A stretch of DNA of 64,000 bases from contig NC_088786.1 of NCBI RefSeq assembly GCF_949628265.1, positions 38,337,681 to 38,401,680 of the forward strand. Direction: 5' to 3'. Position numbers and translations under genes: made by a program. The notes beneath the pieces are model-generated. The model ran no database searches. It was not told where the DNA came from and worked only from the letters and a program-made list of their open reading frames with translations. This DNA is from Cloeon dipterum (taxonomy: Eukaryota > Arthropoda > Insecta > Ephemeroptera > Baetidae). Positions within the stretch are counted from its first letter, which is position 1, and the number at the start of each line of letters is the position of its first letter. Of this stretch, positions 1 to 64,000 are shown one piece after another.

Positions 1-967
1 TTTATTAAATGAAAATTGGCAATTTCAATCAAAAACGCAAATAAAATTTTTAAAATCTAAGCAGGTCATATTATTGCTCAGAAAAAAATCCCCTTTCGCA
101 TTTGCAGGAATTAAAGAAATTCAAATATCTTAAATAATTGTAGAAATATCTTTCAACGTCCAGAGAAAAGAAATAAAAAACCAATTTTAACCCAATTTGT
201 TGTAAAATTAATAAATCAACCATGAAATTTTTTATAATAAAATAATAATTTCTAGGTAGGAAAGCAAAAAACCTGCATTAAAAAAGTAGAGCAATGTTAA
301 AAATGTTTGCATTAATTGACCAGTTGCATTAACCCTTAGTTATTAAAGCCGCCAACAGATGGCGCAACCACAGACTTTCTTAAAAATTTTGTTTTAAGCG
401 GTTTTAAGGCACTTCCGCTGCGATTTCAGACTCAATCTAGCTACTGTGCATTCTTCAATAAATTGGCTATTTTTTGACGTGCTGAAAACCAAAATCGGTT
501 CAGCCATTCGCCGTAGAAACGTTGGAAAATATTTTTTTATTTCAAAAAATAGTTTTTCACGATTCTACGGCGATTGGCTGAACCGATTTTGGTTTTCAGC
601 ACGTCAAAAATTAGCAAATTAATTGAAGAATGCACGGTAGCTAGATTGAGTCTGAAATCGCAGCGGAAATGCCTTAAAAAAACGAAAGTCTACGGTGGCG
701 CCATCTGTTGGCGGCTTCGAACACTTAGGGTTTATGCAACTGGTGATTTTTTAAATATTTTCTTGCAGTCTGTACCTGAGTTTTTAATAATTTTCAATTT
801 ATTAGCTAATGAGCAGACTTGAAAATTGTAAAATAAATCAATTTTAGGAAGAAATTCGACCACACCAACCGCAAAATTTAGATTTTCAATGGGAAAATTC
901 ATTTCTTGCGCAGGAAATTGGCGCCCCCTTCAAGAAATTAATCAGAGGAAAGAGAAGCGAATCTCAC
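1..967. other. Non-coding flank or intron of RhoGEF2
   Basis: No exon could be recognised. The RhoGEF2 reading frame leaves the C1 exon at 968 in the middle of a codon, so this stretch is the next intron of that gene on the minus strand. Apart from the palindromic MITE at 316-750 it is AT-rich sequence with no supported feature. Confidence 0.6.
316..750. mobile_element. Palindromic TTAA MITE, family A, copy 1
   Basis: The two halves are inverted copies of each other. Left arm: CCAGTTGCATTAACCC, then a stretch containing CCGCCAACAGATGGCGC. Right arm: GCGCCATCTGTTGGCGG, ending TTTATGCAACTGG. A near-identical copy lies at 7053-7482. TTAA precedes the left end (312-315) and a TTAA follows the right end (751-754), although the right terminus has decayed into a T run. 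It has no coding capacity. The 82-residue ORF over it is produced by the palindrome and is not a gene. Confidence 0.85.
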
Positions 968-3900
968 AGGAACACTGGAATCCCTGTGGTCCGACGCCGC
1001 CGATGATGCGTCCGCAGTGGTTGCAGTGCGTGACGATGAAGTAGTGGTGCGCGTGCAGCGTGTGGCCCAGCATGTTGACCTTGCGGTTGTTCCTGGCCAG
1101 CAGCTTCAGCTTGCTGCTCTTGTCCTTGCACACGAAGCTGGGCACCCGCTCGCAGTGCGAGTTGGCGCTGCGCAGCCCGAACAGCTTGGACGCCAACGTG
1201 CACAGCGAAGAGCAAATCGACGAGGCGCGCTGGAACGCCTTCACCTCCTCCTCGCTCCGCCCGTCTACCTCCACTTCGATCCTCGGCCTGGAATTCATTT
1301 TTTGCACACAATTAAAATGGAATTATAGTCGTTTTTTATTTTTTTAAATGATATTACCTGAAAATTGAACCCTTAACGACATTTTCTTACCTAAAGTGCC
1401 CCGAAAATCGATTTTTTTCGAATTTTATTAGGAGCAAAGGAAATTTATTGCTTTTGGGGTGAAGAAAATTGTAAAAATTTAATAGTGAAAAAATAAAAGT
1501 TGTTCTTTTGAGTCTTGAAAGTTATTTTTTATTTTTTAAAAAATTGCAGATTTTCGAAAGGGGTCTGTGTTTGGCCTGATTAAAATTCAGCAGTTTTAAG
1601 TAGCGTCAAATACTGCCTTAATTCAGAAAGCTGATTAAATTCCCAGTTTTTTTCCCACTGAGCAAATGTTTCTCAAATTAACCAATTTCACACAAAATTC
1701 GTCCGAAAATTTCAACTGGCCGTTAGACAACCTTTTAATTTTTTTTTGGGGAAAAATCAAAATAACCAAAATGAAGTTAATTTATTCGAGAATCATGTCA
1801 GAAAAAATATCTTTATCATTTTAATAATTTCTTTTCCCTTATTATGGCTATCAGAGCCTCCGCATAACAAGAATTTTTTTATTTACAAGGACAGATTCAT
1901 TGCTTTTCACATGCAAAAAGTTTACCACTTCTCTTTAAATTACTTTTGGAACTTTTTAACTAGAAAAAAATTAAAAATAAAATAATTTGTTCTAAATTTT
2001 AACCAATTGTAACATACGGTTTCAGGTACAGGTTTCAATTCGGTAGTAATTCGGCTGATTTGATTTTTTTAGAGCTTCACAGTGGTAAAAACCTGAGATA
2101 AGACACTAAATTTGATAAAATTGGAAATAATCGAAATTTTTCATCCCAGGGTCAGACCCTGAAAGTAGATTTCAAAGCAAATTCAATGCGAAAATCGAAA
2201 GAGAGGCGAGATCTTATTGGTCGTGCGCGTTCGAGCCGGTTTTTAATATTCAAATTGTAGCAATTGTATCGCGATTTTATCTTTGAAACTTGGTGTGCTC
2301 GCGCAGAATTTCCCGGACTACATTTCAGTCCCGAAGCCCGAAAACATCGGAGGAGGCTATCATCCATTAATTTTGAATTTTTCGGACCTTGACCTTCGAC
2401 TTGCGAATTTATTATAAATTGAAGAGTTGTTCAGGATCGAAAAATAGGTCGGCCAGTGAAATTTTCAGGGTGATATCTCAACCCAGTCAAGAGTTACAGT
2501 TTAGAATTCGATTTTCAGGAATTTTTTATAAAAACAAACTTTCAAATTCGCGGAGAACTGCTTGTTAGAAACCGAAATTTGAAGAGTAGAAATTAGGATT
2601 TTTTTATTATCAAAGGGAAATTCTCGAAAAATTAAATTATGAATGGTGAATTTGAGAGCATTTGACTTGAAACGTATTTTCAACTAAATTTAAAACGTGA
2701 AAATAAAACAAATAAATTAAATGAATTTAAAAGCTCAATGTTACCTAATTCTAATGGCTTTAAATTTTGTATTTAGTTCGAATCTCTGCTTTATTATTTT
2801 CTTAGCAAAATTTTTCTATTAAATCTCCAAATGAAAGAAATTGCGCCTTTTATAGGCCTGAGAAGAAACAAAATATTCCTTAAAATTCTCCGTAATGAAC
2901 CTTTGACTCATTAGGCTTGACGAAATAATTTGTTTTAAATAAATAAAATAGCGTATCTCAGCTGGGCATCGATAAAAAAACATTTTGTGAAATATTTATC
3001 AACTTTGATCGAACTGTTGATTTTTTTTTCATTTTCCAACCTCTGCTGGCTAATTCTCCAGTCCTAAGCAAAATTTTGAAAACAATGATCTTTCAGCCAA
3101 CGCTAAATTTAACTGGGATAATTTTAAGATTAAATTCAAACCGATCCGATCAAAACCCAAGGAGAACTTCTAAAAACGTTATTTTTGCACTTGGGAAATC
3201 CAAAATTCGTGATTTTTTTAAAACGCAGCAAAATTGAAGGGTTTAACTAACTTCACCCCACGCACAGGACCACTGCCGGTCTGGAGACCAATTTTTAGAT
3301 TTTTAACGCCCATAGAAAAATGACAATTAATTTTTTTCTGGATTTTTCGCCTTCGCGACAAGAGCGAAAATGGTTATATTTTTCTTAAAATTCGGCCTTT
3401 TGTCTGATCATCAACCACGACCCCTCATTGGTCAGGTCCCGGACGTGGCTTTGACCTGCGGTACCCTGACTACCTTTTTCAGGGCACCCCTACCTGAAAT
3501 CCGCCTTTTTTGAGAAAATAATGGAGAAAAAAAGCCTAAATTTGGTTGAATATTTCCGAGAAGCAAATTAATTAAAAATTCTCCGTTTCCACTTGGACTC
3601 ACATGAGGGACTCGATGTGGGGCAGCAGCCTGCCTTCGATAATGGCAATTTCCTTGGATTTGTCGTGGATGCTCTCGTCTAGCTCGATGTCGGAGGCGCC
3701 AAAGAGCGCGCCGAGACCGGCGATTCGCTTCTGTCGGAAGTCGTTGAGCTGCTCTGAAAGACTCTCCTTGGCCTTGGACCGAGGCTTCCAAAAAACCTTG
3801 CGCAGGATTTCCTCCTTGTCGCTGTCGATGAAGAGAACCTCATCCACCTCCCTGGCGTTGTTCTCGTCCACGTGCGACAATCGAAGAGGCTGACGAGGTG

Positions 3901-6900
3901 CAAATTTTAATTATTAAAATTAAAAACAAAAAAATTCAAATCCGCTCACTGCGTCCGGGACCAAAAAGGTCGAGTGAATTTCGTACGCCCACTTCTTCAT
4001 CTCTTTCGCGTTTCCCTCCTTGTACAGGTCGGTTATTAAGTAAAATAGCTGAAATTAAATTAATTAACAATGATTTAAATTCCGATTAAGGTTAAAACTC
4101 ACAAGACTCGACGGATCGCTACTCGACAAAACGTAGTTCATGAACACAGAGAGGTGGGCCGGGTGCTGCAACAGCTTGTTGACGCTCTTGAACGGACCGT
4201 GGTCTTCCAGATGCGTCTGAGAATATTTATTATTATTAATTGTAGAATTGTTAATTGGCATGGGGGGCTTTTTACCATCTCCTGGTCGCTCATGTCGTCG
4301 TCTTCCATGCTGATTATCGGCCCGGTGTAAGACGCGTCCATCATCGACACCTGTTTGAACAGAAAAAGATTTATATTTGGTATATTTTGTTTCTACGTTT
4401 GAGTCAATGTTCAAGAAAGATAATAAAGTGCGCGCGTGATGTTATACAATTGTTTTATTAAATAATATATTTTTATTTTCGAATGTGAAGAAATACGGAA
4501 TTTTATTGGTCGTTAAAATTAATGTAGAAATTTATTTGACGTATCAGCCGCGGCATTTATTTAATTTGAGCATGTATGGCCAATCTTAACTATTAAAAAA
4601 CCAGTTTATTGAGAAATTAAATAATAGAGACGAGTTTAAAGCAGTTTAAAAATTTTAAACACTGCGCAAAGATGGCTGCCATTGGCGTTTATTTTAAAGG
4701 ACCATCATCTGAATAGATTTAAGGCAAGTGCTTGGCCAAAAGACATTTTTATCTCCTTTTTGACTGAGATTTCTAAAACTTTAGCAATTAAACGGCAAAC
4801 TTACGTCTACAGGGCCATTGAGGTCGGTGACCTGCGGCGACATGTCACCGCCCGGCCCGCCGTAAGGGGGCGGCGGCGTCCCTGGAGGCGTGATTCGTGG
4901 GCTCTCCATGTCCCAGCCTCCGGAGAAGGATTTTTCGCGTCTGGTCAAGTCTTGCACCGACTCGGAAGACGTCAGCGTCGACAGCCGCGACGCACCTGCG
5001 AAGTATTGTTTGAAAGCTAAATCTAACAATTATTAAACTGTTCTTTTATCTGAAATTAATGAAAATTAAATAATACAACACTCTTCCAAACTTAAGATTT
5101 GGTTATTTATTTTTTGTAACTAGAAAATTTCATCATGGGAAATATAGGATTGACAAAGAAATTGAAAAATCGAATTAAAATCTCTCAATCGAAATCAATA
5201 TTTTTTTTAATAAAAAGCAAACAAAAAAATAAATAAAAACAGACGGAAACTATTTTTGGTTTTAAAAAAGTGGCAAATTAATGGAATTTTTAATGCAAAG
5301 CAATTTTCACTCGTGATATTAAATTTTATCTTCTCTTTAAAACGCAGATTTATAACAATTAATTAAAATTAAATTAATGGTCTCCCTCATGGGGATTTAA
5401 ACGTAATGAAAAAATCTGACACAAATTAAAGGAAATGAGCGTTTTTTTTTAAAAAAAGAGCAATAGTTTCAAAAGAAACAAAAGAAATAAAAATTCAATC
5501 GATGGGATCTCTCAAAAAACTAAATTTTATTAATGGAAAGACAGATTTTTTTAATGAAAAGGAAATTTTATTAAAAAATTACCCTTTGGTAGGAATTTTT
5601 TTAATTTTTGGATAAACAAAATTATCTTTAGTTTAAGAAAATTATCAAACGCTTCCCCTTCAATTCTTTTATCAAAATAAATCCAACATTTCCTTCAAAA
5701 TGCAAATTTAAAAATAAAATTAACGTAATAAAGTCTCAGATATTTAATTTAAATAAAAAAACGTGACAAAAGTTTCAAAATATGACGAAATTAACTCTAA
5801 AATTTAATATAAAAAATTTGTATCTAAAAATCAAGTCTCCTTAAAACCAAAACGAAAAATGAAATAAAATAAGGAAAAGCTTGCTCACCGTCGAGGCTGG
5901 CAGTGTGGCCTATCGGGTCAGGGCTGGACTTGGTTCGCTGGTGGGTCGGCGTGCTCGAGTGCTGCAAAAGGGTTCAAATCGTGAGAAATTACTCGAGGGA
6001 AAATTTCAATCCATGCAGGAAGTGAGCAGAAAAACGAGACACAATCACAAGAAAGACACTTACCGGGCCAGCCATGTCGGCTGCGAGGCACAAAACACAA
6101 GAAATCAAGTCAAAGAATATATTCGTTCCTCACGCAAAATCACAAATTATTCATGATTAAATTTGAATTTCTAAGAATTATTATTTTAAATGTTCCCTCA
6201 TCTGGGAAAGTGTCGAAAAAATGGGGCTTGACCGTTAGCAGGCAGAGAATGGATGGATTAATAATGGAAGGAGCGGCGTTTTGAGACTTACGTTGTTGGC
6301 CGCGAGTCCGTTACTCTCGCAGGGCTGGGCCGGCGCCGCTGCCGAGGAAGGAGGGTTGCGCGGGGGCAGCGCCGGGGGCGTGCTGCCGCCGCCAATGGGA
6401 CTGGTCAAGGTGAAAGGACGGGGGCGGGCGGGGGGCAGGGGCGGCGGCGCTTGCTCCACGGCAGAGTTGTTATGGAACAGCTGAAAGGGGGTTAATCACT
6501 CGGTTAGACAGGCGTTAATCGCACAACGTTTGGCTCCAAATGCAGAGGAATATTATTTTGATTCGTCGTTCGAATGATTTGAGACCGGGAATGGTATTTT
6601 AACGAGTTCACTTTTGGTTTAAATTATGGGGAAATTATTTCGAAACTTTTAGATCGTTATCACGTATTCAACAATCAGATAATTTCGTCTCAAATAATAC
6701 CCAGCCTTCATTTAACTTGTTTGTAAAATAATTTTAATTTAAAATAAATTTAAATTCATTTTCAAATAAAATTTTAATTTAAATAGGTATAAAATTCACT
6801 TTAAATTAAAAACTAAATTTTGTGATATTTAAAATGATATTAAAAATTAAATTGTATATAAATTATTTTTAAAATACCATTTTAATTTTAAAATAATCAT

Positions 6901-9900
6901 TAGAAATATTAAAAAATTTATTATAAATAAACCAAAATTTTATTAAAATGATTTCAAAAATTTAACTAAAAAGGCTTCGAAAAAAGATTTTAATTCCTTT
7001 AATTTTTAAAATGAATTTTAAATATGATGAAATAATTCGAATAATCTTTTAATTGACCAGTTGCATAAACCCTTAGTTATTGAAGCCGCCAACAGATGGC
7101 GCAACCACAGACGTTCTTAAAAATTTTGTTTTAAGCGGTTTTAAGGCATTTCCGCTGCGATTTCAGACTCAATCTAGCTATTTTGCTTTGTTTTAATTAA
7201 TTTGCTTTTTTTGACGTTCTGAAAACCAAAATCGGTTCAGCCAATCGCCGTAGAAACGTTGGAAAAGATTTTTTTATTTCAAATAATAGTTTTTCACGAT
7301 TCTACGGCGATTGGCTGAACCGATTTTGGTTTTCAGCACGTCAAAAAAAAGCAAATTAATAAAAAAAAGCAAAATAGCTAGATTGAGTCTGAAATCGCAG
7401 CGGAAGTGCCTTAAAATCGAAAGTCTACGGTGGCGCCATCTGTTGGCGGCTTCGAACATTTAATGTTTATGCAACTGGTGAATTAAAATAATTTAGAAAA
7501 ATTGGTTTAAATTATTTTGTACAAATGAAATTGAAAATAAATTCATTAGAAGAAATATTTAAATTTTTTTTTTAAATAAAATTTAAAATCTTTTATTTTA
7601 AAAATTGGATTTTAAATATAAAATGATTTTAAAATAATCTTTTAACGTGAATAATTTAGAAAAATTGTTTTAAATTATTTTAAAAATGAAATTTAAATTA
7701 GAATTATTAGAAAATAGTTGAAATTAAATTATTAAGAAAATTTATTATCAACTAAAATTATATTACAATTATTTAAAAAATTTAATTAGTCTTTTCGAAA
7801 TAAAATTTAAATTCCTTCTAACTAAATTAATTCAAAAATCACATTTTATTTTAAAAATAAACTTTAAAACGTATTAAAATGGTCATTTCCGGCTCAAAAA
7901 ATTTAGAAAGAGCTTTATTACATTTTTAAATTGTTAAAAACGAATTATTTCGGGATTTTCCGGATTATTTGGAGCCGTGGTTACTCGAGCATTGGTTAAA
8001 AAGTGCAAGCAGTGAGCTTGTGGTTGTGGGCTCACCTCGACCGGTCCAATGAGCGCGTAGAGCTGTCCCTGGATGGTCCTCAGTCTGTTCTCGGCCTTGC
8101 TCAGTTCGTCGTGGGTCTTGGGGTCGTTGCTCACGGCCAGCTTGGAGCGCAGCGTCTCGATGTTGCGCTGCTCGTTCTCCAGCATCAACTGGAACGTCAG
8201 CCGGCGCGACGACTCGTATTTTCGCTTCTCCTCCAACTGGAAATTAATGAATTAATAAAAATCGTAATTAAATTTGGTGAAATTACGTCGACCGGCTTTG
8301 GGCCGGTGATGTTCTCGCGGCTGCTGTTGCCCTTTCGCTTGGTGCCGGCGCCCAGTCCCGGCGGCGACGACGGAAGGGTGGGTGGTCGGTGGTGGGGGTG
8401 CTGGTGCACGGTCAGCACCACCTGCGCGTCGGCCTTGATCAGCTCGACCACCTCGATGTGCGTCGACTGGGCCACGTTGTGACCGTTCACCTTAAGTATC
8501 TTGTCTCCTGGCTTCAGGCCCGCTCTCTCAGCTGAACCACCTGCACGACATTTTTTTTTAAATTAGTACAGGCGCAAATATCGCTGCGGCTAGGGTCTGG
8601 CGGGGTAAATTTTAATTCTTTGAACTTTAATGAGGTAGTTTTTAACGATTATTTTAGCTAAAATTAGTCTTTTGGGTGATTTTCTTCTCTTGGCTTGAAT
8701 TTGATCCAAATTTTCGGCGCAAATATGGCTGCCGTAAGTGTCTTCAAGTATTTACGAGCCTATTTAGATCCATTTTTGAGTAAAAATTTGTGTTTGAATG
8801 AGAAAAACAATAGATGGTTTTTTATATTTTTTTTTAAAGTGATTTTTAATATTTGCCTTCTCTTGTCCAAATTTTCTGTCCCATCTTGATTTTACTACTG
8901 GTCGGACACTGAGAGACGCCATATTGGCGCCCAGAGAGGATAATTTTTGGCGCAAATATGGCTGCCGTAGGTGTCTGGCGGGGTATTTAAAATAATTCTA
9001 GCATTTTTAAGAGCTAAAATTAGTGTTTTCGTGTTTTTGAATAAATTTTTAAACGTTTTTCTCCTCATTTCCGGTCCCATTCTATATTTCGCTACTAGCC
9101 AGACACTGAGAGACGCCATATTGGCGCGTAGAAAATAAGATTTTAATTTTTGGCGCAAATATGGCTGCCGTAAGTGTCTGGCGGGGTATTTGAAAATTTT
9201 CAAGCATTAAAGAGTTAATTTTTATCGATTTGTTGAGCTAAAATGAGTGTTTTGATAAGAAAAACAAATTAACGTGATTTCTAAATCTTTTTTTCTAGTG
9301 TTTTTCAATCTTTTCCTTCTCTGGACTTGAATTTAATCCAGAATTTCGGTCCCCTTTCCCTTTCACTACTGGTCGGACACTGAAAGACGCCATATTGACG
9401 CGCAGAGGGGACAAATTTTTATAAATTTTGGCAATCTTAAGGTTTCTGGGGTAATTTTCTAGCATTAAAAGTTAATCCTGAATGATAATTTGGGCTAAAA
9501 TTACTTTTAGAAGGCGAAAGCAAATTATAGTGTTTTTCGTTGTTTATCTTTTCTTCGGACTTTAATTTTTTGACTCATTTAATGAATCTCTGAATGGATG
9601 TTCTCTGAAAGACGCCATTTTGGTGCGCAGAAAAGACATAAAACAGGGACAATTTTAATTTAATATTCTTGGAGGCAAAAATAATGTATTTTGCTTCAAT
9701 TTTCCTTGATCCATATCGGCAATAAATTAATAAAAAAATAATGGCAATTCAGTTTCCGTCTTTTAGATAAGACCCTCGAAGACGCCATAATGTGTTTCAG
9801 GGTTTTCCCCAATCCTTTAACGATTTGTTGAGTTACTCATATAGTATTTAGAGGCGAAAACAAATCGTGGTGATATTTAATTTACTTTGTAAATATTAAA

Positions 9901-10598
9901 TTTGTGTGTGTTTGAAATATTTCTCTTCTCTTGACTGGAATTTTCTCCAAATTTTTACATAAACGTTGCTAAAATATGGCAACAAGGGTAATTTTGGACC
10001 AAAAATCTAAATTAAACTCGAGAAAAAATTTAAGAAAAATTATTTCGATTAATTCGATGGAAACCTCATTTATACGAATAAAACTTTATTTCCTGGTTGA
10101 GGTCGTTCGACCCTCTTTTCGCTGGGTTTGTTGATGACTCATGGGACTGACCTGGGCGGACGCTCTGGACGTAGACGGGCTTGTCGCCGGACACCTTCAT
10201 GCCGTAGCCCGTCTTCTGGTCCATGAGCACCGTGATGACGACGACCGTGCCTCCGAGGGGCGACGGCGGCAGCTCTCCGCCGGAGCCCGTCGAGCTGGTG
10301 GAGCCCGCGGACACGGGTCGAGCGCCTCTCGGCCGCATTTTGCGTCGGCTGCAACACAATATAAATTATAATATTGACATCACGCCTGGAAATAGATAGC
10401 GGCGGCCTCGACAGGTCGCGCCAAGAGACGAACGCCCTCGGTATAAACACACACACACACAAGAGAGGCTACAGGTGCGTTCCTTGGTTGCCACCCCCCT
10501 TTCTCTCATCGTCTCGACTCGCGCAAACCCCTTTTGAGGGCCCTTTTCGGGCGCCTGGCTCACCTGTCCTGCGCTTTGGAAGGCGGCGAAGAGTCCAT
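968..10598 (-). CDS. RhoGEF2: RhoGEF2 / PDZ-RhoGEF (ARHGEF11/12 type), N-terminal part
   Basis: Rho-specific guanine nucleotide exchange factor. In insects this family links G-alpha12/13 signalling to Rho1 and myosin II at the cell cortex. Exons on the minus strand: 10564-10598, 10152-10348, 8287-8540, 8036-8236, 6292-6480, 5889-5961, 4805-4995, 4276-4350, 4103-4216, 3950-4048, 3603-3889, 968-1287, about 678 residues in phase. Domains: PDZ at about 46-125 (carboxylate loop GYGM, later LKPGDKILKVNG), a coiled coil at about 163-229, a proline-rich linker at 230-292, an RGS-like domain from about 406 to 540, and the start of a C1 zinc finger (HHYFIVTHCNHCG) where the window copy ends. The DH-PH catalytic module must lie to the left of base 1. 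The ATG at 10598 is the first in phase with the PDZ exon and is followed by a good donor. Assignment rests on domain order and is strong; the exon list may miss microexons. Confidence 0.9.
1288..3602 (-). other. RhoGEF2 intron between RGS-like and C1 exons
   Basis: About 2.3 kb of AT-rich intron. The segment near 2150-2400 is GC-richer and ORF-bearing but matches no family I recognise. A repeat of family C occupies 3246-3480. Nothing else was supported. Confidence 0.5.
3246..3480 (-). repeat. Dispersed repeat family C, inverted partial copy
   Basis: Read on the minus strand this matches the repeats in the APC4 introns. Shared landmarks are CAGGGTACC-type text, CCAATGAGGGGTCGTGG, a GGCCGAATTTTAA-like stretch, and a terminal GGTCTCCAGACC-like segment. 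It is in opposite orientation to the copies at 12.8-15.0 kb. No ORF or clear termini were seen. Confidence 0.65.
4560..4700. repeat. Dispersed repeat with AAGATGGCTGCCATTGGCG core
   Basis: An intronic segment of RhoGEF2 with the core GCGCAAAGATGGCTGCCATT, preceded by a TTTAAA-rich run and GAGACGAG. The reverse complement recurs twice in the Ig-gene intron near 61.0 and 61.3 kb, so this is a dispersed repeat. Its termini were not defined. Confidence 0.55.
4996..5888 (-). other. AT-rich RhoGEF2 intron
   Basis: A long A/T-rich intron with no repeat termini, ORF or conserved element that I could support. Confidence 0.5.
6064..6080 (-). other. Possible 17-nt microexon of RhoGEF2
   Basis: On the minus strand a pyrimidine-rich acceptor (CCTCGCAG) is followed 17 nt later by a strong donor (GTAAGTG). 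Inclusion of 17 nt would shift the frame between the flanking exons at 6292-6480 and 5889-5961, which join in phase without it. It is either an alternative poison microexon or a decoy. Confidence 0.25.
6493..7048. other. AT-rich intronic DNA
   Basis: Dominated by TTTAAATT-like low-complexity text in a RhoGEF2 intron. No feature was identified. Confidence 0.5.
7053..7482. mobile_element. Palindromic TTAA MITE, family A, copy 2 (intact)
   Basis: Full-length 430 bp copy. The left end TTGACCAGTTGCATAAACC mirrors the right end GTTTATGCAACTGGTGAA. It is bounded by TTAA at 7049-7052 and TTAA at 7483-7486, consistent with a TTAA target duplication. The long inner arms are inverted repeats of each other, so the element folds into a single hairpin. 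Non-coding; sits in a RhoGEF2 intron. Confidence 0.9.
8560..9990. repeat. Degenerate tandem repeat in first large RhoGEF2 intron
   Basis: At least three recognisable units of roughly 200-235 bp, each with GGCGCAAATATGGCTGCCGT (near 8716, 8951, 9152), GTGTCTGGCGGGGTA, and a GGACACTGAGAGACGCCAT block. Decayed versions (GAAAGACGCCATTTTGG and similar) continue to about 9790. The ORFs here are produced by the repeat and are not genes. Confidence 0.75.
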
Positions 10599-11317
10599 GC
10601 TGCTCAGGCCGCGGAAATTATCGACATCGCACGCACCTCTGAGCACTCGAGAAAATGTGTGTCACATATGTACGATTGGACGGACGGAGGGACGGCGCGC
10701 GGCGACTGCTCAACTGATTCTTGCGCGCTGCGAAAGCACTTAGTAATCACGGCGGAGGCCCGAAGAACGCACCACTCGCTTCGGCACACGCTCCACTCTC
10801 CGTGCACGCAGCTGCACCAAAATAAGACGCCATACACGAATTAATAATGTCAAATATCCTCTTCACGCACTGACGGATCTACAACTGCGCCAGCCATCTT
10901 TAATTTTCGGCCACACACGATAAAAAAACTCCCTCCGCGCGCCGTCAGAGAAAGTAGATCCTTGTTTCTCTTCGGGTTTTCGCGGTCAAACACGGTTTGA
11001 ATTCGCGGAATTTTGATTTTGTTGTGTTTTTAGAAGCTTTTTAAATAAATTTGAAGGGTTAGACCGGAGTATTTCTCTTGTGAATTCCTTATCTGCACGG
11101 CGGAGGGATACGCAGCTAAATGTCAACAAAACCTGCCTATTGTGTTTTTTGCGCTATTCTCGACTCAGTCAATCTGGAGAGGAACAAAATATGTGCCTTG
11201 TGAAGGAAACAGGCCGCTCCATTGATAAGATACACGTGCGAAAGGGGTGCAAGCAGTTAAACTCGAGTTTCAAGTTTATAATCTTTTTATCAGTGTGCAG
11301 AAAACTACAAAAATGCA
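10599..11317. promoter_or_regulatory. RhoGEF2 5' flank between RhoGEF2 and APC4
   Basis: A GC-rich stretch (10600-10960) upstream of the RhoGEF2 start codon, expected to hold its promoter and 5' UTR. Beyond it, 10960-11317 is the flank downstream of the APC4 stop codon. No TATA box or specific factor site was supported. A short CA run lies at about 10448, inside the first RhoGEF2 intron. Confidence 0.4.
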
Positions 11318-14300
11318 TCATTTATCAGTATTATCACTTTCCCGTGTGGAGTTAAGGGTGGTCTCGTCTTCTTCGTCGTCCTCCTCAACCTCCATCTCGA
11401 ACAGGCGGACCCTGCGTCTGCTCTCGCTCAGGACGACCGCCACCTTTCGCTCGCCATTCACCGCAATTTGAGCACCGACCATGTTTTCGAGCGGCTTTAA
11501 CGAGTTCGGTTCCAGCAGTCGAGTGGCTTCCACGCCCTGATAACGACTTTCAGACCCTGATTTATTGTTAAATTAAATTATTACCTCTCTAGGGAAAAAG
11601 ACTAGGGCCTGCTCGACGGCGATTTTAAGAGGAAACTGCAGGAAAACTGCCATTTTATTGTCCTGCTGCTGCTCCAGCAAGACGGAGATCGTCTCTTCCG
11701 AGAAAAACTGGACGTCCAGCACCCTGTGTTCGACCTCGTCTGAAAATCTGAATTAAAAATTATTATTTTAACTAATTTTAAATTAAATAAAAATTACCTG
11801 AACAAGGCTCTTCGGACAGGGTCGAGGAAGGACCTGAGGCAGACCTCGGCGTACCTGAGGACGTCCGCGGCCTCCTGCTTGTCGATCATGGCCATGTAGA
11901 AGCGGTGATCGAAGCAGTGCGTCGTCAGTCGCAGCTGGGCCAGATCCTTCGTCTCGTGGACCCGTTTAGTCTGCAAAATGGGCGTGTCGAAGGCTCTCGA
12001 CGGATGCTCAAAGAGGCGCGTCAGGGCCGAGAGCAGGTGCTTGTGCTGCTGCACCAACGACATGTTTTCAAACCTAAAATTTTCATTGAAATTCGTGAAT
12101 AAAAAATAAAAAAAACCTACTTTGGCACGATGAAGGGATTATTCTTGAGCTCAGGGTCGCCGTTGAGGAACTGGTGCCAGTGGTTGCCTGACGAGTCCTT
12201 GGGCGTGGTCAGATCCTTGTCGACCAGGTACTGTCCGAGCCGCTCCAAATTGAATTTGGGCTTTCCGTCGGCGCCCTCCTGCGCATCGTCGAACTTCTCG
12301 AGGAACTCGGCGATGAAGGTGAGCTCCTGCTGCCGCATCTTGACCATTTCCGGCGGCACGCGTTCGTCCGACAGCCGCAGGATGGCCGCGTACAGCCACC
12401 GGAAGAAGGCTTTGTAGTTTTTCATCGACGAGTCGATCACCTGTTGCACCTCGGTCGCTTTGGAAATAAATGCGGCGGCCGAGACGGACGCTTCGGACAC
12501 GAGATCGAGGCACAGCCCGATTTCCTGGTAGGCTTTTTCGTTGGCCATGCCGGACAGACCGGTCACGTGGAAGTAGATTGCGGCTGAGACGGCCTGCAGA
12601 TGCTTCAGAACCAGCTTTTGGATGTTGATGTACGACACTTCAATTGAGTTGCCTAGCTTCTTTAAACCTCTTTCTGTCAGGTCGCTCAGGAGAAACGTCT
12701 GAAAGGAAAAATAAAATTTTTCTGTAAATATGGAACCAAAAATTATAAATGATTTGATTTCATTTAAATTTAACAAAAAAATATATAATGAGCATAAAAC
12801 AGTTCAGGACACGATGTCAGGTCGCGTGACCTGAGGAAGGTCAGTGACATGCAAGAATGAAAAATCGCCAACGAATATTGCCAAATTTGCTTGAAATTAG
12901 TGAAAAAAGCATTGAAAACCGGCCTGGGAGCGGATCTCAGGTCGGGGTACCCTGAAAAAAGGTCGTAAGTGCACCCCAGGCCAAAGCCCCGTCCAAGACC
13001 TGTCCGATGAGGGGTATTGGTCCACGATCTGACAAACGGCCGAATTTTAATTAAATTATAACCAGAATTTCGGCTTTTTCAAAAAAACAAAAGAAAAAAT
13101 TCGTTAAAATTCGAAAAATGATCCGATTTTGGGAAACCGAAAATGGGTGGACGCTCCTCGCCAAGGGACATCGATTGGTACAAAAATCAGCGACCTCGGG
13201 CCCATAGGACCCCGCCTGGGCCCCAATGAAAAAGTTGGAAATGTCACAAATCACGTTTTTCGACATTAAAAATTAATATCTTGGCTTCTATGGGTCGTAG
13301 AGTAAAAAACCAAAGTTTGTTACACTCGCCGTAAAATTTCGCGTTGAATGGTCCTTAAAGCCACCCCCGCCCGCCCCCACCGCTATTTTAAATCAATTTT
13401 TTTTATTGTGAAATTTTAATTTTTTGAAAATAAAATATCTTTTGAACTGGCAGTACTCGTGTATAAACAATTAAATTAATTTGACCAACTTGTAATTCAG
13501 GGCTGGCGGTGCCAAACATGAGCAGCTCGAGAAAATCAGCAGAAACAGCGCCTGGTTCGACTTGCGAGGCGTAGTTGGCAAGGCTCGAGTCCATCTCCAT
13601 GAGAATATTCTCCCAGGCCTCGGTGATGGAGCTCATCGTCTGTCCCAGGTAGCCGACCTGGCTGAGGATGAGGCCGTATTGCTTGGCCAGGATAAGCAGC
13701 TCTTCAGAATGCTTTTCAATTTTGGACAAGTCGAAATGCATGAGCTGCACGACCCAGGAGAGGTCAGGGTTCTGGACCGCGACCACGGCCAGCAGGTTCT
13801 TGAAGGACGGGTCCATTTTTACAGACAGGACGTGGCATTTCTGGCCGTCCAGGTGGCTGCTCAGGTTGATTGTGCCGCACGACAGCAGGCCCAGGGCGAA
13901 CATCGTGATTTCTCCGTCCACTGTTCCGCAGACGAGGAGATTCGGTTTTGTTTGGCTGTTGATCTGCTTCGAGTCTTCAGCGTTTTCTTCTTTACTAATT
14001 GGACCGAAGCTCCTCGACAGGGTTGGCAGTGGGGGTAGTAACTGTGGATTTTCCTCCTGGAGAAATGAGATCTTAAAGGATTAGTAAATATTATTATTCC
14101 TCTTTAAGCGATCGATGTAAGGTGGCGCGACCTGAGGAAGGTCGGTCATAGGCAAGGGTGAAAAATAGCAACCTAGTATCGCTCAATGTGCTTAAAATTC
14201 ATTAAAAACAGCCTGGAAGCGGATCTCAGGTCAGGGTACCCTGAAAAAGGTCGCTAGGGTATCCTAAGTAATAGCCCAATCAAAGACCTGTCCAATGAGG

Positions 14301-15502
14301 GGTCGTGGTCCAAGATCGAACCAACGGCTGAATATTAACAAAAATAAAACCATTTTCACCTCACTGTGCCGAAAAATCGTAAAAAATTAATTTTAATTTT
14401 TTTAATGGGCGCAAAAAAATCTGAATACTGGTTTCCAGACCAGCGGCGGTCCTGCAAATTCGACGGCTACAAATTCCTCAGGTCACGCGACCTGAGCAAG
14501 GTTTTTGACAGAGTAGGATTAAAGAAAACATCAGAAAAGCATAAAAAACCGGCCTGGGAGCGGATCTCAGGTCGCAGGACACCCTGTAAAAAGGTCTTCA
14601 GGGTACAACAGGTAAAAGCCCTTCCTGAGAGCTGTCCAATGAGAGGTCGTGGTCCACGATCGGAAAAACGGCCGAATTTTAACAAAAATAAAACCATTTT
14701 TTGAACAATGTGACTTTTTTTAAAAAATGGGCAGAAAAAAATTCGTAAAAATTATAAAAATGGTGCGATTTTGGAAAACCACACATGGGCGGACGCGCCT
14801 CGCCGAGGAGCATCGATGGGTACCAAAATGGGCACCGTTCGGGCCATAAGACCCCGCCTGGGCCCCAAAAACAAGTTTGAAATATCATAAACCGCGCTAT
14901 TTCGACTTTAAAAATTTATAACTCGGCTTCTGTGGGACGTAAAGTAAAAAACTTGAGTTGTTTAGATTTGCCATGAAATTCTGCATCGTTTTCACCCTTT
15001 TGCCTCCCCCGACCGACCCCTCCGACGCTCTCAAAAATTGCTTTTATACATTGGAAGATAGATCAAAAACAATAATAACCATCTCTTTCTTCGCCACATT
15101 TATCTCAAAGGTCTTGTTTTCCTGCCAGGTAAGACAGGACACTTCCCCATTTGTCTGCAATTTGTGCACAACATCGGCATTCTCAACGTCCACCAGGAAA
15201 AAATCTCCGCTCGAATAGGCGATGGCCAGGATTTTTCCGTCAGGTCGCCACGCCATGGCGGTCACCTTGACGCCCTTGCTCGGCGGCGCCAGGGTCCAAA
15301 CCTTCTGCCAGGTCAGCCTGTGCAGGGTCACCTCGCCTGAAAATTTAATTTTTAATTTTAAAGAATATCACCCTGAATTTACGGACTTACCCCTGACGTT
15401 GGACAGGGCGAGCAGGTCCATCCTGTGGGACCAAACGAGCAGGTCGACCACGATGGCGACGTGTCTCTCCTCCAGAAATCGCATGGCTGAGGAAGATGAC
15501 AT
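11318..15502 (-). CDS. APC4: Anaphase-promoting complex subunit 4 (APC4)
   Basis: Scaffold subunit of the APC/C ubiquitin ligase. Exons on the minus strand: 15391-15502, about 15050-15336, 13490-14056, 12121-12698, 11798-12073, 11585-11747, 11318-11536, about 730 residues (human APC4 is about 800). The N-terminal exons give WD40 blades (GKILAIAYSSGDFFLVDVE). The middle is the helical APC4 domain, with the family signatures MCEAWEEILMQMDS-like (ITEAWENILMEMDS) and IDSSMKNYKAFFRWLYAA. The C-terminus is an acidic tail after RRVRLFEMEVEEDDEEDE. Acceptor 11748 (CAG before ATTTTC) was chosen over a nearer AG because it alone keeps DEVEHRVLDV in frame. The donor of exon 2 is uncertain (two phase-compatible sites at about 15050 and 15080). 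Two introns hold family C repeats. Identification is secure. Confidence 0.93.
12811..13380 (+). repeat. Dispersed repeat family C, copy in APC4 intron
   Basis: Starts near a GACCTGAGGAAGGTC palindrome. It contains GGATCTCAGGTCGGGGTACC, CCAATGAGGGG-like text, CCCCGCCTGGGCCCC and a GTAGAGTAAAAAAC block, and ends in a C-rich tract (CCACCCCCGCCCGCC). It is homologous to 14100-14465 and 14475-15035. It may be a non-autonomous element, but no inverted termini or target duplication were found. Confidence 0.7.
14100..14465 (+). repeat. Dispersed repeat family C, truncated copy
   Basis: Begins like the neighbouring copies (GACCTGAGGAAGGTC) and runs through GGATCTCAGGTCAGGGTACC. It switches near 14420 into a segment (GGTTTCCAGACCAGCGGCGG) that is also seen inverted at 3246-3300. 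It directly abuts the next copy, so the two form a tandem pair. Confidence 0.65.
14475..15035 (+). repeat. Dispersed repeat family C, full-length-like copy
   Basis: Same landmark order as 12811-13380: GACCTGAG palindrome, GGATCTCAGGTC, CCACGATCGGAAAAACGG, ATGGGCGGACGC, CCCCGCCTGGGCCCC, a GTAAAGTAAAAAAC block and a terminal C-rich tract. The two copies align over more than 500 bp with scattered differences. Lies in the APC4 intron between exons 2 and 3. Confidence 0.7.
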
Positions 15503-15814
15503 GATCGATAAATTTAAAAATAATTAAAAAAAAGAGTTTAAACGGGGAGTCTCATATTTTCGAATATAAACAAACAAACGTCTGCCTGTCTGCCGGTGCG
15601 GCTCGATTGGTGCTGCCATCTGCGGCGAGTTTCGTCTGGCGGGAGCTAAATTTTCAAAATCGCGATTGCTGAGTTGGAAGAAGGAACAAAACAAGAGCGC
15701 CGCAGGATCGGATCTGTACTCAGGAGTAAGATTTCGGGGTTGTAAAGGGTGGTTCTCACAGGACTTACAGTTGAAATAATTCATTTTATTAAATTTATTT
15801 CAGAAAGTGCCAAA
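15503..15814. promoter_or_regulatory. Divergent promoter region APC4 / scf
   Basis: The 312 bp between the APC4 start codon (minus) and the scf start codon (plus) must hold both promoters. A pyrimidine tract ending TTTATTTCAG just before the scf ATG suggests a 5' UTR intron for scf whose first exon lies near 15690-15730. No core promoter motif was certain. Confidence 0.5.
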
Positions 15815-18215
15815 ATGCTTCGTCTCACCCTCACCCTGTCCATCCTCGCGTTCGTGGTGGCGACGGCGATTCCGAAGCCGGACGAGAAAGAGGGCAAGGA
15901 CAGAGTCATCGATAATGTGAGTATTTTCCTTAAAAATTTAATTTAATTTAATTTAAATTAAACCAAATCAGAATCTGAGCCACAAGGAACACTTCCCGAA
16001 CGAGGAAGACCACGACGTGGTATACGACCATGAGGCCTTCCTCGGCCCTGACGAGGCCAAGACCTTTGACCAACTGTCCCCTGAGGAGAGCAAACGGCGT
16101 CTAGGGTAAGCACAATAATTAAAATTAAAATTATCTAATTAATCGATACTCCGAAGGTTGATCTACGACAAAATCGACAAGGACGGCGACGGCTTCGTCA
16201 GTTCCGAGGAGCTGCGATCCTGGATTACCTACACGCAGAAGAGGTACGTCATCGACGACGTGGAGAGACAATGGCGGGCCCACAACCCGGAGAACAAGGA
16301 CACCATCACCTGGCAGGAGTACCGAAAGCTCGTCTACGGATTCATGGACGGTTAGCAATAATTTACAAAATTGATTTCCTTTTATCACCATTTAAATTTA
16401 AAACCTCATCAGATTCGGACCCAAGCGTGGAGAAGCAAGCGGAAATGGAGCAGGACGACAGCGGCTTCTCGTACAAGGAGATGCTGAAGAGGGACAGAAG
16501 GCGTTGGAGCGTGGCCGATCAGGACCAGGACGAGGCCCTGACCAAGGACGAGTTCACAGGCTTCATCCACCCAGAGGAAGCGGGACACATGCGCGAACTC
16601 ATCGTCATCGAGACAATGGAGGACATCGACAAGGATAAGGACGGAAAGGTCTCCATCGACGAATATATCGGTAATAATCTTGGAAACTGTCCCTTAAATG
16701 GCTGCTAGTAGATTCTTGCGGGAATTTTTGAGTTTGCTTCGAATAGGCTGAGCTCTAAATGACGCCATTTTTAATAGTGGGGCGTGGCAGGAGCGAACTC
16801 GAGACCCTAGAATTAATTTGACATGATTGAACAATTATTTTACTTGAAAATTTGATTAAAGGAATAAAACTAACCTTTAATCTCGCTTACCCTGAGCTCA
16901 GGTCAGGCATTAATTTTGTAAGGTCTGCCCACTCATGGCCGCAGAAATAACTTTTGAACTCTTACCGTCAACATAAGTGATTTTTAACAAGAGTTTTATC
17001 AAATGGTCTCTGATTGCCGCCATTTTGAATAAATGTGCGCAAGAAAAAGTCACAGCCGCTGGAAGAATCTCCAATTTTTACAGCATTTTCTTCATTAACG
17101 CATCCCATACTTTTGAAATGTGGAAAAAATAGGATTCATTAAGTCGTTTATTTGATGAGCACTAAAGGACGCCATTTTGAGTAGTCTGCGCAGCAGAAGA
17201 GAACTTATTTTGAGGCCAAAAAATTAATTCTAATAGCATGAAGATGTTTTTCTAAAGAAAGCTATACTGATATCCTCCAAACCTGCCTACCCTGAGCTCA
17301 GGTCACGCAATTATTTCGTGAGTTCTGCGCAATCATGGCCGCCTAAAGAACTTTGAGGGGAAATTTCGTATTTTTCCTGCCAATTTAAAAGAATTTTGGC
17401 CAATAACAGCCTTTGACTCTGATGAAGGCCATTTTGAATAAGTATGCGCAGTCGGAACAAAATTTAGACCAAAAGTCAAGGCCGCTGGATACAGCATTTT
17501 CTCAATTTTTACATCCCTCGCTCTTGAAAAGTAGACAAAACCACGATTCATCGTGTCATTAATTTGCTGAACCCTAAAGGACGCCATTTTGAATAGCCCG
17601 CGCGGCAGTAGATAATTTATTGAGACCAAAAATTGATTTCTAATGGCATGAAAATGTGATTTTTTTAGATTTTTCCTAAAGAAATGTATTCTGATACCCT
17701 CCAGACCTGCCTACCCTGAGCTCAGGGCATGCAATCACGCGGAAATTCGTCAAAAAGACCCTAGAAGAGCAATATTAAACTCCACAGAAATATTTAAGCA
17801 ATTTAAGACGCATAAATCGGCACTGCAGACCGAGACTCTGATTGCCGCCATTTTGAATAAGCATGCGCGTTGGGAACGATATTTAAAACGACCTCTAAAA
17901 CCTTTTTCAGGGGACATGTACAGAAGCAGCCCTGGCGAGGAGGAGCCGGAGTGGGTGAAGAGCGAAAAGGACCAGTTCGTGCGATTCCGCGACAAGGACG
18001 GCGACGGCTTCATGGACAAGGAGGAGGTCAAGTCATGGATCATCCCGCCCGAGTTCGACCACGCCGAGGCGGAGGCGCGCCACCTGGTGCACGAGGGCGA
18101 CGCCGACAAGGACGGCAAGCTGACCAAGAACGAGGTGCTGGACAAGTACGACCTGTTCGTCGGCTCGCAGGCCACCGACTTCGGCGAGGCGCTCAACAGG
18201 CACGACGAGTTCTAG
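15815..18215 (+). CDS. scf: Calumenin/reticulocalbin-type ER calcium-binding protein (CREC family)
   Basis: Six coding exons: 15815-15916, 15972-16105, 16157-16350, 16413-16670, 17911-18215, with the first carrying the start; total 330 residues, typical for the family. Counted coding blocks are five, plus a probable non-coding 5' exon. The N-terminus is a hydrophobic signal peptide ([16 protein letters not shown]). Six EF-hand loops follow, for example [48 protein letters not shown] and [12 protein letters not shown]. The C-terminus is HDEF, the KDEL-like retrieval signal used by insect CREC proteins, so the product is a luminal secretory-pathway Ca2+ protein. Intron 4 is expanded by tandem repeats. 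A poly(A) signal AATAAA lies at 18483. Assignment to the family is firm; orthology to Drosophila scf is inferred from length and the HDEF end. Confidence 0.93.
16720..17905. repeat. Three-unit tandem repeat in scf intron
   Basis: Three degenerate units of about 400-425 bp. Each contains GCCTACCCTGAGCTCAGG (near 16889, 17283, 17708), a CTCTGATTGCCGCCATTTTG-like block (near 17007, 17420, 17838), and a GGACGCCATTTTGAATAG block. The repeat fills nearly the whole 1.24 kb intron before the last exon. A related GACGCCATTTTTAATAAACA segment recurs at about 63925. Confidence 0.8.
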
Positions 18216-18534
18216 TCACGCTGCGCCGCCGCCGTGCCCTGAAAACCAAAGATCTGACGCCGATATTTGCGCAGGACACTCAACGAGATGGAGAAAGCCA
18301 CGGTGCCAAACTTACTGTGAAAGAAATAAAATGGTCAATTATTCAACTCAGTCGCAGCTCGCATTTCTTAGGTTTAAAAATAATAGCCACTCGCCTAGCG
18401 TAGACACGTAAAAAGCTGCTGTATTATTAACAATAATTTTCCAGATTTTATGTATGAGCTTTAATTATTTAAATGTTAATTCAATAAATTTTGCAACATT
18501 CAAAATATTCATGTGTGTTTTTTTTCTTACTTTT

Positions 18535-18735
18535 TTAACTTCTTGTTGATTTTTCCATGGCCTCTTCTGCAACTGTTCCTTCTCTGTCCTGCTGTAGAAT
18601 TTCCTGTTGGGCTCCTTTCAACTCGTTTTTGATGTGTTTGCGGGACATGAACTCCTCCCAGTCCTTGTATCCTGCCGGCAAGTGTAAGGAAACCTTGATA
18701 GACATACGGCTACCCTCCTCAGCCCCGGCTTCCAT
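18535..18735 (-). CDS. Small hypothetical protein (66 aa)
   Basis: Single-exon ORF, converging on scf with only about 50 bp between the scf poly(A) signal and its stop. The product is charged and largely helical in appearance (SIKVSLHLPAGYKDWEEFM, then KNELKGAQQEILQQ), with no signal peptide or membrane segment. I do not recognise the family. Sense-like composition and the intergenic position favour a real gene, but it could also be the last exon of a gene whose 5' part lies to the right (up to about 19000). Confidence 0.45.
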   Translation of the reverse strand: MEAGAEEGSRMSIKVSLHLPAGYKDWEEFMSRKHIKNELKGAQQEILQQDREGTVAEEAMEKSTRS

Positions 18736-19663
18736 TTCGATCGCGACTCAAATTCAATAAATTAATGAAATACATAAAATGCGTGTTTTACACGCAGAAG
18801 CAAGCACACTTATTTAAAAGAAGTGTGAGCGCAGATACGAAAAAGTTCCGTAATTAGCTTGGAAGCAAGGTGCCGCGCGGCGGATGGAGAGAAGAAGCAG
18901 AATGTGAGAGAAGCAGGAGCAACGGAAAATTCTTACCATTTCAGCAAATTCTTTGAAGCGCGTAAATGATTCAGATTTTGAAAATTGCGACACAAATTGC
19001 AATGATTTCTTATTTTGGCCGTGAGAATGTGAATGTGGGAAAAAGAGAAGAATTTTGATGATGTTGATCAGCTGGTGAATGGCAAAACTTTTCTTACTTT
19101 ACGGCTCCATCAATTTTTTGTTTCCCTCCTTTTTTCCTTGCATCGGCGAGAGTCAAGAATTATCCAGGCAAATTCCAACAAGCCTAAGAGCTGCTGAGCA
19201 TGTTCAATTACGTTCCTGGTACGCTATTGGTCAATGGCCGGTGTTTGCATTCTGATTGGCCGGCCATTAACCAGAGCCCCACTTCCCCCTCCGCCGTTCG
19301 TTTTCGTTGCAGATTCTTGGAGATTCTCGTCTTCGTGTATCAAAATTTCCTTTGTTTTTGTGCTGCAACCGGAATTCTTTCCACTTTAATTTGTTTTCTT
19401 TTCAACTGATTTTGCAATTTGTGCATTTTTTTGCACATTATAAAAAATTATCAGGTACCTAGAGACGCAAGTGGACACAAAAATTATGTAAGAATTTTGG
19501 TTGTATGTATGTATTTTTCGTATTTTTAATTGTGCAACTTCAGATTTTAAGTTAAGAATTTCTTCCCTGACACGTGAAAAATATAAAATTTTACGCAGAA
19601 AACATGTTCAACATCTACATTACACAGAAATGACGCAATTATGTATATGTGCCCCAAGGAAAA
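18736..19663. other. Intergenic region between divergent small ORF and coiled-coil gene
   Basis: Probable shared promoter region. The sequence near 19190-19330 is GC-richer and contains an ATTGG box (CTATTGGTCAATGG, then CTGATTGGCC). No coding feature was supported. Confidence 0.4.
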
Positions 19664-21156
19664 ATGGATCAAACTCAGGAAAGTACACCGCCGCACAAAG
19701 ACTTTGATGACTTCCAAGACGAGCATCTCCGAGTGACGACCATGCTGAAGGAATTGCAGGAGAAAAGGGTATTAATTTCCATTTTTTCTTTCAAAAATTA
19801 CATTTTACATTCCAGGTTGAATATAATTTGACGCAAAGGGAGCTGAGCAAGTGGACGATGAAAGCGAGCGAGAATGAGCGGATGCTGGAGAGCGAACGGC
19901 GCTCACTAGCCGGCCTGCAGGTGCAGCTCGACTTCCAGACCCAGTTGGTGCGCAAGAAGGAGTCCGAGGCCGAAAGTGCCACGCAGAAGGCCACGATGCT
20001 CGAAGTGCAGCTCGGCCTGGCCAACCAGGAAATCGGCGTCCTCCGAAACGAGTGCCAAAATTTAGAGGTTTGTGTAATTTGTAATTTGAGGAACAAAAAA
20101 TTGGAATTTTTTTCTCAGGTGCAAGTTTTAGACATGAACGAGAAAGCTGCGGAACTGGAGGAGAAGCTGAAAAATATGACGGCGTTCAAGGAATTGTGTA
20201 GTGGGCTTCAGGAGAAGGTGACTAATTACATGGCCCTGTCGGAAAAGTAATATTTTTATTTTGTTTTATACAAAATCAGAATAAATTTTCCTAAATCCAG
20301 GCAGACCGCTTTACTGAAGACAGAAGTGTCCAATTTAAAAGCAGAGACGGAGAAGTCCTGCCGGAACGGTGTGGATTTTGAGGCCACTGTGTCTCTCTTT
20401 GAAAGCCAGCGGAACAAGCAAGAACAGGAGTTTTCCAGGATTAAACAAGTTCTCATGGACAGAAAGAGTAAGTTTTAAATTCATAATTAAATCTAACTCA
20501 AAATCATTTTCTATTAGAGCAAATTGAAGAGCTAAAAATGAATTTGGTGAAGCTGAAAAAGCCAAGTGCCGCGTCTGATCCGCTAATTAGCAAAATATCA
20601 GAGGTTTTTATTGATTTTATTTCGTAAAAAAATAAATTAAATTTATAAATCAGCTGCAGAGGAAGTCTGACGTCATGGAAGAGCGTTTGGAAAACGAGAG
20701 GAAAATTTCTAGGCAGCTCAAGAACATCTTAAGCAAAGCAGTGCAGTCGCAGGAAACGCTGCAGGCGCTCGAGTCCGAGGCAAGTGCCAAGTTAAGCGCG
20801 GCAGAAGCCAAACTGGCCGCTACTATCAGCAATGAAGAATCCCTCAAAATGGAAATCAACTCTTTAAGGTGATTTAAAAAGATAATAACCCTGAAAAATA
20901 TTTAAATTTTGATTTTAGAGAGGAACTTTCCAAGTTGGAGATGAAGAAAAATACTCTAGAAAAGAGTGTGCAAACAGAACAGGCTGAAAATCCAGCTGAA
21001 AAGGAACAAGAAGTTGAAAAGAAGGATAGTGTTGAGGATGAAAATAAGTCCGAGTCGGCCAAAAACCTGGATGAGGTGAAAAGGCAGTTCCAGTCTGCCA
21101 TTGCAGCCTCCGGAGATGACTGGACCCAGTACGAAAACATGTTCAAACAGAACTAA
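19664..21156 (+). CDS. Coiled-coil protein of unknown identity (396 aa)
   Basis: Exons 19664-19768, 19816-20067, 20119-20246, 20301-20467, 20518-20603, 20654-20868, 20919-21156. All join in phase, with introns of about 47-54 bp, the classic short insect intron. The protein is almost entirely heptad-rich coiled coil (residues about 20-340), e.g. KELQEKRVEYNLTQREL and LQALESEASAKLSAAEAKL. An acidic Glu/Lys segment follows, then a short C-terminal tail ending WTQYENMFKQN. There is no signal peptide or membrane segment. Such proteins are commonly centrosomal, ciliary or Golgi tethers, but no diagnostic motif was seen, so no function is assigned. The start codon was taken as the first ATG preceding the conserved-looking acidic N-terminus. 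Confidence 0.8.
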
Positions 21157-21959
21157 AATCATGCGCGTAAGTAAAAGTTGCCACAGCTTTATAAATTAAA
21201 TTTTAATATTGATCGGAAAGGATTTTAAAAGATAAATTTTCAACCCCTGAGATTAAAGATACACAATTAATGAGTTGGTTGCATTATGACTGGCGGGAAC
21301 GAACACATCGCAGCCTGGCCCCCGATACAATTTACACGACAGTTAAAATTCTACACTTTTTTAGAGTAACTGTGGCAATTGCCGAAGCCACAGTAACATT
21401 CTAGCTCAAACAATGCAAAATTTTCTTAATTTTTTGCCTGTATTAAGAGACATACTCAGCGGATTTTTTTTTTTATTTGACGGAGATTTGTGAGTTAAAT
21501 ACGACGCGAAGTGCAAAGCGCTTTTGTTTTTTATTGTAATATTGCTGAAGGCAAATAAACCGTGACTCACGTAAATATTAATATACATTATTAGAAGAAC
21601 TTTTTTAAAAAAATTTCTTTAAAATACTTAAAGTGTAAAGAATTCTTTGATTTTTTGAAAAACACAGCAATAAATATTTCAAGGTTAAAGTACAACAATT
21701 TCTACATTAAAATATGCTTTAATGCCCCCCTCTTAAGAATGTGACCATTTATTTTTAGGAAATTCGATTCGTTAAATGAGGATTGAAAGCAATTTTGCGT
21801 TGGAGATTCTAACAATAAGAGATATGGCGCCACTGTTCATTTACGACTGGAAATTCTTAGCCTGCGGATTACGGCTGGAATTCCTAAAAGAATCTTTGTT
21901 CTATTCTGTCATAGCAGAAATCGTAATTAATTTTTTTTAAATTTAATTTGTTTATATGG

Positions 21960-22370
21960 TTAGCAGCTCTGATTTTGGATTTGGCGTGATGTTTTCCGTA
22001 ACATACTATTAGATTTTTTGTCCGATTTTGTGTTGTGTGTGAAACTGAAATGTTCGGCGTCGAAACAGTTAAAATCGGCCACCGTAGAGGGGGGCGTAAT
22101 CGAAGGAATGCAATATGGCAGCGTGGACATGGCAGAAAAGCTCGCTTGACACTGCACACCGCTCATAGAGGGCGTGGTGCGCCACCATAATTCCATTGGA
22201 TACGCCCCCCTCTGTTGCGACCGATATCAGCTGTCCGCTGGTTTGACGTCGAATATTTCGGTTTCACGCACTTCAAAAAATCGGCCAAGTATTTTATATA
22301 TACCAAAACCCGGCCAAAGGAAACATTCCTGTTCCGCCATTATCAAATTAGAAGAAAATTGTGCAGAATA
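21960..22370. mobile_element. Palindromic MITE-like repeat
   Basis: The arms are inverted: GAAACTGAAATGTTCGGCGTC (21 nt region near 22040) pairs with GACGTCGAATATTTCGGTTTC-like text near 22245, and GAGGGGGGCGTAATC pairs with GGATACGCCCCCCTC. The outer arms are diverged and no target duplication was established. Confidence 0.5.
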
Positions 22371-22439
22371 ATCGATTTTGTGGTTAACGGTACGACAATT
22401 AATGGGCAAAAATGTCTTAGACGAAGTTCCTTGAACACA

Positions 22440-22645
22440 CCAAAAACGATTCCTGAGGGTCGAATTAGGTGAAATGGATATTATTTACAACTAAAAAGTC
22501 TAGCGCAACAGGTTATTTATTTATTACCGAGAAATGCGCATGCGTCAGAGCTGACACACGCCAACCGCTCCTCTCTTTGGCAACACCAGCTCTGGAACAT
22601 TCTGGCAGTTCTCGCATATACTTTCGTATTTTTTCGCGGGAAAAA
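22440..22645. mobile_element. Degenerate family B MITE remnant
   Basis: Shares CGATTCCTGAGGGTCGAATT, a central GCGCATGCGTCAGAGCTG and a TTTTCGCGGGAAAAA end with the better copies at 55232-55599 and 57668-58008. Truncated and diverged. Confidence 0.6.
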
Positions 22646-22729
22646 AAAATCGTGGAATTCTCTTTTCACGATTTTTTATTGGTTAAAGAAAAAAATACAA
22701 CAATTAAAATTATGGTATACAGGCATTTT

Positions 22730-25625
22730 TTATAGAACTAAAATGCTTCTATGCGAGTTATTCAACGATCGAATGGCATTTTTTAACTCTTTGATACTTT
22801 TTAAGCAAGAGGAATTGTCACCCTCAGAAGTGATTTCAAGCCTTATAGACATACTAAATTTCTTGAGATTCCGCAAGATTTCGCGTCGTTGAATCCGAGC
22901 AATGACGGTGGCGTTGTCGCTCAAGTTAATTTTGGGTAGCCAAATGCGGACTTCTTTCAGAAGCGGCGCTGACAAAATGCTCGAAAAAGCGACGACATCA
23001 TGGGAACATCTGCAATGATTTAAAACCATAATAAGACAAAGCAACGAACAATTATAGTCAAAAAATCAAATTTTCATTATAAAACCTTCCTTTCTCTTCC
23101 TGTTTTAATTATTATTTTTTAATTTTAACATTGTCAATAAGGAAGTTTCTGATTCAGAGCCCACCAATCGATTCTTGAGGGTCGCGAATTAGGTAAAGTG
23201 GATATTTTTTTCAACCAAAATGTGCAGCGCGACGTGCGAACTTTTTTCCCGCCAAAACAATATGAACTGCGCATGTGTCAGAGCTGGCTGGATCTGACCA
23301 AGAAATCATTCGTACAGGCGGTCTCTCTGCAAGTGTTCAAACCAGCTCTGACGCATGCGCACTTCTCGCAAACGTTCATAAGGCGTTGGCGGGAAAAAAA
23401 TTCGCAAGTCGCGCTGCACTTTATGGTCACAAAAAACGTCCACTCTGCTCTCACGCTGCACCCGCACTGATCTTGGTAAAAATGTGTTCGACTATCGAGT
23501 GGTTTAATTTTTGAACGATCTTCCGCCTGTCATGAAGACATGTAGTGCGGCGCAGTTTATTCCTCTCTGCAAGGAACACGCGATTTCGAATTTTTAAAGT
23601 GTTAGTGATGTGATTTCAATACTAGTCTGGGCCCACTCCGGCTCTGTCCTCCTGGACAGGGTTTTCGTAAGTTGTGCTGCCTTTTCTCTAATGCTTATAT
23701 ATAAATATTTTTAATGACTTGCTATATAACATGATTGTATTTGACAATCTGTCAGAATAAACAACAATAATGATCTATTTCGACCCTGGTGAGCTCATAA
23801 AATTCGACAAAGTCGGACTTTAAATTTAATTATATGGACTGTAAAATAAAAACATATTATATAGGAAGGTTTTAAGTACAGTAATTAAAATAAAAAGAAT
23901 GCAATTCAAATTCTAATAAAAGTATTTGCAGAGTTAAAAACTAAAATCGGCTAATAAATGAAAAAACATGCGTAAATTACAAAGCAGGGTAAAAGAAAAA
24001 GTTTTGGATAGCTTTCCAAGAATTCAATTTTTTCTATAATTTCCTTACCGTTTTTCATAATTCCTCCATTCAAATCGTTTCAGTTGTTGAATCGCTTCAA
24101 CAGGTGCGTCATTCCCAGATAAATTGCAATCATACAATCCCAAGAACTTAAGATTATTTGGGCAGAAGCTGAAGATTTCGCCTAAGGTCATGTTCTCCTT
24201 GCTGTGAATGCCGCTTAGAAACAACTTCTGAAGATTCTCTCCGTTTCTTTTCAGGAAACACCTTAAGGCGTGTGCCGATTTACCGCCGCATTCAATACTT
24301 GCGTATTTTATCACAGGAAGGTGCGGAAACTCGACCATTTCTTCAATATCCTCTAGAGAGGTGCAAATTAACTGAAATATTTATTTATAAAAATTTACTG
24401 AGGCAAAATGGAAACAAATTCTTACACGCATGCTCCGTAGTTTTTGAGCAAACAGTTGAGCCAAAGAAAACTCTCGAATATATCTTGGCTCATGCTCCAA
24501 ATGAAAGGAATCCTTGTCAGTTGAAAAAATTGGGTTCCCAGATACCATGTACAGGGATATGAACCCACGGTGCAAAATTGTCGCATCGACGCGGACGTCC
24601 ACAAAGTCATCCCTGATGACGGCAGGAGTTGAAGGTACTTCGTCATTTGCGACAGGGTCCGCTGTGATTCTCTCTAATTTTTCGCATCGACGAGAGATGT
24701 CCAAAATTCCTGACAGAGAAACCTGAACTCTAAAAATGTCAAGGATGGTCAAATTCTTGAGCTGAATAATCGAAGCCACTTCGCGTTCTTCGAGTGAATA
24801 TTCAAATTTGAAGGGACCATGAATAAATAATTTCTTCAGGTTCGGAGTGTTCGCCCCTAAACAGCTGATGAACTGAAAAGAATCATAAATATTAATGGAA
24901 TTAAGATTTTAAAATACATTTTACCTCTTGAAAGCGATAGTTGGGCCAGATACAGTAATCGCAGCCCGTGAACGTCAAAACACTGATGTCAATTGTTGTA
25001 CGAAATTTCGATTTCATCAAGCAAGGCAGAATTGCCCATATTTTGTCATTGTGATTTTTTTCAATTTCATCGCGGTGAGAGCAATTTGAAAATTGGTTCT
25101 TATTATTCGCCTTTCGATGCACTTCTTCGAGCATCTTCTGCCGAATCTGCCGCACAGGTCCTTTAAATCAATTCTTCGCTTAATTTCATCATTACATGAT
25201 GCAGTTCAACATATATTTTTTTAAAGAGCCCCTCTTTGACTTAGTTTCCGAGCACACTAATCGATTCTGGAGGGTCGAGGCCGAGGAGATGTGTAACGTC
25301 AGCCTCCGGTTGGCTTGTGCCTGCTCTGACGAATGCGCAGTTATTGTTCATATTCTTTTGGCGGGAAAAATGTTCGCAGGTCGCGCTGCACCTATTTAGC
25401 CGGAAAAATATCCACTTTCCCCAATCCGACCCTTAAGAATCGATTGGTGTGCTCAGAAACTTCGTCAAAGACTGTTTTCAAGGGCAATTAATATTTTGAA
25501 ATTTGTTTTATTTTTATGTAGAAATTGCTATGCTTACCAATACAGGTCTTAAGTAATTCCACGTCATAATAATCGAGGTTGTTATACACAGTTGTGATAG
25601 CCAGGTCCACTAGGCTGGGTGGCAC
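22730..25625 (-). CDS. F-box-like/leucine-rich-repeat protein, paralogue 1
   Basis: Minus-strand exons 25538-25625, 24925-25160, 24426-24872, 24049-24371, 22730-23009 join in phase to give 457 residues. The first listed exon starts at an acceptor, so the true start lies upstream and was not found. The N-terminus (VPPSLVDLAITTVYNNL, then PVRQIRQKML) resembles the degenerate F-box of arthropod FBXL-like proteins. The rest has irregular LRRs (NLTILDIF, NLQKLFLSGI, NLKFLGLYDCNLSG). Closely matched in exon layout and sequence by the gene at 50698-52224 (shared SAPLL, ILxNLxxL near the end). If the F-box works, it would be an SCF substrate receptor. The first intron carries a family B MITE. Function is inferred only from domain resemblance. 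Confidence 0.7.
23145..23476. mobile_element. Family B MITE, truncated
   Basis: Contains CCAATCGATTCTTGAGGGTC, TTTTTTCCCGCCAAAACAAT, ACTGCGCATGTGTCAGAGCT, GCGGTCTCTCTGCAAGTG and an inverted GGCGGGAAAAAAATTCGC, the family B landmarks in order. The right end is missing. It lies in the last intron of the LRR paralogue 1. Confidence 0.7.
25225..25480. mobile_element. Family B MITE in intron 1 of LRR paralogue 1
   Basis: The left end follows TTAA at 25221-25224. The outer arm CCTCTTTGAC, then GAGCACACTAATCG, pairs with CGATTGGTGTGCTC and GTCAAAGAC at the right. The middle has suffered deletion. Without it the 377 bp intron would be about 117 bp. Confidence 0.75.
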
Positions 25626-25799
25626 CTGTAAGAAAAAATTAGAGGTTTTTATCGTTTTTAGCAACAAAGCGCATAGTGTATATATAAAAAAGGAAAATAA
25701 CAGTTTACTTATGGCAGTAAATATCTAATGGCTACAAGAATGAAAGGCCACAGTGCAGAAATAACATTTTAAATGTCGTAGTTTGATGTGGTTGTCCAT

Positions 25800-25910
25800 T
25801 TGTATGAACCCTTAGTGTTCGAGGTCTCCAACAGATTTACGTAAGTATACGGTGGCGCCATATCTCTTGGCAGCTTCAAACATTAAAAGGGTTGATACAG
25901 CTGGTCAATT
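25800..25910. mobile_element. Family A MITE remnant (ends only)
   Basis: AACCCTTAGTGTTCGAGG and CCAACAGATTTACG, then GGTGGCGCCATATCTCTTGG and CAGCTGGTCAATT. Left and right ends of family A are joined with the centre deleted. Confidence 0.6.
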
Positions 25911-28321
25911 CTCTCTATGCTTTCTGAACGGCATCTGATGTGGACCAAAAATAAACAATAAAAATATTCGACTAGTGAATATCATGTCAACGGGGGCCAG
26001 ATTGCGATCTTTGATGATTCCCGCCCGTGCTAAAGGCAATATGGCACTGAAATTTATAATTGTTTGAATATACGCCCATTTTGAAGACGCGCAGTAATTT
26101 TGTGCGCATCATAAGCATGCGCAGTATGTTCAGATCGCTTCTTCATCTCCCAGGGAAGCTGAAACTCATTACTGCGCATGCGTGAACAAAATTAAAACCT
26201 TCTGCGCAGTCGTAATTCCCGGGTTTTGATCTGTGTTGGTTCCCATCGGTCAGAAGTCAATATGGCGTCGAAAAAATGGATGCCAATCAGGAGAGAGTCC
26301 AGCGGCCAATCAGAATCGTCGAAAAAGAGGCGTGCCGACCTAATAATTTTTCATTCCCGCGTAATTTGTTTACATTTCTATTTGCCTGATGTGCCATCTA
26401 TCGGTCGATTTGAATATTACCGGGCCAATCAGGTGTTGATAAAAAGAAATAACAACAAAAACATTGATTGTTGTCCTGTTTGTGTAGCTTTCTCGACAAG
26501 CTCTACCAGACGCCATGTCTGCGCGTCACGAGAATCCTTTCCCCGGTGTTAGAAAGTTAAAAATAATCTCCTCTACAAGCAGCTTGATTGGTTTTGCACG
26601 TTTTCGGCCTTAAAATCTATCTAGATTGTTGCGACACTCTTTGGCCTGTTAGTGACCTTAGAGGCGCCATGACCAGGCGCAAATATCGACAGTCAAGAGC
26701 ACCGTATATTTTACGGAATTGGCATTTTTATTGAAGCGTAAGACGAACACTGTTTAACTTCCCTCAGCGCACGATTTGTCCGAATCAAAACCACTGGCTG
26801 ACGCGTGTAGCTATAACTGGCGGCCAAATGCACCCTTTCCCCTAAGTTATCGGAGAGGCTGCACCTGGGATCCCTCTGAGAAAGGTTTTCCGACCTCTGC
26901 CGAGCAACACCTAGCGTACGCGCCAGCCAGCCACAGTAATTTGTAAGCATTTTTGTAAAGTCTCGTCTGCGTTTTAAGAATTAACGGAACGGTAAATATA
27001 ATTTTATAATTGTTAGAGTCACTTACGTTCCAATAAAATCATAAACCATTGTTATACAGCAGTTAAACGGTGGCGTATAATTTCTACGTTTCAATCTGAT
27101 AGATACAGAGAATTTAAAGATAATAACGTAATTTATATAAAGGAGATTAATTAGTCAATCAGTTTGCAATTTTCATAGTTTGCTAATTTTTGGAAAATCT
27201 GGACAGTTTATTTGAGGTTAGAAGTTGCTGAGAATATTTAGTCTTGCCAGGCCAGCAAGACTCAGATTTTATTCTAATGATTTCGGACTGTTCACAGGCA
27301 GTGAGGCAATTAAAACTTCTAAAAGTCTCAAATTTATTCCAACTCGCTGCCGCGCATGAGCAGCCGAGTTGGAAATAATTATGACCGATTGTTGGCATTA
27401 TTAATCAGCCGAGTCGAATAATATATGGTTCAGTGGACCACAGTTTAAGAAAGGTGAGTTTTATATTGTTGGAATCATAATTAGAGAGAGCAAATATTAT
27501 AATAAGCGAGGAAGAATAAGTAATATTGAGGAGAGGCTTTTGAGAATGGCTTTGCCCAGCAGCAGACAGAGAAATTAAAAAGAGAGAGATCGGCGGCGGC
27601 GGAGGAGGAGGGTCGGCACGTCGGACAACCCTCCCTCTGGCTCTGCGTGGATCGTAAGTTACAGGGAACAGCCACGCATAACATTTTTGGTGGTGTAACA
27701 GAGAGAAAGGTCGCCACATAGATAAAAAGCGCCGACTCAGGAGACAATTTTGTTAATATTTATGATCCCTGGATCGGATAATGCCGACGGAAAGTCTCCG
27801 AAAATTTGGACTTTCTCAACTATTTGGCCTTTCATGCTTTAGCCAATTTTCAAATCGAAGCGAGGCTGTACAAAAAAGACGCCTCAAAATTATTAGCAGT
27901 GAGAAATAAAGGAACGGAACTTCCCTGCGAGTTTTAAAAATTATTCTTTACCATTTTTGTTGCTCTTGCTGTGCACGTTGCAGAGAGGAGAGAACACACA
28001 CGTCGGGAGCGAGCGAGGGTGAAATCACGACTGCGAGTCTCCCTTATGCTTTAACAGGAGAATTTATAGAGGCTTATTTTCTGTGCGCATGACGAGTGAA
28101 AAAGGTTGCCTGGTGGTAATGCCGGCGGAGGCCTCAAAACGCTGTCGCAACGAATTGTGAAATCTTCCCTCTCCTTTATCTGAGCGACGCTCACCCTGTT
28201 TATCATCCCACGTCGTTTCTATGCCTGCATTCCAGAGTATTTTTTGGGATTTTACAAGAATACGACAAAAGACCACACAGCGCGACTGACCCCCCAGCCG
28301 AGCGGCTCTCCAGCTGCGAGG

Positions 28322-28328
28322 TATAAAA
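28322..28328 (+). promoter_or_regulatory. Possible TATA box
   Basis: TATAAAA in a GC-richer context (GCTGCGAGGTATAAAAGCAG). A start site would be expected about 30 bp downstream. No gene follows before the transposon, so this is weakly supported. Confidence 0.25.
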
Positions 28329-28842
28329 GCAGGTAGCTCGAATGCTTTCCCCGTATTTACGGTCGCATGTAGGCGAGAAGGGCGCAAAATAAATTAATCT
28401 GTTATGTAACCAAAATTATAATATATTACCTCTTAATGTAATTAAATGTGATCTGAGCAGGGCAATGAATTTAAATTGTGAATGAAAAGACAAGACAAAA
28501 ATTCATTTGCAAGCTATAAATGCGAAAGCACTAATTAAAATAAAATTTTGTTAGCAATTATTAATGCAAATTGGTGCCATTATGGATATATGGAACCTAC
28601 CTAGATAATTCCGATCGACAGGGGGGCCTCCGAAAGGGGTAGGGGTGCCGAGGGGTCGAGGCGAGTCAAAGCCCGAGAGGTCTTTGGCCAGGGGCCCCTT
28701 TTAACGGAATCACCTCCCTATGCTTCCGTGTAAAAAAGTCGCCTAAAGGGGGTGGATCAGGGTGAAACTTGGGAGGTCGACGCAGGGTGGCCCACAAACG
28801 TGTTTTCAGGTGAGCAAGCCCGGATCCTTCGCATAGCAGAAT

Positions 28843-28846
28843 TTAA
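28843..28846. other. TTAA target-site duplication, left
   Basis: TTAA immediately before the first base of the terminal inverted repeat (AGCAATTGGCCCGTG). It is matched by TTAA at 46532-46535 directly after the mirrored end. Confidence 0.88.
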
Positions 28847-29339
28847 AGCAATTGGCCCGTGAGGCCTATACTCTGGTATCAAAAGAAAGCTTCTTAAATT
28901 TTAATAAGAAGAGTACTCTGAAAAAAGTCGAAAATATAATCGGAAGTGGTGCAAAGTTAGCATTTTCATGCTGGCACCTTTTTGAGTGTAGCGCGCCGTT
29001 AGCGTGGTCACGTGACAGAAATATGGCCGCCGTGCATGACAACACATGGAACTAACCGCAACAGTGCTACTATGTACGCAAACCATCGTTCGAAGTTATA
29101 AATCGTGATAGAACGTTCATCTTTCCTATTAATTACAAGATAATTAATTTATCTCGTGTTCAACAGACGGTAAAAACAAAAGGAATGCTGGCATACGAAG
29201 CATTATGTGTTATATTATAATACGCTGGCGAATGGCGAAGCTTGGTCCTCGCCAAATTTTCTGAAAAGGTAAATTTAGACTAGACCAAAGCAGAGAATGA
29301 ATGTGTTTATTGACTTTTCTCATTTCTAAGACGTGTGTG
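28847..29339 (+). repeat. 5' terminal inverted repeat, unique part
   Basis: Non-satellite outer arm mirrored by 46039-46531. The ORFs of 61-97 codons within it occur in both arms because the arms are copies; they have no recognisable domain. It contains GTGGTCACGTGAC and AATATGGCCGCC segments that could be regulatory. Confidence 0.88.
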
Positions 29340-32300
29340 AAAGAGACGCAGAGCATATTTGGCAAATTTCTGCTGCCAGTTGAGTGTGCCGCATGAAACA
29401 CAGATCAAAAAAAACCGTAGAAAAGCGGATGACATGCTTCGCCACCAGTTACAAGAAGAAGAAAGGAGTTGAGCAAGGCAGGGTTTCAGTTATCATGTAC
29501 TGTTCTAATTTTTCAGGGGTGAGTGAAGGAGCAGAGAGTGTTTGTGGAATTTCTGATGCCAGTGCCTTTTGCCACATGAAAAGAGATCAACAGAAAGTGT
29601 CGAAAAGTGGATGACATGCTTCGCCACCAGTTACTAGAAGAAGGAAGGAGTTGAGCAAGGCAGGGTTTCAGTTATCATGTACTGTTCTAATTTTTCAGGG
29701 GTGAGTGAAGGAGCAGAGAGTGTTTGTGGAATTTCTGATGCCAGTGCCTTTTGCCACATGAAAAGAGATCAACAGAAAGTGTCGAAAAGTGGATGACATG
29801 CTTCGCCACCAGTTACTAGAAGAAGGAAGGAGTTGAGCAAGGCAGGTTTTCAGTTATCATGTACTGTTCTAATTTTTCAGGGGTGAGTGAAGGAGCAGAG
29901 AGTGTTTGTGGAATTTCTGATGCCAGTGCCTTTTGCCACATGAAAAGAGATCAACAGAAAGTGTCGAAAAGTGGATGACATGCTTCGCCACCAGTTACTA
30001 GAAGAAAGGAGTTGAGCAAGGCAGGGTTTCAGTTATCATGTACTGTTCTAATTTTTCAGGGGTGAGTGAAGGAGCAGAGAGTGTTTGTGGAATTTCTGAT
30101 GCCAGTGCCTTTTGCCACATGAAAAGAGATCAACAGAAAGTGTCGAAAAGTGGATGACATGCTTCGCCACCAGTTACTAGAAGAAGAAAGGAGTTGAGCA
30201 AGGCAGGGTTTCAGTTATCATGTACTGTTCTAATTTTTCAGGGGTGAGTGAAGGAGCAGAGAGTGTTTGTGGAATTTCTGATGCCAGTGCCTTTTGCCAC
30301 ATGAAAAGAGATCAACAGAAAGTGTCGAAAAGTGGATGACATGCTTCGCCACCAGTTACTAGAAGAAGAAAGGAGTTGAGCAAGGCAGGGTTTCAGTTAT
30401 CATGTACTGTTCTAATTTTTCAGAGGTGAGTGAAGGAGCAGAGAGTGTTTGTGGAATTTCTGATGCCAGTGCCTTTTGCCACATGAAAAGAGATCAACAG
30501 AAAGTGTCGAAAAGTGGATGACATGCTTCGCCACCAGTTACTAGAAGAAGAAAGGAGTTGAGCAAGGCAGGGTTTCAGTTATCATGTACTGTTCTAATTT
30601 TTCAGAGGTGAGTGAAGGAGCAGAGAGTGTTTGTGGAATTTCTGATGCCAGTGCCTTTTGCCACATGAAAAGAGATCAACAGAAAGTGTCGAAAAGTGGA
30701 TGACATGCTTCGCCACCAGTTACTAGAAGAAGGAAGGAGTTGAGCAAGGCAGGGTTTCAGTTATCATGTACTGTTCTAATTTTTCAGGGGTGAGTGAAGG
30801 AGCAGAGAGTGTTTGTGGAATTTCTGATGCCAGTGCCTTTTGCCACATGAAAAGAGATCAACAGAAAGTGTCGAAAAGTGGATGACATGCTTCGCCACCA
30901 GTTACTAGAAGAAGGAAGGAGTTGAGCAAGGCAGGGTTTCAGTTATCATGTACGGTTCTAATTTTTCAGGGGTGAGTGAAGGAGCAGAGAGTGTTTGTGG
31001 AATTTCTGATGCCAGTGCCTTTTGCCACATGAAAAGAGATCAACAGAAAGTGTCGAAAAGTGGATGACATGCTTCGCCACCAGTTACTAGAAGAAAGGAG
31101 TTGAGCAAGGCAGGGTTTCAGTTATCATGTACTGTTCTAATTTTTCAGGGGTGAGTGAAGGAGCAGAGAGTGTTTGTGGAATTTCTGATGCCAGTGCCTT
31201 TTGCCACATGAAAAGAGATCAACAGAAAGTGTCGAAAAGTGGATGACATGCTTCGCCACCAGTTACTAGAAGAAGGAAGGAGTTGAGCAAGGCAGGTTTT
31301 CAGTTATCATGTACTGTTCTAATTTTTCAGGGGTGAGTGAAGGAGCAGAGAGTGTTTGTGGAATTTCTGATGCCAGTGCCTTTTGCCACATGAAAAGAGA
31401 TCAACAGAAAGTGTCGAAAAGTGGATGACATGCTTCGCCACCAGTTACTAGAAGAAGGAAGGAGTTGAGCAAGGCAGGGTTTCAGTTATCATGTACTGTT
31501 CTAATTTTTCAGGGGTGAGTGAAGGAGCAGAGAGTGTTTGTGGAATTTCTGATGCCAGTGCCTTTTGCCACATGAAAAGAGATCAACAGAAAGTGTCAAA
31601 AAGTGGATGACATGCTTCGCCACCAGTTACTAGAAGAAGGAAGGAGTTGAGCAAGGCAGGTTTTCAGTTATCATGTACTGTTCTAATTTTTCAGGGGTGA
31701 GTGAAGGAGCAGAGAGTGTTTGTGGAATTTCTGATGCCAGTGCCTTTTGCCACATGAAAAGAGATCAACAGAAAGTGTCGAAAAGTGGATGACATGCTTC
31801 GCCACCAGTTACTAGAAGAAGGAAGGAGTTGAGCAAGGCAGGGTTTCAGTTATCATGTACTGTTCTAATTTTTCAGGGGTGAGTGAAGGAGCAGAGAGTG
31901 TTTGTGGAATTTCTGATGCCAGTGCCTTTTGCCACATGAAAAGAGATCAACAGAAAGTGTCGAAAAGTGGATGACATGCTTCGCCACCAGTTACTAGAAG
32001 AAGGAAGGAGTTGAGCAAGGCAGGGTTTCAGTTATCATGTACTGTTCTAATTTTTCAGGGGTGAGTGAAGGAGCAGAGAGTGTTTGTGGAATTTCTGATG
32101 CCAGTGCCTTTTGCCACATGAAAAGAGATCAACAGAAAGTGTCGAAAAGTGGATGACATGCTTCGCCACCAGTTACTAGAAGAAAGGAGTTGAGCAAGGC
32201 AGGGTTTCAGTTATCATGTACTGTTCTAATTTTTCAGGGGTGAGTGAAGGAGCAGAGAGTGTTTGTGGAATTTCTGATGCCAGTGCCTTTTGCCACATGA

Positions 32301-35300
32301 AAAGAGATCAACAGAAAGTGTCGAAAAGTGGATGACATGCTTCGCCACCAGTTACTAGAAGAAGAAAGGAGTTGAGCAAGGCAGGGTTTCAGTTATCATG
32401 TACTGTTCTAATTTTTCAGAGGTGAGTGAAGGAGCAGAGAGTGTTTGTGGAATTTCTGATGCCAGTGCCTTTTGCCACATGAAAAGAGATCAACAGAAAG
32501 TGTCGAAAAGTGGATGACATGCTTCGCCACCAGTTACTAGAAGAAGGAAGGAGTTGAGCAAGGCAGGGTTTCAGTTATCATGTACTGTTCTAATTTTTCA
32601 GGGGTGAGTGAAGGAGCAGAGAGTGTTTGTGGAATTTCTGATGCCAGTGCCTTTTGCCACATGAAAAGAGATCAACAGAAAGTGTCGAAAAGTGGATGAC
32701 ATGCTTCGCCACCAGTTACTAGAAGAAGGAAGGAGTTGAGCAAGGCAGGGTTTCAGTTATCATGTACTGTTCTAATTTTTCAGGGGTGAGTGAAGGAGCA
32801 GAGAGTGTTTGTGGAATTTCTGATGCCAGTGCCTTTTGCCACATGAAAAGAGATCAACAGAAAGTGTCGAAAAGTGGATGACATGCTTCGCCACCAGTTA
32901 CTAGAAGAAGGAAGGAGTTGAGCAAGGCAGGGTTTCAGTTATCATGTACTGTTCTAATTTTTCAGGGGTGAGTGAAGGAGCAGAGAGTGTTTGTGGAATT
33001 TCTGATGCCAGTGCCTTTTGCCACATGAAAAGAGATCAACAGAAAGTGTCGAAAAGTGGATGACATGCTTCGCCACCAGTTACTAGAAGAAGGAAGGAGT
33101 TGAGCAAGGCAGGGTTTCAGTTATCATGTACTGTTCTAATTTTTCAGGGGTGAGTGAAGGAGCAGAGAGTGTTTGTGGAATTTCTGATGCCAGTGCCTTT
33201 TGCCACATGAAAAGAGATCAACAGAAAGTGTCGAAAAGTGGATGACATGCTTCGCCACCAGTTACTAGAAGAAAGGAGTTGAGCAAGGCAGGGTTTCAGT
33301 TATCATGTACTGTTCTAATTTTTCAGGGGTGAGTGAAGGAGCAGAGAGTGTTTGTGGAATTTCTGATGCCAGTGCCTTTTGCCACATGAAAAGAGATCAA
33401 CAGAAAGTGTCGAAAAGTGGATGACATGCTTCGCCACCAGTTACTAGAAGAAGAAAGGAGTTGAGCAAGGCAGGGTTTCAGTTATCATGTACTGTTCTAA
33501 TTTTTCAGGGGTGAGTGAAGGAGCAGAGAGTGTTTGTGGAATTTCTGATGCCAGTGCCTTTTGCCACATGAAAAGAGATCAACAGAAAGTGTCGAAAAGT
33601 GGATGACATGCTTCGCCACCAGTTACTAGAAGAAGAAAGGAGTTGAGCAAGGCAGGGTTTCAGTTATCATGTACTGTTCTAATTTTTCAGAGGTGAGTGA
33701 AGGAGCAGAGAGTGTTTGTGGAATTTCTGATGCCAGTGCCTTTTGCCACATGAAAAGAGATCAACAGAAAGTGTCGAAAAGTGGATGACATGCTTCGCCA
33801 CCAGTTACTAGAAGAAGGAAGGAGTTGAGCAAGGCAGGGTTTCAGTTATCATGTACTGTTCTAATTTTTCAGGGGTGAGTGAAGGAGCAGAGAGTGTTTG
33901 TGGAATTTCTGATGCCAGTGCCTTTTGCCACATGAAAAGAGATCAACAGAAAGTGTCGAAAAGTGGATGACATGCTTCGCCACCAGTTACTAGAAGAAGG
34001 AAGGAGTTGAGCAAGGCAGGTTTTCAGTTATCATGTACTGTTCTAATTTTTCAGGGGTGAGTGAAGGAGCAGAGAGTGTTTGTGGAATTTCTGATGCCAG
34101 TGCCTTTTGCCACATGAAAAGAGATCAACAGAAAGTGTCGAAAAGTGGATGACATGCTTCGCCACCAGTTACTAGAAGAAGGAAGGAGTTGAGCAAGGCA
34201 GGGTTTCAGTTATCATGTACTGTTCTAATTTTTCAGGGGTGAGTGAAGGAGCAGAGAGTGTTTGTGGAATTTCTGATGCCAGTGCCTTTTGCCACATGAA
34301 AAGAGATCAACAGAAAGTGTCGAAAAGTGGATGACATGCTTCGCCACCAGTTACTAGAAGAAGGAAGGAGTTGAGCAAGGCAGGGTTTCAGTTATCATGT
34401 ACTGTTCTAATTTTTCAGGGGTGAGTGAAGGAGCAGAGAGTGTTTGTGGAATTTCTGATGCCAGTGCCTTTTGCCACATGAAAAGAGATCAACAGAAAGT
34501 GTCGAAAAGTGGATGACATGCTTCGCCACCAGTTACTAGAAGAAAGGAGTTGAGCAAGGCAGGGTTTCAGTTATCATGTACTGTTCTAATTTTTCAGGGG
34601 TGAGTGAAGGAGCAGAGAGTGTTTGTGGAATTTCTGATGCCAGTGCCTTTTGCCACATGAAAAGAGATCAACAGAAAGTGTCGAAAAGTGGATGACATGC
34701 TTCGCCACCAGTTACTAGAAGAAGGAAGGAGTTGAGCAAGGCAGGGTTTCAGTTATCATGTACTGTTCTAATTTTTCAGGGGTGAGTGAAGGAGCAGAGA
34801 GTGTTTGTGGAATTTCTGATGCCAGTGCCTTTTGCCACATGAAAAGAGATCAACAGAAAGTGTCGAAAAGTGGATGACATGCTTCGCCACCAGTTACTAG
34901 AAGAAGAAAGGAGTTGAGCAAGGCAGGGTTTCAGTTATCATGTACTGTTCTAATTTTTCAGGGGTGAGTGAAGGAGCAGAGAGTGTTTGTGGAATTTCTG
35001 ATGCCAGTGCCTTTTGCCACATGAAAAGAGATCAACAGAAAGTGTCGAAAAGTGGATGACATGCTTCGCCACCAGTTACTAGAAGAAGGAAGGAGTTGAG
35101 CAAGGCAGGGTTTCAGTTATCATGTACTGTTCTAATTTTTCAGGGGTGAGTGAAGGAGCAGAGAGTGTTTGTGGAATTTCTGATGCCAGTGCCTTTTGCC
35201 ACATGAAAAGAGATCAACAGAAAGTGTCGAAAAGTGGATGACATGCTTCGCCACCAGTTACTAGAAGAAGGAAGGAGTTGAGCAAGGCAGGGTTTCAGTT

Positions 35301-38300
35301 ATCATGTACTGTTCTAATTTTTCAGGGGTGAGTGAAGGAGCAGAGAGTGTTTGTGGAATTTCTGATGCCAGTGCCTTTTGCCACATGAAAAGAGATCAAC
35401 AGAAAGTGTCGAAAAGTGGATGACATGCTTCGCCACCAGTTACTAGAAGAAGGAAGGAGTTGAGCAAGGCAGGGTTTCAGTTATCATGTACTGTTCTAAT
35501 TTTTCAGGGGTGAGTGAAGGAGCAGAGAGTGTTTGTGGAATTTCTGATGCCAGTGCCTTTTGCCACATGAAAAGAGATCAACAGAAAGTGTCGAAAAGTG
35601 GATGACATGCTTCGCCACCAGTTACTAGAAGAAGGAAGGAGTTGAGCAAGGCAGGGTTTCAGTTATCATGTACTGTTCTAATTTTTCAGGGGTGAGTGAA
35701 GGAGCAGAGAGTGTTTGTGGAATTTCTGATGCCAGTGCCTTTTGCCACATGAAAAGAGATCAACAGAAAGTGTCGAAAAGTGGATGACATGCTTCGCCAC
35801 CAGTTACTAGAAGAAGGAAGGAGTTGAGCAAGGCAGGGTTTCAGTTATCATGTACTGTTCTAATTTTTCAGGGGTGAGTGAAGGAGCAGAGAGTGTTTGT
35901 GGAATTTCTGATGCCAGTGCCTTTTGCCACATGAAAAGAGATCAACAGAAAGTGTCGAAAAGTGGATGACATGCTTCGCCACCAGTTACTAGAAGAAGGA
36001 AGGAGTTGAGCAAGGCAGGGTTTCAGTTATCATGTACTGTTCTAATTTTTCAGGGGTGAGTGAAGGAGCAGAGAGTGTTTGTGGAATTTCTGATGCCAGT
36101 GCCTTTTGCCACATGAAAAGAGATCAACAGAAAGTGTCGAAAAGTGGATGACATGCTTCGCCACCAGTTACTAGAAGAAAGGAGTTGAGCAAGGCAGGGT
36201 TTCAGTTATCATGTACTGTTCTAATTTTTCAGGGGTGAGTGAAGGAGCAGAGAGTGTTTGTGGAATTTCTGATGCCAGTGCCTTTTGCCACATGAAAAGA
36301 GATCAACAGAAAGTGTCGAAAAGTGGATGACATGCTTCGCCACCAGTTACTAGAAGAAGAAAGGAGTTGAGCAAGGCAGGGTTTCAGTTATCATGTACTG
36401 TTCTAATTTTTCAGGGGTGAGTGAAGGAGCAGAGAGTGTTTGTGGAATTTCTGATGCCAGTGCCTTTTGCCACATGAAAAGAGATCAACAGAAAGTGTCG
36501 AAAAGTGGATGACATGCTTCGCCACCAGTTACTAGAAGAAGAAAGGAGTTGAGCAAGGCAGGGTTTCAGTTATCATGTACTGTTCTAATTTTTCAGAGGT
36601 GAGTGAAGGAGCAGAGAGTGTTTGTGGAATTTCTGATGCCAGTGCCTTTTGCCACATGAAAAGAGATCAACAGAAAGTGTCGAAAAGTGGATGACATGCT
36701 TCGCCACCAGTTACTAGAAGAAGGAAGGAGTTGAGCAAGGCAGGGTTTCAGTTATCATGTACTGTTCTAATTTTTCAGGGGTGAGTGAAGGAGCAGAGAG
36801 TGTTTGTGGAATTTCTGATGCCAGTGCCTTTTGCCACATGAAAAGAGATCAACAGAAAGTGTCGAAAAGTGGATGACATGCTTCGCCACCAGTTACTAGA
36901 AGAAGGAAGGAGTTGAGCAAGGCAGGTTTTCAGTTATCATGTACTGTTCTAATTTTTCAGGGGTGAGTGAAGGAGCAGAGAGTGTTTGTGGAATTTCTGA
37001 TGCCAGTGCCTTTTGCCACATGAAAAGAGATCAACAGAAAGTGTCGAAAAGTGGATGACATGCTTCGCCACCAGTTACTAGAAGAAGGAAGGAGTTGAGC
37101 AAGGCAGGGTTTCAGTTATCATGTACTGTTCTAATTTTTCAGGGGTGAGTGAAGGAGCAGAGAGTGTTTGTGGAATTTCTGATGCCAGTGCCTTTTGCCA
37201 CATGAAAAGAGATCAACAGAAAGTGTCGAAAAGTGGATGACATGCTTCGCCACCAGTTACTAGAAGAAGGAAGGAGTTGAGCAAGGCAGGGTTTCAGTTA
37301 TCATGTACTGTTCTAATTTTTCAGGGGTGAGTGAAGGAGCAGAGAGTGTTTGTGGAATTTCTGATGCCAGTGCCTTTTGCCACATGAAAAGAGATCAACA
37401 GAAAGTGTCGAAAAGTGGATGACATGCTTCGCCACCAGTTACTAGAAGAAAGGAGTTGAGCAAGGCAGGGTTTCAGTTATCATGTACTGTTCTAATTTTT
37501 CAGGGGTGAGTGAAGGAGCAGAGAGTGTTTGTGGAATTTCTGATGCCAGTGCCTTTTGCCACATGAAAAGAGATCAACAGAAAGTGTCGAAAAGTGGATG
37601 ACATGCTTCGCCACCAGTTACTAGAAGAAGGAAGGAGTTGAGCAAGGCAGGGTTTCAGTTATCATGTACTGTTCTAATTTTTCAGGGGTGAGTGAAGGAG
37701 CAGAGAGTGTTTGTGGAATTTCTGATGCCAGTGCCTTTTGCCACATGAAAAGAGATCAACAGAAAGTGTCGAAAAGTGGATGACATGCTTCGCCACCAGT
37801 TACTAGAAGAAGAAAGGAGTTGAGCAAGGCAGGGTTTCAGTTATCATGTACTGTTCTAATTTTTCAGAGGTGAGTGAAGGAGCAGAGAGTGTTTGTGGAA
37901 TTTCTGATGCCAGTGCCTTTTGCCACATGAAAAGAGATCAACAGAAAGTGTCGAAAAGTGGATGACATGCTTCGCCACCAGTTACTAGAAGAAGGAAGGA
38001 GTTGAGCAAGGCAGGGTTTCAGTTATCATGTACTGTTCTAATTTTTCAGGGGTGAGTGAAGGAGCAGAGAGTGTTTGTGGAATTTCTGATGCCAGTGCCT
38101 TTTGCCACATGAAAAGAGATCAACAGAAAGTGTCGAAAAGTGGATGACATGCTTCGCCACCAGTTACTAGAAGAAGGAAGGAGTTGAGCAAGGCAGGGTT
38201 TCAGTTATCATGTACTGTTCTAATTTTTCAGGGGTGAGTGAAGGAGCAGAGAGTGTTTGTGGAATTTCTGATGCCAGTGCCTTTTGCCACATGAAAAGAG

Positions 38301-40095
38301 ATCAACAGAAAGTGTCGAAAAGTGGATGACATGCTTCGCCACCAGTTACTAGAAGAAGGAAGGAGTTGAGCAAGGCAGGGTTTCAGTTATCATGTACTGT
38401 TCTAATTTTTCAGGGGTGAGTGAAGGAGCAGAGAGTGTTTGTGGAATTTCTGATGCCAGTGCCTTTTGCCACATGAAAAGAGATCAACAGAAAGTGTCGA
38501 AAAGTGGATGACATGCTTCGCCACCAGTTACTAGAAGAAGGAAGGAGTTGAGCAAGGCAGGGTTTCAGTTATCATGTACTGTTCTAATTTTTCAGGGGTG
38601 AGTGAAGGAGCAGAGAGTGTTTGTGGAATTTCTGATGCCAGTGCCTTTTGCCACATGAAAAGAGATCAACAGAAAGTGTCGAAAAGTGGATGACATGCTT
38701 CGCCACCAGTTACTAGAAGAAAGGAGTTGAGCAAGGCAGGGTTTCAGTTATCATGTACTGTTCTAATTTTTCAGGGGTGAGTGAAGGAGCAGAGAGTGTT
38801 TGTGGAATTTCTGATGCCAGTGCCTTTTGCCACATGAAAAGAGATCAACAGAAAGTGTCGAAAAGTGGATGACATGCTTCGCCACCAGTTACTAGAAGAA
38901 GAAAGGAGTTGAGCAAGGCAGGGTTTCAGTTATCATGTACTGTTCTAATTTTTCAGGGGTGAGTGAAGGAGCAGAGAGTGTTTGTGGAATTTCTGATGCC
39001 AGTGCCTTTTGCCACATGAAAAGAGATCAACAGAAAGTGTCGAAAAGTGGATGACATGCTTCGCCACCAGTTACTAGAAGAAGAAAGGAGTTGAGCAAGG
39101 CAGGGTTTCAGTTATCATGTACTGTTCTAATTTTTCAGAGGTGAGTGAAGGAGCAGAGAGTGTTTGTGGAATTTCTGATGCCAGTGCCTTTTGCCACATG
39201 AAAAGAGATCAACAGAAAGTGTCGAAAAGTGGATGACATGCTTCGCCACCAGTTACTAGAAGAAGGAAGGAGTTGAGCAAGGCAGGGTTTCAGTTATCAT
39301 GTACTGTTCTAATTTTTCAGGGGTGAGTGAAGGAGCAGAGAGTGTTTGTGGAATTTCTGATGCCAGTGCCTTTTGCCACATGAAAAGAGATCAACAGAAA
39401 GTGTCGAAAAGTGGATGACATGCTTCGCCACCAGTTACTAGAAGAAGGAAGGAGTTGAGCAAGGCAGGGTTTCAGTTATCATGTACTGTTCTAATGTCTC
39501 AGGGGTGAGTGAAGGAGCAGAGAGTGTTTGTGGAATTTCTGATGCCAGTGCCTTTTGCCACATGAAAAGAGATCAACAGAAAGTGTCGAAAAGTGGATGA
39601 CATGCTTCGCCACCAGTTACTAGAAGAAGGAAGGAGTTGAGCAAGGCAGGGTTTCAGTTATCATGTACTGTTCTAATTTTTCAGGGGTGAGTGAAGGAGC
39701 AGAGAGTGTTTGTGGAATTTCTGATGCCAGTGCCTTTTGCCACATGAAAAGAGATCAACAGAAAGTGTCGAAAAGTGGATGACATGCTTCGCCTGCTGTG
39801 GCCACCAGTTACTAGAGGTAGGATGGAGTTGAGCAAAGCAGGGTTTCAGTTATCATGTACTGGTCTAATGTCTCAGGGGTGAGTGAAGGAGCAGAGAGTG
39901 TTTGTGGAATTTCTGATGCCAGTGCCTTTTGCCACATGAAAAGAGATCAATAGAAAACGTCGAAAAGCGGATGTAATGCTTCGCCTGCTGTGGCCACCAG
40001 TTACTAGAGGTAGGATGGAGTTGAGCAAAGCAGGGTTTCAGTTATCATGTACTGTTCTAATTTTTCAGGGGTGAGTGAAGGAGCAGAGTGTTTGA
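29340..40095 (+). repeat. Left satellite array, ~182 bp unit, ~59 copies, higher-order structure
   Basis: Directly repeated units of 182 bp (179 bp in a short variant, 192 bp in the two innermost). Landmark GTGAGTGAAGGAGCAGAGAG starts at 29519, 29701, 29883, 30062, 30244 and so on to 40071. The outermost unit (29340-29520) is diverged and lies within the TIR; the two or three innermost carry GCCTGCTGTGGCCACC and AGAGGTAGGATGGAG. Variants differ at three places: the linker after TTACTAG (GAAGAAGG, GAAGAAAGG or GAAGAAGAAAGG), CAGGGTTTC versus CAGGTTTTC, and TTTTTCAGGGG versus TTTTTCAGAGG. The short variant recurs every 6, 6, 6, 7, 9, 7 and 7 units. Not coding: frames are broken in every unit. 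Confidence 0.95.
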
Positions 40096-40253
40096 GTAAT
40101 TTCTGATGCCATATTTGTGTGCCTCGTGAATTTCATAAGCTTAGTATCAGTGATTAGTAGGTCTTTTTTTCGCAGATGTGTAAAACAAGAGAAGCTTTTG
40201 TATCACCAGTTATGAAGCAATAAAATATTTTCAATTTGACTTGTAAATGACTT

Positions 40254-40878
40254 TTATTGTATATCTCTTGCTGGTTGAAATCCTATGTAGGAACCTGATG
40301 CTTCTGGCCATTTTTTTCTAATGATATTGACTACACACGCAGGGATTGTTTGTCTATTTCCTTTTCCCAATTTTTTTCCAGATGATATCCATGAAATGTA
40401 GCTTTTGTATGCAACAAAGCGCCTGCTTGAATTATTGTTCATTTTTAGTTTGCGCCTATGCTCAACATTTTTTGTGTACAAGAGTAAAGTGTTTTTCAAC
40501 ATCTTGAGAACGTCCTTGTTCAGAACTGTGCTTTTAAATCCTTGAGTTTGGGTGACACATTTTTTCTCGCTCTTTTTCAATTTTGATAAAGCGCCATTTG
40601 TATCACGACAGCAAATGTTCTCCATTGGGAGACCGGAATTTGAGCAATTATCACAATGGCACCAAAGGCTGAAATGTTGAGCACCACGTTCATAGAGTGC
40701 CTTTTTTCTGTTCGTTTCATGTTCTTTTTGTAATCTTCTTTCTTCAGTCATCTGAGGTTCTATATCAGGTGCAAAAGGCCGTAAGATATGTAATGAGTTT
40801 GCCATGGACTCAGCCTGTATTAAAAAATAAATTTTGAAAACAATCAAGTATATCTGCAATTTGGTTAAAAATTACCAT
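40254..40878 (-). CDS. P2X7 ballast-domain-like zinc protein of the transposon (187 aa)
   Basis: Two exons: ATG at 40876-40878 ends exon 1, a 61 bp intron (40815-40875, GTAATT...TACAG), then 40254-40814. Cysteine cluster WCHCDNC and ENICCR at about residues 52-71, a helical stretch KDVLKMLKNTLLLY, then RRFVAYKSYISW and the signature NRQTIPACVVNIIRKKWP with SYIGF near the end. This order matches the cytoplasmic ballast domain of vertebrate P2X7 (Cys-rich zinc cluster, RHxAYRxYxxW, ILPSCxxxxIRKEFP, YxGF). No membrane segment or P2X channel part is present. It is divergent to the transposase, 239 bp apart, so both are probably driven from one promoter region. A poly(A) signal overlaps the stop codon (40253-40258). 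The role in transposition is unknown. Confidence 0.85.
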
Positions 40879-41117
40879 GGTTTTGTGTTTTCATTTATTG
40901 TTTTGGTGGGTTATTTTGGTTTCGTTTCTATAAAAGCTCTAGCAGAGATTTTTGTTGTTCTTATATATTCCTCGTCACGTCATTGGTCGAAAGTCTTTGT
41001 TATTGGAGAACATATGGGGAACTTGGGGAACATTTATTGTTTTCAAACTCCATCTTTGTTTATGTTCAATAAAACCATAGTTTAGGAAGGCTGAAAATGA
41101 GTTAAATTTGCCCAACC
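40879..41117. promoter_or_regulatory. Bidirectional promoter of the transposon core
   Basis: The 239 bp between the ballast-gene start codon (minus) and the transposase start codon (plus). AT-rich, with TATATA at about 40961 and CGTCACGTCATTGG nearby (CRE-like plus CCAAT-like). Transcription starts cannot be placed from sequence alone. Confidence 0.5.
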
Positions 41118-43744
41118 ATGGGAAGAACGAAGTGTGTACTCTGTTCAGCTTCTTCTGGGAGAGGCAAAGGAGTAAAGCATTTTTACAAAATTCCCTTTTC
41201 TAACCCACAGCTGTAAGTTTGAAAGTTTATTATAATTTTGTCGTTTCCAAGATTTATTGAATAATTATTTTTTTATCAAATAGGCTTCAACAATGGGAAG
41301 AAAGATGTGGGCTCAAATTTGAAATTGAAAAAGACTCACACATCTGTGGAGACCACTTCAACCCCGCAGATTTTCATGCAGTAGTCGATGTACCAAAGCC
41401 GGCAAAAAGGCCCAAATTATCTGAATTTGCCGTACCAAGCCAAAATTTGACAAAAGGTTAATTTCCAAGACTGTTTAGTAAAATTAAAAAACAAAATGAT
41501 AAGAATCACGAAAATATATTCATTTCATCTTTTACAAATACAATTGATATATAACGTTTAAAAATGAATAGAATTGAATTTCTATCAACACTTTTGAATT
41601 AAAAATGAATATTAATATCTACGGACAGTTGCTGATGGAAATAAAATTTGATTGTAGTGACAGGGAAGAAAGCCACAACCACCAGAAGAGGTGTGAAGTC
41701 GAGTGCCTCGGAAAAAGTGCCGGAAACAAGGGAATCAAATCCAGGCACAATAGTAGAAATATCCCCCTCCGCATCAGGAGTTGTTCCATCAAGTACAGAC
41801 CAATCTCCTTCAGAGAAATCAAATGCAACGCTGACCATGAGTAGAAGAGAGAAGAGAGCTTCAAAAAGGAAACAAATTCTTCTTCCCATGGAAGTGTCAC
41901 CTGCAAAATCTGTAGAAGAAGTTTTATTTATTCCAAGTCCGTCCAAAGTCAGCACTCCAAAGAGAAAACAGCCAGATGACGTGGATTGTTCTCCACCTTC
42001 ACCCAAAAGTTTTTCCCCTCCAGCATCGCCAGCACCTGACTGTAGTGAAGATGAGATTTGTGACAATCAAGACCCTGAATACATGCCAGATAAATCCGCA
42101 TTAAATGAATCGACTCTACAGTCCTCTCTTGACAATGATCCTGATGAATTCGACGCTCGTATGAATGGCATCAAACACGTGCTTGTAGACGTTTGCAAAT
42201 TGGATCAACTTTTCACAAATTGTTCAACATGTGGATCAATGAATGAAGTTGAACGAGTGCGCACTGGAGCTTGTGTATCATATAAAACAACTTGTACCAA
42301 AAATTCAAAGCACGAGTTAGTTTGGAACTCGTCGTCAAAGACAAAGAACAAAATGCCAATTGTCAATTTGCTGCTGAGTGCTGCAATATTTTGCACAGGC
42401 CTCGGGTTCACGGCCTTCAAGAAGATTGCTGATAGCATTGGTCTTGCCTTTATGGGTAAGACCACATTTTACAACCATGTCAGCACATTTATCGCACCAG
42501 TATTGAGGCATTCATGGATCAAAATGAGACAGGAGATTTATGAAGAGTTGAAAAAAGAAGAAGATCTAGTATTTTCTGGCGATGCTAGGTTCGATTCTCC
42601 TGGGTTTAGTGCCAAATATTCCCTTTACTCCATCATGTCAAACAAAGACAGCAAAATTGTTGACTTTGTCCTTTTTCAAAAAGGGTTCGAAGATGGTGAG
42701 ATGGAGTCCAAATCTTTCAACCACACGTTCAAGAGAGTTGTAGAAGAAATTGGGTCCAAGAAAATCAAGACATTTTGCTCTGACAGAAATAGGTCTGTAG
42801 CAAAACTGATGAGGGAGCAGTTCAAAGGGATTGAACATTCTTTCGATGTAAGTTTACAAACCCGATTTAGCGGCAAAATTAATGTCATAGAGCACCTCCA
42901 AAACTAATCACAGGTCTGGCACTTGGCGAAGTCTCTTAGGAAGAGTTTAAGTAAAACTGCAAAAACCCATAAATGTTTGGAGCCATGGCTTGATTCCATC
43001 ATTAAGCACCTTTGGTACTGCAGTAGTACCTGTGGGGGAAGCGCTGATGTGCTGCTGGAGAAGTGGGACTCACTCAATCATCATCTCCGAGGAGAACATG
43101 AATGGCAAAAAGAGGGGAAAGCATTGTCTTGTGAGCACCCAAATTACGATCATGAACGCCAGCAAAACACGGATTGGGTCACTGATGATGACGCGCTTTT
43201 GGCTCTAAGAAAAGTAATAAATACAAAATTTTATTGTCTTATCTATAATATCTCATTTTAGGTAACACACAAACCATCATTTTTGCGAGACCTGACACAC
43301 TGCAGGTTCTACGTTCACACTGGACAACTTGAGTCCTTCCACAACGAAATTTTGGTCTATGCCCCTAAGAGACTCCATTATATGTTCGAAAACATGCAAC
43401 TGAGAATGATACTTGCCATCCTGGATCACAACAATAACGTTGGAAGGGCAGTAACTGGGAGTCACACAAGATATTCTAAATCACGAAAAGCCTTTTCCCT
43501 GGAAAATACCTATGAAACAAAAGATCATACCTGGAGGTATGACCTAATTCATGACATCCTTCAGTATGCAGGACACCCCGATGAATTCCTAGGAAGTGAG
43601 GAAGAGCAACTAAAACTCCTTTCACCCCCATACAGCATTCCAAAATCGACTGTAAGTGTTCCAAAACCAGGGCTAGAGGAACTACAGAGTAATCAAAATC
43701 TAAGAAGATTGGCTGCTGAGAGACAGCTTGCAATGAATCTATAG
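41118..43744 (+). CDS. THAP-domain Kolobok-like DDE transposase (746 aa)
   Basis: Exons 41118-41212, 41284-41456, 41658-42847, 42914-43213, 43262-43744 join in phase without an internal stop. Residues 1-85 form a THAP zinc finger: C6-x2-C9, W36, C53-x2-H56-F57, then a basic proline segment (KPAKRPKL). A Ser/Pro-rich linker follows (about 90-230), then a zinc-ribbon-like CSTCG...ACV segment (about 278-302). The catalytic core has candidate acids D398 (SGDARFDSPG, with a second D at 402), D465 (FCSDRNRS), and E610 (HTGQLESFHNE). Between D465 and E610 lies an insertion with WYCSSTC and HHLRGEHEW, a likely zinc-binding C2H module. The family is widespread in animal genomes. AATAAA at 43772. No frameshift was seen, so it may be functional. 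Confidence 0.9.
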
Positions 43745-43924
43745 TGTAAGGGAGGATATTTCAATTATACCAATAAACTTGTTAAAATTGTACAATATAA
43801 TTGATTTAATCAAAACCCAAACACATTAGACAGTCCTTGTTATAAACTTCAAATCAATAACTATACAGAGAATATAACTACATAAAATCACAAATGGTAC
43901 AATTAAATCCTACCCCAAGAGATG

Positions 43925-46038
43925 CCGGCGCAGGCCAAGCATGTCCTCCGCTTTTCGACGATTTCTGTTGGATCTCTTTTTATGTGGCAAAAGACACAGG
44001 TATCAGAAATTCCTCAAACACTCATTGCTCATTCAAACGCACACCTGAAAAATTAGACAAGTACATGATAACTGAAACGCTGCTTTGCTCAACTCCATCC
44101 TACCTCTAGTAACTGGTGGCGAAGCATGTCATCCACTTTTCGACACTTTCTGTTGATCTCTTTTCATGTGGCAAAAGGCACTGGCATCAGAAATTCCACA
44201 AACACTCTCTGCTCCTTCACTCACCCCTGAAAAATTAGAACAGTACATGATAACTGAAACCCTGCCTTGCTCAACTCCTTCCTTCTTCTAGTAACTGGTG
44301 GCGAAGCATGTCATCCACTTTTCGACACTTTCTGTTGATCTCTTTTCATGTGGCAAAAGGCACTGGCATCAGAAATTCCACAAACACTCTCTGCTCCTTC
44401 ACTCACCCCTGAAAAATTAGAACAGTACATGATAACTGAAACCCTGCCTTGCTCAACTCCTTCCTTCTTCTAGTAACTGGTGGCGAAGCATGTCATCCAC
44501 TTTTCGACACTTTCTGTTGATCTCTTTTCATGTGGCAAAAGGCACTGGCATCAGAAATTCCACAAACACTCTCTGCTCCTTCACTCACCCCTGAAAAATT
44601 AGAACAGTACATGATAACTGAAACCCTGCCTTGCTCAACTCCTTCCTTCTTCTAGTAACTGGTGGCGAAGCATGTCATCCACTTTTCGACACTTTCTGTT
44701 GATCTCTTTTCATGTGGCAAAAGGCACTGGCATCAGAAATTCCACAAACACTCTCTGCTCCTTCACTCACCCCTGAAAAATTAGAACAGTACATGATAAC
44801 TGAAACCCTGCCTTGCTCAACTCCTTTCTTCTAGTAACTGGTGGCGAAGCATGTCATCCACTTTTCGACACTTTCTGTTGATCTCTTTTCATGTGGAAAA
44901 AGGCACTGGCATCAGAAATTCCACAAACACTCTCTGCTCCTTCACTCACCCCTGAAAAATTAGAACAGTACATGATAACTGAAACCCTGCCTTGCTCAAC
45001 TCCTTCCTTCTTCTAGTAACTGGTGGCGAAGCATGTCATCCACTTTTCGACACTTTCTGTTGATCTCTTTTCATGTGGCAAAAGGCACTGGCATCAGAAA
45101 TTCCACAAACACTCTCTGCTCCTTCACTCACCCCTGAAAAATTAGAACAGTACATGATAACTGAAACCCTGCCTTGCTCAACTCCTTCCTTCTTCTAGTA
45201 ACTGGTGGCGAAGCATGTCATCCACTTTTCGACACTTTCTGTTGATCTCTTTTCATGTGGCAAAAGGCACTGGCATCAGAAATTCCACAAACACTCTCTG
45301 CTCCTTCACTCACCCCTGAAAAATTAGAACAGTACATGATAACTGAAACCCTGCCTTGCTCAACTCCTTCCTTCTTCTAGTAACTGGTGGCGAAGCATGT
45401 CATCCACTTTTCGACACTTTCTGTTGATCTCTTTTCATGTGGCAAAAGGCACTGGCATCAGAAATTCCACAAACACTCTCTGCTCCTTCACTCACCTCTG
45501 AAAAATTAGAACAGTACATGATAACTGAAACCCTGCCTTGCTCAACTCCTTCCTTCTTCTAGTAACTGGTGGCGAAGCATGTCATCCACTTTTCGACACT
45601 TTCTGTTGATCTCTTTTCATGTGGCAAAAGGCACTGGCATCAGAAATTCCACAAACACTCTCTGCTCCTTCACTCACCCCTGAAAAATTAGAACAGTACA
45701 TGATAACTGAAAACCTGCCTTGCTCAACTCCTTCCTTCTTCTAGTAACTGGTGGCGAAGCATGTCATCCACTTTTCGACACTTTCTGTTGATCTCTTTTC
45801 ATGTGGCAAAAGGCACTGGCATCAGAAATTCCACAAACACTCTCTGCTCCTTCACTCACCCCTGAAAAATTAGAACAGTACATGATAACTGAAACCCTGC
45901 CTTGCTCAACTCCTTTCTTCTTCTTGTAACTGGTGGCGAAGCATGTCATCCGCTTTTCTACGGTTTTTTTTGATCTGTGTTTCATGCGGCACACTCAACT
46001 GGCAGCAGAAATTTGCCAAATATGCTCTGCGTCTCTTT
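43925..46038 (-). repeat. Right satellite array, inverted, ~11-12 units
   Basis: Same ~182 bp unit as the left array but in reverse orientation (CTCTCTGCTCCTTCACTCAC marks each unit). About ten regular units, an inner diverged unit (43925-44110, with CAACTCCATCCTACCTCTAG matching the innermost left units) and the outer diverged unit in the TIR. At least one unit has the TTTTTCAGAGG type and one the GGTTTTC type, so variant classes are shared with the left array. Copy number is about one fifth of the left side. Confidence 0.95.
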
Positions 46039-46531
46039 CACACACGTCTTAGAAATGAGAAAAGTCAATAAACACATTCATTCTCTGCTTTGGTCTAGTC
46101 TAAATTTACCTTTTCAGAAAATTTGGCGAGGACCAAGCTTCGCCATTCGCCAGCGTATTATAATATAACACATAATGCTTCGTATGCCAGCATTCCTTTT
46201 GTTTTTACCGTCTGTTGAACACGAGATAAATTAATTATCTTGTAATTAATAGGAAAGATGAACGTTCTATCACGATTTATAACTTCGAACGATGGTTTGC
46301 GTACATAGTAGCACTGTTGCGGTTAGTTCCATGTGTTGTCATGCACGGCGGCCATATTTCTGTCACGTGACCACGCTAACGGCGCGCTACACTCAAAAAG
46401 GTGCCAGCATGAAAATGCTAACTTTGCACCACTTCCGATTATATTTTCGACTTTTTTCAGAGTACTCTTCTTATTAAAATTTAAGAAGCTTTCTTTTGAT
46501 ACCAGAGTATAGGCCTCACGGGCCAATTGCT
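46039..46531 (-). repeat. 3' terminal inverted repeat, unique part
   Basis: Reverse complement of 28847-29339, without visible indels, ending GGCCAATTGCT before TTAA. Confidence 0.88.
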
Positions 46532-46535
46532 TTAA
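46532..46535. other. TTAA target-site duplication, right
   Basis: TTAA directly after the 3' TIR end, followed by an A run. It pairs with 28843-28846. Confidence 0.85.
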
Positions 46536-47949
46536 AAAAAAAATAAATGACTTTTGGCGATTCTTTCGGGGGCACGGGGGGTTGCGGGAGAGATGGGGGT
46601 TATAAAAAGCAGCCATATCACCCGCAGAATTTTACGGCAAATTTAATGAGCACCAGATTTGGACCGTTAAATTGATAGATTCCGAGATAAGGGTCGGAAG
46701 GTGCAAAAACGTGGTTTGGACATTAATTATTTATTCCGGCGGACCCTTACGCGGGCCCAGAGGCCGAGAGGACCTGCAACTACCTTTCATTCGAAAAACG
46801 CTGCAATCAGCTACAAAATCTTGTTTGGTTCCGTCAAGCAGTTCCAACGGCGCCGGAGATACGAGGGCCGATAGGGGAGGGTGCTGCAACTGGGTGAGTT
46901 CGAAGTTTAAATAAAAAATGAAAATATTTCGATCAAACTTTTCTTTTGACAGTGGTAATTTCCATATCAATGAAGGCAACAATTACTTTTACTAGATAAA
47001 CAACTGTCGTGTTTTTAGTTGATTTGATATTTTAAATATTGTAAAATTGGTGTTTTTAATTAATATCTCGGTTTAAAATAAGTTTAGCGGAAAATTGTTC
47101 AGGACCAATTAATTTCTAAACTAAGAATTGAACTAACCAAAGCGTTTACGGCAATTAGAACCGAAAATATAAATCGATCTGGCGCAAAATAAAATCCGGC
47201 CGCACTCTTGAATGAATCGACGCGGGCTTGTACGAGAGAAGACCAAAGTCGGTATAAAATTTCATTTTTCTCATTATTTCGCTCCCTCATACAATTAAAG
47301 CAATGATTATTATTTTACACAAGATAAAAAAATCACAATTCCTGATTCCCTGGGCAAGATTTCTTGAAAAAATTGTCTGAGACGATGAGAAATTTATCTG
47401 GGAACATGTTAAGACCAAATTCGACCTGATCGGACGAAAAACCGCGGAGGAGATAGGTTTGGCGTACGGCGTGGAAGGGTTTTTTGCCTCCCATAAGCTT
47501 AACATGGGAATTTCAATTTCGGATATAAATTAGCCAAATGTTTTGTCGGCCGCGATGACCAAACTACACTCTTTTGGTCGGCAAACAGTGTCTGTAAACC
47601 AACTCAGGATTTTGCTTTTATAAAGGGAGAAATTTCCAAAGGAATATATATATCTGCCGTTATTTAATGTTTAACCAGCATTCCCAGATTTGATGTTGGT
47701 GCATATGCGATTTGCCGCAAGACAAAATATTATTCAGAGGTAGCGCCGGTTGGGGGAAGGGGATGGAACTCCCTGTCTCCAGGGGTTGCTTTTTGGGCTT
47801 GGAGTAAATTCTTATGTTTTTCGCAGTCACGAATTAAAATCTGGACTTATCTGTCTCCTAAATCAAATAAAATAATGTTAGCAGTGCAATTTTAGCCTTT
47901 CTGACTGCAATTTCCAAGGGGTTTAAATTAACCCAGTTGCTTTTACATC
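46536..47949. other. Intergenic DNA right of the giant transposon
   Basis: The first 370 bp are GC-rich with G runs (GGGGGCACGGGGGGTTGCGG), similar in character to the left flank (28600-28842), suggesting insertion into a pre-existing repeat. The remainder is AT-rich with no supported feature. Confidence 0.4.
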
Positions 47950-47957
47950 CACTGAGC

Positions 47958-49358
47958 TAGAGAGGGGACCAGGGACGGGTTTTTGGTCCCGTCCCTGTCC
48001 CGTCCCAGAGAAAATAATCCCGTCCCTATCCCTGTTAGCTCTTAACCTTGTCCTTGTTTGGTCCCGCCCCCCTCAACCCCTTTACCAGATTAGTAAATTT
48101 TCAAAATTTAACTGAACTTTTAAAATTGGTCATTTTTTGTCAGTAAATAAAAATTGTATACATTTGCATGTAAATTGTAACCTCGCAGGAGTGCTCAATT
48201 TTAAAAATAGGTCGATGGAGACGGTGACTTTTTAATTACTAGTCCAGGTCGCGGTAACATTGCGCATCGCTCAACAACCACCCAGCAAATTTTATTTGTC
48301 GAATTGATTGTTGCCCTTTTCTTGCAACAAGAAAATTCGCGTTTGGTTGTTGAAAGTTGCGCCATTTTCCACTATCAGGGAAATTTGTTGCTCAACGGTT
48401 CCCAAAAACCTGAATTTTCCCGGGGAAAAACCACTGCATTACAAAAAAAGTTTTTTCTTTTTTTCCTGCAATTTTGCGCATTTGTCAGAAACACGTGCAT
48501 TTTTTTGTAGAAGATAAAATATTCTCACGATGGATGACCAAATATAGGGATTTTACAAAATCTGTATAAAAGCCACTGGTTCAGGGTTCACCAATTTTGC
48601 AATGCGCAAAAATGCACCACTGGATTTTTTGCGCACATAAAAGTTAAAAAACCACCAGTTCTGGGTTTTCTACATTTTTTTACTTTAACATGAAAAGGTC
48701 ACATTTTGCGCTTTGGAAAATTGCGGTTTAATTTCTGTCTTTTGTGGAAACCAGTGGCATTTTTACTGAATTTTAAAAATGCCATTTTTTTGGTCATCCA
48801 TCATGTGAATTTTCTATTTTCAATAAAAATGCATATTTTTTGGAAAAAATTATAAAAACCCGAAAAAAGTTTGTGCAATGCAGTGGGATTTTTCTGAAAA
48901 ATGCGGGTTTTTGCGAACGCTGTACTGGTCACTAAGATACCAAAAACTTTAACTTTTATTTACTTGATTTGTCATTGTAATTTTCCAAAATGTTGACTTT
49001 TTTGGCATGGAATATTTAACTTTTTTGAAGTTAAATCCCGAAAAAATTCGTATAAAACCAAAACTAATGTTTTCCAGCTTCTTTTTTTGCGCAAAAAACC
49101 AGTGGTGCATTTTTTCGTATAGCAAATTTGATGAACTTTGATTGCTTCCTTTCCTCCTCAGACAGACAAACTGAGAATCTTTGGACTTTTAATTTTAATG
49201 CTGCCATTGCTGCCGACAAAACTGTCCCTCGTCCCGCTGCAGTTTGTCCCTGTCCCGTCCCGTCTCCGTCCCGAAATTCATAATTCGTCCCGTCCCTCAG
49301 GGAATCCCTCAGGGACGGGACGGAAATCCCGTAATCCCTGTCCCTGGTTCCCTCTCTA
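47958..49358. mobile_element. Non-autonomous hAT-like element, 1.4 kb
   Basis: The termini TAGAGAGGGGACCAGGGACG and the mirrored CCCTGGTTCCCTCTCTA are imperfect inverted repeats. The flanks are a perfect 8 bp direct duplication CACTGAGC (47950-47957 and 49359-49366). Subterminal GGGACGGGAC-type repeats occur at both ends. The interior is AT-rich with no transposase ORF. Eight-base duplications are characteristic of the hAT superfamily. Confidence 0.85.
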
Positions 49359-49443
49359 CACTGAGCAGAGTCTAAAAAATTTAATTTCAAATAACTCTAC
49401 AAACAAAATACTTGACTCATTTAAAGATTGTATTATTTGACGG

Positions 49444-49831
49444 AATTCTGAGCGCTAATCGATTCCTGAGGGTCGAATTATAGGTAAAATTAGGTATTAT
49501 ATTGTTCCGACCAAAAAGTGCAGCGATACGTTTTTCCCGACAAAACAAAAGGAGCGTATACATGCGAGAAGTGCGCATGCGGGAGAGCTGACTGGATCTG
49601 ACAAAGAATAAGTCATTCGTACAGGCGGTCTCTCTGCAAGTGCTCAAACCAGCTCTGACTCATGCGCAGCTCTCGCAACATTCGTTCACATCGTCGTTTT
49701 GGAGAGGAAAAAATGTTCTACTTGTGCTACGCACGTCGCGCTGTCCTTTTTGGTCGGAAAAATATCCACTTTGCCTAATTTGGCCCTCCAGAATGGATTC
49801 GTGTTGTCAGAAACTTCGTCAAAGATAGTCT
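49444..49831. mobile_element. Family B MITE
   Basis: TAATCGATTCCTGAGGGTCG near the left end, a central GCGCATGCGGGAGAGCTG and CATGCGCAGCTCTCGCAAC, and a right end CGTCAAAGATAGTCT followed by TTAA at 49832-49835. The left outermost arm is missing. Confidence 0.75.
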
Positions 49832-50697
49832 TTAAGCAAAAAATAAATATTTTCAAATAAAATAACTGTTTAAGGTCGATTTCATTTTTGATAATTCAAC
49901 CACGTATCGTTATAATTATTATTATAACGCAGATCTATTATAGGGTTAATTAATAGACTTTATTTATTGAAAATTTTATCGTTCAGAATCTTAACCAATT
50001 GCTCTCTTACGTTCAATCGCGTTTATCCTCTTCTTTATTAAATATATACCAATAATTTTCTAGGATATCTCATTTACAAAAAGGGAAACAAAGATATCTA
50101 TTTATTTTCATATTTATTATTTACCAAATTAAATTACAAAAGGAGAGCGTTTCTCCTTGAATTAAATACCTAATACTATTTAAAAGTAAATTACAATATG
50201 TAATTAGTTTAATTGCTAGCATCGCTATATTCGTATTTTTCTTATAATGTAATTTATTACGAAAGGGCACGGTGGCGCAATCTGTTGGCGGCTTCTAACA
50301 ATAATAAGGGTTATTCTTATACAACTGGTGAATTTAATAAACAATTCCCAAAAGCAATTTTTTCGTAAGAAAAAAATTCTAAATGAAGAATAACAATTGA
50401 AATTATTTTTTTCGATCTGAAAATGTCTTTTAAAATACGTGTTCTTACTCACTGACTAAAAAAATAACTTTTTGGGATATTCTTATCATGTTATTGGGAA
50501 TATTTTCAAGAACCTTCATCCACTGTGGAAACTTTTTCATTCCGGTCTAGCGATTATTCCAAAATTACCCCAGGTTTGCCCAAAATTGATTGAGTTGAAA
50601 TTTCGTAGTTTTCAAAGAATATCTGGAATAGATATGGAATCAAAGTTATTCCTGCGCTCGTCTATTATTGGACAACCCCATGTCCCTCTTGGCATAA
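49832..50697. other. AT-rich intergenic DNA
   Basis: No gene. A family A right-end fragment lies at 50262-50335 (GGTGGCGCAATCTGTTGGCG, then ACAACTGGTGAATT). Confidence 0.5.
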
Positions 50698-52224
50698 TCA
50701 GAAAAGACATTGTAAATTTACATGAACGCCTAAAGTGCGCAGTACTCTTGCCAATTCGTGCAAGTCTTTTTGATCGGGACTGAATTCCATAATATAAAGT
50801 TCAGTCAAGTTTGTCAAAATTGTGCGATTTCTAATCCGGCATAAAAGTGATTCTTTTATACCCATACCGAATTTGTCGGCAACAATATCAATTTTTTGAA
50901 GGAGTGGCGCAGAACTGACTCCGTCAAGGCTTATGGTCTCGCCGTCATGAAACCTGTAAAAAAATCCAGTTAGTTAAAAATTCTTTCGTTTCGAAAGAAA
51001 TTTTTACGTCTTGTCCCATATGAATTCCTTCAATCGGCCAAAAGAAGTTATCGATTCATCTTCCAAGACATTCGAGTGATGAATTTCTAGGATTTCCAAC
51101 TCATAGCAGTGTTCAAAGATATCTTTGAACGTGATTTTTAATTCTGGTCTTACGTAATCGAGGATTAGAATTTTTAGAGTTCCTCCCTCTCTTCTCAGGA
51201 TGCGCAGCAAACGGTTTCTCTCGCTTTGCATGTCGTCGTCACCCAGATCTTTATCTTTCTGACCGGTAATCTGTAAATAAATAACATAAATATATTGAAT
51301 GTTCAGGTCCATATATAGCAGGGCAAAAGATAAATTACATCTAGTGTCGTCAAAAACGGGAAGAGGTCATGGAGGTCATTTGAAAGAGAGACCGTTGCTT
51401 CTCGAAAAGGATTATCAGCGTTGGTTTTCTTCAAAGTTATTCCAATTTTTCTTGGATATTTCATTGCATCGTATGCCTGGTGGTCAAACTTGGAGTCGAG
51501 CGTCTTCAGCAACTTCTTTATAGATTTTGGTTCTATATCGACCAAAATATGATTTGCTTCAATTGCCTGTAAATTTTGGCTCTCTTCACAGACGCTCGCA
51601 AATCCCGAAAATTTGATGTAAACATCAAAGATGCTGACGTTCGTTAAATTTTCCATTTTTAACAGCAGGTCAGTTGCAAGTGGTTGTAGCTGTATTTTTT
51701 TGTATATCCTCTTGTTCCATGGCATCCTTGGGTCCTCAATATCAAGCTCTTGCAGCATAGGAACAAATTTTGCCAGATATTGGAGGAACTAAAAAAAAAT
51801 AATGACAATTTATCGTACATTGGCAATGCTGCTATTTTGTACCTCTTCCATGGAAACACAAGCTTCAGAAATATCTCCTTTTTTCCCCTCCAAGTGGAAA
51901 ATGGTAGCGAAAACCTTGGTTGAGAAACTTTCAGTCGTCCTGTGCTGGTCAAGGTATGGAAGAGCAGCCCAAACTTGGTCTTCTCCGATTTCTTTGATCC
52001 TTTCCATTGCTTCATCAAACAATATTTTGCGCATGGGAGGAGCTAAAAATTGTTTAAAATTATTGGAAAGCTCAATTAAATGACGATTATACAGTACAAA
52101 TCTTCTTCGTAATGAGGTCTCTGTAGCCTCCAATATTTTTGACGATTGTGTTGATCGCCGAATCTTGCAGGGAACGAACAGCAGGGGATCTCCTCACCAT
52201 ATTTTCTGAGTCTTTTCCTCTCAT
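50698..52224 (-). CDS. F-box-like/leucine-rich-repeat protein, paralogue 2
   Basis: Exons 52098-52224, 51843-52042, 51339-51788, 51008-51270, 50698-50953 join in phase to 431 residues. The exon phases mirror those of the paralogue at 22730-25625. The N-terminus (RSLQDSAINTIVKNIGGY, then PPMRKILFDEAM) aligns with the F-box-like start of paralogue 1. LRR-like segments follow (NLTNVSIFDVYIKF, LKILILDYV, LEILEIHHSNV), ending ILTNLTELYIME. The ATG at 52224 sits directly behind an acceptor (TTACAG), so a 5' UTR intron is likely. Intron 1 uses a donor GTACTG chosen to keep phase; a nearby GTATAA donor would break the frame. A substrate-receptor role is inferred only from domain resemblance. Confidence 0.72.
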
Positions 52225-52289
52225 CTGTAAATATAAATGGCATTATTTGTTAGAAAACTGATTCAGTAATTTCAACAAATACACGAGCA

Positions 52290-52690
52290 GAATAGGCCCT
52301 TATATATAGTTTTCGAAGCTGCCAACAGATGGCGCCACCGTATACATACTCTCGTAAGGCTTTTCCGCTGCGATTTCAGACTCAATCTGGCCATAATAAT
52401 GTTTTCTTTTGACGTGCTTTAAAGATAAATCGGATAAGCCAACCGCCGTAAAACCGTGAAAATCTATTTTTTGGAGTAAAAAATAAATTCCGATGACTCT
52501 ACGGCGAATGACTGGACTGATTTTGGTTTTCAGCATGTCAAAAGAAAGCATATGAAGTGCTGAAGAATTGCACATTGGCAGGATTGAGTCTAAAATCGCA
52601 GTGGAAGAGTGCCTTAAAATTTATTTTATTACTGTGGCGCAATCTGTTGGTCGCTTCGAACACCAAGAGCTTATACCATTGGTGTATTTC
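52290..52690. mobile_element. Family A MITE, diverged copy
   Basis: CTGCCAACAGATGGCGCCAC and TTTCCGCTGCGATTTCAGAC on the left, inverted GTGGCGCAATCTGTTGGTCG on the right, with the central ACGGCG hairpin (CTACGGCGAATGACTGG). Termini have decayed (TTATACCATTGG). It lies upstream of LRR paralogue 2. Confidence 0.75.
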
Positions 52691-53116
52691 TGCCATATTT
52701 ATTGTTATGTGTTTTTATGCGAGTTTACTCATACCAAAGACTAAGCTTGAAATTCGGCTGATATTTGACGCAATTTGAACCGCGGCTACACGTTCAAAAT
52801 AATCCCCGAGATTTCAATGAGTTAATTTCATCGATTTTAAGTGCAAACTCACCTTGAATTTTGTTGGAATTGAGAATTTTTATTTCAGAACAGCGAGCAC
52901 GCACACGACCGTTTGATCGCGACGGGAAACATAAACACACTTCTAGTTCTAGTCAGCTGCTTGGAGTGCTTGGTGGCGCTGGCGAGCATGGGGGCTAGCG
53001 TTGCCAGCTGTTCGGTCCTTATAATCTCAATTCTCCAGGTGTTCTCTTCAAGAAACGGGAATTTTATTTTCAAATCCGGGGAATTTTATCACATTGAGCA
53101 GGTTTTTAACTATTTT

Positions 53117-53346
53117 TTGAAATAAAAATATCTTTTCCAACGTTTCTACGGCGAATGGCTGAACCGATTTTCGTTTTCAGCACGTCAAAAAAAAAGCAAA
53201 TTAATAAAAAAAGCAAAATAGCTAGATTGAGTCTGAAATCGCAGCGGAAGTGCCTTAAAACCGCTTAAAACAAATTTTTTAAGAAAGTCTGTGGTTGCGC
53301 CATCTGTTGGCGGCTTCAATAACTAAGGGTTTATGCAACTGGTCAA
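53117..53346. mobile_element. Family A MITE, half element
   Basis: One arm only, from the central hairpin (CAACGTTTCTACGGCGAATG) to the terminus TTTATGCAACTGGTCAA followed by TTAA (53347-53350). Just beyond it, a TTTATT at 53358-53363 supplies a minus-strand AATAAA for the FN3 gene. Confidence 0.8.
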
Positions 53347-53544
53347 TTAATTAAATCTTTATTAGTCATCTAAAGTGTACAGCAGACAAAGACATATTAA
53401 ACGGAAAAGCCAGCAGATATGTGGCAAATTTTAAAAGAAAATTTGATTGTAAAACTGCACATGCAAACGTGCACGATCGCGGAAATTTGGCAGATCTCTT
53501 GCTCCGCCCACTTTAATGTGTTGTAATAATTGGACCATCGCGCT

Positions 53545-55884
53545 TTAAGTCTCAACATCCTGAATGTTGCTCTCGGTGTGGTAGTCACCATCGACAGCCA
53601 ACATTTTCATTTTGTATGTTGCACCACGGTTGAGCCCCCTCAAAATTATGTAATCTTCTTCCAACTCTGGTTTCGAGATTTCAAAGACGGATTCGCCGCG
53701 GAGCTTGTACATCACTTGGAAGTACGATCCTGAGTAACCCTGGACATTCGGAAGCCATTGCACTCTAACATTGGCCAATCCATTGACGGGCGCTTCATTC
53801 TTCCATGTAAATTCAGGCACGTCCGGTTTCTTGGCCATGGGCGGCAACGTCCTCGTTTCAATAAAGAATTCATTTCCTTCACCAGCTTGTGTTGCGGCTC
53901 TGATTGTGATTCTGAACTTGGTGTTTGGTTTCAAACCGGCCAATTTGGCATGAAGTTGATTGGGATCTTCGATTTCCCTTCGTTGAAATAAAGGTTCGAT
54001 TTTGGTGCTGTTGATATCCTCGTAGTAAATTTTATAGCCGGTCAAGACTCCATTGGTTTGCAATGGTTTTTGCCACTTGAGGAGGAAGGCCGTCGAGCCA
54101 AGTGGATGGGCCTGAAGAGACGGCACAGCTTCAGGAATTCCTTCCGGTGTGTTGAAGGAAATGGTCTCGCTGGGTGGTCCATCGAAGAAATCAGTGTAAG
54201 CAACGATTCTGGCATAATTTTTCGAGAATGGAACGAATTTGTTGATCAGTGCGCGGCTGCTGTCATTGGAGGAGAACATTTCTCGCATGTTCTCCATGCC
54301 CTCCTCGTCAGTCCATGTTTGGATCTACAAAACAATTTCATGGGTCTATAGAAAGGAATAAAAGGAATTATACAGCGGGGGCCAGATGTGCGATAAAATT
54401 GGTTCGCATTGCGCAGATCCAAGATGGCGTCTGAATGTGGGAAACTCTTTGGAGTGTCAAGAGTTTGGTTTTACGATCCAATTAGTACAAGTAATGCAAA
54501 TTATGTCACAATATTGACCAAAACTTGGTTCACGTGACCGTGACTCCAACGGACGCCATGCGCATCGCACGAATCTGGCCCCCGCTGGAATTCTGTAAAT
54601 ACCTTGTAGCCTTTGAATTGGCTGATCACGCTTTCATCGGTTGCCGTTTCCCAACGAATCAAACCAGTTTTGCTGTCAATCACAGTAATGGTTAAATCCC
54701 TTGGAGTTGGAAGTGAATCTGGGAAAAGCAATTTATAAATATAATTGTTTCGTTGCGTGAAATGAAAAATAATCCTACTTGGGTTTCCTGAATAGCCCGT
54801 GATTTCCTGCGTAGCCACGTTAGCTTTGCCATTTTCGTTGATGGCCAAGACCATGATCTTGTATGGCTGGTAGGCAGGCAGGTCGGGAACCGTGATTCTG
54901 TCAACCTTCCAATCTGATATTAATTTGCCGTGCCAATCTGCGCCTTCAATTGCACGCTTCCACATGACGAGGTATTGGAATCTCGGTGCGTTATGCTCTA
55001 TTTCCGGCATTGGCTTCCACGAGATCACCATATTGTCAGGCTTGTCTCCCTGTGCTTCAACGATTTCGGGATTTTTCGCAGGTACATCAGGCTCTGTGGA
55101 GCAGACTCCGGAGACCGCAGAGGGTAGAGATTGTCCGATTTTGTTCCAGGCAATTACACGGAAGGTGTAGTTTGACCACGGACTCAATGGGACCTGGTTT
55201 TCAATGAAATGCGGTTAAATTAAGTGCTTAAAGACTGTCTTTGATGAATATTCTGAACACTCCAATCGATTCTTGAGGGCCGAATCCGGTAAAATGGATG
55301 TTTTTTTCCGACCAAAATGTCCAGCGCGACGTGCGAACTTTTTCCCGCCAAAACAATATGAATGCGGGAACTGCGCATGCGTCAGAGCAGGTTTGAGCAC
55401 TTACAGAGAGACCGCCTGTAGGAATAATGACCTCGGTGTCTAGCTCTCACGCATGCGCAGCTCTCGCATTCATATTGTTTGGCGGGAAAAAAAGGTTCGC
55501 ACGTTGCGTTGGACTTTCTGGTCGGATAAAATATCCACATTACCTAATTGGACCTTCAGGAATCGATTGGTGTGCTCATAACTTCATCAAAGACGGTCTT
55601 TATGCAATAAAATCCAGCTTTACCCTATAAGATGATTCCGATGCGGAAACATTCTCGGCAGCAATGTCCCATGAGTCCGGGGTGAAGCTCGTGTTGTATT
55701 GAATAGTGTACCGTAAGTTGGGGGTTTTGTTGTCACCTTTCGACTCCCATTCAATTGTAGCCTCAAACTCTTTGCACCTGATGCCTTTCAGATATGGCGG
55801 ATTTGGCACGTCTTCAACGGTCGGTTGAGCTAGCGACTGCGTGATGCACAGGGTAAAAAATACAAAGCTCGCTGGCACCCACAT
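53545..55884 (-). CDS. Secreted neuroglian FN3-only protein (523 aa)
   Basis: Exons 55624-55884, 54779-55193, 54603-54718, 53545-54324, in phase. Residues 1-20 are a signal peptide (ending TLCITQSLAQ), running without an intron into the first fibronectin III domain (VEDVPNPPYLKGIRCKEFE). Further FN3 domains follow (TEPDVPAKNPEIVEAQGDKP, SWKPMPEIEHNAP, GYKIYYEDINS, LKPNTKFRITI, EFTWKNEAPVNGLAN). These align in order with the FN3 region of Drosophila neuroglian and L1CAM proteins. The frame stops right after the last FN3 (HTESNIQDVET), where family members continue to a transmembrane helix and an ankyrin-binding FIGQY tail; neither is present. All six Ig domains are absent. The product should be soluble and extracellular. 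Tandem partner: the Ig-only gene 700 bp to the right. A start at 55926 would add 14 residues and weaken the signal peptide. Confidence 0.87.
54373..54587. mobile_element. MITE family H copy 1 in FN3-gene intron
   Basis: The termini CAGCGGGGGCCAGATGTGCG and the mirrored GCACGAATCTGGCCCCCGCTG are 21 bp-class inverted repeats. Partial flank similarity (GAATTATA / GAATTCTG) is compatible with a decayed 8 bp duplication. A second copy lies at 57014-57316. Confidence 0.75.
55232..55599. mobile_element. Family B MITE, near full length, in FN3-gene intron 1
   Basis: TTAA (55228-55231), then AGACTGTCTTTGATGAA; the right end TTCATCAAAGACGGTCT is followed by TTAT (decayed TTAA). Inner landmarks: CCAATCGATTCTTGAGGGCC, CCCGCCAAAACAATATGAAT, a palindromic GCGCATGCG centre, and the mirrored arm. 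It occupies almost all of the 430 bp intron and ends 25 bp from the exon. Confidence 0.85.
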
Positions 55885-56586
55885 CTTCAACGTTAATTTC
55901 TGGAAATAGAGATGGAGAAAATTCATCTCTGCGGCTTCTTGCCACGAAAATTAAAATGAGTGTGTGGAGCGCGGCGAGTGTGACTTTATCGCGCTGTTCA
56001 CTGCTCATTTTTGTTTTGCCAGCTTGACCTAATGTCAAATTGTTCTTATCACATTCAAGGGAAATGGTAAAAGTTTGTTGATTGCACACAAAAAAAGTCC
56101 TCACGCGCGCAGGGGTGATTTAGGGTCACTTTTTTATAGATTAAATTATTGAAACCCGTACGCACGTGATAAAAGAACTCCGATTTTCATGCTGCGCGGC
56201 TTTATTTTTAAAATAATTATTAATTTAGCACTTGCAGATTGAACTATGGCGTAGTTAGGCGTTTACCCATCAGAAATTTGAAAATGAGTTTGTGTTTGTT
56301 ACGGGAAGATTAGTCAAAATTTATCGCGATACTTTAAAATAGGTTTAATTTCTTATTTCATGGTTAATTATTTGTATACACATTTGAATTAACCAGCAAT
56401 TTTTACGACGATCGAGCGATTTGATTAATAAAATTAAAACTTCTGGCTGCTATCTAATGATGTGAAACATGCGATTAAACACGTTGAATTTTTATTAAAT
56501 ATAACAAGGTTTTAATTTCCAAATTACAATCGCAGAGGGTTAACGCCGGTGGCCTCCAACCGCGGCTTACCTAACAGCCGTCCATC
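55885..56586. promoter_or_regulatory. Promoter/5' flank of FN3-only gene and 3' flank of Ig-only gene
   Basis: 55885-56060 matches the flank upstream of the Ig-only gene (61584-61760): shared CATCTTCAAC, TTTCTGGAAATA, TTGCCACGAAAATT, CTGCTCATTTTTG and CTTATCAC in the same order. The two genes therefore have duplicated promoters and 5' UTRs. A minus-strand poly(A) signal for the Ig gene is at 56491-56496. No remnant of Ig6 was seen. Confidence 0.7.
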
Positions 56587-59500
56587 TCACAATCTTCCTT
56601 CCTCCAAAACTTTCAGTTTGACATGACCTTCGTTACTTCCAAACCTGTTGGTAGCGTGGCAAGTGTATTCACCAGAATCCGAAAAGTTGGCTTTTCTGAT
56701 TAGGAAAATTCATTACTAAACTCATCAAAAAACCAAGAGGGCGCGTAACTTACTTGATAATCAGGTCACCGTTTGATTCGATCCTGTACCTTCTATCATT
56801 AGTCAGTTCTTTACCCAACCTGATCCATTTGACAAGAGGTTTGGGAGCACCAAACACAAGGCATTTGAGGGTCGCAGCCTCGTCGACGACAGAGACCGTC
56901 AAATAAAATATATCAGTGAATTCAGGCGCAAGAGCTATTATAAAACATAGAGGACATAACATATATGGATCATTACAGGGCGACAATTGAAATTATTTGA
57001 ATTTTTTTTAGGCCAGCGGGGGCTAGATTCGTGCAACGCGCAGATATGGCGTCTGGTGGAGTATGGCGCGAAAAAACGGTCACGTGAAGCAAGTTTTGGT
57101 CAATATATCGTGACATAATGGCAAGAATAAACAATAAAACAAACAAAAATAAAACATAATTTGCATAACTTGCACTAATCGTGTCTTTTGGATCGTAAAA
57201 ACAAATTCTTGACACTCGTATGGCAATCCAAAGAGAGCTTTTTGTTTCCCACGTTCAGACGCCATCTTTGATCTGCGCAGTGCGATCCAATTTTATCGCA
57301 CATCTGGCCCCCGCTGTTTTATTTAGCGAATAAAACAGCGAATAAACTAGTATACCTAGGACATTGACGTAGACGTCTTTGTAGACATATCCAAATCTGT
57401 TTGTAGCGTTGCAGCCATAATTGCCAGTGTCATTCTTATTCAGGCGGTCAATGATGATTTTGTTTGTCTGGATTCTACGACGGGCGTTTAGTGGGGCTTG
57501 TTCTATGGGCATTCCGTTGTACATCCATTTGATCTGAGGCTCTGGCACACCTTTGGCGACGCAACTGAATTCGACCCGTTCGTCCTCGGCAGCATTCACT
57601 ATTTCAGGCTCGACAGTGAAGTACGGGGCGGCTAATATAATAATATATACGAATTTGAAATTATATAGACAGTTTCTGAGCCCACCAATCGATTCCTGAG
57701 GGTCGAATTAGGTAAAGTGGATCTTTTTTCAGACCAAAAAGTCCAACTCGACGTGCGAACTTTTTTCCCGCCAAAACAATATTATGAATGCGAGAGCTGC
57801 GCATGCGCTAGAGCTGGTTTGAGCACACTTGCAGAGAGACCGCCTGTACGAATGACTTCTTCGTCAGATCCAGCCATGTTCAAATATTTTGGCGGGAAAA
57901 TGGTTCGCGCGTTGCGCTAGCCTTTTTAGTCGAAAAAAATATCCAATTTGCCTAATTCGACCCTCAGGAATCGATTGGTGTGCTCAGAAACTTGGTCAAA
58001 GACGGTCTTTAATGCCATTTTACCGAAAACTGTTAGCCCAATGGAATAACTCTTCGCGGAGCCAACGCCATTGGACGCTTCACAGCTGTAGTGACCTTCG
58101 TCATCAGCAATCACACGATCTATGAACAAACTCTTGCCGTAGTTTCTCATGGTCACGTGATTGGTGCCACCACGTGGGATAGGAATTCCATTCTTCTTCC
58201 ATTGGATTTCAGGAACAGGCCTTTAATGAATTTTTAAATGTGGTTGCGTGGATTTTTTTGATAAAATAAAGCGTATCACTAAGACAGAAAACCAGAATCC
58301 GGTTTTTCACATATGGAACCGGAACAGGACAGGACAAGATTTTTAACATATATACCAAAAAATTCCGGGTTTTCCTTTTTCAATAATAATTATGCCCCGC
58401 AGAAAAAAAGCATATAAAAATTTCTTAAATTCCAGATGTGTGTTATTTTTAGTTTTTGAGATTTTCCACTGTTAAAAATAGGACGTTTTTTTGGGGTTCT
58501 TTGCACCTCCAAATCTAAAAGGTTCTCATCATCAAAAATTACCCACCATTAGCCTCGTCTTGACCTCCAATAACCAACCAAAGTGCTTAGGGGTTGCCTG
58601 CTTCCACCCACTAATTGCGAAATATTTAAAAACTCTGCGAAAAATTGTTTCTGAGTACATTTTTCCTGCGTGTATTTTAGCAAGGGGGTTGAAGGGGTGG
58701 ATGGCTATCACCCCTTAAACCCTTCAGGTGTTTAGGGTAGGTTGAGATGTGTCTAATGGTGGGTGGTTTTAGGAATTCTGATAATTAGAACTCGAGATTA
58801 GGAGTTTGCAAAATACGACAAAATCGACAAAATTGTGATTTTTGTTTTTTTGCTAATAACTCTAAATCTTGGGTTTTAACCACCAGAATTCCGAAAATTG
58901 CATACCATTTGATTCCTCTCAACCTCCCTTTGTCATCTAATGGGCTTAGGAGGTGTTTACCCCCACCCACTAATTGCCAGAATAATTTAAAACCCGCGGA
59001 AAAATGCTTCTGAGAACATTTTTCTGCAATACCTTTTGCGAGGGGGTTGAAAGGGGTGGAGAGTTGGCACCCCTAAAACACTTAAGCTCTTTAGGGTAGT
59101 TTAAGATGTGTCTATTAATGGGTAGTTTTGGCCATTCTAATGGTTAGAACCCGAGATTTGGAGTTTGTAAAATACGAAAAAGGCGAAAAATTTGGGATTT
59201 TTGAAGTTTTTTGTTTATGTTTTAATAACTCCAAATCTCGGGTTCTAATTATCAGAATTGCAAAAACTACCCACCATTGGACACATCTAAACCTACCCTA
59301 AACACCTGAAGGGTTTAAGGGGTGCTAACTCTCCAGCCCTTCAACCCCCTAGCTAAAATACACGCAGGAAAAACTGCTAAAATATATAAAGAATTCGTAA
59401 CGTTTGCGAAAAATTGCGAAAAAACGCGAAAAAAACAGAGTTTTTGCGATGCACTATAGTTTTGGAAAAAGCAGGTTTTTGTGAGACCAGAGACCGGCGA

Positions 59501-61583
59501 AACTGGTAACCGGAATCCAGTTTTTCCCACGGAACCGGAATACTTAAACAACCGCCGGAATAATTTTTTTTCCGAAACTGGGAAATCTGTTTTTGAATAC
59601 GCTTTACTAATTATTTGTTCTACTTACGTTCCACCGAAAATACAATAGAGTTCAGCCTTCTTGCCCAAATAAGCCCATTCATTCTTCCTCGTCACATACT
59701 GCCGGATGGGTTCGTGGCGATTCTGCGACGCGGAGTTGGCCAACACATTCAGCTTCACCCTCTTTCCAATAATCTTGCGCTCATTCGTAGAACACGCATA
59801 GCTCGAGTTGACGCTCGCATCCTCCTCGGAGACACTCGAGAACCAGAGGCTTCCTTCCGGATCGAGTGTGATGCGCGAGCTGTTGATGCTCTTGTCGCCT
59901 TCCGGAGTCTGAATCAGCCAGTACACGCTGGATTTCGGCCAGCCGTCAGGAGTGTCGCACCTGAGACCGTAGGGTTCGCCTTCGTTTGTGTCGTAATTTT
60001 GAGGTTCGTTGTCTGCTTCAGTCTTGAAATTTTCAAGCTCTACGCTTTTGTGCACGAACACGGAGTTTGAAGTCGCGGTTCCGTACTCGTTCGTCGCAAA
60101 GCATTGGTACTGGCCTGTCAGACAGAGTTAACATTTAAAGACGCATTCAGATTAGGTTCAGTTTAAAAAAAATCATTAGGTATAGCGGTGTAAATTTTTC
60201 AGAAATAGCCATTGTTTTAAATGGAGAATTCGCTAAGGAATTTTGCATTCGCGATTTTTTATTAAATTTCGGATTTCCCGGAAGTAAAACTCACACTTTC
60301 AGATAGAACTCGATCAGAGGATTCCAAATCGTGTGAGAAAACATGGTCAAGCCATGGGAATTTCGGAAAAAAACTGACAAAAACCATCTGATTGGCCAAA
60401 AGAGGGGGCGTGGCACGCATTTCCCGCTGTCGCTTCTCGCTTTGTTACAAATAATTTTTCTGAGATGATTCTCGAATAAATTAACTTAATTTTGGGTATT
60501 TTAATTTTGAAGGTTCTCTAACGGCCAGCTGAAATTTTCAGACGAGCAATAAAACTATCAGATTCAAAATATTACACTCACCTACGTCCTCGTGTCTAGG
60601 GACCGTGATGTTCAACGTGCCTCGACCAGGCTCTTGCGAAATTCTGTCATCGTAGTTTCGCCAATCAAATGGCTTTCCGTTCTTTATCCACCGGTATCTG
60701 AAATGAATAAAATTATTTTTTGTATTTAGCAAAAATCGTCCAACGGGCGAGTTGAGAGCATTATTTTCTGCTTACTTGAGAGCCGGCACTCCCTCGGCCT
60801 CGCACTCGATTGTAATCGGCTTGTCCTGATCACTCTGGCGAACGGCCTCGTGGAAGAGGATCTCGTCCGTCGGCGGCTGCTTCACCATCCTCGGCGGAGA
60901 TTGCAGTGATTGTGCTGCAGGGAACAATTAAATGTGTCAAAAAGGTCTCCAGCCGGCAAATTTTGGGTCACGTGGGCAGCCGTTGCCTTAAATCTCGCGG
61001 CTGAGACCTCTATTCCTTTAAAAACGCCAATGGCAGCCATCTTTGTGCAGTAATAAAATTTTTAAACTGCTCTAAACTTGTCAATTTTATTTTAAGTGCT
61101 CAAATAACTGGTTATTTATGGTTTGTATTCGCCACATACTCAAAATAAACAATTTCCTAATTTTTTTCCTTTGAAAAAATCGAAAAAAATCATTAAAAAA
61201 TAAACTCAACGTTTAAATTATTGTCAGCCTTCAGTAAAAATGGTCAGCTGCTTTAAAACTCGTGGCTGAGACCATTATTCAGATAAAATTCCTTTAAAAA
61301 AACGCCAATGGCAGCCATCTTTGCGCAGAATTAAAATTTTAAATTTTAAAACTGCTTTTAACAAGAAGTCAATTTTATTTCTCAAATAAATGTTTATTAA
61401 TGGTTTTAATGTCCACACACTCAAAATTAATAAATTTCTAAATTGCTTCCAATGAAAAAAAAATTCAAAATCACGCCGCCGCCTAATATTTCGCGGCCAA
61501 ACCGCGTTTTTTTACTTACGTATTTGAGCTAGTGACTGCGTGATGCATAGGGTATGGAATACAAATCTCGCTGGGACCAACAT
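56587..61583 (-). CDS. Secreted neuroglian Ig-only protein (522 aa, five Ig domains)
   Basis: Exons 61520-61583, 60776-60914, 60582-60697, 59628-60114, 58024-58220, 57356-57631, 56754-56934, 56587-56695, in phase. The signal peptide (ending TLCITQSLAQ) is followed by five I-set Ig domains aligned with neuroglian Ig1-5. Cys-anchored ends include YQCFATNEYGTATSNSV, YSCEASNGVG, YGCNATNRFGYVYKDVYV and YTCHATNRFGSNE. Linker text such as SINSSRITLDPEGSLWFS and EPIRQYVTRK is typical of insect neuroglian. The frame ends (KLKVLEEGRL) just after Ig5. Ig6, FN3, transmembrane and cytoplasmic parts are absent. It should be a soluble adhesion ectodomain fragment. Several introns hold MITEs. An isoform splicing into the neighbouring FN3 gene is conceivable but would still lack Ig6 and the membrane anchor. 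Confidence 0.88.
57014..57316. mobile_element. MITE family H copy 2 in Ig-gene intron
   Basis: CAGCGGGGGCTAGATTCGTG at the left and CACATCTGGCCCCCGCTG at the right, inverted. The interior shares CACGTGA, TTTTGGTCAATAT and CAGACGCCATCTTTGATCTG with copy 1. The flanks are TTTTAGGC / TTTTATTT, a doubtful duplication. Confidence 0.78.
57668..58008. mobile_element. Family B MITE in Ig-gene intron, 10 bp from a donor
   Basis: CCAATCGATTCCTGAGGGTC at the left; the right end GGTCAAAGACGGTCT is followed by TTAA (58009-58012). The left terminus is truncated. It makes up most of the 392 bp intron and ends about 10 bp from the splice donor of the exon 58024-58220. Confidence 0.82.
58660..59345. repeat. 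Complex direct and inverted repeat in Ig-gene intron
   Basis: A module with GGGGGTTGAAGGGGTGGA, CCCCTTAAACCCTTCAGGTG, TAGGGTAGGTTGAGATGTGT and GAACTCGAGATTAGGAGTTTG occurs at about 58670-58830 and again at 59040-59190. Inverted copies lie at about 58860-58990 and 59225-59345. Long arms separated by short AT-rich loops could form large hairpins. Confidence 0.75.
60960..61400. repeat. Tandem pair of dispersed repeat in first Ig-gene intron
   Basis: Two copies about 290 bp apart of CGTGGCTGAGACC, ATTCCTTTAAAAA, then CGCCAATGGCAGCCATCTTT and GCGCAG. The reverse complement of the core is in the RhoGEF2 intron at 4560-4700. Confidence 0.7.
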
Positions 61584-62609
61584 CTTCAACATTTCTGGAA
61601 ATAAATGGAGGAAATTCGTCGTTACTAATTCATCTCGGCGGCTTGTTGCCACGAAAATTGCATTACCTGCGCTAAAAAAGCAGCGATGGTTAAAGAGAGC
61701 TGGCGAGTGAATGACTTTTTATCTCTGTTCGCTGCTCATTTTTGCTTTGGCCAATGTCAAAATGGTCTTATCACAGAATATGCACTCAGGTCACGATAGG
61801 TCACTTTTGTACAGATTACAGTCTCGTGAACACGAACACGTCTCCATTCCAATTTTTTTTGTATCATAACAGGGGCTTTAAAAAATTCTTCGTCAAAATA
61901 ACCGTTGTTTTAAGCAATAAAACCGTCACTTGATCCCGATTTGGTTGTGTTACTAATAAAATATAATGGTCATTGGCTAATTTTAGTCAAAAATTCAAAT
62001 TAATTCTCGTTATTTCTCCATAATAATCCACTTGAGAGCTGCAGTTGAGTTCTGTTACTTCTCCAAATCCTCCAGGGCGCCACTCCCATTTAAAAAATGA
62101 TACAAAGAGAAGTACCAACCAAAACTCATAACGAGAAACTAAATAATTAATTCTTTTAAAGATTTGTCTTGCATGAAATCCTAAAAATAAATATTAGAAC
62201 ATAAAATCCTTTTAAATAAGTTAGTTCAAACTGAAATTCTGTTCAATTTCACCATATACAGAAAGAAAATAAATAAAGTAAAAGTTTATCAAGTTGGTAG
62301 TGTTAACAGCGCTCTTTTGTTTTGTTTCCTCTTCCTCCATCACAGCCGTGAGCTTTGTTAACTCCGCCAGGTAAAACATTGCCGTATTTTCCCCGTTTTC
62401 CCGCAGATTTAGTGCACATCCGCCCCTAAATACCAAATTTTCCGACCCTTTGAGTATTTGAGTACGTAATTCGAGTCAAGGAAGGGCCGAAATCGGCTCG
62501 GAACCTTTTTATTTACGTCGAGCCGCGATCCACGTGTCGCCCGGCCGCCGCTCCATGTGTGACACTCGCAACTCGCCCGACTCATATTTCGCATTTCCAG
62601 CTCGCAAAG
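61584..62609. promoter_or_regulatory. Divergent region Ig-only gene / RpL21
   Basis: 61584-61760 is the duplicated 5' flank of the Ig gene. 62400-62609 is the GC-rich RpL21 promoter and 5' UTR. A pyrimidine tract and CAG just before the RpL21 start (GCATTTCCAGCTCGCAAAG) suggest a 5' UTR intron. The middle is AT-rich without a supported feature. Confidence 0.5.
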
Positions 62610-63264
62610 ATGACCAACTCCAAGGGATACAGGCGGGGCACCCGCGACATGTTCTCGCGGCCCTTCAGGAAGCACGGCGTCATCCCCCTGTCCACATACC
62701 TCAAGGTTTACAAGGTCGGAGACATCGTCGACATTAAGGTGAGCGTTTTTACATACACCGGTTTAAAGGAGTTTATATAATTAATTTCTCAGGGTCACGG
62801 AGCCGTGCAGAAGGGCATGCCCTACAAAATCTACCACGGAAAGACCGGCCGTGTTTACAACGTCACCCAACACGCCCTCGGCGTCATTGTCAACAAGAGG
62901 GTGCGCGGCAGAATCATTCCCAAGAGGTAATTAATTTTTATTAAAACCCTAGAAAGGATGTTTATTGGTTGAATTCTCAGAATTAACATCCGCATTGAGC
63001 ACGTGAAGCACTCCAAGTGCCGAGAGGACTTCTTGAGGCGCGTCAAGGAGAACGAACTCAAGCGTAAGGAGGCCAAGGAAAAGGGCACCATGGCCCTGCT
63101 CAAGAGACAGGTAATTTTTTAAATAATATAATTATAAATAAGGGATTTAATGAATATTTTCGTTTGGTTTGTTGCAGCCTGCTCCTCCGAGGAAAGCACA
63201 CATTGTCAGCGGCAAGGTCGAGCCTGTTATGTTGGCGCCCATCCCATACGAGTTCATTGCCTAA
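62610..63264 (+). CDS. RpL21: Ribosomal protein eL21
   Basis: Exons 62610-62738, 62793-62926, 62981-63110, 63178-63264 give 159 residues, the normal length. Conserved eL21 text is present throughout: [72 protein letters not shown] and the C-terminal PIPYEFIA. It is a structural protein of the large cytosolic ribosomal subunit. The introns (54-67 bp) are too short to host a snoRNA. Poly(A) signal AATAAA at 63268-63273. Confidence 0.98.
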
Positions 63265-63669
63265 GTTAATAAAATACTTTATTATGTAACTTTCTACGAG
63301 TTTCCTTTAATTTATTATATTTAAACCAATAATTATGAGGTTTAAAGAAAACTCAAGATTTTTAACAAGGGAATATTTTTATTTTATTGCTAACGCCAAC
63401 GGAAAGAAGCTGTGAAAATTTATTACGTACTCGATCAGTTATTCAGCAATTTATTAAAACTGTAGTATCCAGCTACTACAACGATAACAAGGAGGAGAAC
63501 AATATTTTTTTCCATGTGTGATAATAATAATCGGAATCGCAGTATGTACAATTTACAAGGTGAGCTATATAATAATTACGAAAGAATAAAAACGAAACAA
63601 GTATTTCCAAAAGTTGCCGTGTAACACAATCACAGTTGAGAAGAATTCAACACTCGCGCGGTTCGTGCA

Positions 63670-63780
63670 CTACGAGGAGCACTCCCTTGACTGGTAGAAA
63701 AGAATGTAGCCGGTCTCGGACGACTTTTGGATGTCCGACGTCAGACCGTAGAAGTCTTCGATCGTGGCTGCGTCGATTTT
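63670..63780 (-). CDS. Usp12-46: Usp12-46 deubiquitinase, last exon
   Basis: The terminal exon follows an acceptor at 63781-63782 and encodes 36 residues: [16 protein letters not shown], then [13 protein letters not shown] and a short CSS end. This is the C-terminal end of the USP12/USP46 catalytic domain, whose human members read IDAQAIEEFYGLTSD and [10 protein letters not shown]. These ubiquitin-specific proteases work with WDR48/UAF1 and WDR20. The rest of the gene is beyond the right edge. Its 3' UTR (63400-63669) converges on RpL21. Confidence 0.88.
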
Positions 63781-64000
63781 CTGGTAAAATAAAATTCATT
63801 CCATCATTAGCGAAATTTCTAAGCAATTAAATGGCGTCAATCAGGGTCCAAAAATCAGAAATTCCGGAGAAAATTGTCCCAAAGCTTCCAGTTTTCCGCA
63901 GCACAAAAGATTTGAGGACCCTGAATGACGCCATTTTTAATAAACATGCGCACTAGGGCCGAAAATGAATTATTAACAAGGAAATCCAGTACTCTTTGAT
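63781..64000 (-). other. Usp12-46 intron with GACGCCATTTTTAATAAACA repeat
   Basis: Intronic. The block near 63900-63960 (TGAATGACGCCATTTTTAAT, then CATGCGCAC) is related to the tandem repeat of the scf intron (16.7-17.9 kb). Confidence 0.5.

Follow-up and report, generated by a model that had tools for sequence, protein, structure and literature searches.

A probable Kolobok transposon with inverted satellite arms in the genome of Cloeon dipterum

Results

Structure of the element

The window (the whole stretch of 64,000 nucleotides that was analysed) corresponds to C1:38337681-38401680, and searches were made in a genome of 190 Mb in 10 contigs. Within the window, an element of 17,685 bp was delimited at positions 28847-46531, with TTAA at either boundary (28843-28846 on the left, 46532-46535 on the right). 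It begins with AGCAATTGGCCCGTGAGG and ends with the reverse complement of AGCAATTGGCCCGTGAGG, and both ends are identical over 818 bp inside the TTAAs. Outside each array the terminal inverted repeat consists of about 0.5 kb of unique sequence (left, 28847-29364, forward strand; right, 46014-46531, reverse strand), the right end being identical to the left end in reverse complement; the satellite arrays are then read inward. The left array (29365-40111, forward strand) was found with Tandem Repeats Finder to contain 59.1 copies of a 182-bp unit with 98% matches, and the right array (43933-46013, reverse strand) 11.4 copies of the same unit, inverted, with 97% matches. The right arm aligned inversely with the left arm across the array. 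A first-pass annotation of this DNA had given the same limits, the TTAA on both sides and the exact inverted ends, all of which proved exact, and had assigned more than 70% of the element to two mirrored tandem arrays; the arrays, which are inverted relative to each other, were measured at 72.5%. The termini have the form AG...CT, in agreement with the Kolobok 5'-RR ... YY-3' rule. The two arms are unequal, with about 59 units on the left and about 11 on the right. Absent from the first-pass annotation were this inequality, the KolX gene and a sister family with the inverted-satellite plan, both of which are described below.

Genes in the core

The core carries a divergent gene pair. On the forward strand, a transposase gene of 746 aa was predicted at 41118-43744; its five exons (41118-41212, 41284-41456, 41658-42847, 42914-43213 and 43262-43744) were inferred by eye from the sequence, with introns of 48-201 bp that are all GT..AG. 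The second splice donor of this model, GTTAAT, looks weak. The predicted protein has no stop in frame and matched the Pfam models THAP (PF05485, 3.4e-8) and 'Mutator-like transposase' (PF20700, 1e-10), and the apparently intact THAP transposase noticed earlier in the core can be described as a predicted five-exon open gene. No P-element model was among its five Pfam matches up to E = 1. A C2CH pattern is located at residues 6-56 and an AVPSQN box at 81, the latter three positions off the Kolobok AVPTIF. Further along, the motifs GDARFDS (397-403), CSDRNRS (463-469), DVWH (486-489) and HTGQLESFH (605-613) were recognised, from which the putative DDE catalytic residues were assigned by pattern, and an H/H/C/H finger, HHLRGEHEWQKEGKALSCEH, lies at 542-561 between DVWH and the last E.

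On the reverse strand, the KolX ORF (40254-40859) has a P2X7 intracellular ballast-like domain (PF20478, 2e-24) and measures 201 aa from a TTG or 183 aa from an internal ATG. It also matched solved P2X7 receptor chains (best 1.9e-9), and the name KolX was given from PF20478 and these structures rather than from a reference KolX sequence. No other ORF of at least 100 aa was found in the element outside the transposase gene and its antisense.

A second copy and empty sites

When 258 bases inward from the TTAA were searched against the genome, a perfect match was obtained at four places, which are both ends of two elements. The second full copy of this family (family 1) lies at C1:35007867-35020472 (TTAA included) and is 12,598 bp long without the TTAAs. 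The two copies are on one contig, about 3.35 Mb apart, with their cores in opposite orientation. Their cores differ at 1 of 3,750 bases; the lone difference (42417) falls in exon 3 of the transposase gene and lowers the score of the protein slightly. KolX is open in both copies and identical over 183 aa, and the first 606 bases (TTAA included) are identical in all four arms. The flanks of the two copies have the TTAA alone in common, so that homology ends there.

The flanks of the window copy are part of a dispersed repeat (at least 17 and at least 40 matches, the window's own included). At the three places where both flanks were aligned, C1:37.953, C1:36.722 and C3:6.758 Mb, a single TTAA joins the left flank to the right flank; these empty sites belong to further copies of the dispersed repeat and do not represent the insertion site of the window element in a different individual. 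A 324-base flank query for the second copy gave no empty site among the best 40 of 1,193 candidates; besides its own two flanks, the matches listed were pieces of 49-66 bases within the first 68 of the 324 bases. The first-pass annotation had looked to the recurrence of both termini elsewhere and to empty TTAA sites as marks of a mobile unit, and both were found, the former as a second full-length copy with TTAA on the same contig and the latter as the three related unoccupied sites. A second full-length copy with different flanks, together with related empty sites, argues that the observation is not due to chance. These data support the view that the window element is a mobile unit which includes its satellite.

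A sister family with a different satellite

A search with the transposase revealed three further copies (family 2), with 47-52% amino-acid identity over the main exons; their transposases are known from exon-sized open frames rather than from a full gene model. KolX is present in all three, and their cores differ among themselves at 1-4 of 3,953 bases. One copy, C3:16502269-16511641, is 9,373 bp long when both TTAAs are counted; it starts with TTAA-ACCAATTGGC and contains inverted arrays of a 174-175-bp unit in 7.7 and 13.4 copies. The others are at C3:11481820-11494855 and C2:28049893-28059263, with ends placed by search and one end of the C2 copy read. By matches, each family-2 copy has arrays in opposite orientation on its two sides, which for one array of the C2 copy was confirmed in the sequence itself; from the match extents, the arrays on the KolX side and the transposase side measure about 1.4/2.4, 4.7/2.7 and 2.1/1.7 kb. 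Taking families 1 and 2 together, all five copies whose core looks intact thus have inverted arrays on both sides.

The satellites of the two families are not detectably related. Similarity between the 175-bp and the 182-bp unit was not significant, the best scores on the two strands being reached by 102/300 and 17/300 shuffles, and no excess of shared words was seen. The terminal repeats of the two families, compared as wholes, were not significantly alike either, and their outermost 14 bases agree at 13. A core-less relative of family 2 was also found at C2:30786021, where about 2.9 and about 2.6 units stand back to back in inverted orientation, mostly 84-87% alike to the young 175-bp unit. 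The right arm gives way to other sequence, and a terminus that matches is present at C2:30793521; we infer that the arms and this terminus are parts of one interrupted element. Since a sister family is built alike from a different satellite, the inverted-satellite plan seems to be a persistent feature rather than a single accident.

The copies might have been spread by segmental duplication or ectopic exchange without transposition, and the location of both family-1 copies on one contig, about 3.35 Mb apart, would fit this. However, homology between these copies stops at the TTAA and their flanks differ, the related empty sites carry one TTAA, and the family-2 copies, spread over two contigs, all have the same termini. 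Such an origin is therefore extremely improbable.

Assignment to Kolobok

Published descriptions of Kolobok give TTAA duplications, RR termini and a zinc finger between C/DxxH and the last E (PMC9587614), and name DDE, THAP and H2CH as motifs of the transposase (PMC6004289). Those of the Kol0 lineage give families that encode a transposase together with KolX, which resembles the P2X7 ballast (PMC9587614). As far as sequence patterns go, family 1 has these features. The 4-bp TTAA duplication flanks both family-1 copies and, at both ends, one family-2 copy; the THAP domain of the family-1 transposase shows C2CH and is accompanied by an AVPTIF-like box, and by pattern this protein has the DDE residues, C/DxxH and, ahead of the last E, a zinc finger; and KolX stands beside the transposase in family 1 and in three family-2 copies. 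The family-2 termini start with AC and so depart from the 5'-RR rule. The Kolobok-like identity proposed in the first pass is borne out by the TTAA target duplication, the THAP and DDE transposase and KolX. In addition, the elements have the hallmarks of a foldback-type architecture, i.e. long inverted tandem-repeat ends that vary between copies and a core-less two-arm form.

The best Pfam match of the catalytic domain, PF20700 (1e-10), bears the name 'Mutator-like transposase', and the element might accordingly be placed among Mutator-like elements. Against this, the target duplication is the 4-bp TTAA, compared with 9 bp for Tm1 and 8-10 bp for Tetris, and the THAP domain, KolX and the H/H/C/H finger that follows DVWH and precedes the last E are features of Kolobok or Kol0 in the published descriptions (PMC9587614, PMC6004289). 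A Mutator-like identity is consequently very improbable. KolobokP, with long terminal direct repeats and a His-Me nuclease, was also considered and set aside: the ends here are inverted, and the second gene identified is KolX only. Membership of the P superfamily with Galileo was likewise rejected on the TTAA duplication and on the lack of a P-element model among the five Pfam matches up to E = 1. In identity and architecture, the element is probably a recently mobile, apparently autonomous DNA transposon of the Kol0 lineage of Kolobok with foldback-type ends.

Changes within the arrays

The units of each arm were counted by cutting at a fixed anchor. This gave 58/11 units for the window copy and 26/15 for the second family-1 copy, so that the arrays differ by 32 and 4 units, against 1 of 3,750 bases in the core and 0 of 606 bases at the ends. 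Array length has changed far faster than the core by point mutation. The 106 full units of family 1 fall into 16 variants, and 48 of them are identical. In the left array of the window copy a run of 13 units is duplicated (reached by 0/500 shuffles), and in that of the second copy a run of 6 units (reached by 3/500 shuffles), which indicates growth by blocks and not by single units alone.

Seven variants (G, F, I, C, A, B, D) occur in more than one arm. Variant G is restricted to both arms of the window copy, F and I to both arms of the second copy, and C is common to the two left arms only, while A, B and D are wider. Such sharing within a copy is a hint that its two arms may have exchanged units, and it remains a hint because the order of units was not significantly alike in any pair of arms, within or between copies. 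The units at the array edges of family 1 are diverged, as expected if exchange homogenises the interior.

Arms of up to 11 kb made of near-identical units are hard to assemble, and the array lengths could be artefacts of the assembly. The variant units, however, make a non-random string in the largest array, neither family-1 stretch contains any Ns, and five full copies and the core-less one all have inverted arrays. An artefact of this kind appears improbable.

Satellite outside the elements, and distant relatives

It had been suggested in the first pass that an element of this type could seed satellite DNA genome-wide. One search per family was made, with about 1-2 units as the query. For the 182-bp satellite, all 27 matches listed are inside the two family-1 copies; for the 175-bp satellite, 97 of the 99 matches listed are in four elements with recognisable termini (8/8 candidates scored), and the other two are at C2:36131659-36131975. 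Genome-wide seeding thus found no support, while other parts of the earlier interpretation, namely the Kolobok features, the mobility and a satellite inside the mobile unit, stood. The evidence for an absence of free 182-bp arrays is weak, because this search scored three of four first-look candidates and the window's left array was not among the matches listed.

Arms of this kind need not be universal in the lineage, as no comparable array was seen at more distant relatives in the stretches covered. The region C1:40.658-40.661 Mb contains terminal-like and core-like pieces whose order may not be that of one element; no tandem array was detected there in 20 kb, nor at loci L005, L017 and L049. 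Two relatives with 38-49% identity, at C2:36.976 and 36.990 Mb, have no comparable array within about 1.5 kb on each side, and show repeats of 21-28 bp at one edge only. With up to three mismatches, the terminus pattern gave 308 matches against 185 for a reversed control. Three of the four termini with one mismatch (C1:390514, C2:37246869 and C4:2760793) have no inverted partner or array within 3 kb.

Discussion

The superfamily, the lineage and the foldback architecture are each already known. Kol0 elements such as Kolobok-1_XT of Xenopus have in common with those of Cloeon the TTAA, the THAP and DDE transposase, C/DxxH, the zinc finger and KolX (PMC9587614, PMC6004289). What sets the Cloeon elements apart from Kol0 as described is that each arm holds a satellite array of about 1.4-10.7 kb, inverted relative to the other, and that the whole measures 9-18 kb; the words 'tandem repeat', 'satellite' and 'subterminal' are absent from the main text on Kol0, which reports no tandem-repeat arms (PMC9587614). 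Tandem repeats linked to Kolobok are described from Xenopus, where Xstir comes from the T2-MITE Xmix (PMC6004289) and subtelomeric arrays derive from parts of Kolobok-2 (PMC10794172). In these cases too, tandem amplification has affected an internal segment of a TTAA element with links to Kolobok. The element is, however, a small MITE, or the arrays lie outside it, and no autonomous element with an inverted array in each arm was found in the accounts of them (PMC6004289, PMC10794172).

In architecture the Cloeon families resemble Galileo, but are much larger. The target-site duplication of Galileo is 8 bp. This Drosophila element of the P superfamily is described as having a THAP transposase, long inverted repeats with direct tandem repeats, variable arm length and core-less two-arm derivatives; it differs in its P-type transposase and few repeats (PMC3573991, PMC3688188), and in D. 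mojavensis its TIRs do not exceed about 1.26 kb (PMC3573991). Tetris / DAIBAM of Drosophila virilis has tandem repeats of about 220 bp within inverted ends and varies in their copy number, but no transposase was found in the published work, its TIRs measure up to 1,735 bp and its duplications are 8-10 bp; the Tetris repeat has left the element and formed satellite DNA, which was not seen here among the matches listed (PMC4079207). Foldback elements of the Mutator type, Tm1, share composite inverted ends and a variable number of tandem repeats, and some encode a putative transposase; they differ in repeats of about 14 bp, 9-bp duplications, a Phantom-like transposase and a 2.6-kb example (PMC3169594). 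Among the papers listed from the open-licence literature, none was found on a Kolobok with foldback, subterminal or minisatellite arms, nor on a Kol0 element with open genes whose satellite arms reach 10.7 kb and whose plan recurs in a second family with another satellite.

The units themselves give weak direct evidence of what the arms do. GGCA/TGCC, which we take to be a THAP-like core, occurs four times per unit in both satellites against about 1.4 expected (p 0.02 and 0.04, the motif having been chosen after looking). The order TTTCTG-TGCCA then TGCC-C-TGAA is kept in the outer edge units and in the left inner one, all of them diverged, and in the right inner edge unit TACC replaces the first TGCC. 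Neither satellite is significantly similar to its own terminal repeat (300 plain single-base shuffles each; smallest tail 17/300 over all comparisons), and no significant motif shared between array and terminus was found by similarity or shared words. In Galileo, a footprinted THAP site is reported about 70 bp from the end, with further sites in two TIR tandem repeats (PMC3688188). By this analogy it is plausible that the arrays bind the transposase, and a role as in Galileo would be our best guess.

The arrays may instead be viewed as neutral passengers, in which a short subterminal duplication was expanded by unequal exchange and replication slippage with no role in transposition. Passengers would be in keeping with the lack of detectable similarity between the units of the two families, with the wide spread of array lengths among nearly identical copies, and with the fact that array and terminus have no significant motif in common. 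On the other hand, the five copies with an intact-looking core all keep arrays on both sides, always inverted; transposition efficiency is stated usually to fall with length, and Galileo, also with a THAP transposase, is reported to have binding sites in such repeats (PMC3688188). Neutrality is a serious possibility, somewhat short of an even chance. The alternative that we put forward, tentatively and with considerable doubt, is that in a sublineage of Kol0 the inverted satellite arms are kept by selection as a working part: they would serve as a multi-site docking platform for the THAP transposase, remade at or between transpositions, and the satellite would be replaced from family to family with the 175-182 bp period and the inverted layout kept.

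In the mechanism proposed, the transposase would cut at the short termini and insert at TTAA. Its THAP domain would use the repeated subterminal sites for recognition, as in Galileo, a step that taken alone we regard as about evenly balanced. Block duplication, whether by unequal exchange or by template switching, would lengthen the arrays, and the repair of breaks at the donor or insertion site, together with pairing of the inverted arms, would probably help. Loss of the core would produce foldback derivatives like C2:30786021-30793521.

These elements bear on the question of why foldback transposons have long repetitive arms. Galileo and Tetris are without intact transposase genes in their published descriptions (PMC3688188, PMC4079207), and all sequenced copies of Galileo had stops or frameshifts as of 2013 (PMC3688188). 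The Cloeon copies offer a snapshot of array change by tens of units against almost no point mutation. With near-identical copies whose transposase and KolX frames are open, related empty sites and, in one genome, two families that differ in their arm satellite, it becomes directly testable what the arms do and how a satellite array arises and turns over inside a mobile element.

Sequences in and around the Kolobok element

Two host genes lie beside the element, as judged by domain matches on the minus strand: an ANAPC4 exon (PF12896) at window positions 12117-12776, and fibronectin type III exons (PF00041) at 53545-55187, which are presumably neuroglian-like. These genes fit an animal host, probably a protostome. 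Two near-palindromic 281-bp units (window 399-679 and 7139-7419), 85% complementary and separated by 6.5 kb, are possibly another inverted-repeat element.

By search positions, a pair of family-2-like termini (85% and 75%) in inverted orientation encloses 398 bp on contig C3 (2828329-2828726); this stretch may be a MITE-like derivative. Additional KolX-like fragments were found at C1:31756839-31757335, C5:991813 and C2:37022697, some with stops; these are possibly remnants of other Kol0 elements.

Possible signals in the terminal repeats and satellite units

Read by eye, ATGGCCGCC occurs in the terminal repeats of both families, the window element and the sister family (L074, a sister-family copy, from 7270), a few hundred bases inward of the end. 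A promoter element or the context of a start codon are possible readings of this motif.

In the sister-family copy at C3:16502269-16511641 (L061/L073/L074), the 174-175-bp satellite unit contains a strong splice-donor-like signal, CAG/GTGAGT, and an acceptor-like signal, TTTTAG/G, each with 8 exact matches in one arm and 13 in the other. On the inward strand of the unit the pair would delimit a 56-bp intron, similar in size to those interrupting the window's transposase gene. Four of the six donor-like sites listed in the older, core-less derivative (C2:30786021-30793521) are unaltered. Inward transcripts from the sister-family arrays might be spliced from unit to unit.
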